Of a DNA stretch of 64,000 bases, positions 1 to 64,000 are shown piece by piece. Each line of letters begins with the position of its first letter. Positions within the stretch are counted from its first letter, which is position 1. The stretch is taken from the NCBI GenBank assembly GCA_963575745.1, contig CAUYUJ010015519.1:238653-302652 (forward strand), in the 5' to 3' direction. The position numbers and the translations under genes were made by a program. The notes below the pieces were generated by a model. It had not been told where the DNA came from and did no database searches. It was given only the letters and a program-made list of their open reading frames with translations. The stretch is from Prorocentrum cordatum (Eukaryota > Sar > Dinophyceae > Prorocentrales > Prorocentraceae).

Positions 1-511
1 GGATGGAGCGGGGGTAAAGATAGCGGTGAGAAATCCACACCCTCTTAGCCCAACGAGTGATGGAGGCCACCGCAGCGAGCCAGCACGGCTCCTGGTGGGC
101 CAAACACAACGCCGTCAATATGTGACCACGTGCTGACGGCTGCAGCACCGAAGCTGTCTGCCGTCTAAACTAGAGTTACTCATGGTCCGTGACCCCATGG
201 ACGTCCACCCTGCAAAGGTAAGACGCCATGGCCCGGGAAGCAACAACCGCCCGAGCAGTTGCGCCCGCCCACCGTGAGCCGCATGCGGGCCAGCTTGGAA
301 CAGAACCCTTTAAATCTAATATCCCTGGATTTCCCCTTCCCTGATCTACCGCGTCGGCGGGGCGGCTTGCTGGCGGCATCGTCGACACCGAAGTTGATAC
401 CGCCGGAAACCGAAGGGCCCGCGAAGCCTACGAGGCGGCCGCCCAGCTGCTGGCCTAGGAGGCGCGACGAACAAAGCAAATCAGGATGTGCAGGCAGTAG
501 GTAGGAAACTC
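1..511. other. no recognisable feature
   Basis: Open frames here (for example one of 136 codons on the minus strand at 180-590) lack known motifs and have no counterpart in the better LINE-A copies. The stretch could be the decayed 3' part of the LINE-A copy to its right, but I cannot align it. Confidence 0.3.
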
Positions 512-1096
512 TCAAATGTGAACATGCTGGGATAACCAAATCTTCCCGAGCAGGTATGTCTCCAGCGCAATCAATCGACACAACCTCCACATGTCATGTA
601 GAGCGAACTGCTGTCCTTCCATGTCATCCCCCATTCGTGCAATGGTAAGGTTAGATCGCGAATCATCTGAGCCAGCATGGAGGAAGAGGACGAGACAAGA
701 TAGCAGTTGTCTGCCCACACAAAGCGGTTGACAGAAAGCAATCGTTCGTTCTCTCCACAGACACCCTCCAGCATACCCCACTCCACGACTGTCCCAGTCA
801 CGAAATACTGGGTTTCACATGGCACATAAGATTAAGTTGAATATAAGAAGCCCAATCGGGGCCACCCGTCCTGATACTGACGTCCCAGTGAATTTCATGA
901 ATCGCAATTCCCTCCACCACCAGAGACCCCGTCGAGCAAGCAAATGGTGCAAGCAACGCATATTGAAGATAAGCAGGTAGATTGGCATGGCACATCGCCC
1001 TCTTAGCATTCTGCAGGCTGCAAGAAGGGCCGTTCGGTCCTTTCCCCAGACGTCACCATGATGCGCAAGAGCCTTGAGGGCCTCCACAATCTCCAC
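512..1096 (-). pseudogene. LINE-A copy 0: reverse transcriptase fragment
   Basis: A decayed piece of the LINE-A reverse transcriptase, in two frames. The frame at 815-1096 carries a WGKDRTALLAA stretch that aligns with WGKEENIVFASLD just before catalytic motif A of the best copy (17.8-20.6 kb). The frame at 571-825 carries NRFVWADNCYLV followed by MLAQMIRDLTLPLHEWG. These match motif C (FIWADNVLL) and the region after it in the best copy. Motif A itself is lost. The 5' side ends at about 1100, against the right half of a hairpin repeat, as in the other copies. The 3' part cannot be followed leftwards. It is clearly not functional. Confidence 0.7.
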
Positions 1097-1100
1097 CGCC

Positions 1101-1577
1101 TTTCGGCCCGCAAGGACCCTCTAGAGCTCTTGACACGCGAAGTAGTGCTCAGAATACGACGAGACAGCTTCTTCGCATATCATCTTAAAAAGTCGAAGAT
1201 ATATGTGTTCGATGTTATCTGAAGTTGGTTATGCCAAGTGTTTTGATAGCAGCTCAGAACCTGATAACTTGACAGGCCGACGCGCCGTAATCTACTATAC
1301 AAAAACAAGAAAAAGAGTTGTGTGGCTTGCTTCCTCCTGATTGTATTAAGTTCACGAAACCATTATCACCCAGGAAACTGCATCCCCACGGCCGACGGTC
1401 CCCCCTGACTTTCGAGAGCCGCGCTGCAGCTACGCGGGATGATCGACTGCAGAAAATACAAATCAGGGTTCCATAAGGAATGCTCGAGAGTCTCTCACAA
1501 TCTCCGACACCAAAAAAAACTGAGGTTCCCATATTGTCCGTCTGGATCCCCGAAGTTAGTCTAAACAAGAGAACCGA
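1101..1577 (+). repeat. right half of hairpin plus R1 dispersed repeat
   Basis: It starts with a degenerate right half of the hairpin (CTCTAGAGCTCTTGACACGC). It continues into R1: a 'gtgctcagaat' segment, a 'gccaagtgttttgatag' segment and a 'gacaggccgacgcgcc' segment. The same succession of blocks returns at about 6.45, 6.95, 16.7 and 22.0 kb. No coding capacity is apparent. Confidence 0.6.
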
Positions 1578-1971
1578 CTGGAAGCCGGCGGTGAACCGTC
1601 AACCAGGTTTTTGCGGGCTTAGCGGCGGTGTCCTCCAGCACATGCAAGCAGCGGTGCTCCCCGCGGCCACCAGGCGCAAGTGGCTCTACCGAGCGTGTGA
1701 GACGCTATCTATAATAAACGCAATCTGTGAGATTGCGTGGATAAGCTTCGAGGCGACAGTTAACTCACAGACCGTCACGGTTGATTCCCTATCGAGGCCA
1801 AACGCCTCCTCGGCAATCACGTGACACTGTATAGCATTTTGGTGTTCTACAAAAGCCACCAGCCACCAGCCACCCCCAGCCCCAATATCCGAAGTACCTC
1901 CGTCGAAGTAGCCTCTCAATCCTAAAACTTTCGAAGTAACCAGGTTAACGCCGGGGCCCTCGTAGAGCTCT
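1578..1971 (+). repeat. hairpin repeat split by an insertion, with 9-bp duplication
   Basis: The left half (1578-1609) ends in AACCAGGTT and the right half (1947-1971, CGCCGGGGCCCTCGTAGAGC) is preceded by a second AACCAGGTT. The two copies at 1601-1609 and 1938-1946 form a perfect 9-bp target-site duplication around a 328-bp insert. Joining the halves in the mind gives the same order as the uninterrupted copy at 16625-16680. Confidence 0.85.
1610..1937 (-). mobile_element. LINE-A copy 1: strongly 5'-truncated, RNase H end only
   Basis: This insert of 328 bp between two AACCAGGTT copies carries only the last part of the LINE-A protein (frame 1686-1919, minus). Visible are RGYFDGGTSDIGAGGGWW (first RNase H strand with the catalytic Asp, then the Gly-rich turn) and VTVCELTVASKLIHA (helix with the catalytic Glu). 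The frame stops shortly after that helix, as in the other copies. Severe 5' truncation with a target-site duplication is the usual outcome of target-primed reverse transcription. It is about 90 percent similar by eye to the matching part of the next copy (2058-2370), so the two are close relatives. Confidence 0.85.
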
Positions 1972-2026
1972 TGACACGCAAACGAGTGCCTACATTATGA
2001 GGCTTCCTCGAAACTCAGCTTGAAAA

Positions 2027-2057
2027 CTAGGAGCCGGCGAAAACCGTCAATCCGGTT
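2027..2057 (+). repeat. left half of hairpin, 3' junction of LINE-A copy 2
   Basis: A degenerate left half (GGAGCCGGCG, then AATCCGGTT at 2049-2057) directly abuts the LINE-A end TTTGCGGGCTT, exactly as in copy 1. The matching right half is at 6421-6450, about 4.4 kb away. Confidence 0.7.
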
Positions 2058-2133
2058 TTTGCGGGCTTTGCGGCGGGGCCCCCCAGCACATGCAAGCAGC
2101 GGTGCTCCCCGCGGCCACCAGGCGCAAGTGGCA

Positions 2134-2716
2134 CTACCGAGCGTGTGAGACGCTATCTATAATAGACGCAATCTGCGAGACTGCGTGGATAAGCTTCGAG
2201 GCGGCAGTTAACTCACAGACAGTCACGGTCGATACCCTACCGAGACTCAACGCCTCCTCGGCAATCACGTGACACTGTATTTCACTATGGTGTTCTACAA
2301 AAGCCTGCAGCCACCAGCCACCCCCAGCCCCGATGTCCGAAGTACCTCCGTCGAAGTATCCTCTCAATCAAAAAAATCGAAGTATATAATGGAGCCAAAA
2401 TACTCGTTTCTCTCTGATGTGTGTGGGCATGCTCTGCAGGCCCACGTAAGTTAATCTGCATATGTGTTACCCTCGCGATACAGGTGATTAATCGGGTCAG
2501 ACCCCGCACACGCAGTTCTCAAACAGGTGTTAGTTAGCTCATCGAGGGTGTTCTGCGCAGCCGCAAAGGTATTGTTATGGCCCATGTTAGTACACCTCCA
2601 ACGCCCTCTTTCCAATGGACAACACACAAGCTGTCACCCAGCATCTCGAACGGTATCTTGTCGGATTCATAGTCGAAGACAGATTCATTTTCAAAGTTGT
2701 GAGCAATCCGACGCAC
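2134..2716 (-). pseudogene. LINE-A copy 2: permuted RNase H, frameshifted
   Basis: Three frames together read, in order, FEMLGDSLCVVHW (strand 4 with catalytic Asp), a trace of the linker (ITCIARV, compare LTHIARV at 30.4 kb), RGYFDGGTSDIGAGGGWW (strand 1 with catalytic Asp), and VCELTAASKLIHAV (helix A with catalytic Glu). The C-terminal half of the fold therefore precedes the N-terminal half, as in copy 3. The Asn/Asp motif of the last helix is lost at a frame break near 2510. Confidence 0.6.
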
Positions 2717-2745
2717 AATATTATCATCATTGGTTTCTTCTCTTC

Positions 2746-3159
2746 CTACTCCGAACGTGCAACAGTCACTCTAGGTTTGGCTAGATAGTCCAAGATGGCA
2801 GAGAGACGAAACCTTCTGAGTAACTGCTCAATGAACTCTGACCAATCTACTCTACCGAACTGTATTGTTTCCCACCACTTCGTGCTGCCATTTTGATCCG
2901 CAATGAAGACATCTTCCCATTTTCTCCAGCCGACATAAATACCTCCACCACGCCAGCCGAGAAGGGCAGCTTGGGCATCTCTCGAACGGGAGGCAAACGC
3001 ACGACGATGAGCTGACCAATCACCCGAGGCATGCATCATGCCCAACCGCGCCTGAGAATAGGCGTTGAGTTTGAAGACACTCACATGTGCGCCAGGGGGT
3101 CGTGCATCAGTGGCGAGGCACGGGGTCGTTTGCCCCCATGTGGAGCAGCAGACGGGCAA
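2746..3159 (-). pseudogene. LINE-A copy 2: linker between RT and RNase H
   Basis: A 137-codon frame with KLNAYSQARLGMMHASGDW aligns with NGYLQARLSMLHGGGEW at the start of the second LINE-A reading frame of copy 3. Further matches follow, including WSEFIEQLLRRFRLSAILDY against WVKFAREVFALLQFPGVSDF. I know of no function for this segment. Its conservation between two diverged copies says it is part of the element's protein. Confidence 0.65.
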
Positions 3160-3669
3160 TTAGCGATAACGATGGGGTCGTCATTCACGGCGGCAACACA
3201 ACGTCTCTATTGGCTGCCTCGCGGAGAGGTGTCCTCATCCCGAACTCTCTTGTCGCAAGGGCGCGGGGGTTGCCTGACACGCTTAGCGAGCTCCTCCTGG
3301 CTCGCAGCGAGGGTCGGGCCAATGCTTTATTTCTCCCCCCTGGCGGCAAGACGAGCATCCACAATCTGTTTACCACGATTATTGACCACGGGCGCCGGGT
3401 CGCTCTCACCGTTGTCTGGGGGGGCTGTGGCCGCAGGACTAGAAGCACCCTGAGATTCGCAATGCAAACTCCGTTGCTCCAGGAATCTGGCGCACTCAAA
3501 CAGATGCGCCATTTGCAGTGGATCACTGACACCACGGCGATCAGTGCTCAGGGGAACTCTTATCTTGAGCGCAGACGACACACGACCAGAGAGATCAACC
3601 GAAGACAAGCCGCTGGACATCACGGCAGAAGAACGTTCACAATCTTGCTTGTTCGGCGTCAATCTCACG

Positions 3670-4390
3670 CGCTACCAAACATAGCCGCGTCACCCTGGGA
3701 CTCTGGCAAACCGATCTGAGGCGAAGCGCAGGTGGGAACACGAGTGCGTGCATGTTGTTCACTGTGTGTGTGCAGCGTAGCTGTCAGAATATATCTGGGC
3801 AACAAAGCAGGAGAATACATGCAATGTCTGCTCCACGTCGAACGGTCGCGGCTACCAAACATAGCGGCTTCAACCTGAGGCTCTGGCAACAAAGAAAGAA
3901 TATGTGAATGATACTCACTGTGTGTGCAGCGTAGCTGTCGGAATATCGCTGGGCAAAGAATCAGAAGAACGTTGACAATCTACATGAGGTTCAGGCAACA
4001 GATAATTAGCATGTGTATGATCCTCGCTATGAGTATGCAGCGTAGCTGTCTGAATACAGCTGTGCAAAGAATCAAAAGAACGTTGACAGTCCACTTGAGG
4101 CTCTGGCAACAAAGAATGAGCGTGTGCATGATCCTGACTATGTGTGTGCAGCGTAGCTGTTGGGATATAGCTGGGCCAAGAATGTGAAGAACGCCGGCAA
4201 TCCCTATGTTGTTTGTTCAGCGTCGATCGAGCGCGGCTACCAAACATAGCCGCGTCTTCCTGTGTCTCTGGCAACGGCGACTGTGTGTGCATGTACTCTG
4301 TCAGTGCGCAGCGTCGCTGGCGGAATATATCTGGGCAACATGACGGAAGAACGCTGGTTGACATGTTCTGGTTTACTCAGCGTAGCAGTC
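3670..4390. repeat. tandem repeat of about 111-160 bp, five units
   Basis: A GCAGCGTAGCTGT core recurs near 3773, 3929, 4039, 4149 and 4308. The spacings are about 156, 110, 110 and 159 bp. The middle units have a period of 111 bp, a multiple of three, so the minus strand keeps an open frame of 37-residue repeats (for example TATLHTHSEDH). The longer units contain an extra 'ctaccaaacatagccgcgtc' segment. It interrupts LINE-A copy 2. I do not take the open frame as a gene. Confidence 0.7.
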
Positions 4391-4413
4391 TTAATTGGAG
4401 AAATGATAGGAAG

Positions 4414-4467
4414 AAGAAGAAGAAGAAAAAGTAAAAAAAGAGAGAGAGAGAGAGAGAGAGGGGGGAG

Positions 4468-4555
<88 letters not shown>
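4414..4555 (+). repeat. purine tract ending in 88-nt poly(A)
   Basis: GAA and GA repeats run into an uninterrupted run of 88 A (4468-4555). On the minus strand, LINE-A coding sequence (KKWLWAKDVA) runs directly into it. The run could be the tail of a plus-strand retrocopy ending here or an expanded microsatellite. No coding part of a retrocopy is recognisable to its left. Confidence 0.8.
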
Positions 4556-4556
<1 letters not shown>

Positions 4557-4560
4557 CAGG

Positions 4561-6233
4561 CGACATCTTTCGCCCACAACCACTTTTTGTGTATGAAGAG
4601 CTCAGCTGCCGAGGTAAGACCATGAAGGACCGTCCAGTCTCCTGTCGCCCCCTTCCCCCGCCCTCCAATGCTTGCCAGAAGCTTACCTTCCCGAGAGAAT
4701 ATCTTCTGAGCTGTGATGCTGTCAATCGCCACGCCCTCAACTACAAAGAGCATCTTACTATGGATACGGAGTCGGAAAAGCTGGAATCACCTTTCAATCG
4801 GAATTGGATGGCATCTATAATATTCAATGTCAGAAAAAAACGCCCCGCGAGCACGATCCAAGTTGAATTGCAAGTCACTATGCTGTGTCCAATATCTGTC
4901 CAATCGATTGCCCAAAATGTCCAGGGTGCTGACACATTCAAATATGTACGCGCGGGTCCGTGTAGATGTCACAACATCAAGAACTAGATCATTCGAGCCG
5001 TCGACGCCAAAGGGAATGAGCTTGAGAGAGGATGGTTTCCAATTGAGGCCGGCCTGGAGAAGGGGGGCAGTGAGCTCGTATATCATGGTTTTGAGCTGCC
5101 GGTTGTCTGCCCAGAGGGCATGGGAAATAATAGATCTAGTGGGCATGGGCACGGGGGACTCTACAATGCATCCCAGATCACGCCCAGCCCAAGCGCCGAC
5201 CATATCATTCCACAGGGCTACACTCACAATTTTGAATATGAACGGTCCATCAACTCCGCCCGCTCTGATACTCCGATCCCAGCCGATCCAGTCCAAATTC
5301 TGGGCCCCTTTCGAAGGTGGTCTTACAAGTATTTTCGGCCATGGGACCTAGAAGGGCATATATCAAAGCGGGGTCAAATCCAAGCTTCTCCATGCTTTGC
5401 AAGGCTGGCTTAAAAGTAACATGGTCGAATGCCTGTAGGACATCGAGGCTGGCAAGATAGAGCCTTTCCTCTTCTCCCCATTGGGCAGCGCGTTGACAAA
5501 GATGCTTGGTAAACGACGTGGCCTGCGAAACTTTCCTGAATTGTACAAACCCATACATGTTGAGGGAACGTTTGATCTTCTCAAAGTGTTGTTCCCCTTT
5601 AAGGACTAAGACGTGGTTGTACCATTTCTGGGCCAGGCTCAAAAGGCAGATCGCCCGAGTCTCAGAGAGCTCCTGGACGGACGGCGCCTTCGGGATGAGC
5701 GTTACTAGGAATCTCTTCCAATCTGAGGGGCCCTGTTGACGACGACTGGCGATCTGATTGAAATGGTGTCGGATTATCTTGAGGCTGGCAAAGGGAATGA
5801 GCAGCAACATCTCCCGCGACACTTGGTCGGGCCCTGCTGCCCCGCTCTTGAGGCGAGCATGTGCCTGCAGAATATCGTGCATGGCGATGCTCACGCACTG
5901 AGTCGGGCTGAGCTTCGATGCCAAACCTTCCGGTATAGACTGCACCTCCCTCCTAGCCCCGTAGTCCTCCACCCAGTCTTTCAAATACCTCCCAATTTCC
6001 ACCTGCGTGGCCTCAACATCATAGGTAAGTTCCCACTCCCCCGTCGTCTTTTTGACCTTAAGTGCCCGTGCTTGTGCACGTAGTTTGCGTTGTTCAACGT
6101 TGTGCTTGTATTCGAGCATGTCCGCATCATACTGTTTCCGTAACGGTTTGATCAATCTCCGAAGACTCCTCACTTCATTCTGGCATCTTCCCTGGGCCAA
6201 AGAGCACGTGGTAACAGCCGTTCGAGCGTCCAA
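4561..6233 (-). pseudogene. LINE-A copy 2: reverse transcriptase, frameshifted
   Basis: The frame at 6233-5250 (327 residues) carries a basic N-terminal linker, motif 1 (GAAGPDQVSREML), motif 2 (DWKRFLVTLIPK), a SETRAICLLSLAQKWY segment and motif A (YLASLDVLQAFDHV). After a frameshift near 5270 the frame 5296-4787 carries motif C as ALWADN, followed by TMIYELTAPLLQAGLNWKPS. A third frame (4753-4561) carries LFVVEGVAIDS and KKWLWAKDVA, matching FFGLEGATVDS and RQWRWAKDIA of copy 3. The domain is that of a LINE-type reverse transcriptase, which would copy the element's RNA at a nicked target. Asn in place of the second motif C Asp is shared with the other copies. Confidence 0.8.
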
Positions 6234-6420
6234 AGACGCGCTGGCCTCGGGGGCGCACGAGGAGCGGCCACCTGGCGGCTAGGGATACTTGCCGCCGTAT
6301 CTGTGATGATCTGGCTAAGTGTGCCCCTGGCCTGTCTCTCCTGCTCCTCCACGATCAAAGCTGGCTGCAGCTGCCGCGAGGTCAACGGGTTCCCATCGAT
6401 GCAGAGCTGCACGCTTCCTG

Positions 6421-6840
6421 TTCGCCGGGACCCTCGCTGCGCTTTGGAATCGCGAAATAGTGCTCAGATTCCGACGAGAAAGCTCAAGTAAATATTAGCT
6501 TTTTAAATAGAAACAAGATTCTCTCAATATAGCACGAAGTTATTCCGCCAAAGCTTTTCTAGTACATTACAGCTACAGACCTCAGAACTCAACAGGCCGA
6601 CGCGCCATAACCTACTACACGCGCAGAGAATACAGAAGCTGTGTAGCTCACCTCCAGCTTTTGTAAAATGCACGAGACCATTGTCATTTCGAAAAATGCA
6701 TCTTGACGACTGACGGTTCCTCCACGTTGTTTCACATTAATATTGCAGCTACGGACCTGAGGATTTGACAGGCAAACCGGCACAGCCCACTTCGCGCCAC
6801 AAAAGTAGTCAACCTTGGTTAACGCTGGGAACTCGTAGAG
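6421..6840 (+). repeat. hairpin right half and R1 copy
   Basis: TTCGCCGGGACCCTCGCTGC followed by 'gaatcgcgaaatagtgctcag' matches, base for base over most positions, the segment after the hairpin at 6862-6916. It therefore marks the far side of the LINE-A copy 2 insertion. R1 blocks ('caggccgacgcgccataacc', 'cgcacggttcctccacg'-like) follow, and a second hairpin right half (GGTTAACGCTGGGAACTCG) lies at 6818-6836. Confidence 0.6.
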
Positions 6841-6861
6841 CTTCCTTGCCATATACACGAA

Positions 6862-6916
6862 CTGGGGTCCGGCGGTAAGCCGTCATCCAGGTTACCGCCG
6901 GAGCCCTCGTAGAGCT
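6862..6916 (+). repeat. hairpin repeat, uninterrupted
   Basis: CCGGCGGTAAGCC and GGTTACCGCCGG form the arms, with GTCATCCA between them, followed by the constant flank CCTCGTAGAGCT. R1 continues to about 7410. Confidence 0.8.
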
Positions 6917-7426
6917 GCGGAATCACGAAATAGTGCTCAGATTCGAGAAAGCTCTAATAAATATCAGCTTAAAGAACATGCGAAATCTCAGTATAATACG
7001 AAGTTATTCCGCCAAGCTTCTGATACTATTACAACTACAGACCTGAGAATTAAAAGGGCGGACGCGCCATGCCCTACAAGAAGTGCAGGAAATACTGGAG
7101 CTCTGCAGCTTGCGTCCAGCTTTTGCGACATGCACGAGACCATTATCATTTCGAAAAATGCATCCCGACGGCCGACGGTTCCCCCACGTTTTTGACAGAA
7201 ATATTGACCTGGGGATTTGACAGGCAAACGCGGCACAACCCACTCCACGATACAAGAATAATGGTTCTCAACACGAACTCTCAGAACAATCTTCGAAAAA
7301 CCGACCCCAGGTCACCACATTGCCCGCCCGGGCCGGGTCAGCCAACTAGCTCCACCCCGCGCCCGCAGTCCTCTAGCTCATCGATGCCGAGGAGCTCTAC
7401 GAGGCATGGGACGCGGGCGCGGCAAT
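6917..7426 (+). repeat. R1 dispersed repeat
   Basis: The full R1 succession is present. It runs from 'aatagtgctcagattcgag', through 'attaaaagggcggacgcgccatgccctac' blocks, to the final 'ctagctcatcgatgccgagg' and 'agctctacgaggca' at 7375-7406. The open frame that starts at 7069 runs from this repeat into the purine tract and is not taken as a gene. Confidence 0.55.
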
Positions 7427-7875
7427 TTCGCATTTCGCGCGCGCGAGAGCGCGGTTTCACAGAGGGGGGGCGCGGAGGAGAAGAAGGAGCGAGGAGGAGA
7501 AGAAGGTGGAGGAGGCTGAGGAAGAGGAGGAGGAGAAGAAGGAGCAGGAGGAGGAGAAGGAAGGGGGCGGAAGAGGAGGACGACGAGCAGGACGGGGAAG
7601 GGTGGAGGGGGAGAAAGGGCAACGATGATGATGATGAGGCGGAGGGCGAGCAGGAGGAAGAGAAGGAAGAGGAGGAGAAAGAGGAGAAGAAGCAGATGGA
7701 GGAGGAAGAGGAAGAGGAGGAGAGGCGGACAAAGAAAGGCGGAGGAGGAGAAGGGAAGGCGAACGCGGAGGAGGAGGAGGAGGAGGAGGAGGAGAACGAA
7801 GAGGGCTAGGAAGAGGAGAAGCAAAAGGAGAAGGAAGAGAGAGGGGGAGCAGGAGAAGAAGGAGCAGGCTACAGC
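7427..7875 (+). repeat. GC-rich palindrome and purine (GGA/GAA) tract
   Basis: A GCGGCAATTTCGCATTTCGCGCG palindrome-like segment is followed by about 400 bp that is almost only G and A, with GGAG/GAAG units. The same pair (palindrome, then purine tract) is seen at 8555-8830 and, shorter, near 20.7 and 22.5 kb. This suggests that the tract is an expanded tail of one repeat family. Long Glu/Arg-rich open frames across it are products of composition. Confidence 0.75.
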
Positions 7876-8473
7876 TCAAATTGAATACTGAAACGTATAT
7901 TAGCTCACCACATATTCCAGAGTGCTCAGTTGTACCTTTCGTAGCAGACCAAATTCAAACGTCTCGATGCTATAGGCGACTGTCTGGTGATTTGCTGTTG
8001 AGCGGCGCGCTTCCGAGCCCCCCAGCTTGCCTATAATAAAGCACGGGAATCCACCACCGTCTCATTTTTTCAAACAAAAATGCAGATAATCATTTGAATG
8101 CAGCTTTCGTGGCAGACCGATCCATGGCGTCTAGACTGTAGACTGATGATTCGTAGCATTCCCTGTCAATTGGCGTGCATATCAGTTCCTGACCAAGCCT
8201 AGATCTCGAATTCAATTCAGGAAGCGCACATCATCTCTGGTGAAACATTTACAGTACGAATAGTTTTCCAGTCGCAGCTGGTTGCAGTCTTCAAGCGATT
8301 GCTGTGCCGAACAGACCTGTAGCTCATACCTCGTAGAGCTTTTCGGCGTCGATGGGCCAAGGAATTCCAGCGCGGGGCGCAGCTAGTTGGGCAACCCGGA
8401 CCGGACGGACAACGTGGCAACCTGGGGCCGGTTTACCTCGTGGAGCTTTTTTGGCTTCGATGAGCCAGAGGAA
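7876..8473. other. no gene seen; degenerate repeats
   Basis: The text 'gcagaccgatccatggcgtctagac' resembles the 170-bp monomers. At 8330-8470 two pieces of the R1 end ('ctcgtagagcttttcggcgtcgatggg') appear in inverted orientation. Nothing else is recognised. Confidence 0.35.
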
Positions 8474-8530
8474 CTGGGGGCCGGCGGTAAACCGTCAACC
8501 TTGGCGACCGCCGGGAACTCGTGGAGCTTC
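8474..8530 (+). repeat. hairpin repeat, uninterrupted
   Basis: GGGCCGGCGGTAAACCGTCAA is followed by CCTTGG and CGACCGCCGGGAACTCG. One arm base differs from the consensus. Confidence 0.8.
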
Positions 8531-8554
8531 CATGCCATCTTCATGAATGGGATG

Positions 8555-8830
8555 GGGGCGCGGCAATCTCGCACTCGCGCGCGCGAGGGTGCGGTTTCAT
8601 GGAGGACGACGCGGAGGAGAAAAAGGAGCGAGGAGGAGAAGGGGTGGAAAAGGCTGACAGAGGGGAGGAGGAGGAGGAGAAGCAGGAGGAAGAGGAAGGG
8701 GAGGAAGAAGAGAAAATGACGAGCAGAAGGGGGAAGGGTGGAGGCGGAGAAGGAGGACGACGATGACGAGGAGGAGGAGGAGGATGAGGAGGAAGAGGAG
8801 GAGGAGGAGGAGAAAGAGGAATGAAGCAGA
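8555..8830 (+). repeat. GC-rich palindrome and purine tract
   Basis: A GCGGCAATCTCGCACTCGCG palindrome is followed by a GGA-rich tract with GAC interruptions. It has the same architecture as 7427-7875. Confidence 0.7.
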
Positions 8831-8979
8831 TGGAGGAGGAAGGACGGGGCGGCAGAAGAAGGACGGAGAGGTGGTGGAGCAGGAGAGACAGACCTTTTGC
8901 TTCGAGAAGTGCTCCTCAGCTTGTTAGCCAGCCTACAGCTCGCATGGAGTTGGAAAGAAAAAAAACATCATCTCTCGAA

Positions 8980-9540
8980 AATTACCAGAGTACGAAGAGC
9001 AAATGTTTAGGTTTCAGCTCTGGTAGATTCAACAGGCCGCCGCGCTATAACCTATTACACGTGCAGAAAACACTGGAGTTGTGTAGCTCGATTACCGCTA
9101 TCGTCAAATGCACGAGATCATTATTATTTTCCGGAATGCACTTTCACGGCCGACGGTTCATCCACGTTTTTTGACAATAATACTGCAGCTACGGGCCCGA
9201 GGAATTGACAGGCGAACGCGGCACAACCCACTCTACGTTACAAAAATAATGATTCCCGAAACGAGTGTTCAAATGTCTCACAGTCTTCAAAAAACCGACC
9301 CCAGGTTGTCACGTTGCCCGCCCGGGCCGGGTCGGCCAACTAGCTCCACCCCGCGCCGGAATTCCTCTGGCTCATCGATGCCGCACGGCTCTACGAGGCA
9401 TTACTCTTCTAGCTTCGCCGCTAACGCTCTTAGGGAAGCTCTACGAGTCACACTCTAGGGCAGCTCTACGAATCATACCTCGTAGAAATCTTCGTCAACG
9501 ATGAGCTCGAGGAATTCCGGCGCGGGGTGGAGCTAGATGG
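8980..9540 (+). repeat. R1 dispersed repeat
   Basis: R1 blocks 'caacaggccgccgcgctataacc', 'cacgagatcattattatt', 'cgcacaacccactctacg' and 'aaaaccgaccccaggttg' appear in order, ending in 'ctggctcatcgatgccgc' at about 9390. An inverted end piece follows at 9470-9540. Confidence 0.55.
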
Positions 9541-9830
9541 TAGACCCGACAGAAGAGAAGATGCGACAACTGTTGGTCGATTGCGCTAAGATTTGAAAGA
9601 TGTTTGACCATTGATCGGGAGAAACAAGTTTTTTACGTCCAGCATTAGTGTCTAAACTTTATTATCAGAGAGAATCAGCTCTCTAGAGAGAGTTTACTAC
9701 CCAAAAATTTTCGGAAACCGACATCAGGTTAACACCGAAAAATGCTAATTTGACGTTTTTCTAGCTAGAAATGTTCCGAGAAGCTATCTGCTTCGTTTAT
9801 GAGACCCTTGTGAGAGCACTGAGCTTATAA
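9541..9830 (-). repeat. R1 dispersed repeat, inverted
   Basis: The reverse complement contains 'gaagctatctcggaacatttc', 'gtgttaacctgatgtcgg' and 'gctggacgtaaaaaac', which align with the R1 copy at 15250-15440. The orientation is opposite to the neighbouring R1 copies. Confidence 0.55.
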
Positions 9831-9954
9831 TAGTACATCATGTCTTAAGATAAGAACAGATCGATACATTTGGTGCATGGCGAGTTGGCACATCCGACTT
9901 AGACACAATGTGGTAACTTAGACATTCGTTTGCTAAGAATTGAAAGATGACAAT

Positions 9955-11100
9955 AAGAATAATTCCGGCGCGCTGGGGGGCTAGTTAACAAAAAAGATCG
10001 ACGGAAGTTTTGCATACTGTTGCTCGGCTTGAATTCGATTTCTCGAAATTTGAACATTCGTTAGAGCTCTAGTATTTCTTCCCCCCATCTTCGATTCTAT
10101 TCCCGCTCGCCATCTCAATATCAAGTCGATCGGGTACATATTACTGCCAAAAAGCACTGGGGCGGGATCGGCTGTTTTGTGTCATCTTGGCAGGTGCTGT
10201 CGGTTTTCTGTACTTAACTCGAGCTGTAGGAGCGCTACAGAGATGGTATGCACACCTAATCGATCCAGAATCATCAGGCGCGCTCGTCTCAAGCATCTAA
10301 GTGTCTGAACTCGGTTTGGAGATGATGATGCGTTTCTTGACTTAACTCGAGCTGCAGACGAGCTACAGCTTTCTTGGGCACATCAATCGGCCGGATTTCA
10401 TCAAGCGCGCTAGGTTCAAGTATCTAGACGCCTGAGTTCGGTCTGCTATCAGAGCTCGGTCCGAAAATACTATTCCTACTCTGCTGATTTTTTAGATAGT
10501 GATAATTTTCTTGACTTAACTGAAGTTGCAGACGAGCTACAGAGCTCTTTGGCACAGCAACCGTAAGGAAATAATCCGGCGCGCTAGCTCAAAGTATCTA
10601 GACGCCTGAACTCGATCTGCTATCATAGCTGGATCCAAAAAACTTATTCGTATTCTGCTTTTTTAGGGCTGATGATGGTTCTCTGATTAAACTTCAGCTG
10701 CAGACGAGCTGAAGAATTGTTCGGCACAGCAATCAGAATAAAATCATCAGACGCGCGAGTCTCAAGTATCTAGACGCCTGATTTCGATATGCTATCAGAG
10801 CTGGGTTCGAAAACCTATTCGTGCTCTGCTAATGTTTTAAAGATGTTGGTGGTTTTCTTGACTGAATTCGAGCTGGAGGTGAGCTACAGAGCTGCTTGTC
10901 ATATGCGTCGAAAGGGAATGATAAGAAGCGCTTGTCTGAAGTATCTGGACAGATGCCTTCTCCTCACACCTTGTTCTCCTCCACTCCATGAGACCGCGCC
11001 CTCGCGCACGCAATGCGAGATTGCCGCGCCCGCATTGCACGAGGAAGCTCTACGAGTTCCCGGCGGTAACCAAGGTTGACGGTCTACCGCCGGCTCCCAG
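9955..11100 (+). repeat. composite repeat unit 1 (head, monomers, palindrome, hairpin)
   Basis: The head block (about 9955-10190) starts TAATTCCGGCGCGCTGGGG and contains 'attcccgctcgccatctc' and 'actgccaaaaagcactgggg'. It is followed by about four degenerate monomers of roughly 170 bp, each with 'gacttaactcgagctgcag', 'ttggcacagcaa' and 'ctgctatcagagctgg'. Then come a pyrimidine stretch with the GC-rich palindrome (GCAATGCGAGATTGCCGCGC, about 11010), and the hairpin in inverted orientation (11041-11100). No coding sequence is seen. Confidence 0.75.
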
Positions 11101-12475
11101 TAATTCCGGCGCGCTGGGGGGCTCGTGGGCTCAAAAAATCTCGACGGACCTTTTGATGACTTTTGCTCGGTTGAAAATCATGTTCTCGAAATTCACCTAT
11201 TCATTAGAGCTCAAAAAAATTGTTCCCGTGATATTCGATCTCATTCCCGCTCGCCGTCCCAATCTCAGCTCGATCGGGGTACCTATTACTGCCAAAAAGC
11301 ACTCAGGCGGGATCGGCTGTTTCGAGTCATCTTGACAGATGCTGTAGGTTTTCTGTACTTAACTCGAGCTGTAGGATAGCTACAGAGCTGGTACGCTCAC
11401 ATAATCGATTCAGAATGATCAGACGCATTCGTCTGAAGCATCTAGAAGTCTGAACTCGGTCTGCTACTCGAGATAGGTCCGCGAAACTATTCGTACTCTA
11501 CTATATTTTGAAATGATGATGAGCTCCTTGACTTAACTCGAGCTTGAGATGAGCTAAAGGGCTCTTCGGCACAGCAAGCGGAAGGCAATGATCAGGCGCG
11601 CTAGTCTAAGTATCTAGACGCCCGAACTCGACTGCTATCAGCACTGGAGCCGAAAACTATTTGTACTCTCTAACTGTTTTGGAAATGGTGATGGCTTTCT
11701 TGACTCAACTTGAGCTGCAGATGAGCTACAGAGCTGTTCGGCTCAGCAATCGGAAGGGAATCATCAGGCGCGATAGTTCTAAGTATCTAGACGCCTGGCA
11801 TCAGTCTGCTATCAGCGCTGGGGCTGAAACGCTATCCGTACTCTGTTATTTTTCGATATGGTGATTACTTGCTTGACTTAACTCGAGCTGCAGATGAGCT
11901 ACAGAGCTGTTCGGCACAGCAATCGGAAGGCAATCATCAGGCGCGCGACTAGACACCTGGACTCGGTCTGCTATCAGCGCTGAAGCCGAGAAACTATTCG
12001 TATTCTGATGACTTTTTGAAAAAATGGTGATGATTTTCTGGACCAGATGAGCTACAGAGCTGTTCGGCACAGCAATCGAAATAATATATATATATATGTA
12101 CTCAGGCGCACTAGTTTGAAGTATCTAGACGCCTGAACTCTGTCTGCTATCAGCGATGGGACCGAAGAACTATTCGTACTCTGCTAATTTGTTCGAGATG
12201 GCGATGGTTTCCTTTACGTTGTTCGGCGCAGCAATCGGAAGGAAATCAACAGGTGCGCCAGCTCAAAGTGTCCAGACGCCTGAACTCGGTCTGGTATGAC
12301 TTTACTTGTCTTCCAGAGATGCTTTCCTCTCACTCCTTCTTCTCCTCCACGTCCTCCTCCATGAGACCGCGCCAACTCGCGCGCGCAATGCGAGATTGCC
12401 GCGCTCGCATTGCACGACGATGCCCTACGAGTTCCCGGCGGTAACCAAGGTTGACGGTCTACCGCCGGCTCCCAG
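11101..12475 (+). repeat. composite repeat unit 2
   Basis: It has the same order as unit 1: head 11101-11350, about six monomers 11350-12330, palindrome at 12375-12410, inverted hairpin 12422-12475. The TTCGGCACAGCA core recurs at about 11565, 11738, 11907 and 12060, so spacings are mostly 153-173 bp. A short TA run (about 12083-12098) lies within one monomer. Confidence 0.8.
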
Positions 12476-13487
12476 TGCATGCCACGCTGGAGCTAGCGCC
12501 GCGAAACTATCGTACTCTACTCTTTTTTGAAATGATGATGAGTTCCTTGACTTAACTCGAGCCTCAGATGAGCTAAAGGGCTCTTCGGCACAGCAATCGG
12601 GAGGCAATGAACAGGCGCGCTAGTCTAAAGTATCTAAACGCCCGCACTCGGTCTGCGATCAGCACTGGAGCTAAAAAACTACTCGTACTCTCCAAGTTGT
12701 TTGGAGATGATGATGGTTTTCTTGACTTAACTCGAGGTGCAGATGAGCTACACAGCAGTTCGGCTCAGCCATCGGAAGGGAATCATCATGCGCGATACTT
12801 CTAAGTATCTAGACGCCTGGAACCAGTCTGCTATCAGCGCTGGGGTTGAAAAGCTATTGGTACTCTGCTACGTTTCGATATGGTGAATATTTTCTTGACT
12901 TAACTCGAGCTGCAGATGAGCTACAGAGCTGTTCGGCACAGCAATCGGAAGGCAATCATCAGGCGCGCTACTAGACACCTGGACTCGGTCTGCTATCAGC
13001 GCTGCAGCCGAAAAACTACTTGTACTCTGCTAGTTTTGGAGATGGTGATGATTTTCTGGACTTTCATCGAGCTGCAGACGGGCTACAGAGCTGTTCGGCA
13101 CAGCAATCGGGAAAAAAAAATACTCAGGCGCACTAGTTAATAGTATCTAGACGCCTGAACTCTGTCTGCTATCAGCGCTGGGACCGAAGAACTATTCGTA
13201 CTCTGCAATTTTTTTCGAGATGGCGATGGTTTCCTTTACGTTGTTCGGCGCAGCAATCGGAAGGAAATCAACAGTGCGCCAGCACAAAGTGTCCAGACGA
13301 CTGAACTCGGTCTGGTATGATTGTCCAGAGATGCTTTCCTCTCACTCCATCTTCTCCTCCACGTCCTCCTCCATGAGACCGCGCCAACTCGCGCGCGCAG
13401 TGCGAGATTTCCGCGCTCGCATTGCACGAGGAAGCTCTACGAGTTCCCGGCGGTAACCAAGGTAAACGGTTTACAAGCGGCTCCCAT
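12476..13487 (+). repeat. composite repeat unit 3, without head
   Basis: Monomers with cores at about 12585, 12757, 12931 and 13090 (spacings 172, 174 and 159) are followed by the GC-rich palindrome (13380-13425) and an inverted hairpin (13428-13487) with a damaged arm (TTTACAAGCGG). The head block is missing: the hairpin of unit 2 joins a monomer directly. Confidence 0.75.
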
Positions 13488-13559
13488 GTGAGATGGCACT
13501 GTATGCTATGTTGTGCAGTGCTGGGCCATACCTCGCACAGCTCTGAGCAAACCAGAGCT

Positions 13560-13854
13560 TGAGGAATACCTCGTAGAGCTCTTCGTTATCGATGGGCTAG
13601 AGGAATACCTCGTAGAGCTCTTCGGCAGCCATGAGCTCGAGGAATTCCTGCGCGGGGTGCAGCTAGTTGGCCCACCCTGCCAGAGCGGACAATGTGAAAA
13701 CTTTGGATCAGTTTTGCTGAGTTGTGAAAGATATTTGACAATTCATTTTAAGCAACCAGATTTTTCGCACCTGTGGAAGACCATGAGAGCCTCTGCGTCC
13801 TAAAATGAGCTCCGTATGGAACACTTTCACTATCAAAATGCCTGGCGGAACCAA
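13560..13854 (-). repeat. R1 dispersed repeat, inverted
   Basis: It contains two inverted copies of the R1 end ('cctcgtagagctcttcg'), then 'gcgcggggtgcagctagttgg', 'ttttgctgagttgtgaaagat' and 'gacaattcattttaag'. These are the reverse complement of the second half of R1. It ends against the next hairpin. Confidence 0.55.
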
Positions 13855-15240
13855 CTGGCGCCGGCGGTGAACCGTCAACCTGGTCTGCGATGTCTGCGTT
13901 GGCCGATTCGAGCTCCCAAGGGAGCAGGCCAGGACACAGAGAACCTAAACAGCGAAGCTGCAAAGATTAAAGCAGAGATGCATCAAACAGCGAAGCTGTA
14001 CAGAAATGCACAAGACTGCAAGTAAACGAGAAAACAACTAACAATATAATGAGTGAAGCAATGCAGGCCATAGATATGGAAGCAAAGCTAGAAGCAGTGA
14101 GAGACCATACAGTAAACACTGGTTTATACAGCGATTACCGTCTCACACCACTGAGACAAAAACGAAACTAAGAGAACTAAAATAGCGAGTGCGCTTCAAA
14201 GCAATGCGAGACCATGCAGTAACCACATATAGCGATTACCGTCTCAGCACCACTGGAAGACCATGCACGTGAAACACAACGTCGAAATATGGACTAGATA
14301 ACGAATTAAACGCGCAACATACAGAGTGAGCCAAGACACCCACCACTACTTAGAGCGAATGCGGGCTCTTATCCGAACACAGCGAAGATCAGGCGAAGCT
14401 CTTATTCAACACACGTGAATGCACAACAACACACAGGCATGAATAAAGGCAACGCAATGACAAAACACAATAGTTCTAACTCGAAGCATGTGGAAATCAA
14501 GTGCAATGAGTTCTGAACTCCACTCGAGGCGACGTATGACCTCAATATCAAAGACCTCAATATCAAGTACAATGAATTCTGAACTTCACTCGAGGCGAAA
14601 TATGAAATTGGATGCCCAAAAGACCTCAATATCAAGATACTCCGATGTCACAAAACTGTCAAAGTACTGAAGAAACTCGAACTGCAACTCGAACTGCAAC
14701 TTCTAACTCACGAAAGAAAAGATTCCAACCACCCCTCGAAGATTCCCACTGCGTTGTGAATAAGAATACTCAGACTGCGACCCAAGTCAAAATTGGATAC
14801 GTGCTGAGAGCAACTCGTACTAGAAAACAAATGCGGCAAGCACAAACACAAGCGGCCTGAAAGTACAAGCAGACAGCGAAACAAGTACAAAACAAGCGGC
14901 CTGAAGTACAAGATAACAAATGCAACGAGTACGATGAAAGCAAGCGGCCTATGCACCTGCTCCAATAGGAGCTGTCTCACTTGACACAACAGAGAACCCG
15001 GCACCTATCGTCTGTAGGCCCACGGAGAGGAGGTCGTCGCAGCCGACGAAGTACCCGAAGATATGGGACGGCCCGTACACGAGATGCACAGTGGAGTACG
15101 ATACGTGTGTGCACAGAAAACCTGTCCGCACAATGCGGCTCGAGGAGGCCACCGACGGGCCAGGTCGCCGCTGAGCTCCCCGAGGAGGGACAGCAGCAAC
15201 CTGGTCACCGCCGGGAACCTCGTAGAGCTCCTTGCACGTG
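13855..15240 (+). repeat. hairpin repeat split by a 1.3-kb insert, 9-bp duplication
   Basis: The left half 13855-13885 ends in AACCTGGTC (13877-13885), and the right half 15207-15240 is preceded by AACCTGGTC (15198-15206). The site and the length of the duplication are the same as for LINE-A copy 1. Confidence 0.85.
13886..15197 (-). mobile_element. non-LINE-A insert in the hairpin, possible non-autonomous retroelement
   Basis: This 1312-bp insert lies at the exact LINE-A landing point but carries no reverse transcriptase or RNase H motif. On its right side the minus strand holds an open frame (15281-14949) with a stretch reading GFLCTHVSYSTVHLVYGP, of unknown origin. The middle has repeats of 'cagcgaagctgcaaag' and of 'gagaccatgcagtaa...gattaccgtctca'. 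The left terminus (about 140 bp, 'ttcgagctcccaagggagcagg') is shared with the insert at 17251-17476. One reading is a retrocopy or SINE-like element moved by LINE-A enzymes. Direction is inferred only from the shared terminus. Confidence 0.6.
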
Positions 15241-15575
15241 TAAGAGTCCTCAGAATCGAAGCAGACAGCTTCTCGGAGCATTTCGAGAAAAACGTCAAAT
15301 TTGCATTTGTCGGTGTCAACCTGATGTCGGTTGCTCCAAATGTTTCGATCGTAAAACTCTCTCTAGACAGCTGAGCTACTCTCAGAATTAAGTTTAAACT
15401 CTGATGCTGGACGTAAAGATCTGGCTTCTCAAAATGAACTGTCAATTATCTTTCAAATATTAGCAAAACCGACCCAAAGTCACCACATTGTCCCTTCTGG
15501 TCGGGTCAAACAACTAGCTCCACCCCGCGCCGGCACTATTCTAGCTCATCCTTAACGAAGTGCTCTACGAGGTAC
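15199..15575 (+). repeat. R1 dispersed repeat, reference copy
   Basis: This is the clearest R1. It starts at the hairpin right half and 'cctcgtagagctccttgcac', passes 'gatgtcggttgctccaaatg', 'tgctggacgtaaagatctgg' and 'aaaaccgacccaaagtcacc', and ends 'gctctacgaggtactcc'. The length is about 375 bp. Open frames across it are not shared between copies. Confidence 0.65.
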
Positions 15576-15651
15576 TCCATGTCGACACGAAAATGCAAGA
15601 AAATATTATGCGAAGTTCTCTGCTTAGATTCTGAGCACTCTTCCGCGCGCA

Positions 15652-15710
15652 GAGGAGCTCTACGAGGTTCCCGGCGGTGACCTGATTGACGGTTCACCGC
15701 CGGCGCGAGT
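15652..15710 (-). repeat. hairpin repeat, uninterrupted, inverted
   Basis: GCTCTACGAGGTTCCCGGCGG is followed by TGACCTGATTGACGG and TTCACCGCCGG. The arms are intact except for one base. Confidence 0.75.
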
Positions 15711-15834
15711 TACTTCTCTAGCTTCGCCGCTAACGCTCTTAGGGAAGCTCTACGAGTCACGAAATCCAAGTTGACACTCGGCGTCCAAAACCCGGATAGC
15801 AAAGAGGCGCTCACACAAACGCAGCACACGCACG

Positions 15835-15880
15835 CGGGTGAACCGTCAACCTGGTTACCGCCGGGGACCTCGTAGAGCTC
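15835..15880 (+). repeat. hairpin repeat, left arm truncated
   Basis: GGTGAACCGTCAACCTGG is followed by TTACCGCCGGGGACCTCG. The first arm is cut short after 'acgcacgcggg'. Confidence 0.65.
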
Positions 15881-15984
15881 GTCGCACGCCCGAGGGATCG
15901 GAATGGAAGCAGAGAGCTTCAGAGATCATCTTCTTAAATATCTTTTCGAAAACATGTTTCATGTCCCCAGCCGACCCTCAATTG

Positions 15985-16280
15985 GGTCCGCGCGAGCTCG
16001 AGCCCGAGCCCGAGCTCGAGCCCGAACACAAGCCCGAGCCCGCGCACGGGCGCACGCACCAGCGCAAGCCCGAGCGCAAACCCAAGCCCGAGCCCGAGCG
16101 CGATGCCAAGCTCGAGCCCGAGCGCGAGCCCGAGCCCGACCTCTGAGTCCGAGCTCAAGCCCGAGCCCGAGCCTGAGCCCAAGTCCGACAGCGAGCCTCA
16201 GCCCGAGCCCAAGCCAGAGCGCGACTAAGCCCGAGAGTCTGAGTGCGAGCCCGAGCCCGAGTTCGAGCCCGAGCATCAGC
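15985..16280 (+). repeat. hexanucleotide array (GAGCCC-type)
   Basis: Imperfect GAGCCC units continue for about 290 bp. They give Glu-Pro, Arg-Ala or Ser-Pro dipeptide frames on the plus strand and Gly-Leu frames on the minus strand. It is treated as a simple repeat, not a gene. Confidence 0.8.
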
Positions 16281-16624
16281 ACGCTCTGTTCGTGTCACCA
16301 TACTACCGGTTTCTCCACGTATTTTGATAGTGAAACTGCATCTAGAATGCTCATATTTAGACGCAGAGCGTATTATAGCATGCTACGTGTAGGGAGAATA
16401 TGATTTCTTAATATGACCAGAAATCTCTATCAAATCTTAAGAAAATCAAGCCCAAGTCACCACATGTTCCGTTCTGGTCGGGTCGATCAAACAGCTCCAC
16501 CCTGCCGAATTGCCGAATTCCTCTTAGCTCCTCTTGCCGAAGCTCTACGAGGTACTTGGTAGCGAAACTCGGATAGCACTTGGTAGCGACCAGAACCCGG
16601 ATAGCAAAGAGGCACTCACACAAA

Positions 16625-16680
16625 CTGGGAGCCGGCGGTAAACCGTCAACCAGGTTACCGCCGGGAGCCTCGTAGAGCTC
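16625..16680 (+). repeat. hairpin repeat, reference copy
   Basis: This copy is uninterrupted and close to the consensus: arms CCGGCGGTAAACC (16632-16644) and GGTTACCGCCGG (16653-16664), then the constant flank GAGCCTCGTAGAGCTC. The loop region contains AACCAGGTT (16648-16656), the target at which all the inserts described here join. R1-type sequence follows to about 16960. Confidence 0.85.
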
Positions 16681-16998
16681 TTGTCTCGCGCGGCGCTACT
16701 CGGGAAAGATGGAGAAAGCTTTTTCAAGCGTTAGCTGAAAAACTCCAAAAACACGTTTACCGGTTTTCATCCAAAGTCGGTTCCCCAAGTGTTTTGATAG
16801 TAATACTGCAGCTACGGATCTCAGAATTTAACCGGCAGACGCAAGATAACCCGCTACAGGTGCGAAGAATACCGTTTCTGAGTACGAATTTCAAAATCTC
16901 TCAAGATCTTCGAAAACCAATCCAGCCTGACACTTGGTAGCGTCCAAAACCCGGAGAGCGAGGAGGGGGCTCTTCTCAAGCGCTTCTGAAGCGCTGCC

Positions 16999-17050
16999 AA
17001 GCACGCTTCCACGCGCGTCTGCACGCGCGCAGGCACGCGTGGACGCGTGC
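16999..17050. repeat. imperfect palindrome rich in CACGCG/CGCGTG
   Basis: A stretch GCACGCTTCCACGCGCGTC followed by TGCACGCGCGCAGG and CACGCGTGGACGCGTGCC reads nearly the same on both strands. It would fold into a strong stem. Confidence 0.6.
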
Positions 17051-17219
17051 CGGAAGCGCCCCCAGACCAGCTGCCGGCTCAAACAAGCCCCTGCGGGGAT
17101 TCTGGACCGCCGTGGAGGAGCTGCTGGCAGGCACCACCACCGTCTGGCTTCTGATCTGAAACCTTATAGCTGTCAGGGAGCTCTCTGGGAACATTGTCCG
17201 TCCGGGCCGGGTTCGCCAA

Positions 17220-17500
17220 CTGGCGCCGGCGGTGAACCGTCAACCTGGTCTTTTTTGCGTCTTTTGCGAAGGCCGGTTCGAGCTCCCATGGAAGCAGGCC
17301 TAAACACAAAGAACCTAAACAGCGAAGCTGCACAGGAAGACAGCGAAGCTGCAAAGATTAAAGCAGAGGTGCATCAAACAGCGAAGCTGTACAGATATGC
17401 ACAAGACTGCCAATACACGAAAAGACAAATAAAAATAGAAAGAGGGAAGCAAAGCAGTGCGAGACCATGCACAACAAGAGCTCCTTGCACGCACAAGAGT
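17220..17500 (+). repeat. hairpin repeat split by a 226-bp insert
   Basis: The left half 17220-17250 ends in AACCTGGTC. The insert 17251-17476 begins 'ttttttgcgtcttttgcg' and shares 'gagctccca', 'acctaaacagcgaagctgc' and 'agcagaggtgcatcaaacagc' with the insert at 13886. The right side resumes at AGAGCTCCTTGCACGC (17477), with the right arm lost. No clear second duplication copy is seen. Confidence 0.65.
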
Positions 17501-17767
17501 GCTTAGAATGGAAGCAGAGAACTTCGCAGAAGATTTTCTTCAAAATCTTAATTTTTGCATTTTGTGATGTCAATATGAGGTCGGTTCTGGGAAGTCAACA
17601 GATAGTAAAACTCCCTCGAGCAAGCTGACCTGCTCTGAGAACACAGCTTATATGCGCATGCTTAGCGTAAAAATCTTGTTTCTTAAAATGAATTGCCAAA
17701 TATCTTTCAAATCGTAGCAAAACCGACCCAAAGTCACCACATTGTCCGTCCGGGCCGGATGGGCCAA
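17477..17767 (+). repeat. R1 dispersed repeat
   Basis: R1 blocks 'gcttagaatggaagcagag', 'gtcaatatgaggtcggttc', 'cttaaaatgaattgccaaa' and 'aaaccgacccaaagtcacc' occur in order. It runs straight into the hairpin left half at 17768. Confidence 0.6.
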
Positions 17768-17800
17768 CTGGGAACTGGCGGTAAACCGTCAACCTTGGTT
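17768..17800 (+). repeat. left half of the hairpin at LINE-A copy 3
   Basis: CTGGGAACTGGCGGTAAACC is followed by GTCAACCTTGGTT (to 17800), directly joined to the LINE-A 3' end. The right half (TACCGCCGGGAACTCG) is at 20631-20646. Confidence 0.85.
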
Positions 17801-17866
17801 TTGGCGCATTGCGTGCCGCCACAGCAGGGTCGGGTCACCGCCCAGGCGATAGCCACACAAGGAGGC

Positions 17867-18877
17867 CTAGCATCCTGCCAAACGCAGGCATTCCTCCACT
17901 CCCAGAAGGAGTTGTCGGGCAGACTCTAACTCAGCTGCAGCGATAGTGCTCGAGGGGGGAAGGGGGAAAGAGGATGAAGCCACGTTGGGCTCCCACACGC
18001 CACTCGGGAGAGTGACAGGATAGTCAGCAACAGAAAAGGAGCACAAATGGAAATCAATCTGCCAGCCACAGCCTACGCCCTGATAGGATCTTCCACCATC
18101 GAAGCTTCCCCGAATAGCGTCGATCAGAATAGCGTTAGCTTTAACATGGGATAGGAAATCATGCCTAAAACGTGTTCTACAAATTCCCTGTCGAGCTCTG
18201 TGTGTTAACTCATCCGCAGCAGCATTGCCCCCCCTGTACACCCACTTGAAGATATGTCTCCCAAGAGAGGCCGCCTGCATACCACATCTCTTAGCTAGAG
18301 TGTCTAAAGTATTATGAATACCGCCCACAATCTTGTCATAATGCACATTAGCAGTAAAATACAAGCCTTGGATCCACCGCACAACACATTGAGAGTCTCC
18401 TTTCAGTTCAACGGCAAGCCTTCCCGCCTGGAACTCCCACTCCGCGTAATCCTCCAATATCTTAGCATACCTTTTGGACAACACCTCCTCCTTCTTCCTG
18501 CTGAGCTCCTCCGAAAGTACCTCCTCCTCCCTCTCCTCCATAGGCTTCCAAGGAATAGGATCTTTAAGAACCAGGAAATCAGAAACACCAGGAAACTGGA
18601 GAAGCGCAAAAACTTCGCGAGCAAACTTGACCCAGGCCTCCTCCGTCCATTCCAGAACATGGTACCAGTATTTCCCTCCCACGAGCTCAAAAGGTGTTCT
18701 CCACGGGCGCATGCCGATAGGAACTCGGCCAGTCCTCGCACGAGTCCCAGCACGCCCAGCCTGGCTTCCTAGAGATAATACCAGATCATCCCGCCTGGAT
18801 TCCCACTCCCCTCCACCGTGCAACATGGACAGTCGCGCCTGCAGGTAGCCATTGACAGCAGTGCCAGTGTCCACCAC
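17867..18877 (-). CDS. LINE-A linker and circularly permuted RNase H
   Basis: This frame of 336 codons has no ATG near its start: it follows the RT frame in the same phase after a single TAG (18895-18893), so it is probably the second half of one polyprotein. Residues 1-105 match the linker of copy 2. Residues 112-140 are Glu/Lys-rich. RNase H motifs follow in the order VELKGDSQCVVRW (Asp161), HIFKWVYRGGNAAADELTH (Asp222), AIRGSFDGGRSYQGVGCGW (Asp260) and IAAAELESARQLLLGVEECL (Glu316). In ordinary RNase H the last two come first. All four catalytic acids are present. The expected role is removal of the RNA strand after first-strand synthesis. An alternative is two RNase H domains, each incomplete; the common end point in all copies argues against it. 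Confidence 0.75.
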   Translation of the reverse strand: MVDTGTAVNGYLQARLSMLHGGGEWESRRDDLVLSLGSQAGRAGTRARTGRVPIGMRPWRTPFELVGGKYWYHVLEWTEEAWVKFAREVFALLQFPGVSDFLVLKDPIPWKPMEEREEEVLSEELSRKKEEVLSKRYAKILEDYAEWEFQAGRLAVELKGDSQCVVRWIQGLYFTANVHYDKIVGGIHNTLDTLAKRCGMQAASLGRHIFKWVYRGGNAAADELTHRARQGICRTRFRHDFLSHVKANAILIDAIRGSFDGGRSYQGVGCGWQIDFHLCSFSVADYPVTLPSGVWEPNVASSSFPLPPSSTIAAAELESARQLLLGVEECLRLAGC

Positions 18878-18892
18878 CGTAGGCTGATTGTA

Positions 18893-20554
18893 CTAACGGG
18901 TTGGGTCCTCGAACCTGTCTCTGAGCCTCGCCGTATTCTGTGAAAGTTGGGCCCTCTGACGTTTGGCCTCATTCATGCACATCGTCTTTCTTTTCCGTCG
19001 GTTCATGGGCTCGGAGGGCGTCGCATTATCAGCAGAAGCACCAGGAGCATACAAAGGAGACGGCACCAACTGTGAGCCACCCACCACAGATACCTCCTCC
19101 ACGCCACCACCGTCTCTGCCAAAACAAGACAATGCAATATCCTTCGCCCATCTCCACTGCCGATACAAGAAGACTTGTGCGAGTGGAGGTCTGCCAGCTT
19201 CACATGAAGCTTGCCTCCCTCTTCTGTGCATGCGCGACATGAATACAGCCCACCCCTCCTCCTCCCTCTTTGCTCTCCACGTCATCCTGCTCAACATATT
19301 CCCCTCCTCCTTATGTATAAATGCAATCGTAGAACTGTCAACCGTGGCTCCTTCCAAGCCGAAAAAAAACTTAGATTTCACTCTCGATTCATATCGCCTA
19401 AATTTATTCTTCCAAGCAATTATCCTGGAGGTGTAAAACGCACGATCATTCCAGAAAGCACGAACAGCTTTTCCCATACGATATCGCACATCATCATGAT
19501 CCTTGAAATTCCTCGCAATCATAGTCCCGAGCACAATAATCTCATCCACCTGCGGAATGGTAATACTCTCAGGGAGAGACACATTGGGCCCCCTGGACAT
19601 ACCTGGCGGGAACAACGCCACCATGAGAGGCTCCGTCACACCGGTGGTAGTTCCCACATCCATGAACTCAAGACTGCTCTGCTTCCAACGAAAGCCATGA
19701 TCGTGGAGAGCCCACGTCAACTGTAAAATCATTTTAGCCAGTGTGGGGCGATCAGGAGCCGTAAGAAGCACGTTGTCCGCCCATATGAAGTGACTCACAA
19801 CAATACCTCCCGCCTCACTAGAGAGTTCAACACCGACAGCATCTCCCGCCCAAGCAGAAAAAATATCATCAAACATGACCAATGATTGAGCAGTCCACAG
19901 GTCAGGTCCTTCCTTGGAACCTGTCTTCACACACGTTGTCCAAGGGAGCGTATCAGTGCAGACACCCTCAAATTGAAAGACCACCTCATTACCGACAGAG
20001 TTCTCAATAAGACCATACCGAAGCTCCACATCAACACACAAACGCTCAAGCGTAGAAGAAGCAACTTGGACAGTGAGCGAATCAAATGCAGTGGCAACGT
20101 CCAAGGAAGCAAAAACAATATTCTCCTCCTTCCCCCACAACCTGGCATGTCTACACATCGCCTTCACTCCGGAGGTCACCTCATGTGTCTCACGACCTTG
20201 CTGGAAACCATACAAGCACAGAGACGGAGCAACAACAGGAGCAATAGACACCAAGTGCAAATTGAGTAGAATACACAAGCAGCCCATATACCATGTGTTA
20301 ACGACAGAATTCACAGCAAGAGTACGACTGTCATCAAACCTCTTTTCCCTTCCGTTCTTCAACATAATAGATGCACGAATGAACTTCCAAGACTCAGGTG
20401 CCTCTGCCATTCGCCAGGAGCGTCGCTGGAAGCAGTCTAACACCACACGTAGGGCTTCCCAGGGCAAAGAACGTAACATGCGTGCACTGATACCGTCAGC
20501 ACCTACAGCCTTGCCTTCACGAAGCCTCGAACGAGCACGACAGAGAACATGCAT
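18893..20554 (-). CDS. LINE-A reverse transcriptase
   Basis: A 553-codon frame from ATG at 20554 to TAG at 18893. Visible motifs are motif 1 (GKAVGADGISARML, residues 14-27), motif A (VFASLDVATAFDSL, Asp152), motif B (GSKEGPDLW, 212-220) and motif C (HFIWADNVLLTA, 255-266). Usual LINE enzymes have YADD at motif C, and Asn replaces the second Asp here. The remainder contains the thumb region (GLEGATVDS, QWRWAKDIALSCFG) and a basic tail with NRRKRK. The enzyme would copy element RNA at the target. The start region lacks the residues before motif 1 that copy 2 still has, so the annotated start may be internal to the ancestral protein. The stop is in phase with the RNase H frame; readthrough or a nonsense change are both possible. 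Confidence 0.85.
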   Translation of the reverse strand: MHVLCRARSRLREGKAVGADGISARMLRSLPWEALRVVLDCFQRRSWRMAEAPESWKFIRASIMLKNGREKRFDDSRTLAVNSVVNTWYMGCLCILLNLHLVSIAPVVAPSLCLYGFQQGRETHEVTSGVKAMCRHARLWGKEENIVFASLDVATAFDSLTVQVASSTLERLCVDVELRYGLIENSVGNEVVFQFEGVCTDTLPWTTCVKTGSKEGPDLWTAQSLVMFDDIFSAWAGDAVGVELSSEAGGIVVSHFIWADNVLLTAPDRPTLAKMILQLTWALHDHGFRWKQSSLEFMDVGTTTGVTEPLMVALFPPGMSRGPNVSLPESITIPQVDEIIVLGTMIARNFKDHDDVRYRMGKAVRAFWNDRAFYTSRIIAWKNKFRRYESRVKSKFFFGLEGATVDSSTIAFIHKEEGNMLSRMTWRAKREEEGWAVFMSRMHRRGRQASCEAGRPPLAQVFLYRQWRWAKDIALSCFGRDGGGVEEVSVVGGSQLVPSPLYAPGASADNATPSEPMNRRKRKTMCMNEAKRQRAQLSQNTARLRDRFEDPTR

Positions 20555-20614
20555 GGTAATAGGAGAAGAAGTGTGAGTGCTGCACGCACGTGCCTCATCA
20601 GCTTGAACCCGAAG

Positions 20615-20633
20615 CTTGAGCCAAAATGGCTAC
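20615..20633 (-). other. spliced-leader relic at the 5' end of LINE-A copy 3
   Basis: The minus strand reads GTAGCCATTTTGGCTCAAG. This equals the last 19 of the 22 bases of the dinoflagellate spliced leader (DCCGUAGCCAUUUUGGCUCAAG, from memory of the literature). It ends 61 bases before the ATG. It is not followed by a GT splice donor in the leader's direction, so it is not a spliced-leader RNA gene but the trace of a trans-spliced mRNA that was reverse transcribed. Confidence 0.9.
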
Positions 20634-20755
20634 CGCCGGGAACTCGTAGAGCTTCCTCGCGCAATGCGGGCGCGGCAATCTCGCATTGCGCGCGCGAGGA
20701 CGCGGTCCCATAGGGGAGGACGTAGACGAGAAGGAGGAGCGAGGGAAAAGCACCT
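20631..20755 (+). repeat. hairpin right half and GC-rich palindrome
   Basis: TACCGCCGGGAACTCGTAGAG closes the hairpin split by LINE-A copy 3. Next comes the palindrome CTCGCGCAATGCGGG...CGCATTGCGCGCGCGAG (20661-20701), then a short GGA-rich tail. The order is the mirror image of the ends at 11.0, 12.4 and 13.4 kb. Confidence 0.75.
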
Positions 20756-21945
20756 CTGGAAAGAAATAATAGACACACCAGACCGAGTTCAGGCGGTTTT
20801 ATATATATATATATATATATATTATACAAAAAAAGAAAAAAATGTTCGGCCACAGCGCTGATAGAAAAACTGATTTCAGGCTTCTAGATACTTTGAACTA
20901 GCACGCCTGATTAGTTCCTTTCCATTGCTGTGCCGAACAGCTCTGTGGATAATCTGCAGCTCGAGCTAAGTCAAGAAAAGCATCACTATCTCGAACAAAT
21001 TAGCAGAGTACGAATAGTGGGTCAGCCCCAGCGATGATAGCAGACAGTGATCAGGCGTCTAGATACTGCAGACTATCGCGCCTGATGAGTTCCTTCCGAT
21101 TGCTGTGCCGAACAGCTCTGTAGCCCATCTGTAACTCGAGTTAAGTCAAGAAAAGCATCACACTCACGAAAAAAATTAGCAGAGTATGAATAGTTTTTGT
21201 CAGCCCCATCGCTGATAGCAGACCGAAATCAGGCGTCTAGATGTATCCAACTAGCGCGCCTGATGATTCCCTTCCAATTTCTGTGCTGAACAGCTCTGTA
21301 GCTCATCTGCAGCTCGGGTTAAGTCAAGAAAAGCATCACCATCTCCAAAAAAAAGAAGAGCACGAATAGGTTTTCAGCCCCAGCGCTGATAGCAGACCGA
21401 GATCAGGCGTCTAGATACTGCAGACTATCGCGCCTCACGATTCCCTTCTGATTCCTGTGCCAGAGATCTGTAGCTCATCTGCAGCTCGAGTAAAGTCAAG
21501 AAACTCATCATCATCCCCCAAGCAAATAGTAGAGTACGAATAATTTGACGGACCTAGCTCGAGTAGCAGACCGAGTTCAGACCTCTAGATGGTTGAGAGG
21601 AACGCGCCTGATCATTCTGGATCGATTAGGTGTGCGCGTCAGCTCTGTAGCGCTCCTGAAGCTCGAGTTAAGTACAGAAAACGACAGCATCTGTCACGAT
21701 CACACAAAACAGCCGATCCCGCCCCAGTGCTTTTTGGCACTAATAGGTACCCGATCGACCTGAGATTGAGATGGCGAGCGGGGATAAGATCTAATGTGAG
21801 GAGAAAAAAGACTAGAGCTCGAACGAAATCTTGAATTTCGAGAAATCGAATTTAAAGACGTCAAAAAAAGACAAAACTTCCGCCGAGATTTGTTTACGAA
21901 CTAGCCCCCCAGCACGCCGGATTACTCTTCTAGCTTCGAGGCTAA
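20756..21945 (-). repeat. composite repeat unit 4 (inverted)
   Basis: A TA run lies at 20803-20822. About five monomers follow (20860-21655; 'ctgtgccgaacagctctgt', 'ctcgagttaagtcaagaaaagc', 'gatagcagaccgagatcagg'), then the head block 21655-21925 ending GCCCCCCAGCACGCCGGATTA. The pieces match units 1-3 in reverse orientation. Confidence 0.75.
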
Positions 21946-22361
21946 CTGGGAGCCGGCGGTAAACCGTCAACCAGGTTACCGCCGGAAGCCTCGTAGAGCT
22001 CTTTTCTCGCGCGGCGCTGCTCGGGACACGTCCAGGGAGCTTTCTCGAGCGTGAGCTCAAAAACTCGAAAAAAAAACAAGCTTTTCGGTTTTCATACAGG
22101 GATGGTTACTTCAAGTGTTTTAATAATAAAACTGCAGATACGGACCTGAGAATTCAACTGGCAAGCGCGGAATAACCCACGACAGGTGCGAAAAATACCG
22201 GTTCTTGAAACGAATGTTCAAATATCTCACACTGTTCGCCCAACCGCCCCAAAGTTCACGCGTTGCCCGTCGGGATCGGATTGGCCAACTTGGTGCACCC
22301 CGCGCCGGAATTCCTCTAGCTCATCGATGCCGAAGAGCTCTAGGCAAAACTTCCGTCGAAA
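21946..22361 (+). repeat. hairpin repeat plus R1
   Basis: The hairpin at 21946-22000 is uninterrupted (CCGGCGGTAAACC and GGTTACCGCCGG). R1 follows to 'ctcatcgatgccgaagagctc' at 22319-22340. This is one of the most complete hairpin-R1 pairs, about 400 bp. Confidence 0.75.
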
Positions 22362-23575
22362 CTGGGAGCCGGCGGTAAACCGTCAACCTTGGTTCCCGCC
22401 GGGAACTTGTAGGGAGCTTCCTCGCGCAGCGCGGGCTCGGCAATCCCGCACTGCGCGCGCGAGGGCGCGATTTCATGGAGGAGGACGCGGAGGAGAAGGA
22501 GGAGTGAGAAAAAAACCTCTGGAAAGAAATAATAGACATACCAGACGGAGTTCAGGCGTCTGGACACTTCATCACCATCTCTAAAAAATTGAGAATAATG
22601 TTTCGGCCCCAGCGCTGATAGTAGACCGAGATCAGGCGTCTAGATGTTTTCAACTAGCGCGCCTGATGATTCCCTTCCAATTTCTGTGCTGAACAGCTCT
22701 GTAGCTCATCTGCAGCTCGGGTTAAGTCGAGAAAAGCATCAACATCTCGAAAAAAAACAGACGAGGAATAGTTTTCAGCCCCAGCACTGATAGCAGACCG
22801 AGATCAGGCGTCTAGATACTGCAGACTATCGCGCCTGATGAGATCCTTCCTATTGCTGTGCCGAACAGCTCTGTACCCCATCTGCAACGCGAGTTAAAGA
22901 AAAAGCATGAACATCTCAAAAAAATTAACAGAGCACGACTAGTTTTTCAGCCCCAGCGCTGATAGCAGACTGAGTTCAGGCGTCGATACTTTCGAACAGC
23001 GCGCCTGATGATTCCCTACAAACTTCTGTGCTGGATTGCTCTGTAGCTCATGTGCAGCTCGAGTTAAATCAAGAACACCATCATCATGAAAGAGAATACG
23101 AACAGTTTTCTGACTCAGCTAGCAGACCGATGATTTTCTTCCGCTTGATGTGCTCTGTAGCTCATTTGCAGCTCAAGGAAGGTCGAGAAACTCACCAACA
23201 TCTCCAAAAAAGATAATAGAGTACGAACAGCTTCGCGGACCTAGCTCGAGTAGCAGACCGAGTTGAGAGCTCTAGACGGTTGAGAGGCACGCGCATTCTG
23301 GATCGATTAGCTGTGCGTGTCAGCTCTGTAGCGCTTCTGAACGAGTTAAGTACAGAAAAACGACAGCATCTGTCACGATCCCGCCTGAGTGCATTTTGGC
23401 AGTGGTATCCGATCGACCTGAGATTCAGACGGCGAGCGGAAATAAGATCGAATATTGGGAGAAAAAAAAAATAGAGCTCAAACGAACTCTTCAAGTCCGA
23501 CAAAAGAGACAAAAGAACTTCCGTCGAGATTTGGTGGCCAAATAGCCCCCAGCGCGACGAATTACTCTAGCTCTT
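22362..23575 (-). repeat. composite repeat unit 5 (inverted)
   Basis: The order is hairpin 22362-22419, GC-rich palindrome about 22425-22470, short purine tail, about five monomers (22560-23345), and head block (23345-23575, 'cccgcctgagtgcattttgg', 'cggcgagcggaaataagatcg'). Confidence 0.75.
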
Positions 23576-25231
23576 TGCCGCTAACGCTCTTAGGGAAGCT
23601 CTACGGGTCATTCGTTAACGAACTGGCCTCCCGCGCCGCTCTTCTAGCTTCGCCGCTAACTCGCGGTGATGAACCGTCATCCTGGTCACCGTCAGGAACT
23701 TCGTAGAGCTCTTTGCGCGCGTAAGAGTGCTCGACATCAAAGCAGGGAACTTCGCAGAAGATTTCTGTGGAATATTTAATTTTCATGTTTTCATCTCTAC
23801 ATGAAGTTGGTTATGCCAAGTGCTTTCTCAGCAAAATGGCGCCTACGGACTCATAGTCTTTCCCAGCTGCAAAAAAAAACAGTTTATCAAAATGAATTGT
23901 CAAATATCTTGAAATTTTCGCAAAACCAAAGTCACCACATTGTCCTTTCTGGTCGGGTCGACCAACTGGGCGTCGCAGAAGCCGCGAGCGCGCCCACAGA
24001 GGCCCGACGCGCTGCCCACTGACGCTCCCAAGACAGTCCACAGAGGCTCCAGCCCACAGAAGCGCCAATCGCGCCCACAGAGGGATTGCCTTTCTCTCCG
24101 GGTTTTGAACCCTACAAGTGGACGCTACCAAGTACCTCTTAGAGCTCTTCGGCATCGATGAGCTAGAGGAATTCTGACGCGGGGTGGAGCTATTGGTCGG
24201 TTTTGCTAGATTTGAGAGATATACCTCGTAGAGCTCTTCGGCATCGATGAGCTAGAGGAATTCTGGCGCGGGTTGGAGCTAGTTGGTCGACCCGACCAGA
24301 GTGATAACTTTGGGTCGGTTCTGCTCAGATTTGAAAGATACTTGACAATTCATTTTGAGAAACCAGATTTTTTGCAAATGTAGAAGGGTATCAGAGCCTC
24401 CGCGTCTTAATATGAGCTCTCTAGGCGCACTTTTACTACCAAAACGCTTGGAGGAACCAACTTTATTTCGACATGGAAAGAATTAATGTTCAATTTTTCG
24501 AGAAATGCCTCCAGAAGCTCTCTCTTTCGACTCTGAGCTCTCAAACGCGTGAACGGAGCTCTACGAGGTTCCGGCGGTGACCAGGTTGACGGTTCGCCGC
24601 CAGCGCCAGTTTGTTTATTTTGAGAAAGCAGATTTTTTCGTTCCTGCAAACAACTATCAGGGCCTCTGCGTCTAATATGATCTCTGAAGGCGCAGATGTA
24701 CTATCTATCAAATTACTTCACTATGAAACACGACATGAAAAAGAAGAATGTTCAATTTTTTGAAAAATGCCTCCGGAAGCTCTCTCTTTCGAGTCCAAGC
24801 ACTTTACTCGTGCAAGAGCTCTACGACAGTCCCGGCGGTTACCAGGTTGACGGTTCACCGCCGGCACTAGTCGGCGCAGGCTGTGTCGGGGGCAGCGCAC
24901 TGGGGACACCAGAAAGCTTTCCTGGCGAGCCCTCCAACGCTCTCGCACTGGCAAACGGCGGTAAACCGTCAACCAGGTTACCGCCAGAGCCCTCGTAGAG
25001 CTATTTACTCACACGGCGCTCCTCGGTAAGCATGAAGAAAGCGTCTAGAGCAAGACCTGAGAAACTCCAAAAATCACGTTTTTTCTAGTTTTTTCTAACG
25101 TCGGTTCTTCTGAGTGTTTCAATAGTAATACTGCACCTATGGGCCTGAAAATTTTACTGGCGGACGCGCCATAACCCACTACAGGTGCGAAAAATCTGCA
25201 TTTTGAAAATGAATTGTCTAATATCCTTCAA
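23576..25231. repeat. cluster of R1 pieces and four hairpins in both orientations
   Basis: Hairpins lie at 23660-23710 (+, degenerate), 24556-24610 (-), 24816-24870 (-) and 24948-25001 (+). Between them are R1 pieces in both orientations, including two inverted R1 ends at 24125-24160 and 24222-24260. A segment with 'cccacagag' repeated four times lies at 23994-24084. No gene is seen. Confidence 0.6.
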
Positions 25232-26406
25232 CTGGGCGCCGGCGGTAAACCGTCAACCTTTCTCACCGCCGGGGGACTCGTAGAGCTTCCTGACAATATA
25301 TAATGTGGAAAAAATGTAGAGAACGAATCGTTTTTCAGCCCAAGCGATTTCAGACCTCTCGATCCAACAGCCGAACGCCCCCAATGCTTTTGGATTGTCT
25401 TGTTTACGAGCTCTGTAGCTCTCCTCGAGTTACGCGCGTAAATCGACAGCACCTCTCAAGATGACTCTACAAAACGAATGGGTTGGAAACCCAGCTCGAG
25501 TATCAAACCGAATTCAGACCTCTGAATACGACAGGCGGACGCATCTGATGTCTGCGAATCGATTCCTGTGACTACCAGCACTGTAGCCCCCCCTACAGCC
25601 CCAGTTAAGTACAGAAAACCGACAGCACCTCTCAGGATGACATACAATAGTTTCGCGATTCTAGTTCGGGCAGCAGACCGAGTTCCGAGCTCTGGATTCG
25701 ACAGACGGGCGCGCCTGATGTCTTCAAATCGATTCTTGTGACCACCAGCACTGTAGCCCCCCTCAGCCCGAGTTGAGCGCAGAAGACCGAGAGCACTTCT
25801 CAAGATGACTCGAACAATACGAATGGTTTCGCGATTCTAGATCGGGCAGCAGACCGAGTTCAGAGCTCCGGATTCAACAGACAACTGCCACTGATGATTC
25901 TAAATCGGTCTCTGTCCTATCAGCTCTGTAGCTGTGCTGTAGCTCGAGGGAAGTACAGAAAATCGAGAGCGTCTGTCAAGATGACTCGAATAATACGAAT
26001 AGGTTTGCGGACCTAGCTCGGCTAGCAGACCGAGTTCAGACCTCTGGATTCAACAGGCGAACGCGCCTGATCATTCTGAATGGATTAGCTGTGCTCACCA
26101 GCTCTGTAGCTGTCCTAAAGCTCGAGTTATGTTCAGAAAACCGTCATCTCGTGTCAAGATGACTTGAAACGGCCGATCCCGCCCGCGTGCTTTTGCCAGT
26201 AAAAGATACCCGATCGAGGTGAGATCAATATGGCGAGCGGGAATAAGATCGAATATCATGGGAAAAAATACCAGAGCTCAAACGAATTGTTGAATTTCGA
26301 GAACAAAATTTTCAACCTACCAAAAGTCACCAAAAGGTCCGTCGAGATTTTTCTTGCCAACTAGCTCTCCAGCGCCCCGGAATTACTCTTAAGCTTCCAG
26401 CAATAA
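25232..26406 (-). repeat. composite repeat unit 6 (inverted, tandem array 1/4)
   Basis: Hairpin 25232-25290; monomers of a distinct subfamily ('gactcgaacaatacgaatag', 'cagaccgagttcagagctctgg', 'ctacagcccgagttaagtgcag') to about 26155; head block 26155-26406 ('gatcccgcccgcgtgctttt', 'agatacccgatcgagg'). The spacing of the monomer cores is about 172 bp. Confidence 0.8.
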
Positions 26407-27667
26407 CTGGGCGCCGGCGGTAAACCGTCAACCTTCCTTACCGCCAGGGGACTCGTAGAGCTTCCTGAGCATATATAATGTCAAAACAAATTGCAGAGAA
26501 CGAATAACTTTTCAGCCTAAAGGATTTCAGACCTCTCGATGCAACAGCCAAACGCCCCTCATGTTTCTGGATCGTTGTCTGTGCGCACGAGCTCCGTAGC
26601 TCCCCTACAGCCCGAGTTACGTGAGAAAATGGACAGCACCTCTCAAGATCACTCCAACAATATAAATAGTTTCGCGAATCTAGCTCGAGTATCACGAGTT
26701 CAGACATCTGAATGCAACAGGCGGGCGCGCCTGATGTCTCCGAATCGATTCCTGTGATTACCAGCCCTGCAGCCCCCCTACAGCCCGAGTTGAGTGCAGA
26801 AAATCGACTGTACCTCTGATGATGACTCGAACAATACGAATAGTTTCGCGGACGTAGCTCTGGCAGCAGGCCGAGTTCAGGGCTCTTAATGCGACAGGTG
26901 GACGCGACTGATCTCTTCGAATCGATTCCAGTAATTACTAGCCCTGCAGCCCCCTTACAGCTCGAGTTAAGTGCAGAAAACGACAGCACCTCAAGATGAC
27001 TCGACGAATACGAATAGTTTTGCGAACCTAGCTCGGGCAGCACACCGAGTTCCGAGCTCTGGATTCGGCAGGCGGACGCGCCTGATGTCTCCGAATCGAT
27101 TCCTGTGAGTACGAGCCCTGTAGCCCCCCTACAGCCCGAGTTAAGTGCAGAAAACTGACAGCACCTCTCAAGATGACTCGAACAATACGAACAGTTTCGC
27201 GAATCTAGCTGGGGCAGCAGACCGAGTTCGAAAGCTCTAGATGCAACAGACGAACGCGCCTGATGATTCACAATCGATTTCTGTGAGAATGAGCTCTGTA
27301 GCTGCGCTACAGCTCGAGTTAAGTACAGAATACCGACAACGCGCATCAAGATGACTCGAAACAGCCGATCCCGCCGCGATGCTTTTTTGCAGAAATATTT
27401 ACCCGATCGAGCTGAGATTAAGAAGGCGAGCGGGAATAAGATCGAATATGGTCAGAAAAAATACTAGAGCTCAAACGAATTGTTGAATTTCGAGAACAAA
27501 ATTTTCAACCGACCAAAAGTCACCAAAAGGTCCGTCGAGATTTGTCTTGCCAACTAGCTCTCCAGCCCCCCAGAATTACGCTTAAGCTTCCAGCAACGAG
27601 CTAAGGGAAGCTCTACGAGTTACTTGCTAAGGGAAGCTCTACGAGTTATTTTTTGCAAAACCACCCA
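26407..27667 (-). repeat. composite repeat unit 7 (array 2/4)
   Basis: Hairpin 26407-26465, monomers to about 27355, head block to about 27600, then a short duplicated 'ctaagggaagctctacgagtta' before the next hairpin. A 303-codon minus-strand open frame (27349-26438) crosses the monomers. It reflects a period close to a multiple of three and is not taken as a gene. Confidence 0.8.
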
Positions 27668-28575
27668 CTGGGCGCCGGCGGTAAACCGTCAACCTTTCTT
27701 ACCGCCGGGGGACTCGTAGAGCTTCCTGACAACAAATAATGTCGAAAAAACTTACACCGAAAAAATAGTTTTTCAGCCCAAGCAATTTCAGACCTCTCGG
27801 ATGCAACAGCCGAGCGCCCCCGATGCTTCTGGATTGTCTTCTGTACGAGCTCTGTAGCTCTCCTACAGCCCGAGTTACGTGCGTAAATCGACAGCACCTC
27901 TCAAGATTACTCGAACAATACGAATAGTTTGGCAAACCTAGCTCGAGTATCAGACCGAGTTCAGATCTCTGCATGCGACAGGCGGACGCGTCTGATGTCT
28001 CTGAATCGATTCCTGTGATTACCAGCCCTGCAGCCCCCCCTACAGCCCGAGTTAAGTGCAGGAAACCGACAGCACCTCTCAGGATGACTCGAACAATACG
28101 ATTAGTTTCGCGGACCTAGTTCGGGCAGCAGACAGAGTTCGGAGCTCTGGATTCGAAAGGCGGACGCGACTGATGTCTCCGAATCGATTCCAGTGATTAC
28201 CAGCCATGCAGCCCCCCTACAGCCCGAGTTAAGTGCAGAGAACCGACAGCATCTCTCAAGATGACTCGAACAATACGAATAGTTTCGCGATTCTAGATCG
28301 GGCAGCAGACCGAGTTCAGAGCTCTCGATTCAACAGACAACGGCCACTGATGATTCTGAATCAGATTCTGTACGCATCAGCTCTGTAGCTGTCCTGTAGC
28401 TCGAGTTAAGTACACAAAACCGAGAGCGTCTGTCAAGATGACTCGAATAATACGAATAGGTTTGCGGACCTAGCTCGGCTAGCAGACCGAGTTCAGACCT
28501 CTGGGTTCAACAGGCGAACGCGCCTGATCATTCTGAATCGATTAGCTGTGCTTACCAGCTCTGTAGCTGTCCTAA
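27668..28575 (-). repeat. composite repeat unit 8 (array 3/4), no head block
   Basis: Hairpin 27668-27727, then monomers only. The unit breaks off inside a monomer ('agctctgtagctgtccta') where the next hairpin begins at 28576. The hairpin therefore joined or recombined within a monomer here. Confidence 0.75.
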
Positions 28576-29959
28576 CTGGGCGCCGGCGGTAAACCGTCAA
28601 CCTTTCTTACCGCCGGGGGACTCGTAGAGCTTCCTGACAGCATATAATGTGGAGAAAAATCCCAGAGAACGAATAGTTTTTCAGTCCAAGCGATTTCAGA
28701 CCTCTCAAGATGACTCTAACAAAAAAAACAACAGTTTGGCAACCCAGCTCGAGTATCAAACCGAGTTCAGACCTCTGAATGCGACAGGCGGACGCGACTG
28801 ATGTCTGCGAATCGACTCCTGTGATTACCAGCCCTGCAGCCCCCCTACAGCCCGAGTTAAGCGCAGAAACCCGACAGCACCTCTCAGGATGACTCGAATG
28901 ATACAATAGTTTCGCGGACCTAGTTCGAGCAGCAGACCGACTTCCGAGCTCTGGATTCGACAGACGGACGCGCCTGATGTCTCCAAATCAATTTCTGTGA
29001 CCAGCAGCACTGTAGCCCTCCCCCAGCACGAGTTAAGTGCAGAAAACCGAGATCACTTCTCAAGATGACTCGAACAATACGAATATTTTCGCGAACCTAG
29101 CTCGGGCAGCAGGCCGAGTTCAGAGCTCTCGATTCAGACGAACGCGCCTGATGATTCCCAATCGAGTTCTGTGACTATGAGCTCTGTAGCTGCCCTACAG
29201 CTCGAGTTAAGTACAGAAAAACGAGAGCGTCTGCTAAGATGACTCGAATAATACGAATAGGTTTGCAGACCTAGCTCGGCTAGCAGACCGAGTTCAGAAC
29301 TCTGGATTCAACAGGCGAACGCGCCTGATCATTCTGAATCGATTAGCTGTGCTTACCAGCTCTGTAGCTGTCCTAAAGCTCGAGTTATGTTCAGAAAACC
29401 GCCATCGCGTATCAAGATAACTTGAAACGGCCGATCCCGCCTGCCTGTTTTTTGGCAGTAAAAGGTACCCGATCGAGCTGAGATCAAGATGGCGAGCGGG
29501 AATAAGATCGAATATCATGGGAAAAAATACTAGAGCTCTAACGAATGTTCAAATTTCGAGAACAAAATTTTCAACCGACCAAAAATCACCAAAAGGTCCG
29601 TCGAGATTTTTCTTGCCAACTAGCTCTCCAGCGCCCCGGAATTACTCTTAAGCTTCCAGCAATAACTTGCTAAGGGAAGCTCTACGAGTTAAGCTCGAGT
29701 TATCTTGAGAAAACCGTCACCGCGTGACAAGATGACCCGAAACGGGCGATCCCGCCGCAGTGCTTTGTGGCAGTAAAAGGTACCCGATCGAGCTGAGATC
29801 AAGACGGCGAGCGGGAATAAGATCGAATATCACGGGACAACATACTAGAGCTCTAACGAATGTTCAAATTTTGAGAACAAAATTTTCAACCGACCAAAAG
29901 TCAGCAAAAGGTCCGTCGAGATTCTTCTTGCCAACTAGCTCTCCAGCGCCCCGGAATTA
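28576..29959 (-). repeat. composite repeat unit 9 (array 4/4), head block duplicated
   Basis: Hairpin 28576-28635, monomers to about 29425, head block about 29425-29680, then a second head block about 29730-29955. The two heads share 'aaaggtacccgatcgagctg' and 'ttttcaaccgaccaaaa'. Confidence 0.75.
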
Positions 29960-30402
29960 CTGGGCGCCGGCGGTAAACCGTCAACCTTTCTTGTTTGCCT
30001 TTTGCGATCTGTCTAATGGCTGCCAAAAGCAGCCACAGGTCGTTTCTTCAGCTTAACCCTACGGGCGAAGTTACGGGTTACACTAAAGATGGCCTCGCAG
30101 AGGCTCGATAAAGCTTCGAATTCAGCGGTCATGGCAGAATATTGAGGGGGAAGGCCAAACGCCTTCGATTTGATCAGCACCCATTGTGGTCTGTCCAGAA
30201 AGGCAAAGCTCCCATATATTGAATGAGATGCCGATGCTTTGATCAATCCCTCCAGCCACCAACCTGCTCCTGCTTTATCCTTATCGACTCCACCGTCGAA
30301 AGCGCCCCGAAGGGCATAAAGGTCATACTCCTGTAGCTCGTGTGTCCTATCATACTCTATATCTCTGACGCGTGCAATGTGAGTTAATTCATTATCTTGC
30401 AC
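29960..30402 (-). mobile_element. LINE-A copy 4: 3' fragment joined to a hairpin left half
   Basis: The hairpin left half 29960-29992 (ending AACCTTTCTT) is joined to LINE-A sequence. The minus-strand frame 30402-30013 (129 residues) reads NELTHIARVRDIEYDR, then ALRGAFDGGVDKDKAGAGWW and AMTAEFEALSSLCEAIF. The first part corresponds to the end of the last RNase H helix (ADELTHRARQG in copy 3), and the rest to the first strand and Glu helix. The permuted order is thus preserved in a third, well-diverged copy. The 5' side ends near 30405 without a visible hairpin right half. Confidence 0.8.
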
Positions 30403-30453
30403 AGGGTGTCTAGAGCTCCGACCACTTTATTTCGGCACCGCACCCCCCCCCCC

Positions 30454-30454
<1 letters not shown>

Positions 30455-30496
<42 letters not shown>

Positions 30497-30567
30497 CCAT
30501 CACCATCATCCTCACCATCATCACCATCATAATCACCATCATCATCATCCACATCATCATCATCATG
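30455..30567 (+). repeat. (CAT)n microsatellite
   Basis: About 113 bp of CAT/CAC units. Together with the following minisatellite it marks the point after which no hairpin, R1 or composite repeat is seen. Confidence 0.9.
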
Positions 30568-30589
30568 CGCCCCCTCCGTCTCAGCGCCC

Positions 30590-31470
30590 TCCCGCGGCTC
30601 CAGCGCCCGCCCAGTGCCCCCTCCGCCCCGACCACTTTATTTCGGCACCGCACCCCCCCCCGCTCCGCCCCCTCCCCCGCGCCGTCTCAGCGCCCCCCCG
30701 CGGCTCCAGCGCCCGCCCAGTGCCCCCTCCGCCTCGACCACTTTATTTCGGCACCGCACCCCCCCCCGCTCCGCCCCCTCCCCCGCGCCGTCTCAGCGCC
30801 CCCCCGCGGCTCCAGCGCCCGCCCAGTGCCCCCTCCGCCCCGACCATTTTATTTCGGCACCGCACCCCCCCTCCCCGCTCCGCCCCCTCCCCCGCGCCGT
30901 CTCATCGCCCCCCCGCGGCTCCAGCGCCCGCCCAGCGCCCCCTCCGCCCCGACCACTTCTATCTCGGCACCGCACCCCCTCCCCCGCTCCGCCCCTCCCC
31001 CGCGCCGTCTCAGCGCCCCCCCGCGGCCCCAGCGCCCGCCCAGTGCCCCCTCCGCCTTGACCGCTTCATTTCGGCGCCGCACCCCCCCCCCGCTCCGCCC
31101 CCTCCCCCGCGCCGTCTCAGCGCCCCCCCGCGGCTCCAGCGCCCGCCCAGCGCCCCCTCCGCCTCGACCACTTTATTTCGGCACCGCCCCCCCCCCCGCG
31201 CCCCGCCGCCTCCCCCGCGCCGTCTGAGCGCTCCCCCGCGGCTCGAGCGCCCGCCCAGTGCCCCCTCCGCCCCGACAACCCCCCCCCATCCTCCGCCCCC
31301 TCCCCCACACGTCTCAGCGCCCCCCACGGCTCCAGCGCTCGCCCAGCGCCCCCTCCGCCCCGCCCACTTTATTTCGGCACCGCAGCCCCTCCCTGCTCCG
31401 CCCCTTCCCGGACACCGTCTCAGCGCCCCCACGGTTCCAGCGCCCGTCCAGTGCCCCGCGGCCCCAGTGC
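30590..31470 (+). repeat. GC-rich minisatellite, period about 107 bp
   Basis: The unit starts GACCACTTTATTTCGGCACC and continues with C-rich sequence including CCGTCTCAGCGCCCCCCCGCG. Unit starts lie at about 30630, 30736, 30842, 30951, 31059 and 31166, then degenerate to about 31360. The spacing of 106-109 bp is not a multiple of three. Long Pro/Ala/Arg-rich open frames across it are therefore mosaics of all three frames. Confidence 0.9.
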
Positions 31471-31635
31471 CCGGCCAATGTCTTTCCTGCCCCGGTGCGC
31501 CCCTTTCGCCCCTTCCCCCCAGTGTTCCCCGCGGCCTCAGCGGGGCCTTCTCCGTATGGTTTCCTTCCGCCCCGCCCATCTTCTTTCCGCCCTCGCGAAG
31601 TAACACACGAGCGCCACAAAACGCTTAGGACATCG

Positions 31636-31735
31636 GGGATCCGGGTCATTACGAAATTGCAATTCTGGTTGCAGCAGCAACAAGAAACTGGGGATCCGGG
31701 ACATTACGAAATTACATTCCTGCTTGCATCAGCAA
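31636..31735 (+). repeat. 45-bp direct repeat, two copies
   Basis: GGGATCCGGGTCATTACGAA and GGGATCCGGGACATTACGAA start two copies (31636-31680, 31691-31735) of a segment ending GCAGCAGCAA or GCATCAGCAA. Confidence 0.8.
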
Positions 31736-31867
31736 GTGCACAGACCCTCTACATCTCAGGGCTGTACCCAGAATTCTCTTCGGATTTCGGCGCGGCACCG
31801 GCGCGGTGCCCGCCCGTCCTCCCCCCCCCGCTCCTCGCTGGCGCCGACAATTCGGCGATGCGTTGTA

Positions 31868-32070
31868 GTCAGGAGGAACAGGAGGGACGAGGGAGGGAGG
31901 AGGGAGGAAGGGAAGAAGGAGGAGGGAGGATGAAGGAGGGAGGAAGGAGGAGGCCAGACGGATGAGGACGAGGGCGGAGGGAAACGGGAGGAGAAGGAGG
32001 AGGAAGAGGAATAGGAAAAAGGAGGGGGAGGAGAAGGAGGGGGAGGAGGAGGAGGAGAGGGACCGGGGAA
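31868..32070 (+). repeat. purine-rich tract
   Basis: GGAG/GAAG-rich sequence. Arg/Glu-rich and Pro/Ser-rich frames on both strands result from the composition. Confidence 0.8.
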
Positions 32071-33001
32071 GTGGAGGGAGGAGGTCCTCCTCCCCCTTCC
32101 TTTTTGTGCAAGAGCCTTGGCACACGTGCCACTTGTATTTACTGCCTGCTGGGATCCCAGGACGTCGGTTCCACAGGCGGTGGACGTGGATATATCCCCG
32201 CCTCGCACGATGGGTCGGCGAGGGGCGGCGATGGGCAAAGCGAGACGTCGACATCTCTGGGCTCGTGTTCTCCGGAGTCGGCCACGCGCACTCGGCTGGA
32301 AGCCAGCTCCGAGCCGAGTGCCGCTCCCATCCAGAGTGCCCAGAACACCTGGCCCTTCGGGCGTGCCGCAGCAGGCGAGGGGAGTGGGCGCCCTGACCGA
32401 ATCTGGCCGGCCTCCGCCCTCCCTCTCTTGGAGGCTGATCGTCGGCGGCGAGCGAGGGGGGGAAGTGAGAGGGAGAAGGCCTCCTCAGAAGGCGGCGGGG
32501 CTTCTCAGGAGCCATCCGGCCTTCTGAGAAACGCTCAGTGTCTTGGGGGAAGGCTGAGAGATCTTCTCAGACGGCCAGGGGGCTTCCGAGGCCTCACTGC
32601 CCCCCGCGCTCGCCGCCGAGATGGGACGCCCACGCTGCCAACCCGCTTTGCGAGCGGGCCCTGTTGCCGTTCTCGAGGGGGCTGCTGTGCCCGTAGTGCG
32701 TTTGCCTGGCCTGCGCCCTCCGGGTCCTGGGGCGATTTTTTCTTCTGAAGGGTGTTCCGCGCAAGGGGGCACTGTCCGCACCCGGCCTTCGCTGTGCCGC
32801 GAGCTGATTTTCCAGCACAGCGAACTCGTTCCTGTGTCCTTTTTCCTGCTCCCTGCCGCTGTCGTCGGGCGCTCCTCCTCTTTCCCCCGTGCACTGCGGC
32901 TTGATTTGCGTTTGTTCGTCCAAGTTGTGCTCTTCTGCCAGCGCAGTCACTCTGCCTAGCCGCCGACGCAAAAAAGTGTTCTCCTCTGGTCGGGCGAAGG
33001 G
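32071..33001. other. no gene recognised
   Basis: GC-rich sequence with open frames on both strands (up to 225 codons at 32071-32748). None has a recognisable motif or repeats elsewhere in the window. 'ctcctcagaaggc' and 'ttctcagaagg' type short repeats occur near 32480-32530. Confidence 0.3.
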
Positions 33002-33144
33002 AACTATGCACATGCACCGATCCTGGCAAGGCCCATCCTTGACCCAGGATCGGTGCATATACCTTCCTAGCCAAGGTAGGAGGGCGTATGCACCGATCCT
33101 GGGCTCAGGAAGGGCCTGGCCAGAATCGGTGCATGTGCATAGTT
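33002..33144. repeat. foldback element with nested hairpins
   Basis: Two 61-bp arms (33002-33062 and 33084-33144) are near-perfect reverse complements around a 21-bp centre. Each arm contains its own inverted repeat, GCACCGATCCTGG and CCAGGATCGGTGC, and the centre has TCCTAGCC/AAGGTAGGA. The whole could form a four-way structure. No target duplication is obvious. Confidence 0.85.
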
Positions 33145-33480
33145 TTTTTCCTCTATCTGGGTGTCTCCAGCGTGCAGGCCTGTCTCCTCAGCTGGCAGGG
33201 CGCGTGTGGCCTCGGGGCAGTCGCTGCTCTCGGCGCAGGCCCTGTCTCCATGCACTCTCAAGGCCACAGGCCATCGACCGGGAACGAGTGAGCCACACAC
33301 TTGCGACAACGTAATGTTGGGGACTCCGTGGCCCCGCCTCCAACGATGCAGTGGGGAATCGATGTGGTTTGGCAGAAGTATGAACCCTCGTTCCTTCTCT
33401 TCCCTCCTCCCTTCTCCACTCCTGCATCTTCGATCTGATGAAGCGATTTCCGCTGTCGCGAGCTCTGAATCCTTGTAGTT
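33145..33480. other. nothing recognised
   Basis: Mixed sequence without a convincing frame or repeat. Confidence 0.3.
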
Positions 33481-33785
33481 CCTCCTTCCCCTCCTACTTC
33501 CGCCTCCTCCCTCTTCGCTCCCCTCCCTCCCTCCCTCCCTCCCTCCCCTCCCTCCCTCCCTCCCTCCCTCCCCCTCTCCCCTTCCCTCTTTTATCCATCC
33601 TCCCTCCGCCTTCCGTCCTTCCTTCCTCCCGCCCTCCCTTCCTTAACTCCCTCCCTCCCTGCCTCCCTCCCTCCCTCCCCCCACCTCCCCCCTCCTCCAT
33701 CCCTCCCCACTCCCTGCCTCCCTCCGCCTCCTCCCTCCCTCCTTCCCCTCCCTCCCTCCCTCCGCCTTCCGTCCTCCTTCCTCCT
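33481..33785 (+). repeat. pyrimidine (CCT) tract
   Basis: Mainly CCTCCCTCCC units over about 300 bp. Confidence 0.9.
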
Positions 33786-33942
33786 CCAGAAGCGGCGGTC
33801 ACGACCAGCGATATCGCAGGGCCTCTGCTGGCCGCCGCGACGCCGCCGCAGCCGCCGCGGCCGCGTGTGCGGCGGCCCGCCCCTCCCTGCCAGGAGATCC
33901 AGGGCGTGCTGGCTCCAGGAGGAGACATTCTGCTTCTCGGCG

Positions 33943-34206
33943 AGGAGGAGGAGGAGGAGGAGGAGGAGGAGGAGGAGGAGGAGGAGGAGGAGGAGAGGAA
34001 GAGGAGGAGGAGGAGGAGGAGGAGGAGGAGGAGGAGGAGGAGGAGGAGGAGGAGGAGGAGAGAGGGAGGAGGAGGAGGAGGGAGGAGGAGGAGGGGGAGG
34101 AGGGAGAGGAGGAGGAGAGGGGAGGGGGAGGGGGAGGGGGAGGAGGAGGAGGAGGAGGAGGAGGAGGAGGAGGAGGAGGAGGAGGAGGAGGAGGAGGAGG
34201 AGGAGG
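33943..34206 (+). repeat. (GGA)n tract
   Basis: Almost pure GGA/GAG repeats over about 260 bp, about 160 bp after the CCT tract. The two are potentially complementary and could pair. Poly-Glu, poly-Arg and poly-Ser frames are not genes. Confidence 0.9.
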
Positions 34207-34333
34207 ACCAGAGTACCCCAAGACGCATGCAAGATGTTGAAAAACCCTTCGGCCAAGTCCCCTCTTCATTGGTCCCCACAACAAATAGTTTCATTGCGAG
34301 AATCCCCAATCGTACCCAAACGCCATACCCACA

Positions 34334-36757
34334 TTGGCGATACAGAAGTTGGGGGGCAGCTTGGCGCGGTCGGGACAGGGGCCAACCTTCGCCCGCCCGC
34401 TCGCGCGGAGTACCGATTGGCACTTGGATAACGACGACGGCGACACCTCTGTCAGTAACCTCCCCAACGCTCAGCAGGATGCTGGGGATGGGGCGCTCGA
34501 CATTAACCTTAACCCCCCTGTCCTTCTTACCCTTCTGAGGTTCGGGAGGCACGCCCTCTCCTCCGCCCTGCAGGACTGGTGGAGGAAATGGAGAGGACAC
34601 AAGCCCCGCGCCTCACCCAGCTTCCTGCTAGCCCTGGCCAGCCAGAGGGACGAGACCACGCGTCCTGTGGGTGCCCTGGCAGCCTGGCTTTACGAATACG
34701 GTTGGGACGGACAGGACCTCTCCCCAGACCAGGCAGTCCTTTGGCTCAGAAGATGGGGCGCCGAGGTCACCCAGAGAAGAGCAGCCAAGCTGTCCCCAGC
34801 ACAGAGAGGTCCCGGAGCTGAACGCTCCCCCCTGGCTGCCTATTACAGGACGGGACGGGAAATAGATAAGAAAACCCACGCCATCCTAAGGGTACGAGAC
34901 CACAATGGCACCTGGCGCGACAGACCCAACCAGGTCGACAACGTCCTTTGGGACAGCCGCAGCGCGATATGGCACTCTGCCCCTCCACTCCCGGACTCCG
35001 CCAGGAGACTCCTCGATCTGTACTTTCAGCACCACCCTGGTGTCGACGTCTCAGACAAGCCCAAGCCTAACTGGGGCAGATTAGCAGCCATTGTCCTCAC
35101 CCCCGGCGGAAGCGCCCCTGGGGTGGATGGCGTACCGTACGAAGCATACCACCCTGGGGCCAGATTTGTGGCGTGCCTCATTGCCCAGGCTTGGCATGCC
35201 GCCGACCTCAACCCAGCACTCCTGGAGGAGGTGCTAGGGCCTTCAGTAGACCTGCTCGTGTGGATCGGGAAAAAGCCTGGCGCTGAAACCTCCAATGACA
35301 TGAGACCGCTCCAGCTACCCACGTGCATGCGCCGTCTTTTTGGAGCCTCCTTGGCTGATCTAATAGGCCCGGCAGTCGAACCGCTCTTCGGCCCGAATCA
35401 GGCGGCCAAAAGAGGAGGCCAGTGCGGCCCCAACACTGCGAAAGTTACCCAGCACCTGGGATCTCTCCCATAGCCCCCAACCGAGCCAGGCTCGGCCTGG
35501 GCTGCCCTCTTGGGTAGGCACACTGCAACCGTCGATGCATTTGTTAATCAAGCCGCCGCCGCGGTCGGGAACGCACCTTGCACGGCAGTGATCTTCTGCG
35601 ACCAGAACAAGGCCTTCGAGAGAATCTCACTACAATGGGTGGGGAGCATCCTCCGGAGCTGGAAGCTCCCCCCCTGGCTGCTGCAAGCACTCAACTCTGG
35701 TTGCCGACCGACGGGTACAGACATGCAGGGATAAATACAAGGGGCCCGAGCGGCGCCTCCTGCGATCCGTCGGGATGGGCGGCACCGCTTCCCCGCTTCT
35801 CTGGAGCATGGGGTACGACCCCCTCATCGCAGCGATTGCCTCCATCACAGGCGAAGACGACCCCACTTACGTTGACGACCTCGCAGCCCTCCTCAGCACA
35901 ACAAAGCAGGCACTGCGCGCGGCCATCGCCCTTCCCTGGGCCGCTCGGGCAGCCGGGCTCCTGGTAGAGGCCCACCGTTGTAGAGGAATCAGGACCGCAG
36001 ACTCCCCAGGCCTCAGAGCCGCGCTGGAAGAGGCACCTGTTCACTACGAACATGACAGTGACAGCGTACTGATCTCCGGGCTTCCCAGCGAGCTCATACA
36101 GACCCTCGTGGAGAGAAGCACAGGGCAGGGCCCGCCCAACTGTTGTGCCCCCTTCCAGCGCCCCTGCAGCTGCACCTTCAAGACTGCCCTCGTCCCTGCT
36201 GGTCATCAAGAATGGTGGCGAGCCCTCATGGAGCACACCCCATTCGGAGGGTCCTCGGTGCGAGATCAGTGGCCCTACCTCGGGGCTGTTGTCGTCTCCC
36301 GAGCAGCTGAGGGCGAAGTGCCCCCCCTAACGGAGGGCTCACTAAAGGGCAGGAAGACGCCCTAAACAAAGGTACCTGGGAGCGGCCCCTTCCCAAGATG
36401 AGGGGCAGAGCCATGGCCCTCCACCTGGCCAAAATGTCCCCCTCTCGCACGGCGGCAGCCCGGAACGCGTATCTTGTCTCCCTGGCTCCGTGCGCTGCCC
36501 ACTACGCCCTCCCCGACATCGTGCAAGAACGCGAGCTACGCGTCCAGCTCAGAACCGCGCTTGGCCTGGCTGGGTCCTCCTGGGTCCCCGATTTCGTCCT
36601 CACTGGGGTGGGCATGCGCTTTCAAGTGCAGGGCGCGCCCAGTGCCCGGTCGCGACAGCCCGTGCTGTGGCAGCCAGAGCACACGCTCTCAATGACTTCT
36701 GGGGCCCCATTCCGGCCAGGAAACGCGCCAGGAACAGATGGAGCAAACTGCTGGTGA
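34334..36757 (+). pseudogene. LINE-B reverse transcriptase
   Basis: The first frame (34334-35473) contains motif 1 (GGSAPGVDGVPYEAYHPG) and motif 2 (DLLVWIGKKPG), then the MRPLQLPTCMRRLF segment. It meets TAG at 35471-35473 and continues in the same phase with motif A (VIFCDQNKAFERISLQW) to 35734. After a frame change near 35700 come motif B (VGMGGTASPLLWSMGYDPLI) and motif C (PTYVDDLAALL, about 35863-35895). The thumb part follows to 36365. A further frame (36398-36757) reads RTAAARNAYLVSLAPCAAHY, typical of post-RT sequence. Catalytic residues are intact despite the breaks, so decay is recent or partly due to sequence errors. Confidence 0.8.
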
Positions 36758-38060
36758 CTTCCCCTAGGCCCAATATGATCACCGAGCGGAAAGCCGACCA
36801 AGCACTATGTCGGGTTTGTGAACAACCAGAGCTCCTTGAATGCAAACATTTTCGGCAGGATTACCTATGCGGCCGCGTGGGCACAGATGCGCAGCCACAA
36901 CCTCTCCAGGTGGCTCCTGGACACCAGCCAAGGGAGGAGATGGCAGCCGTCCGACGGGGGCGAGTGGAAACTGCTGCGCCACTGCACTTCTTTCACCGAA
37001 GCGCACCACGTGACGTGATCCGCGTCCTATGCAACGGCCTACCTGGCTCGGCGAGACGGAGGAGCGAAGATGAAAGGAGGCCGCGCATGTGTTCATGCGG
37101 GGCACCGGCCAAGAGCGTGTGGATCACCGCCAGTCCCAGCGACGATGGCGCAGCCTGGTGCGCGCGATGCATCGGCCCAGGCCCGCGCGCATCTGCGCTC
37201 TGGCAGACGCTACCACCCTGCCTGCTACCCCCCTCTCTTCGAGACCAAGCAGAGGCTTGCGCGCTTACCTGTGGGCACCTGCACCCGCCCAACAGAGACG
37301 GACCATATGGGCGCTGCCCTCAGTGTGGACTCGGCGAGGCAACCGCCGAACACGTGTGGAACTGGTGCCCAGCCGCGGCACTTGCTTGGTGCACCGTCAG
37401 GGGCCCCGACGACCCACGGACCTTTGCCCAAGCCATCGCCAGCAGCGGCGAACATCAGCCCTTGCTCGCGAAGTTGCTGCGCCAAATATCCTTCAGGTAC
37501 TGCGTCGACCTCGCCGCCGCCCCCCTGGAGGCTACCGAAGCCGCCGGGCTCATCCTGCAGGGTATAGTCGTTGCCGACATTGACCAATATGGGAACAGCG
37601 AGGGCGAGGGGCAGGAGGTGGAAGACCCCCCCCCCAGGATCGACAACCCAGACGAGACGTCTGTCTGGTCCGCCATGCGAGATACCTGCAGTATGTGCAA
37701 CCCATGCGCCATCCTTGAAAGAACGATCTGTGGAGCTGCCAGGCCCCATATGCAGCGACGCGCCCGCAGGGCTGGAGGAGAGATCCGCAGGCTCCCGGTG
37801 GTCACCAGACACCACAACCCTGGGGACAGACTTGCGGTCTTACAGGCGCCACAGACCCGGGCCGCATGGATGCTCCCAGGGCGAGGCTGGTTCACTTGCC
37901 CCAGAACTGACGACGCTCCCATCGCCAGCTGGACTTCAGTCTTCTGCCGGGAGTGCAGGTCTCACACCACCGCCCTGGCCGCCAACTCTAGCCTGGAACC
38001 TGGCGACGAGGTCGCAGTTCGCAGCTCGCCCTTCCCCGACTCCAATAGTACCCAATGCCC
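36700..38060 (+). pseudogene. LINE-B post-RT region with Cys/His motif
   Basis: The main frame (part of 36490-38166) carries GRCPQCGLGEATAEHVWNWC, a C-x2-C-x8-H-x4-C arrangement like the zinc-binding segment found after the RT in many LINEs. Further Cys pairs (CSCGAPAK, WCARC, CSMCNPC, FCREC) may form more zinc sites. The alternative frame at 36818-37018 (SRWLLDTSQGRRW) suggests a local frame change near 36850-37020. Confidence 0.55.
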
Positions 38061-38690
38061 TGTGAGGTCTCCCTCGACGGTGGTGCTAGGAGCATTGAGG
38101 GCGCCACCAAGGAAACGGGTGCTGGGGCCATCCTGTGGCGCCACAACCCCGCCGTTGCCATTGTAGCGCTCCCAGACTGTGGCAGCGCACAGATGGCCGA
38201 AGTAGCTGGCTGCCGTGCTGGTCTGGCCCTGCTCCCCCACCTCAGGGGCCCGCTCCGGGCCGCCAGAGTGGTCGGCGACAACCTCGCCGCCGTGCGATAC
38301 GGGGCGGGCACCGCCAGATACCGAAGGCTCCACCTAGCCCGGCAGATGGAGGATGCCCTAGGGCAGGCGGAAGGTGCGGGCTGGGTACTCACGTGGCAAG
38401 CGGTCAGACGGAGGCTGAACAAGGCCGCTGACAGCCTCGCCACCATCGGGATCTACTGGGCCGACGCCCTTTGCAAGGAAGGCGTGAGCACGGTCAGCAC
38501 TCACATACAATGGGCGAGTGACGCCCCCGCCCGACCAGCTCACTTTCCTTTTCATGACGGACCGGAGGTCAACCTCTGCGACCCATCCGAGTGTGCTGCT
38601 GCTGCGTTCCAGCTGGAAAATCCTTCCTCCTCCCCTACTCCAGCTCTTCTCCGATCTGGTCGCCGATCGATCGATCCCCGCGCCAGCTGA
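38055..38690 (+). CDS. LINE-B RNase H (normal order)
   Basis: Residues from about 5 onward read VSLDGGARS (catalytic Asp), GAGAILWR, AQMAEVAGCRAGL (catalytic Glu), ARVVGDNLAAVRY (catalytic Asp) and LNKAADSLATIGIYW (catalytic Asp). This is the textbook RNase H succession and a useful contrast to LINE-A. The domain fills about residues 1-140. The remaining 70 residues are Pro/Ser-rich, ending at TGA 38690. The start shown is the first Met of the frame; the domain probably continues the preceding polyprotein. Confidence 0.8.
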   Translation: MPCEVSLDGGARSIEGATKETGAGAILWRHNPAVAIVALPDCGSAQMAEVAGCRAGLALLPHLRGPLRAARVVGDNLAAVRYGAGTARYRRLHLARQMEDALGQAEGAGWVLTWQAVRRRLNKAADSLATIGIYWADALCKEGVSTVSTHIQWASDAPARPAHFPFHDGPEVNLCDPSECAAAAFQLENPSSSPTPALLRSGRRSIDPRAS

Positions 38691-38779
38691 GGTCCCTGCT
38701 GCCTTGGCTCAAGCCATTTTCCGCCCCCCCACCATTTGCCAGTTTTCTGCGGCTTTTGGCTGCGCCCCCCTCCAGCAGG

Positions 38780-40246
38780 ATGACGAAGAGGAACAATAAT
38801 GGGCCACTGGCCCGTTGGCCTTCCCCCGCAGTCCACTGTGCTGAAGGGCCGTGCAAGGTTGATGGCCGTCTTCCCTTCCGTGCGCGCGAGTGCCCGTGGC
38901 TCCGATGGGCGCACTTCCACGGCGAATGGTGCTGGTGGTGCGAGGTGTGCCAGAAACACGGTGACGGCAAGGGGCGTCCCCTGGGATGGCCCCGCGCAGT
39001 CGAAGCAGGAAAGCAGAAAGACACTGGTTGGCTGGACCCAGGGCAGTTCACCTCGCCAGGCAACCTCTGGACCAGAACGGGCGGCAAGGACTACGACCAG
39101 GTGTCCAAGATCACCGTCAGCAGACCACAATGGCCCGGCTGGGCGCTGCCAGAGCCAGTCAAGGAGGGCACCCTGCCCCACCTTCCAGGTTGGACCTTCC
39201 CAGACGACTGGGACTACGTTCCAGTCAACTTCCCGTGCCGCGACGACCTGTTCGATTTCACCACCACCCCTGGCACCGTTCACTCGATGGACCTGCGCCC
39301 GCCTAACCAGTGCTGGGCGGGGTGGGGGAAGGCGCCCAGAGACGCGCGCAGAGCCTGGGGGGCCACGGCGCCTCCGCCACCGCCCCCGCCCGGCGCGTGC
39401 GTTGCGCCGCTCGGAGGGCCCCCCGCCTCGCGGAACCCATGGGGGGGGGGCGGAACAATGCCTCCAGCAGGGCCTCCTCGCAGGAATCAGCGGAATGGAC
39501 CCGGCCCAGGCGCGACGGAGATATGGGCCAATTCAGCTGGCCAGACGCCCCCTCCGCTGTGAGCAGAAAGGTAGTGCTCGAGTCATCAGCGGCCGCAGCA
39601 GCGGATGCCATCGCCCGACTATTCGCAGTCCCCGCCAACAGCGCAGCAGCCCAGTACCTCCTTCACACCCCCTCTGGCTCAGTTCCCTCGGGCGTGAACC
39701 TCCCGAGACATTGGGGGCGAGACCTGCGACAAATAGGGCGCACCCTCGACAGGCTGGCTTGGATTGAGTGCATGGCGGCCACTGACACCGTCTGGGATGG
39801 CCCCACCAAGGCCAAAACAGACTTGGTAAGAAGGCAGAGCTGCGCGCTGGGCGTGGCGGTCACCCCCATTGACGAGCAGTCCCCTTGTGAACTCCTCGAT
39901 CAGTTCAAGTTGCGGAATGCACCTCCCGCCCAGAAGGGGAAGTTGCCGCTGCACCTGCGCGGGCCCCAAGAGTTCAAGGTCCCCCTCAAGGGTCAGGAAC
40001 AGGGCAGGAAGCCCGCGCGCTACTCCTCAGCATCACCAGCCCATCCGCGGACCAAGTGGCCTCGCTCAAACTCTTGTGGGCACCCGAATTCGAAGGTGCT
40101 GCCCCCGCAAGCGACTGCGACGCGTTGGGTCTCAGACGGGGGACCAAGTACCCCAGCAACGGGGGCTTTGTGACATGCGACGTAGATAGATACGGGAAGT
40201 TCCACGCTGACGACAGGATTCCAAGGCCACACGAAGTGGGGGTGGC
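38780..40246 (+). pseudogene. Cys/Trp-rich region upstream of the helicase
   Basis: From ATG at 38780 the frame reads about 260 residues. A compact stretch has Cys, Trp and His residues: HCAEGPC, ECPWLRWAHFHGEW and CWWCEVCQKHG. It is reminiscent of a zinc-binding module, but I cannot name the family. It then reads WTFPDDWDYVPVNFPCRDDL. A second frame (39310-40173) continues with FSWPDAPSAVSRKVV and NLPRHWGRDLRQIG, and a third (40056-40266) with LWAPEFEGAAPASDCDALG and GGFVTCDVDRYGKFHADD. The last frame changes at a run of nine C (40267-40275) and continues into GYSAGVSLPLIAEIYRLQRP. These frames probably form one protein with the helicase. Confidence 0.5.
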
Positions 40247-43063
40247 GTGGTGCAGGCCGGACAAGGCCCCCCCCCGGATACAGTGCCGGCGTATCTCTAC
40301 CTCTTATCGCCGAGATCTACAGGTTGCAGCGGCCCCCCTCAGACCTGGTCGGTGCGCCGCTGGACGTCATCGCGTACCTCCTCACCTTCCGCACTGCCGA
40401 CAAGAAGAACAAGACGTTGGCCAATAGCGTGGAGAACACTTTACTCTGTGGGCAAACTCTCACGTGCCAAGGCTACCATCGAGGTCCAGGCCCCTGGCAT
40501 GACACCCACGGTGGCGGGCAGCGGCGTGGCAGCGTCGCATCACCCGACCGAGGCGCTGGCCATCGCCCCCTTCTCCGACCATGAAGTGGACAATGCAGTT
40601 GGGCAGGTCTTTCAACGGGCCAGGGATCTACCTTCGACCGCGGCGCTCGAGGAAGGCGCCAGGCGCCGCCAGCTCAACTGCGACGCCACGCGGGCCCTCG
40701 CCGCCACCACGCAACACCACGTAACAGTCGTGCACGGACCCCCTGGAACCGGCAAGACAGTCTTCTCACTCGCCACCATGGACACGTGGGCCGACGCACT
40801 CCCTGAAGGGCAAACGGTGGCGCTGACTGCAGGCTCCAACACAGCCGCAGATCAGCCAGCTCTCGGTCTCGGCAGCGCACACCAGGCTAGACTAGGGCAC
40901 AGGACAGGCTACCCTACCAGACGCGTCCGTCTGGCCAGAGACTTCCGAGTGGCGAAGGCACTAGCCTCGATCACCCCGGGAGGGCACTTCCTCAGGGCGC
41001 GCGGTAGGCTCCAATTCGAAGGCGGATCCTCCAAAGACTTCTCCGCTTTCCGTACCCAGCTCCTCAAGGCCGCCAAAGCGATCTTTGCAGCGCACGAATC
41101 CGCGGAGGCCCCCAGGAATGCTGCCCCGGTAGCCTTGCTCATCATCGACGAGGCAGGGCAAGCCCATGAGCTTATGGCCGCCATGTCGCCCCGCAGCGCC
41201 ATCCGCTCAGGCGGACACCTGGTGCTGGTCGGAGACCCTAAGCAGCTCCCCCCCACTGTCCTCTCCAGAAAGGCCGCCGACCTCGGGCTCTGCCTCTCCA
41301 TCTTCGATCGGCTACACCACGCCTTGGGGGGCGAGACAACAGCCGTGGTGCAGCTAAGCCTTTGCTGCCGCATGCACCCCCTGCTTCTGACATGGCCGAA
41401 CGTAGCCTTCTACAACAACACAATGCGCTCTGGACTCACTGACCCCTTCACCCAGAGGCCCCTTATCGAGGGACTACCATGGCAGAAGCTACGGCCCTGG
41501 GACAGCGACAGGCTTGAAGCACTTGCCAAGGCCGCGGCCACCCCCAAGGAATACATGGAGAATATGCTACGGGACCTTATGCCAGGCTCCCATCGCGAGG
41601 AAGAGCGGCACCGGTTTCTCCTTGTCGACAACCCCTCCCTCGAGGTCACCTCAAGGCTCCATGCAGGGTGCGCGAACCTGCCGGAGGCCGCGCAGGCTGT
41701 GGACATCGTGCGCGCACTCCTGCCTGCCATTAACAAAGGCGCAGCTGTGCGGGTCGTGGTGGGTTACCAGCTGCAGTGTGCAGTCCTGGAAAAGGGATGG
41801 CCCCAGTCGGAGAGAAACATCAGTGGCGCCCTCGGACAAGCCAAGGCCAAGGGCAAAGGGAAGGGCAAGGAATGGTCAGCTCAGGACGGCGGGCCCCCCC
41901 CCACCCCCCCGCATACGCCACTGACGCCAGGGGCCGCGCGATCGTGTTCGTACAGCGCAGTGCTCCTCTCACCGGCCTCGCCCTACGCTTCCCCGGACTA
42001 CGGCAGCTCGCCGATGAGCATCTCGCAAGCGGCGGGCTCACCATCTCTACCATCGACTCCAGTCAAGGTGGCGAGGCCGACCTGGTCATCTATCTGACCA
42101 CTCGGTCCAACAAGTGGCACGACTGGGGGGTTCATGGACAACCCCAACAGGGTGAACGTAGCGATCGCCCGCGCCACCACCAACGTGGTCATCATCGGTG
42201 ACGGAAGGATGTTCGGCACAGCCACAGGCGCCCGCCTACGGGAACTGTCAGAGTATGGAAGATTCGCGAAGCTATGGGTCCGCTTCAAAGGTGATGACCT
42301 GGGCTCAAGGTGGACGCTCGAGACCGATGAGGTTTTTGACCCCATCGAGGACCTCGCAACGTGGATCCCTGCGGCCCCCTCCCACACTGGGGACGACGCC
42401 ATAAAAGGGCTCGGCGACGCCATCAAGAAGGCCAAGGCCTCCATGGAGAACAATTTCGCCGACCGCATTGCTGCCCCGCTCGACCCCGAGTTCTCCTGGG
42501 AGAAGCTCGGAGAAGCCATCGCAGGCAGCCTGCAGAGGGTGGTCGAGGACCCGGCAATTGGAGTCATCCTTTACACCGTGGCCGGGCTCCACCCCCACCA
42601 ATGGTCCATGGGCGCCACCCCGAGGCTGCCCGGCAGCCTCGATCGGAAAGCATGGAGCCACCTCGGGTACTGCACGGACGTTGAGCTTGGGATCGACGCA
42701 AGCAACCTTGTCTACAACCTGACGTGGGCGGCCCTGGTCTGGTTCCTGGGGCTGGCACTCCCTGGGCCAGCTCCCAACGCAAGGTCCCGCTGGACTCACT
42801 CCCCCCATTGCCACGCGCTAAGGATATTAACCACCGCCCCAAACCCACCAGCAAGTGCACTCCTGTCGACGTGCTTCCCCAATTTCCCGCAGCCTGAAGT
42901 CAAGATACGGGCAATTGCAAGCGACATAGGGTGCACCCTGGGATGCAGCACCTGCACTCACTGCTCCGCCCAGGCCAATCCAACTCGACGCTCAGACACA
43001 CCCTTTGCAGCAGCGACGGGCTCCCGCTGGGCGCCCCCGCGCTCAGAGTCCTCCTGGTGGTAA
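40247..43063 (+). pseudogene. UPF1-like superfamily 1 helicase (frames broken at homopolymers)
   Basis: Motif I HGPPGTGKT (about 40733-40758), Ia-like GSNTAADQ, motif II LLIIDEAGQAHEL (about 41139-41170), motif III LVLVGDPKQLPPTVLS (about 41220-41265), QLSLCCRMHPLLL (motif IV type), motif V STIDSSQGGEADLV (about 42047-42085) and motif VI NPNRVNVAIARATTNVVII (about 42137-42195). The set and spacing are those of UPF1/SMUBP2-type SF1B helicases, which unwind RNA or DNA 5'-3' with ATP. The frame changes at a run of nine C (41894-41902) and again at six G (42125-42130), exactly between motifs IV, V and VI. The rest of the last frame (to 43063) is of unknown function. It lies downstream of LINE-B on the same strand. 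It may be a host gene or part of a composite element. Confidence 0.8.
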
Positions 43064-43139
43064 TGATGTTGCAGCTCCGGGAACCTCGCGCAACGCTCTG
43101 GCCATTCCCGCATCCTGAGGCCACGGGGGACATCTTTGA

Positions 43140-44270
43140 GGCCGCCATGGCCTCTGCCTCCCCTGGCAGGAAGCCCACAAGGAGTTCCGTACCCAGTTCG
43201 CCGCCACTTGGGGCTTCAACCTGGGTGCCCTTGCCTCCCTCCACGGCAAGATGGAGGATGCCATCCGTCACATCAGCACGCTGGCCACCTTCGCCCACCA
43301 TCGCCTCGCTGCATCCGTCTACGGCTGCCCCAAGACGTGGGCAGGGATGCTGGAGCACGAGTTCGCCCTCGAAGCCCCCATGCGCGCACTGGAAGTGATG
43401 GTCAAGCCCGCGGACATCAGTCAACTGAGCCTGGGGGGCTGCTCCATATGCCAGTTGCACAGGGAGCTTGCCGGTGCAGACGAGGGACTTGGCTGCCCAC
43501 GCACCATGGCAGACGTGCAGTACATCGGAGGTGGAATCGCCATGTCCAACCGTCGCTTAGACGAGGACCTTCCCGCCTCTCCAGCCCCCGGCGCTCTGCT
43601 CATCCCTCCCTCCGTGTGCGATGACAGGTTTTGCAAGACGCAACAGGGCGCCAGCTTCAATCGCGACGATTGCACCAACGCGGGGATGCAAGGCACAGCC
43701 GGTACCTGGGAAGACGACGACACGCGTGAGCTGCTGGCACAGAACCGCGCCCAGGCCTACACGCAGGGACGGAACTGCAGGTGGCTCTGTGAACTGTGCT
43801 GGATCAAGCCCCTGGAAAAGAAAGGTGTTGAGGTTCCCATCCCTAACCGCATGGACGGTGGCGCCAAGAGGACCCTGCAGCAGCGCCTGCAGGAGTGCAA
43901 GCGCAGACTGGAAGAGGCACGCTTTCGCAAGAAAGCTCGGACCCCCCCTGGCCAGCCTGCCAATCGGGTACGGGCGACCGAACAACGCGCCAACCCCTTC
44001 TATCATGAAGAACCTCGTCATGTGCACACCTCCTTCTTTCCAGCCACCAAGCGTCGGCGCCGCCCTCCCACCTCGCAGACTGTGCGATGGCAGGTTCGGG
44101 CCAGACTCGCACCGCACAAGCCTGTGCACAGCCATGTGCGACACATGCCCCCCCCGGGTCTCCGCTGCTTGTTTGGGAAACCGGCCGCGCAGCTCTCGGT
44201 TGTTTCATGTGGCGCCCCGAGCCAGGGGCACCGTGCAACGAGCAGACAGGCTTGCCACCGTGGGAGATGA
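43140..44270 (+). CDS. Cys-rich protein region, function unknown
   Basis: The frame reads WQEAHKEFRTQFAATWGFNL, then KMEDAIRHISTLATFAHHRL, and Cys pairs at GGCSICQLHREL, GCP, and NCRWLCELCWIKPL. A basic segment (RLQECKRRLEEARFRKKAR) suggests a coiled coil or nucleic-acid contact. The first Met of the frame is at 43251, but coding-like sequence begins earlier, so it probably continues the helicase protein. The final 60 residues overlap the next frame and look non-coding. Confidence 0.5.
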   Translation, partial: GRHGLCLPWQEAHKEFRTQFAATWGFNLGALASLHGKMEDAIRHISTLATFAHHRLAASVYGCPKTWAGMLEHEFALEAPMRALEVMVKPADISQLSLGGCSICQLHRELAGADEGLGCPRTMADVQYIGGGIAMSNRRLDEDLPASPAPGALLIPPSVCDDRFCKTQQGASFNRDDCTNAGMQGTAGTWEDDDTRELLAQNRAQAYTQGRNCRWLCELCWIKPLEKKGVEVPIPNRMDGGAKRTLQQRLQECKRRLEEARFRKKARTPPGQPANRVRATEQRANPFYHEEPRHVHTSFFPATKRRRRPPTSQTVRWQVRARLAPHKPVHSHVRHMPPPGLRCLFGKPAAQLSVVSCGAPSQGHRATSRQACHRGR

Positions 44271-46081
44271 TGCCAAACCTCTGGGCCAGGCAGCAGTGGA
44301 ATGCGGAATGGGCCTGCAGAAGGTGCCTCATCCACATTTGGAATGTCGCGCCAGGCGTCCTTGACCACATCCTCGACCACCACTCGTCCGAGGTATGCCC
44401 CACTGCTCCCACCAAGCGGAAGACTACATCGGAGGTGCCAGAAGACAGCTACGACATGTGCGCACACCTCTCCCCAGCAGGAATCAGTGCGACGGTGAAT
44501 GGCGCTTTCACACGACCCACACCCCGCGAGGATGGCTCGTCACCACATGACACGGATACCAACAACCAAGACGGCCAAACGGGAGTAGACGGCAGGGCCT
44601 CCAGCAGTAACAGCTCCTCTTTCCCCGAAGGGCCGCCACCCCTGTGCCCCTACTTGCCCGCGCTCTCCACCCACCGCCCCGAAGGGGTGGAGTCAGACGG
44701 CCCGGTCCACGCCCTGGTCAAGTGCACGATTGAGTGGAACCACGCAATCTACACCCAATGGGCCTCCTACGCACAGCAACAAGGAGAGAACATCAAAGGG
44801 GACATAACCGACGAAGCGAGGTGGCCGACTGAGCGGCTGCCCCCCTTCCTGGACACGGTGTGCGGAGACGCCATCCCAGAGAACGGTCACCCCCCACGCG
44901 TCCCATGGGGCGGGCAGCGGGCAGCGGCAGCCAGGGTCGTCTCACACCTTGCGGGCAGGAGCCAGAAATACAAAGAAGACTGTGACCGCTATGCAGACAG
45001 CCTCACCGACCAGAAGGGACAGTGCCCCTCCCGACAGCCGTTTCACATCCTCATGGCATTCCTAACAAGACTGGAAGGCTCCGACTTGGCCAGGGGAACC
45101 ATCAACCACCTCGCCGCCCTGCACCCGGAGCCGGCCGCTAGCAGCTCAGGCCGAGATGGATCACCAGCTGCCAGCTGGCTCATCAGGTCCAGCAGCAAGG
45201 AATCCCCCGCGGCGGATCGCCGAGTGAAGGCCCACGGAGCACCCCCGACCCGCACCGACGCGCCACCTCCTCAGCCCGCTGAGACTGACCTGTCCCCTGC
45301 AACCCAGGAAGAGGGGCAAACCCCGCCGGGATACTGCAGAGGCGAAGGCGACGTGGAAGGGGTTGATTGGGGTGAAGAGGCGGGCAGGAAATCCGAGTCC
45401 GACTCCCGCGCGCGATCTAGCCCGCAGGACATCTCCGTAGACTCCGGCTCGCAGGTCAGCCCCACCCACCCCGACGACGACCTAAGTGATGCAGCTCCTC
45501 CCGTGGATGACAAGATGACCCAGGACCCCCCGCAGCTCTGGATAAAATCTCCCGACAGGAGCGACTCAGAAGTCTGGCCCCCATACGAGCAGGCTGCCGC
45601 CAGGCGAGCAGTCAGAGATAGGTACGCCCCAGGCGACCTTCCTAGCAGGGATGATCGGACCCGGAGCCTGAACGCCGCACGGGACAACAGGTCTTTCAGA
45701 TATGCGGGTGGCGAAGGTGGCCGGCAACCACCTGCGAGTGATGAAGTCAGGGCCAGAGAACGCTCGGCCACCCCGCCCCCATGCGACTTCTCCCGACTAC
45801 CGCGCGTCGCCCAGGCCTCCTGGAACGACACGTGGAGAACGCTACCACCCGCAGCGCACCCTGACGGTCCCATGGGAGGCACCCCCATGTACATGTGTCC
45901 AGTTGACAATGCGGACGTCTCAAGGGACGAACCGGCACCAGACAAGATCTTACGGCTGCAGAAGACGCTGGGAGGTTCGTTGAACGGAGTCTGGGGCGCC
46001 AAGGGAGCCACTACATCAAGCTTGATCCCAAGCTCAATTCCGCACAATTTTGCAACGATTTCCTCCAGGCATGGAGCATAG
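44087..46081 (+). CDS. large acidic/disordered protein with a Cys/His motif
   Basis: An open frame of 664 codons, the longest in the window. Near its start is WNAEWACRRCLIHIWNVAPG followed by VLDHILDHHSSEVC, a Cys-x2-Cys and His pattern that could bind zinc. From about residue 130 it is rich in Ser, Pro, Asp and Glu (for example SPTHPDDDLSDAAPP) and probably disordered. A second plausible start of coding sequence is before 44200, overlapping the previous frame. Near 46020 coding-like sequence moves to another frame (DPKLNSAQFCNDFLQAWS) and runs to about 46326. I do not recognise the family. Confidence 0.5.
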   Translation: MAGSGQTRTAQACAQPCATHAPPGSPLLVWETGRAALGCFMWRPEPGAPCNEQTGLPPWEMMPNLWARQQWNAEWACRRCLIHIWNVAPGVLDHILDHHSSEVCPTAPTKRKTTSEVPEDSYDMCAHLSPAGISATVNGAFTRPTPREDGSSPHDTDTNNQDGQTGVDGRASSSNSSSFPEGPPPLCPYLPALSTHRPEGVESDGPVHALVKCTIEWNHAIYTQWASYAQQQGENIKGDITDEARWPTERLPPFLDTVCGDAIPENGHPPRVPWGGQRAAAARVVSHLAGRSQKYKEDCDRYADSLTDQKGQCPSRQPFHILMAFLTRLEGSDLARGTINHLAALHPEPAASSSGRDGSPAASWLIRSSSKESPAADRRVKAHGAPPTRTDAPPPQPAETDLSPATQEEGQTPPGYCRGEGDVEGVDWGEEAGRKSESDSRARSSPQDISVDSGSQVSPTHPDDDLSDAAPPVDDKMTQDPPQLWIKSPDRSDSEVWPPYEQAAARRAVRDRYAPGDLPSRDDRTRSLNAARDNRSFRYAGGEGGRQPPASDEVRARERSATPPPCDFSRLPRVAQASWNDTWRTLPPAAHPDGPMGGTPMYMCPVDNADVSRDEPAPDKILRLQKTLGGSLNGVWGAKGATTSSLIPSSIPHNFATISSRHGA

Positions 46082-46326
46082 CGGAATTTGACGCCCATAA
46101 GATGGATAGAGAGTACAAGGTCCACGTCGACTGGTCGAGTGTCAAAGTAAGGCACCGCGAACTCATGCAACGCGACGCCAGACCGCGCACCGCCCGCGGG
46201 GCCGATAGCAGTGGCTGCCCACCCCCATGGGTCACAGCGGGCAAGGGGGCGGCACGTGCGGCCCCGCCAGAACAGTGGACCGGGGCATCCAGCTCAGGCT
46301 CGTCGTGGCGTGGATGGCAGTCCTAG

Positions 46327-46640
46327 GACGCTTGGGGGCACCAAGGGGCGTCATGGGCCGACGCGGACTGGAAGGCGAAGGGCAAACGTTCCTCCCCCAG
46401 AGGAGATCACCCACACGCTGACAAGCGCCCAGGAGGTTGGGACTCCCGACCCAGATGACGGGGGCGCAACGAGGACCCGCGCGGGACTGGCCCTCCCCCC
46501 CCCAGCGAGAGTAGGGCCGCAACAGTCACCGCCACGGCCCACCAACTTACGTGCTGCCTGCCGCGCGCAGCGCACACTACCTCGCTCCTACCTCTCTGCC
46601 CGGCATTCGCCGCCACCCCCCTCCCCAGTCGGTTTCGCCC
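46327..46640. other. no gene seen
   Basis: GC-rich sequence following the coding block. Open frames are present on several frames without motifs. Confidence 0.3.
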
Positions 46641-46860
46641 GCAGCGCCCGGCCTGAGCCGCAATACTCTGTGCTACCTCCTATGGGGCGGAGGAGCGCCA
46701 ATACCCTTGCGCTGCGCTTTTAGACAGCCCACGCTGGTCTCGTGGACCTTGCAGCACCCGGCCTCGGCCCAATGCGTGCTACCCTCGCGGGGGCGGGGAG
46801 CGCCAATGAGCTTCGCACATAGACAGCCCGCGCTGGAGACGTGGACCTTGCCAGGCCCTG
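46641..46860 (+). repeat. direct repeat of about 95 bp, two copies
   Basis: 'ggagcgccaatacccttgcg' and 'gacagcccacgctggtctcg' in the first copy match 'ggagcgccaatgagcttcgc' and 'gacagcccgcgctggagacg' in the second. Both are followed by 'tggaccttgc'. Confidence 0.65.
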
Positions 46861-46865
46861 CCAAC

Positions 46866-47215
46866 ATGGGCTCAGGGGTCGTCTGTGCACCCTCCTTGGG
46901 CAGCCCACTTTGGGCGGCAGAGACTGGTGGCTGAAATGGCCCACATCCTGCGCTCCACCCTTCCTCGCACAGTGGACGGCAGCGGTCGGGGTGCGAAATC
47001 ATCCGCCGCACTGCCCGCGCTCAGCCCCATTCGCCCACGTGGGCTCTGGGGTCGTCGGTGCCACCCTTCCAGGGCAGCCCACTTTGGACGGCAGAGACTG
47101 GTGGCTGAAATAACCCACCTCCTGCGCTCCACCTCTTTCATAGCATAGGGTACGGCTGCGGTTGGGGTCCGAAATTACCGCACCGCCCGCGCTCAGCCCC
47201 ATTCCCCTGTGGGTC
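46866..47215 (+). repeat. tandem repeat of about 174 bp, two copies
   Basis: Both units start GGGCTC(A/T)GGGGTCGTC and contain 'gggcagcccactttgg' and 'cggcagagactggtggctga', ending 'cgctcagccccattc'. Starts lie at 46868 and 47041. Confidence 0.8.
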
Positions 47216-47229
47216 GGAAGTTCTGTTCA

Positions 47230-47509
47230 TGGATGCTCGGGGTCGCCGTCTGTGTTCAGCGGCAATTGGCTGCGCCCCCTCCTCTTTCTCATGCGCAATG
47301 TCCCTGCGGCTTTTGGCTGCGCCCCCCACCATGTCCGCCGAGTTTGCACCAGTCGCTGAAGTGTGGCCGCCCCGAGACCTTCCCTGGGCGTTTCAGTCGC
47401 CTGGGCGCGTCCCCCGGGCCCTGGGCATTGTCGGCGCCCCCTCCTCCTCCTCCTCCTCCTTCTCCTCCCCCGCCTCCTCCTTCATTCACAATGGCTCTGC
47501 GGCTTTTGG

Positions 47510-47569
<60 letters not shown>

Positions 47570-47830
47570 TGCGAAGATTGCTGTGGCCGCTGAGGTGCGC
47601 TCGCCTTGTGACCGGCCCAGGGAGCTTCGGCCCCCCGCGGCTGATTCAGCCCTTCTCCTGATACATGGTCGCCATGGCGCGCCAGCGAGCGAGCCCGTGG
47701 TCAAGACGGTCCGTGCATGGCTGCCCAGGGATCATCATCTGTGTCCAGCGGCATTCGGTTGCACCCCACTCCTCTCATTCACAAGTCTCTGCGGCTCTTG
47801 GCTGCGCCCCCCCCGATCAACGCCATAGAT
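47230..47830 (+). repeat. short dispersed module and 56-nt poly(C)
   Basis: The phrase 'ctgcggcttttggctgcgcccc' or a variant occurs four times (about 47304, 47498, 47787 and, shorter, 47266), often after 'ctcattcacaa'. The copy at 47498 runs into 56 C (47513-47568). No gene is seen. Confidence 0.7.
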
Positions 47831-48039
47831 GGCATCGCCCGTTGAAGTTGAGACCCGCCCGGGGAGCAGCAGTGCCGACCCAGTCCGGCAGGTCAGCGCG
47901 CTGACAGCCCTGCGGCCGGGCAGCTGCCGGCGGCCCGCCTGCCCCGGCTCCGGGCGCGTCCGCCCTCCGCAGGGGCAGCGTGGCATGTGGTGATGGGTGG
48001 TTACTGCCCACCATGCACCATGGAGAGTGCCCTCGCCGT

Positions 48040-48770
48040 GTGAGCGGCCCGTATTGAGTGGTTCAGCCTTCTGCGGTCAAGTTGTTCAGCTCTTCTCGGC
48101 GCAGACACATGCCAAGCCGTCGCCAGGACATCGCGCCGTTGGGCCCCCGGACCGCGTGTGTCGGATACGATGTGGGTGCGCTGCCTACCAGCTGGTTGCC
48201 AACCTGCGCGCGCACGCCAGTGGTGCTGCAGTGGATGGGGGCCCGCCTCCCCGCAGTGACACTGGCGCTCAGCGGCAGGCAGCGCCCCCCCCCACCTGTG
48301 TATCGCCTTGGTTCTCTGCGGACCCGTTCATGGCGCTACCTCAAGGACGTCTCGGCCCGCTGTCAGCACGCCGCCTACGTGCGTTGCGGCCTGCAGCTCG
48401 GTCGCCGCCAGGCATTGGCTCACGACGGGCGCCGGCGTACTCGGCTCCTCGGGCTGCGTGGAAGGTGGAGATCGGTTGCGTTTGTCAGCCATACGTCCGG
48501 TGTTATTTGATGTCTGGCTTCGCCAGGGAGTGGCCCTGCACCGAGTGGTTCAGCCTTCTGCAGTTCGTGGCCGCTCCCTTAGCAGGTCAGTCTGCTACCG
48601 GCCTCCGTCAGTACTTTGCATCGTTGTGCCCCCGAACCGCGTGAGTCGGATACGATGTGTGCGCGCTGGCTACAGGCTGAAGGTGGCTCTACCTCGTGCG
48701 CGCAGATCGTGGTCGCCCCCTTCTCATGCGCAGGGACGGGCTACAGCCGCGCCGCTGCGTCAGTGAGCCA
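48040..48770 (+). repeat. diverged direct repeat flanking about 490 bp
   Basis: 'gagtggttcagccttctgc' (48056 and 48542) and 'cgcgtgtgtcggatacgatg' or 'cgcgtgagtcggatacgatg' (48152 and 48639) occur in the same order and spacing. A duplicated segment of about 200 bp is indicated. Open frames across it have no motifs. Confidence 0.65.
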
Positions 48771-48984
48771 TGATGTGTCAGGCCCTATTCTTTTTGCCGC
48801 TCCTTCTTTTTTCATGGTGCTGCCGTGTGCCCTGGCTGGGGTCCGCACTTGCACCCTTCCCTCCCCCCCCCGCCTCCTGGCCTCGCATCCGAGTGCTGTT
48901 CGGCCGGAGACTTGGCGCCGCCAGGGCGACTTCTCCCCGCCGTTCCAGTGCCGTCCCTGAGCCGGTCGCCGCGCTCGTCCCCGC

Positions 48985-49741
48985 CCGTCGGGATGCTCGG
49001 CTCGATCACCTGGTCGCGCTGTACGCGTCCTCGTTTGTGGTCCGCCACATGCTGTGCGACCTGCAGACAGCAGCCGGGGAGTGCGGACTCAAGCTGCACA
49101 TGGGCAAAACGAAGATTTTGTCCAATGTAGAAGTACGACATGGGGTTCCGAGGCAGAAGCAAGTCCCGGTGGGGGAAGGTTACGTCGACGTTGTCCCCTT
49201 CGACGGTGACACTCTCTATTTGGGAAGGCTGGTCTCGTTATCTGATTTCCACGACGTCGAGCTGACTCACCGCTTCTCTCGTGGATGGGCGGCGTTTGGG
49301 AAATTCAAGAAGGAGTTAACCAATAAGCATTATCCGCTGCGTTGCAGAATGCGCCTGTTCGACGCGACGGTGACTTCCTCCGTGCTCTACGGCAGCGGGT
49401 GCTGGGCGATGACGGTGGAAAGGATTCGCATATTGCAGACCGAGGAGAGGAAAATGCTGCGGCGCATCGTTCAGACGCCGAGGAGACATTTCGAACTTGC
49501 CGATATGAGCGTAGAGCAAGAAAGCTGGGTGGATTGGATTACGCGCGCCACCAGACGGGCCGAAGGACTTTTCCGGCGAGCCGGATACCGCAGCTGGGGA
49601 GACCAACAACGGGGCAGAAAACGCCAGCTGCAAAACCGAATCCAGCAACGCGAAGACGGGCGCTGGTCCACCAACCTGCTGGAGTGGACACCTGAGGGCG
49701 TTCGCGTGACCGGTCGGCCCCGCAAACGCTATGCGGATTGA
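48985..49741 (+). mobile_element. LINE-C: 5'-truncated non-LTR retrotransposon
   Basis: The C-terminal 250 residues of an RT-type frame. They read LDHLVALYASS (a degenerate motif C region), CGLKLHMGKTKIL (post-motif C), LYLGRLVSLSDFH (motif E region), LFDATVTSSVLYGSGCWAMT and TEERKMLRRIVQTPRR (thumb region of LINE RTs). The frame ends TGRPRKRYAD and stops at 49741. The N-terminal 70 residues of the open frame (48770-48980) look like unrelated flanking sequence, so the start Met is not meaningful. It is a third family, unlike LINE-A and LINE-B, and only its end is present. Confidence 0.8.
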
Positions 49742-50345
49742 TGAGCAAGTTGCGCAGCTCGCAACGCAACGCCCGCCAAGCAGCACTGCTGGCAATTTTT
49801 CGATGGCCCCTCCTCTCCCTCCCCTCCCCTGCCTCCCTTCCGGCCTCCCGTGTCGTCTTTCTGCTTTCTTCGCTCCGTCGTCGTCGCTGTCGTTGTCGTG
49901 GTCGTTGTCGTTTGTGGCCACGCCGCCTGGGAAAACTCAGCGGCCACTCTGCGCAGCTCGCAGTGCAGCATTTTCACCACCCTGCCAATGCACATCATGG
50001 CTTCTGTTCTGCTGATTGGCGAGCCCGACCGCCCTCAAGGGGCACGGGCGCGGGACCACCCGCAGCGCTGCATCCTGTCCTGTCCTGGAGTTGGCGCATA
50101 AAGGGCGACTTCTCCCCGCCGTCCCGCCGCCAGTCGCCGCTCCTTGGCGTCCCCACTTGCCGGGATGTTCGCGCCGGTCTTGGCGTCTAATGAGGGTCAT
50201 TTTGTCCCTTGCATGTGCATGCGCCACTGCGGCCAATTATCTTCGTTCCGCGCCCCGAACGTTGCCCCGCTTCTTGACCTTCGTCTGGGAGCCGCCGACC
50301 AAAAAAAGTATCCCCACCAGCCCATCCAGAAACGACGCCCAGGCG
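49742..50345. other. 3' flank of LINE-C with small repeats
   Basis: 'gcgcagctcgca' occurs at 49752 and 49951. 'agggcgacttctccccgccg' occurs at 50102 and also at 48925, on the other side of LINE-C, so diverged direct repeats flank that element. No gene is seen. Confidence 0.45.
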
Positions 50346-50640
50346 ACTAGAGGGTCGTCCTGAGGGGCTTTTCGGCGTCTTGGGTGCCTCGGGGGGGGCC
50401 TCTTTGGGCCGCTTGGGATCCTCTTGGGGGCCTCCTGGGGGCCTCTTGAGGCCTCTTGGGGCCGTCTTGGGGCCTCTTGGGGCCTCCTGGGCCCTTTTTG
50501 GGGCCATCTTGGAGGACATCGATCAAAGAAGAGGGGAGCTTCACTTAGGGTTGCCCCCTCTCAGAAGGCCAGAATGGGGCCAAAACCCAAGTACTATCGA
50601 TGATTTCGGCTTCAAGGAAGAGGGGAGCTTCAATTAGGGT
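50315..50640 (+). repeat. GGGGCCTCTT-type repeat locus 1
   Basis: It starts 'cccatccagaaacgacgccc', continues with about 15 imperfect CTTGGGGCC units, and ends 'ttggaggacatcgatcaaag'. The minus strand gives a Pro/Lys/Ala repeat frame (MSSKMAPKRAQEAPRGPK). A paralogous locus lies at 52010-52540. Confidence 0.7.
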
Positions 50641-50849
50641 TGCCCCCCCAGGAGGCCAAAATGGAGCCACAACCATCGTAAAATCAATGATTTTGGCTTC
50701 CTCGCCGAGGCCGTCTTGGACGCTATGACCGCTCGCGGCCCCTCCCGTCCAGGTCCGCAGGGAGGGGGCAGGGGGAGGGGTAAACCCCTCTCCGAAGGGG
50801 AAGAGGGAGGGGCGGAAGAGGAAACGCTCTAAACCACCGACGCCCAGAG

Positions 50850-51960
50850 GGCCGGTGGGATTCCTCCTGTTCCTCCTCGCCCTCCTCCTCCTGCTCTTCC
50901 TCCTCGTCCTCGTCTTCCTCTTCCTCCTCGTCCTTCTCTTCCTCCTCTTCTTCTCCTCGTGCAGCTGGATTGGAGGAGAAAGACGAGAAACAGGAGGAAG
51001 AGGATCGTTCTCAACCGAGCATCGAATCCTCGTGCGTTTGTCCCCGTTTGCTCCTCCTCCTCATCGCCCTCCTTTGCCTCCTCCGTCGACGTTATCGAAA
51101 CCGCGGCCGTCGTTGTTCGGCAACAGCGAGGAGTAGGAGGGGAGGAGGAGGATAATGATGTGGGGGGAGGGGGGGGGGGAAGTGGAGGAATGATAATGAG
51201 TAGGCTGATAAGGAGGAGGAGGAGGAGGAGGAGGAGGAGGAGGAGGAGGAGGAGGAGGAGGAGGAGGAGGAGGAGGAGGAGGAGGAGGAGGAGGAGGATA
51301 ATATTGATGATATAATTAAGGTGAGGAATGGGACGAGAGAGGGCGGATAAGGATGATGAGGCTGATAGGAATGGAAGGATGAGGAGAATGATGATGATGA
51401 TGAGGAAGAGGAGGAACAAGGGCGAACATAAGAGCCATATGCCTCTTGAATGACTCTCGGAATCTCCTCTGGCTTTTCTTGGAAGTGAACGGATGAGGAT
51501 GAGGTTCACGGGGAGAGGAGGGAGGGGAGGGAGGAGGGAGGAGGACGAGGAGTATGCAGATAAGGGAGAGGATGATGATGAGGAGGAGGAGAAGGAGGAG
51601 GAAGAGGAGGCCATCCAGGGCGAGGAGGGGGAAGGATGATGAGAACGTGGAGAAGGACGAGAAAGAGGATATGGGGGATGCAGAGAAGGACAGGAGGGGG
51701 GAGAAAGAACAGGCGGATGAGGATGAGGAGGAGAAGGCTGAGCATGAGAAGGAGCATGATGATTAAGTTGATGAGGGCGTTGATGACGATGGTGATGGGG
51801 ATGAGGAGGCGGAGGAGGAGGAGGAGGAGGAGGAACATGGCGAGCAGAAGAGCCAGAAACCTCTTGAATGCGATGCCTCTCGGGAAGAGCCAGAAGCCTC
51901 TTGAATGCGATGCCTCTCCGTGTCTCTTCGGATGTCTCTTGGCCGGCTAAGAGCCGTCTT
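50850..51960 (+). repeat. pyrimidine tract, (GGA)n and purine-rich region
   Basis: CCT-rich 50850-50965; (GGA)n 51211-51297; mixed AG-rich to about 51840. A 44-bp tandem duplication ('gccagaaacctcttgaatgc') lies at about 51850-51930. Confidence 0.8.
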
Positions 51961-52009
51961 TGCGCGTTTCGCGTTCATCGGAGATCTAGACGGTTCCCGT
52001 TTGCCCACG

Positions 52010-52700
52010 AGCCCATGCAGAAACGATACCCAGGCGAGTGGGGGTGATTAAGGAAGTGCGGGAGCAAAGAGGTGGACAGCCGCTCCGTGCGAAAGAGGAG
52101 GAAGAGAAGGAGGAGACTAGATGGATGGATGAGGAAGTGGCGAGAAGGAAGATGCATAGCCTGAATAGGATGAGGAGGAGGAGGAAGAAGATGAGTAGGA
52201 TGAGCAAAGGGGAGCACGAAGAGGACGGCGAACAAACGAGCCAGAAACGTCTTGGATCCCTCTCGGTGCCTCTTGGGATGTCTCCTGGGCGCTTCTTGGA
52301 GGCCTCGTGGGACGTCTTGGGGGTCTCCTGGCGTTCCTGGGGAGCTCTTGGGCATCTCGGGCGCCTCGGGGGGACCTCTTGGGGCCGCTTGGGGCCCTCT
52401 TGGGGGCCTCTTGGGGGCCTCTTGGGTGCCTCTTGAGGCCATCATGGGGCCATTTTGGAGCCATTTTGGGGTCTCTTGGCGCCTCCTGGGCGCCTCTTGG
52501 GGCCATCTTGGAGGACATCGATCAAAAAGGAGGAGAGCTTCAATTACGACCCCCCCTCGGAAGCTCCAAAAATCGCCTCTTGGGCTTATCTTGGAGCGCT
52601 CTTGGAGCGCTCTTGGGCGCTCTTGGGGCCGTCTTGGGACTCTGTTGGGCCCCTCTTGGGGCTCTCTTGAGCCATTTGGAGCCATCTTGGGCATCGGATG
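52010..52700 (+). repeat. GGGGCCTCTT-type repeat locus 2
   Basis: Like locus 1 it starts 'cccatgcagaaacgataccc', has many CTTGGGGCC units, and contains 'ttggaggacatcgatcaaaa'. It holds an extra 220 bp of AG-rich sequence near its start and a second run of units (52575-52690). The minus strand again reads MSSKMAP-RGAQEAPR. Confidence 0.7.
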
Positions 52701-52879
52701 GCCATCGGAAGCGAACCGGCGAGAAAGCACAAATCATTGGTTTCCCTCCGGTTTTTGAAGGATTTGCTGGCTTGATTTAGGGCGAATTTAGGTTGAGTCG
52801 GTTGAGTGTTTTTAGGTTTTTGATGGTTTTTGATGCCGACGACGATTGTAATGATGGTGGTTATCAAATCGTAGTGCTG

Positions 52880-53021
52880 ATGGTGGTGGCGATGGTGATG
52901 GTGATGATGGTGGTGCTCATCACATCCAGAATCACCATCATCACCATCACCATCATCACCATCACAACCGCCCTCACCATACCATCATCACCATCCCCAT
53001 CCCCATCCCCATCCCCATCCC

Positions 53022-53087
<66 letters not shown>

Positions 53088-53088
53088 T

Positions 53089-53122
<34 letters not shown>

Positions 53123-53165
53123 CCATCCATACCATCAACATCGCCATCACCATCACCATCGTCAC
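52880..53165 (+). repeat. (GAT/ATC)n microsatellite region
   Basis: GGTGAT units, then CACCATCATC and CCCCATC units, then about 100 bp of pure ATC. Asp- or Ser-rich frames are not genes. Confidence 0.9.
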
Positions 53166-53169
53166 CGTT

Positions 53170-53805
53170 GTGGTCCGTAGGACTTGGCTCAAAATAATAA
53201 TGTCGTCGTCCGCTGGGGCGGTTTCCCCGAGCCGTCCAGCCTCGTCGTCCCCTCTTTTTCCGAGGGCAGCTTCGCCGAGCCATGCTTTTTCTTCGAGGGC
53301 AGCTGCTTCGCCGAGCCCTGCTTCTTCTTCTTCAAGGGCAGCGTCGCCGAGCCCTGCTTCTTCTTCGAGGGCAGCAGCTTCGCCGAGCCCGAGCCCGAGC
53401 CCTGCGGCCGCGTCGAGGGCAGCTTCGCCAAGCCGTGGCAGCTGCAACAGCTCGGACGCAGAATCGGCCGTGGCAGCTGCAACAGCTGCCGTGGCCGCTG
53501 CCGACGCAGCGGGCTCCGAAGAGGACAGCGGCTCCAACAGCGGCTCCGACAGCGGCTCCGAAGAGGACAGCGGCTCCAGCAGCGAGGCAGCCGCGGCTGC
53601 AATAGCGAAGGCGAAGGCCGCCCCGAGCAACGTAGTCGAGAAGTTCCCGCCTTCGTTGTCCATGACCCTGGAGGAGCACGTCGCCAGCCACGACTACCCA
53701 AAGCACGTCTCCACCTGCGGCGCTTGCAAATTTTGGAAGAACAAGGGGAACTGGAGCGCCTCGATGTCTGCGACGAATCCAGTAACACTGAAGAGTGAAA
53801 CTTGA
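53170..53805 (+). CDS. Ala/Ser-rich frame with a possible zinc motif at its end
   Basis: Open frame of 211 codons. Residues 1-145 are low-complexity Ala/Ser/Pro (GCN and AGC codons) and probably not structured. The last 50 read SLSMTLEEHVASHDYPKHVS and TCGACKFWKNKGNWSAS, with a His and Cys pair spacing that could bind zinc. It lies directly before the zinc-finger gene on the same strand and may be its first part, with a frame change near 53800. Confidence 0.4.
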   Translation: MVRRTWLKIIMSSSAGAVSPSRPASSSPLFPRAASPSHAFSSRAAASPSPASSSSRAASPSPASSSRAAASPSPSPSPAAASRAASPSRGSCNSSDAESAVAAATAAVAAADAAGSEEDSGSNSGSDSGSEEDSGSSSEAAAAAIAKAKAAPSNVVEKFPPSLSMTLEEHVASHDYPKHVSTCGACKFWKNKGNWSASMSATNPVTLKSET

Positions 53806-53819
53806 ATAGGCTGCGTTGG

Positions 53820-56800
53820 TGGTAGATTTGCAGTCTGCTTGTTCTGCTCGGCGTTCAAGGGCGCTCGCTGCATTTCCACCATAGGCCAGGGATCCGCGAG
53901 TTTCCAACGCAAGGAAAACCTCGTGCGCCATGCACAGTGCGAGGAGCACCAGGCAGCAGAAGCGGCGTGGAAACAGCGGATTCGAGCGCAAGGTGCGCAC
54001 CAGGGTCTCCCCGTGTCTGTGTTCTCCACAACGGCTGCATCATCTGCAGCAGCTGCAACAGCCGTGGCGCCTGCGCCCGCCGTCGTCCGCAACGCCGACC
54101 AGCGCCCTGGTTGCCGCGCAGTGGTCGCCACCCGTGCAATGTTGGAGACAACCAGTTCCTTCAGTAGTTTCGACGTGTGGCGGGATGCGTTCGTTGGGGG
54201 CGACCGCCAAGTTTTGGAGTAATCGGCAGTGCCGAAGGCCGGTGACCACCATGGCTCAGCACGAGAAGATCATCACGCAGAGGATCCTCAGACATGGTGC
54301 TGTTTTTCGTTTGGCTGCGGACGGCCTCGACCGCACGTGCCAGGTCGAAATTGGCCGTGCTGTGGTCGATCCCGAAGGCTTTGGACTTCCTCCCAAGCTA
54401 CGGTCTCAAGGCAGGCTGGCTGGAACAGCTGGGCCCCGGAGGGCCCTGGATCGTGGATCGGGTGATCGGGATGCGGGAGTTCCCGCGGGACATGGATTGC
54501 GACGGCAAGGCTTCCATGCTGGAGGAGTGCGTCCGTCGCGCGTGCCAGACGGCAGGCGGGGAGGTGGACGGGGACTTGCACGAGCATGTGCGACAGGAGA
54601 CTCGGGCATGGTGCAGCGATGGGGCCGATCTAAGTGTACCCCTGGCTGCAACAACTACGTTCCCTGGGCTGGCGTTTCACGCGTGTGGCGAGTCTCACTC
54701 GCCGCAGAAGGTTCTGGCCAATTCGATGAAAGGAGACAGCGAAATAACGACCACGGACGAGCTGCTGGTAACGGGTAAGAAGCCGCCAAGTCTGGCCAAG
54801 TTCCTGACTACCTCCACCGTGTTCCGCAACGCACTCGGGAAGCAGCAGCTGGTGGAAGACGGCGTCGCGTTCGCCAAAAACTTCGGCTGGGCCCCCCAGC
54901 GTTTCAACAGTCGGGCGAGGCCCTATGCAAGGGAAAGTCGGCGTTGGGAAGTCGTGTTCGAGGCGCTCGGAGCGGAGTCCCAGGGGAATTTCAAAGATCG
55001 GCGCGTTCTCGCCCGACATATTCTGGAAGGGCTCGGGGGCGAGAACAGTTCGCGCCTGCTCCTGGGGGGGTTGCTGGCCGACTTGAGCGCGGAGCACTGC
55101 TCCTGGATCGCCACCGGGGACAAGAGCAACCCCGACGCTGCCAGCGTTCAATACAGGGCCGCCGCTTTCTTTTCCAAGCTTGATACATTGTTCGTCAAGG
55201 GGGGGCATTCTGGCCATCCCCGACACGTTTACTGGCGTCGCCCTCAAGTTTCTGAAGGCCACGAAGCGGTTCATGTGCGGCACTGGCGTCCAGACCGTTG
55301 GTATCGGCGATTGGAGCACGGGGCCCCGAGCCCGCGAAGCCGCCCACGCGGCTCTTCGACGGGCGCAGGGGATCGTGGCCAATGTGAAGGAGAACATGAA
55401 GCTATATCGGCCAGGGCATTCTTGGTTGCACGCCTTTACAGCCTTTCGCTTGCCTCCCCCCCTGTCCCTGTCTGCAACAGCAGAGCATGCAACGGAAGCC
55501 GAGGCCTGTTTGAAGCGCATCTGCCAGGCGGCAGACCTCCCCGAACAGAAGGCAATCTCCCAGCTGCGGCAAATGTTGCCCCGTGCCGAGGAGCATCGCC
55601 ATCGAAACGGGGGCGCCGCGCGGCAGGCTTGGGGCCGCGCTGCGGTGGAGTGGCCCGAGCTCCCCAGCGGCCGTCGCCTCGTGGAGCTCTTCATTGTATG
55701 GAAAACGAGCACGGGCAACTTGGAGAGGCGATTCCGCCGTTTCTCGGAGGTGCATTGCCCCGAGAGGGCGCGGCTCCTCGACGTGTCCGTCGAGGAGTGC
55801 ACGCTCGCGGGCCAGGCGCCCTCCAGCAGGTTGCTGCGCGCGTGGCTGGACGGCAACGACGAGGGCAGCTCTGCCGCCAGTCGTTGGTACAGGCATGTGC
55901 TCAAGCTACATGAGGTCGCGCAGGGGAAGATCGTGCCGCTGAGGAGGGCCGAGAGGCGCGACAAGGGAAGCACGCGGGAGCCTGGGGCAGCACGTCGGAC
56001 AGAGGTAGGCTTCGGGCGCAGGCGAGCAGCTGCCGTCGACGCCATGGCGGCCGCTTGCCCGAGCAAGCGCGCCCGCCTTCTCGCGGAGGGCGCCCCCGAT
56101 CTCGCCGCGCTGGCTCAGGAGGCGGCCCAGGCGAGCGGCGCAGATCCAGTCGGGCCCGCTGCAAAAATCGTCGCCGCCGTCGCCGAGCGGGAGGCCGAGA
56201 TCCGAGAGCGCAATCTTGGAGGGGCGAAGGCCGCCGCCAAGGCCAGGAGTACCCGAGAGAAGAAAGTCCTGCGCAGTAGTGCCAGGCCAGCTGCGGGCCG
56301 TGACGCTGGCTTGCTGCCCCCCCCCGCGCCCCGCTGGGCTCGTGCTGGCTCGCATGGTAGATGGGGGCGCTCGCAGCAAGGCGCAGCGCTTGCGTTTCAA
56401 GGTGTTTCAGGGCCCCTTGGAGTTCCTGGATTATCTTGCCAGTCATGCGGCCCAGGGGAAGAAGAAGGGGAACGTAGTCTTGGCGCCAACAGTTGACACC
56501 GACTATTGCACCGCCGCCCAGGCCGTAGCAGCGTTCACGGGGGCTTTTTTTTTTTCGTTTTCTTCACAGCGCCGACTGACTTTGCACGGGGGGATTCTCC
56601 AAAAGGCATCCAGTACACGGAGAAGCTTCGGAACTCGAGCAAGAGCTGCCACGTGGCTGTAACAGAGGCTCTCGCGGCAGACCTGCCCACACTGCCCCGC
56701 GTTTTGCGAGCGCTTGCCCAGGCGCCGAGTGGGTGTGTGATCTATTACAAGAGCCCCAGGAAGCTCTGCAAGTTCTTCAAGAGGCAGGCCAATCCCCGCC

Positions 56801-57030
56801 CGGCGCAGCGAACTTGCGTGCTGTGCCGCTCGGGAGAAGAAGCGGGTGTCGACAGAGCCGTCAAACAGCTCTACAACAGCCCGAGGAACTGGGTTCTGCG
56901 TTTCGACGCGACGGTCGCAGCACTGTGCCCAGGCACCATGGCCGTGCCATGGTTTGTTGAAAAAGAGCGCCGCCCAACGTCGTCCGACCTTACCTCCCCC
57001 CCTGCGCCCCTCAGTGGGCGCCGCTGCCGC
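53820..57030 (+). CDS. zinc-finger, hAT-like protein (frames broken, several at homopolymers)
   Basis: Coding-like sequence runs through several frames. About 53824-54200: CLFCSAFKGARC, FQRKENLVRHAQCEEHQ, a C2H2-type finger like those before hAT-family domains. About 54250-54360: MAQHEKIITQRILRHGAVFR. 54360-55195: WIVDRVIGMREFPRDMD, WCSDGADLSVPLAATT and HSPQKVLANSMKGDSEI. 55195-56320: LKFLKATKRFMCGTGVQTVG and VELFIVWKTSTGNLERRFRR, which resembles the C-terminal dimerisation segment of hAT proteins (S/T...ER.F). 56320-57030: RFKVFQGPLEFLDYLASHAA, then DFARGDSPKGIQYTEKLRN. Breaks fall at seven G (55199-55205), nine C (56317-56325) and eleven T (56545-56555), so the gene may be intact in the cell. 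The usual hAT catalytic acids are not evident. I infer a domesticated or decayed hAT-like protein. Confidence 0.5.
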
Positions 57031-57074
57031 GGGCGGCGGCGCTGCCCGCCGCTGGGGACCTGGAGGTCGCCGAT

Positions 57075-57100
57075 GGGGGGGGGGGGGGGGGGGGGGGGGG
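57075..57100 (+). repeat. 26-nt poly(G)
   Basis: A single run of G shortly after the recognisable end of the zinc-finger gene, followed by GGA/GGC-rich sequence. Confidence 0.9.
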
Positions 57101-57271
57101 CCTGCTGTTGCCGTGGCGGGCGGTTGTCGGCGGCGAGGGTGGGAGGGTGGGGGCGGGAAGCATCGGGCGCCCAGGGCCGCCCTCAGGAGGAGGGGGGGAG
57201 GGGGACGATGGGGCTGAAGGAGGAGGGGGGAGCAGGACGAGGCAGGAGCAGCGACGAGGCCGTCTTCCCCG

Positions 57272-57615
57272 CTGCAACAGCCGCTGCACAGCCGCTGCAA
57301 CAGCCGCTGCATCAGCCGCTGCGCAACAGCCGCTGCAAACAGCCGCTGCAACAGCCGCTGCAACAGCCGCTGCAACAGCCGCTGCAACAGCCGCTGCACA
57401 GCCGCCGCCGCTGAAACAGCCGCTGCAACAGCCGCTGCAACAGCCGCTGCAAGCAACAGCCGCTGCAACAGCCGCTGCAACAGCCGCTGCAACAGCCGCC
57501 GCAACAGCCGCTGCAACAGCCGCTGCAACAGCCGCTGCAACAGCCGCTGCAACAGCCGCTGCAACAGCCGCTGCAAACAGCCGCTGCGACAGCCGCTGCG
57601 ACAGCCGCTGCAGTA
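57272..57615 (+). repeat. 12-bp tandem repeat CAACAGCCGCTG, copy A
   Basis: About 25 units, some with inserted A or GCAAG. All six frames stay open, giving AlaThrAlaAla, ProLeuGlnGln, CysCysSerGly and LeuLeuGlnArg repeats. The same array occurs at 58693-58876, so it belongs to a duplicated block. Confidence 0.9.
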
Positions 57616-58031
57616 GTAGAGCACGCCCAGCTTTCCTGTAGCGCAAGCACCTCGGCTCAAGGCATTTCTTGCAGCGCCTGCAGGCTGCCATGCCAGAGAT
57701 GGAGCGCAAGGGCAAGGGCAAAGGGCGCCAGGTCAGACCAGCCAAATCTGGGCTAGCTGTAGTACCCCCCCCCCCCCCCCCCCCCCATGTCTGATAAGAG
57801 CCCCCATGGAGCTCTAACATGCCATGTTCGAGCTCCCATGGGGCTCTAACATGGCAGGTTAGAGGATGTTAGAGCTACATTGGAGCTCTAACATGCCATG
57901 TTAGAGCTCACCTGGAGCTCTAACATGGCATGCTACATGGTGTTAGAGCTCCATTGGAGCTCTAACATGCCATGTTAGAGCTCCCATGGAGATCTAACAT
58001 GGCATGCTAGAGGATGTTAGAGCTCCCAGGG
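57616..58031 (+). repeat. duplicated block copy A: constant part and GAGCTC palindromes
   Basis: The constant part (57616-57790, 'gtagagcacgcccagctttc', 'gcgcctgcaggctgccatgc') ends in a poly(C) run. From 57794 to 58031 palindromic units of about 40 bp follow, built from GAGCTCTAACATG and CATGTTAGAGCTC with 'gaggatgttagagct' or 'atggtgttagagct' joints. Confidence 0.8.
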
Positions 58032-58250
58032 AGCTCTGACATACCATGTTGAGCTCCCACCCAGCTCCTACTAGCCAAAACTGGAGGAGCTGTAGTACAA
58101 GTCGACGTCTAACTTGATATGTTGCACCTCCCTGGGGATACCCCAGGGAGGTGTAACATATCAAGTTAGGCGTCGAATTGTATTACAGCTCCTCCAGTTT
58201 TGGCTAGTAGGAGCTGCGTGGGAGCTCTAACATGGGATGTTAGTAGAGCT
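58032..58250. repeat. long near-perfect palindrome, arms about 105 bp
   Basis: The left arm (58032-58137) and right arm (58141-58250) are reverse complements with few mismatches around the 3-bp centre ATA. The inner 63 bp, from GCCAAAACTGGAGGAGCTG to CACCTCCCTGGGG, are the best paired. The RNA or single strand would form a very stable hairpin. A shorter version lies at 59340-59430. Confidence 0.85.
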
Positions 58251-58260
58251 CCCATCTTCA

Positions 58261-58692
58261 GGTCGGCACCTGGGAGTACTTGCTCAACCAGCGCAAAGGC
58301 TTGCGGAGCCAGAGGGAGCGGTGCGAGTTGAATATCAAGTTAGCGCGTCAGGAGGGCGAACACGATGAGGCGTTGGATCATGAGCGCCGCCTGCGCTGGG
58401 TCCAACATAAGCAGCAGCAGTTTGACAATGACGGCATGATGATCTTCGACCGTCCAGGAGTCTGGGAGGGCCAGGAGGAGAGACCCTACGGATGTCTGGG
58501 CGCGACCGCACGCAGGCAGTTGAGCGATGAGGAGATCAGGTGGAACATTCAGATGATAGACTGGGAGCGTCGGAACCCGCCACGGGCGACTGGGATCGAA
58601 GACTGTGTACGGCACCACTGGGATCTGCAGCGGCGGGTGAGGCAGCAGCGGCGCCTGTCAAACGCCCAGAGTCGCCAGAGAGAGGCGTCGCT
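58261..58692 (+). CDS. small reading frame, function unknown
   Basis: A frame with ATG-less beginning near 58270 and first ATG-type codon at 58280 reads NQRKGLRSQRERCELNIKLA and QWRLRWVQHKQQQ-like basic, Gln-rich sequence. It then reads SDEEIRWNIQMIDWERRNPP and stays open into the 12-bp repeat (stop at 58735). The composition is balanced and protein-like, unlike the surrounding repeats. It may be an exon of a gene interrupted by the palindromic blocks. I do not recognise it. Confidence 0.35.
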
Positions 58693-59430
58693 GCAACAGC
58701 CGCTGCAACAGCCGCTGCAGCAGCCGCTGCAATAGCCGCTGCAACAGCCGCTGCAACAGCCGCTGCAACAGCCGCCGCAACAGCCGCCGCAACAGCCGCT
58801 GCAACAGCCGCTGCAACAGCCGCTGCAACAGCCGCTGCAACAGCCGCTGCAACAGCCGCTGCGACAGCCGCTGCAGTAGTAGAGCACACCCAGCTTTCCT
58901 GTAGCGCAAGCACCTCGGCTCAAGGCATTTCTTGCAGCGCCTGCAGGCTGCCATGCCAGAAATGGGGCGCAAGGGCAAGGGCAAGCAAAGGGCGCCACGT
59001 CAGACCAGCCAAATCTGGGCTAGCTGCAGTACCCCCCCCCCCCCTGTCTGATAAGAGCTCACATGGAGCTCTAACATACCATGTTAGAGCTCCCACGAGC
59101 TCCCATGCTCTAACATGGCAGGTTAGATGATGTTAGAGCTACATTGGAGCTCTATCATGTCATGTTAGAGCTCAACTGGAGCTCTAACATGGCATGCTAC
59201 ATGGTGTTAGAGCACAGGGAGCTCTGGCATGTTAGAGGGTGTTAGAGCTCCATTGGAGCTCATGTTAGAGCTTCCAGAGATCTAACATGGCATGCTTGAG
59301 GTTAGAGCTCCCAGGGAGCTCTGACATACCATGCTCCTTCCTACTAGCCAAAACTGGAGGAGCTGTAGTACATTTCGACGTCTAACTTGATATGTTGCAC
59401 CTCCCTGGGAGGTGTAACATATCAAGTTGG
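58693..59430 (+). repeat. duplicated block copy B
   Basis: The order is 12-bp array (58693-58876), constant part (58877-59030), poly(C), GAGCTC palindromes (59050-59330), and short central palindrome (59370-59425, ACTTGATATGTTGCACCTCC with CTGGGAGGTGTAACATATCA). Order and orientation are the same as copy A about 1.3 kb upstream. Confidence 0.85.
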
Positions 59431-59640
59431 CTGTAACAGCTGGGCCCTCAGGCAACCCGAACGACATGGTGCCCGACGACGCCGAGGAGCCCCGCGACGC
59501 GGCGCCCGAAGGGGGGCGCTCTTCCAGCCGCGCTCGTCGGACCTCGTCCGAGCCGCGTTGGGGCGAGCCGCGCTCGGAGCCGACCTCGTCCGAGCCGCGC
59601 TCCTCCAGCGCCGCATGAGGAGGCGCATGAGGAGAGCCGG

Positions 59641-60252
59641 GTGGATGAGGGCGACGGCGCTACCCATGAGGAGGAGGTCGAGTTTGCCGAGGAGGACGGC
59701 GTGACATCCAGTCGCTCGGGCCCGCCATCAGACTGGGGCTGCGGCGATATCCAGCACTGCGCCTACCAGTACGAGTACATGCGCCAGCAGGCGGGCGGGG
59801 GACGTGATCCTCAGCTCGCCCAGGAGGAAATGCGCGAGCAGGCGGAGGCGCTGGGGAGAGCCATGCGCGAGTCGATGGCGCGGACGCAGGCGTGGGCAGT
59901 GTCGGCTGCAGCATCGGCTGCAACAGCTCCTGGTGACGTGCTGGTGGCTGCCAGGCTGCGTGATGAGCCTGCGCTCTTGATGCCTGGAGCGGCCTCTGGT
60001 GCCCCTGTCACGCCACCTATTTCAGGATCACCGTCGGCTGCACCATCTGCAAGTCATCGGGATTGGCAGGCAACCGCGCCGCGGCGGGAGAAGAAGAGGG
60101 GCCAGCAGGACTTAGTAGTAGTCCCTGAGGATTACGACCTCCCCAGGACGAAGCCGAAGACGCCTGAGCCGCCTGACCAATTGCGTGCTCCAGGCCAGGG
60201 GCCATCGCAGCGGAAGCTGCAACAGCGGAGGCGGGCCCTGGCTGCGTCGTGA
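59641..60252 (+). CDS. acidic to Pro/Ala-rich frame, function unknown
   Basis: Open frame of 203 codons starting in an acidic stretch (THEEEVEFAEEDG). Then come DIQHCAYQYEYMRQQAGG, a helical Glu/Arg segment (QEEMREQAEALGRAMRESM), and a Pro/Ser-rich part with PEDYDLPRTKPKTPEPP. It is followed closely by a second frame (60249-60500) with KGDIVFCLVQPQHQHYAHIV and KYWIGDMRQNINGYCF. These may be parts of one protein with a frame change near 60250. There is no known domain that I can name. Confidence 0.4.
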   Translation: MDEGDGATHEEEVEFAEEDGVTSSRSGPPSDWGCGDIQHCAYQYEYMRQQAGGGRDPQLAQEEMREQAEALGRAMRESMARTQAWAVSAAASAATAPGDVLVAARLRDEPALLMPGAASGAPVTPPISGSPSAAPSASHRDWQATAPRREKKRGQQDLVVVPEDYDLPRTKPKTPEPPDQLRAPGQGPSQRKLQQRRRALAAS

Positions 60253-60862
60253 AGGAGGCGTCCACCGTGCAAAAAGGAGACATCGTCTTCTGCCTGGTGC
60301 AACCGCAGCACCAACACTACGCGCACATTGTGCTCAAGGCAGAATGGGACTTCCACAGGCGCGAGCGCAAGTACTGGATCGGCGACATGAGGCAGAACAT
60401 CAATGGCTATTGTTTCAGGAGCACATCTTCGGGATCCTCGTGGACGTACAGGTGCAGTGCCATGGCAATTTGGTCAAGAATTCATTCTTACTTGTCTGAT
60501 TGGCAATTGTATCAACGCAGCGCTGTGAGCCTCGGTGGGGCCAGCCCGCGTCTGGGAGCAGCTGACAGCTTGCGCAGACTGCAACAGTCGACTGCGACAC
60601 GCCAGTTCTGGTTTGGGGAAGAACGCTTGGGTTCGTTTGCTTCCCGCATTACGGTGCCACGGCGGACATGGCGCATAGCCCTCCTGGGCCCCAGGCCATG
60701 TTGTTTATCCTGCTCCTGCCCCCCCCCTATGTGGTGTTATTGGTGGTGCACTTCCTCTCCATCCTCCTCCGTTCTCCTCCGTTCTCTGCCTTCCTTCTCA
60801 TCCCTTCCCCCCCTTTCTGCAGTAGAGGGTTTGGAGGGCAGGGGGCAGGGGGGGGGACATGC

Positions 60863-61124
<262 letters not shown>

Positions 61125-61189
61125 CGCAGGTAAGGCTCGGGCAGCACGGAGGAGGAAGGAAGCGCAGGTGAGGGATAAGCTATGGCAGC

Positions 61190-61550
61190 AAGGAAGGGAA
61201 GGGGGGGGGGCGGGGGAGTCGGGGGACAAGGTTCAGACAGCGACGCGAGGGGGAGTGCGAGGAAGAGCAAGACGAACGAGGGAGGTAAAGAAGAGAAACA
61301 GGAGGAGGCGTCGGGGAGGGGAGAGGAGGAGGAGGAGGAGGGGGCGGTGCCGCCGCGCGTTTGCTGGCGACGCCGCGGAGCTCAAGGCCGCGCGCGCGCG
61401 TCCTGCGGGGGCGGGCCCGCGCCGCCGTCGCCCGCGCCAGGCGCCCGTGGGGCAGGAGCCAGGGGGTGGCAAGGGGCGGGGTATATGTTGGGACGGAAAT
61501 GAGGGAGGAGGCGAGGGGAAGGGCGAGGAAAGACGGAAGGAGGGAGTTAT
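61190..61550 (+). repeat. purine-rich and GC-rich tract
   Basis: GGAG/GAAG units with GCGCG interruptions. No convincing gene. Confidence 0.6.
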
Positions 61551-62945
61551 GATAGGCACGTCCCGCTACGTCAAGAGGGTGGCCAAACAGAGCAAAGTAG
61601 CTACACGGATAGGTTCTAGGGTACATTCCAAATTACCTACGAAAAACATAGAAAGTAGCAACCCAAAAAATAGGCCCCAAAGTACCAGCGGCTTTTTGCA
61701 ATGCGGCGTCGCCGACGCAACGCCGCAAAGACTGGTGCATCGATTCGTTGGCCGACCAAATCCACGCCCATCGAAACGGACGGGGCGCGCGCGTGGGAAC
61801 TCGGCGACGGCCTGCTGAATCAACCAGCATCATGCCTCATAATGAAGAGCCGCCCGCGCCAGCTGGAAACGAAACAACTGAAACCATTCGCTGGGACAGC
61901 AAACCCACAGACTGCGCGCGCCAAAAAGGCAGGAGCTATAATGGCGACGTTACGTCGCGGGGGCGGCTGCGCCCATAGTTGAACGTCCGCGCGCACCGCC
62001 GCGCAACTGCCAGACCGTGATCGCGCGGTGACCCTGGTCGGGGATCACCGAGCGCATCGCGGCACTTCTGCCGCTGCGCCGTTGCCCAGCTAAGTCCTGG
62101 GCGCGCGGGGGTGCGGCGTTTCTCGAGCGCTACGAAAAAGCCAGAGCAAACCTGGCTGATAGTGCAAGTCGGGAGCGCCTACGGACGAAAACGACCAATG
62201 CGGGCGATGCAGCAGCCTGCGAAACGCGCTCGGAATAATTGCTTGCACGGCCAAGCACTTGCCCCACTGCGCTCAGGAATTGTCCTGGGCAATGCATGAT
62301 GCGGTTTCGCAGTGCCCGCCCGATGGCCCCGCCCCCGTGACCCCGCCCGCGACGCCCCGCCCGCGCGGCCGCGACCGATAAGCCGAACTTACAAAATCTG
62401 TGCCGTCCGTGAGACCACCAACGGGCCCACTGGCGAGCGGCCCCGCACGCGGGGCAAAACAACCGAACCCAGTGCGCGCGCCCTTGTCGAGACGGTCCCG
62501 CCGACGAGCCCCCGCCAGCATGATCTAAACCAAACGGCATCGTCATGGGCCCCGCGGGGCCCCGCCCATGTTGCCCCGCCAGAGGGGCCCCGCCCTCGCA
62601 GCCCCGACCCACGGACACCGCCAACACGACGGTATCCGCGGGCCCCCCTGCACCGCGGGGCCGAGCCCCTCGGGCACCGCTCGTGCCTCCACTGCAACGA
62701 GCCCCACCCGAGCGGCCCCGCCCACTCGGCCATGCCCAAAGGCCGACGCCCACGCGCCCCCCCCCCCGCCCATGAATCTACGCCCACTCGCCGACGAGGC
62801 CCACCCAGCGAAACGACATAGCCACGCGCGCGCGGACCGCGTGGCTAAACCCATCGGGCCCATGCCCCGCGACCAGCTGATAAGCACAGCCCGTGCGCCC
62901 CTTGTTTACAGGGAGGGGTAAAGGCAACCGTACTGGCCCGCGCAT
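61551..62945. other. no gene recognised; GC-rich with CCCCGCC repeats
   Basis: 61551-62300 is mixed sequence with a small palindrome (TGCGGCGTCGCCGACGCAACG, about 61702). 62310-62820 is rich in GGCCCCGCCC-type units. Open frames on both strands have Arg/Pro/Ala bias and no motif. Confidence 0.35.
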
Positions 62946-62947
62946 GA

Positions 62948-63290
62948 CCGATCTCGCAATCGGTCCACTATCGATGTCGCTATCGATTTCACTATCGATA
63001 TGACTACGCTCTCACTATTGGTCCCACCATCGATCTACCTATCGCTCTCACTGTCGATCTCATGATCGGCTTCACGATCAATCTCACTATCGACCTCACT
63101 CTCGGTCACTACAGATGTCACTAGCGGCCCCACTACCGATCCCACGATCGATCTCACGATCGGTGTCACTATCGGTGCCCCCTTATCGATGCCACTACCG
63201 ATACAACTATCAACCTCTCTATCGAACTCACTATCGATGAGAATCGATCTCAATATCGATCTCACGATCGATGTCGGCATCGAGCGTGCC
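62948..63290. repeat. degenerate 12-bp array (ATCGATCTCACT-type)
   Basis: About 27 imperfect units such as CACTATCGAT, CACGATCGAT and CACTACCGAT. It is dense in ATCGAT/GATCGAT palindromes. Because 12 is a multiple of three, the minus strand stays open with an SEID/DSE-type repeat. Confidence 0.85.
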
Positions 63291-63615
63291 ATCCGACATC
63301 CTCCGACGAGTTGCTGAGCAACTCAGCGCGCTGGCTTGCTGGGACTGACCTCGAGAGCGGGCTTGACGGCTGGCTCGGCCATGCACTTGGAGGAGCCGCG
63401 CGCCTCCTAATCAATGCAACTCGCATGGCAGTGCTTCGCTCGGCGGGCTGGCGGCAAAACGCGAAGCGTCGCCTATGTGAGAGGACGAAGATGCGGCTCG
63501 AGAAGATGGCAGAATATGATGAACTGAATGTTCCTGAGAGCACTGCCCTCTCTTCTCCTGTGTGCCCCATGTCACCGTAACCCATGTCCCCGACAGCAAG
63601 GCGTCCTCGCCCAGC

Positions 63616-63999
63616 TCAGCCCTTGAGGGAGCACATCTTCGACGCCCACTCCATGACGTCCTGGCGCATCGCCTTCTCGACGCCCGACTGCTCCTTGATC
63701 TGCTTCCTGTAGTTGTTGATCTCGCGGCGCAACTTGGGCGGGTTGCTTGAGTTCTCCTTGTAGGTGTGAATGAGCAGGGCCGTGTACTTTGTGGCCATGG
63801 CGTTCCAGAGCACCTCGTTCGTGTCGTCGATGACGCTGGTATCAACCTGGTACTCGAAGACCTCGGACCACTCCAGCGCCTCCTCGAAGGCATGCTGCAC
63901 CGCGTCGATCTTCTCCTGGTAGGCCGAGCCGTCGATCAGCATGATGGTCTCGAAGGCGCGCTCCAAGACCTCCTCAATCCCCCCATTGCCGTCGGGCAT
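63616..63999 (-). CDS. hypothetical protein, N-terminal part possibly outside the window
   Basis: A frame of 127 residues ends with TGA at 63616. The composition is balanced with no low-complexity sequence: ERAFETIMLIDGSAYQEKI, then VIDDTNEVLWNAMATKYTAL, NNYRKQIKEQSGVEKAMRQD and MEWASKMCSLKG at the C-terminus. It is predicted mostly helical. G or C dominates third positions, as in the other coding stretches. The Met at 63999 lies at the window edge, so the protein may begin further right. I do not recognise the family. Confidence 0.55.
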   Translation of the reverse strand: MPDGNGGIEEVLERAFETIMLIDGSAYQEKIDAVQHAFEEALEWSEVFEYQVDTSVIDDTNEVLWNAMATKYTALLIHTYKENSSNPPKLRREINNYRKQIKEQSGVEKAMRQDVMEWASKMCSLKG

Positions 64000-64000
64000 C

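Follow-up and report, generated by a model that had tools for sequence, protein, structure and literature searches.

Layout of the focal locus and of related copies

The focal locus lies on the minus strand of a 64-kb stretch of DNA (the window, which here means the whole stretch analyzed). It carries a reverse transcriptase (RT) part followed by a frame in which the motifs of RNase H occur in an unusual order. The features of this copy are as follows.

17867..18892, minus strand: focal open reading frame (ORF) of 341 amino acids plus TAG, with a linker or unknown domain and then the putative permuted RNase H domain
18128..18442, minus strand: C-terminal half of RNase H (strand 4 to last helix), placed first; E value of 3.6e-41 with a family HMM built partly from the window sequences
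17873..18118, minus strand: putative N-terminal half of RNase H (strand 1 to helix A), placed second, at the protein end; E value of 2.2e-29 with a family HMM built partly from the window sequences
18893..20629, minus strand: RT part of the focal copy; Pfam RVT_1, E value of 1.7e-4, below the curated cut-off
17774..17794, minus strand: conserved 21-nt 3'-tail motif, 72 nt past the focal stop codon and common to other copies

The stop-to-stop frame of 341 residues contains D166 (GDS), D227 (NAAAD), D265 (FDGG), and E321 (AELES), followed by TAG; these residues are positions 161, 222, 260, and 316 of a 336-residue frame, and the order of the four motifs on the minus strand is as the initial annotation had claimed. 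The RT frame (18896-20629, minus strand), with LDVATAFD as motif A and WADN as motif C, is in frame with the permuted domain, and a single TAG codon (18893-18895) stands between them. This codon is probably a defect of the focal copy, since in the homologue P0004 (858 amino acids, JGI) a single ORF extends without a stop from inside the RT across the permuted domain. The RT frame stops at 20629, where another repeat starts (20627), and the focal copy therefore looks like a LINE that is 5' truncated near 20627.

Pfam RVT_1 matched the RT of the family below the curated cut-off, with a second E value of 4e-5 besides that of the focal copy, and the PDB chain nearest to P0004 was 8c8j, titled "RNA-directed DNA polymerase" (E value of 0.018). 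Motif C of RTs usually reads Y/F-x-D-D. It is WADN in the focal copy, in P0004, and in two further window copies (near 586-738 and 4559-5293); the Asn at the second motif C position looks like a family trait, and the RT may be unusual or impaired. Between the RT and the RNase H, at 18443-18892 (minus strand) and in homologues, there is a conserved stretch (MLHGxGEWxxHRD ... WTExxW ... KRLAxxFExET), for which we obtained no Pfam match and detected no RNase H similarity.

A self-comparison of positions 15000-24000 revealed direct repeats flanking the focal element, for example, 16623-16903/21944-22231 (81%) and 17477-17772/23705-23970 (68%). Because these sequences have further matches elsewhere in this region, they appear to be interspersed repeats and not a pair of LTRs. 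The 21-nt motif, GGTTGACGGTTYACCGCCGGC, was found with up to 3 mismatches at 20 sites of the window, compared with none in 100 shuffles. It is present shortly past the frames with the permuted RNase H in three diverged copies, as well as at numerous other positions, which suggests SINE-like repeats that share the LINE 3' tail. Rfam gave no matches on the 64-kb window, and the predicted folding of two 3' tails was no better than that of shuffles (z of 0.41 and -0.59).

Further copies, the LINE-B element, and example sites of the 21-nt motif are located as follows.

2379..2677, minus strand: copy 2, C-terminal half, pieces in two frames with an in-frame stop
2152..2367, minus strand: copy 2, N-terminal half, after the C-terminal half and in a third frame (family HMM)
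1704..1919, minus strand: tandem repeat of the copy 2 N-terminal half, a duplicated 3' end (family HMM)
30316..30393, minus strand: copy 4, end of the C-terminal half (NELTHIAR), from an alignment to P0007; weak alone (E value of 0.15)
30058..30315, minus strand: copy 4, N-terminal half (family HMM, E value of 5.7e-33)
38049..38690, plus strand: LINE-B RNase H in canonical order, outside the permuted family; Pfam RVT_3, E value of 7.8e-5, 23 bits versus a cut-off of 21.6
17774..17794, 29966..29986, 1584..1604, and 8480..8500, minus strand, and 24845..24865, plus strand: GGTTGACGGTTYACCGCCGGC

The family HMMs located four N-terminal halves in the window. C-terminal-half sequence lies directly before the N-terminal half in the focal copy, copy 2, and copy 4, and in the DNA of these three copies a stop codon is present past the end of helix A. 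Copy 2 had been cited in support of the order and does support it, its C-terminal half (2677-2379) preceding its N-terminal half (2367-2152). The same claim for copy 4 held in part: the end of the C-terminal half (30393-30316) directly precedes the N-terminal half (30315-30058), but this end is weak by itself, with the E value of 0.15 given above. The initial annotation had named a full second domain past the N-terminal half as an argument against permutation; the family HMMs detected no second C-terminal half after any of the four N-terminal halves. The contrast with LINE-B, also drawn there, is borne out by the RVT_3 match, in which residues 19-132 of LINE-B align to profile positions 9-121 in normal order. 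Downstream of LINE-B, at 40211-42097 (plus strand), a long frame contains AAA_11/AAA_12 helicase-type domains. The tails of the tandem 3' ends of copy 2 (1704-1919 and 2152-2367, minus strand) are ~94% identical over 114 bases; a dN/dS analysis of these ends (20 differences in 216 bases) was uninformative, since the two methods disagreed.

Motif order and catalytic residues among homologues

Three protein searches, one of which scored only the 8000 candidates that share most words with the query, retrieved 27 homologous proteins from JGI, ENA, and EukProt. All 19 that hold both halves have the C-terminal half before the N-terminal half, so the motif order is constant among the homologues collected; the remaining 8 are fragments that include only one of the halves or none. 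A search with a profile in the rearranged order returned 20 hits, comprising 5 fragments and 15 proteins with both halves, each of the latter permuted; this search needs exact shared 5-residue words, and the lack of ordinary RNases H among its hits says little. Since several of the 27 proteins are near-duplicates (P0001/P0004, P0005/P0006, P0017/P0018, and the Pyramimonas fragments), we counted subfamilies instead, of which roughly nine were distinguished by eye, about 20-45% identical.

All named hits were from Pyramimonas sp., a green alga (EukProt labels), and no dinoflagellate was among them. P0008, P0010, and P0013-P0015 of this alga are 69-96% identical to differing parts of the focal ORF. 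On these hits, the window would come from Pyramimonas or a near relative of it, unless the data set with these proteins is contaminated, and the attribution to a dinoflagellate is not supported. In P0003, also from Pyramimonas sp. (EukProt), the strand-4 GDS stretch is missing although the regions on either side are well conserved; either the gene model is wrong or an internal deletion has occurred. In IMG/VR we found no relatives of the permuted family and no canonical references either. Of the 37 pattern matches in a scan of GTDB, a single locus was confirmed; it encodes a canonical RNase HI from a bacterium, which then served as a reference.

The catalytic residues were inspected by eye in the proteins that reach each site. 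(i) The Asp of the last helix and the Asp of strand 1 were each present in 21 of 21 proteins. (ii) The Glu of helix A was found in 13 of 13, a count that leaves out P0019, which is without the helix-A stretch, and P0002, P0003, P0020, and P0021, which end before this residue. (iii) The Asp of strand 4 was found in 16 of 18, not counting P0003, the two exceptions being P0024 and P0026, both Pyramimonas fragments, where it is replaced by Val. The 11 sequences of the family profile were picked by motif patterns, so that the presence of the catalytic residues in 11/11 of them is partly circular and their invariance partly a result of selection.

In all 11 profile sequences, 58 to 61 residues separate the Asp of strand 4 from that of the last helix. 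The spacer from there to the Asp of strand 1 measures 32 to 43 residues, and the chain extends 20 to 48 residues past the Glu of helix A. The distance from the strand-1 Asp to this Glu is 56 to 61 residues in seven of the profile sequences and 41 to 46 in the other four, compared with 38 in Escherichia coli RnhA, as counted on its sequence.

We also searched for an RNase H in normal order, the occurrence of which upstream had been put forward in the initial annotation as speaking against permutation. From the RT onward, none was found in the focal frame, P0004, or P0006. A canonical RNase H between the RT and the permuted domain was rejected, the domain upstream of the permuted RNase H giving an hhalign E value of 0.67; HMM matches above 0 bits were absent from the focal RT frame and from what precedes the permuted domain in P0004 and P0006. 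There was no remnant helix A before strand 4, where the local alignment begins, and the conserved stretch KRLAANFENETEF that precedes strand 4 has no canonical RNase H counterpart at that place.

These data bear on the alternative that the locus holds remains of two RNase H domains, the first decayed down to its C-terminal half and the second truncated to its N-terminal half, which do not function as one. Such an arrangement is exactly what a history of duplication would yield, and it would agree with the broken state of copy 2 and with the two Pyramimonas fragments devoid of the strand-4 Asp. We nevertheless judge it improbable, because both halves and their catalytic residues are kept over roughly nine diverged subfamilies, the spacing between the two Asp residues of the C-terminal half is nearly constant, and no trace of the missing halves could be detected alongside; half domains that have no partner would hardly remain conserved.

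Homology of each half and tests of the restored order

For comparison we used a canonical profile of 12 sequences, namely, the RNase HI P0028 of a bacterial metagenome-assembled genome, nine phage RNases H, E. coli RnhA, and LINE-B. The C-terminal half matched this profile with an hhalign probability of 97.5 and an E value of 7.1e-12. It also matched the NCBIfam model of RNase HI, NF041175, in the focal sequence (E value of 4.8e-5, model positions 66-135 of 143) and in P0006 (2.1e-5), both far below the curated cut-off of the model. The family profile matched five PDB sequences, all of them RNases H (one titled putative uncharacterized ST0753), through the C-terminal half only and with a best E value of 0.0096; the nearest to this half were 3aly/2ehg, with an E value of about 0.01. 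Judged by sequence, the C-terminal half is clearly an RNase HI.

The N-terminal half alone gave an hhalign P value of 0.033 against the canonical profile; 2 of 300 column shuffles scored as well, and helix A alone was aligned. It had no PDB match, and Pfam matched it in none of the 4 sequences of one test and not in the single sequence of another. By itself, this half has diverged too far for tests with individual sequences. A Pfam scan of the focal ORF in its natural order was likewise without a match, and a precomputed RNase H label was carried by none of the 27 retrieved proteins.

The order itself was assessed by several profile tests. (i) Against the canonical profile, hhalign scored 79.4 for the restored order and 70.3 for the natural order, and none of 300 shuffles of the N-terminal-half columns reached 79.4. 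(ii) When the canonical profile was doubled, the natural order formed a single alignment with it that starts at strand 4 of the first copy, crosses the junction, and ends at helix A of the second. GDS, NAAAD, FDGG, and AEL fall on the corresponding canonical motifs, with all four catalytic residues in register; the gain in score at the junction was reached by 4 of 300 shuffles. As a positive control, real RNases H that had been permuted artificially crossed the junction likewise, whereas unpermuted ones did not. (iii) The junction crossing was kept in 10 of 11 removals of a single sequence and with 4 of 4 reduced canonical sets. The exception was the divergent member P0027, without which the junction gain vanished and the restored-order gain fell from +9.1 to +3.9; it was +5.2 when P0027 and copy 2 were both dropped. 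The 300-shuffle tests apply to the full profile. P0027 itself matched family models built without it through its C-terminal half (E value of 9e-10) and its N-terminal half (5e-6; best N-terminal-half stretch, 1.3e-4), and it had the top N-terminal-half score against the canonical model (4.5 bits). (iv) When individual sequences were rearranged, the NF041175 match improved clearly in one of five members, P0006 (E value from 2.1e-5 to 5.1e-8, with the match extended to model position 51), and slightly in the focal sequence (4.8e-5 to 2e-5) and P0016 (0.0036 to 0.00097). It did not improve in P0009 (0.0012 to 0.0015), and P0027 was unmatched in either order. With Pfam RVT_3, rearranging gave the focal sequence, P0004, and P0006 matches with E values of 0.02 to 0.04 that were absent in the natural order, left P0007 unchanged, modestly improved P0009, P0016, and P0027, and gave no match for copy 2; these RVT_3 matches are weak, and the matched stretch is mostly the C-terminal half.

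The homology of the N-terminal half to strand 1-helix A of RNase H is thus supported statistically, at the profile level only. It has to be weighed against the possibility that only the C-terminal half is RNase H, the FDGG...AEL segment being some unrelated domain at the C terminus whose resemblance to strand 1 and helix A is due to chance. The lack of Pfam or PDB matches of this segment alone, its strand-1 Asp-to-Glu distance, longer in seven profile sequences than in E. coli RnhA, and the need for P0027 in the junction crossing are what such a domain would lead one to expect. The shuffle tests (0, 4, and 2 of 300) and the register of the Asp and Glu residues argue for homology instead, and P0027, which has the top canonical score for this half, joins the family by each half separately. 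An RNase H without strands 1-3 would also miss half of its active site, yet the remaining catalytic residues are conserved. We consider chance resemblance very improbable.

Interpretation and comparison with known systems

The reading we prefer, with a probability of roughly 0.8, is that the 3' end of the LINE RT ORF encodes a circularly permuted type-1 RNase H that is cut between helix A and strand 4. The chain of this domain would begin at strand 4, past the helix A/strand 4 loop, and run to the last catalytic helix, after which the spacer would lead to strands 1-3 and to helix A as the end. The swapped halves probably fold together within the chain into one RNase H core, which would unite D265, E321, D166, and D227 in a single two-metal active site. 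A spacer of 32 to 43 residues would permit pairing within or between chains, and the N-terminal half of one molecule might accordingly pair with the C-terminal half of another, as in a domain swap or a split enzyme; nothing speaks specifically against this and sequence alone cannot separate the two, but the intrachain fold is simpler, and assembly from two molecules is the alternative to which we give the least weight.

The canonical C-terminal RNase H domains of LINEs are thought to degrade hybrid RNA during target-primed reverse transcription. By analogy, the permuted RNase H may remove the RNA from the RNA:cDNA hybrid in this process, cleaving the template once the first strand has been made. 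The initial annotation had proposed that the domain was circularly permuted by duplication and loss and is maintained. The order in 19 of 19 proteins and the profile tests support permutation and maintenance; duplication and loss is a plausible origin, but no trace of the lost halves came to light. On this route, a tandem duplication of the RNase H was probably followed by loss of the first N-terminal half and the last C-terminal half. We further lean toward the view that a microalgal LINE lineage (prasinophytes and possibly dinoflagellates) has an active, single-chain permuted RNase H that was fixed long ago and kept down to about 20-45% identity, and that would be the first of its kind in a retroelement.

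Our searches of the literature on permutation and on algal LINEs and genomes yielded no retroelement with a permuted RNase H. The available part of PMC3985635 does not contain "permut," and in that of PMC5408684 "circularly permuted" refers to a scaffold. A 2025 preprint on CIRPIN describes, in the part available, one circular permutation between two predicted "Ribonuclease H-like" domains (PMC12667903); no retroelement or protein family is named there for this pair. The SymbioLINE-Dnmt elements of Symbiodinium, LINEs with a methyltransferase in ORF1 (PMC5890265), resemble the present family, as far as the available text shows, in being algal LINEs with an unusual domain make-up, their novelty being the ORF1 methyltransferase.

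RNase H serves as a textbook example in studies of protein folding and of two-metal catalysis. If the preferred reading is true, a mobile element has, under selection, kept a re-ordered enzyme even though the catalytic residues of that enzyme are distributed along the entire chain, which would provide a natural comparison for folding studies and a clean shared-derived marker of a LINE clade. Domain scans have a blind spot here, as the focal ORF had no Pfam match and the 27 proteins no RNase H label, and similar permuted domains may be under-annotated.

Type-1 RNase H (RNase HI; Pfam RVT_3/RNase_H, NCBIfam NF041175) has the same motif set and the catalytic residues D-E-D-D, but in the permuted family strand 1-helix A comes after strand 4-last helix and not before. 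Compared with E. coli RnhA, the family has 18 to 23 additional residues between the strand-1 Asp and the helix-A Glu in 7 of 11 sequences. LINEs of the clades I, R1, LOA, and Dualen contain a C-terminal RNase H in normal order after the RT in the same ORF. The focal family shares with them the position of the RNase H after the RT in one ORF, whereas it differs from these LINEs and from LINE-B in the permuted order and in the extra MLHGxGEW...WTExxW stretch between the RT and the RNase H.
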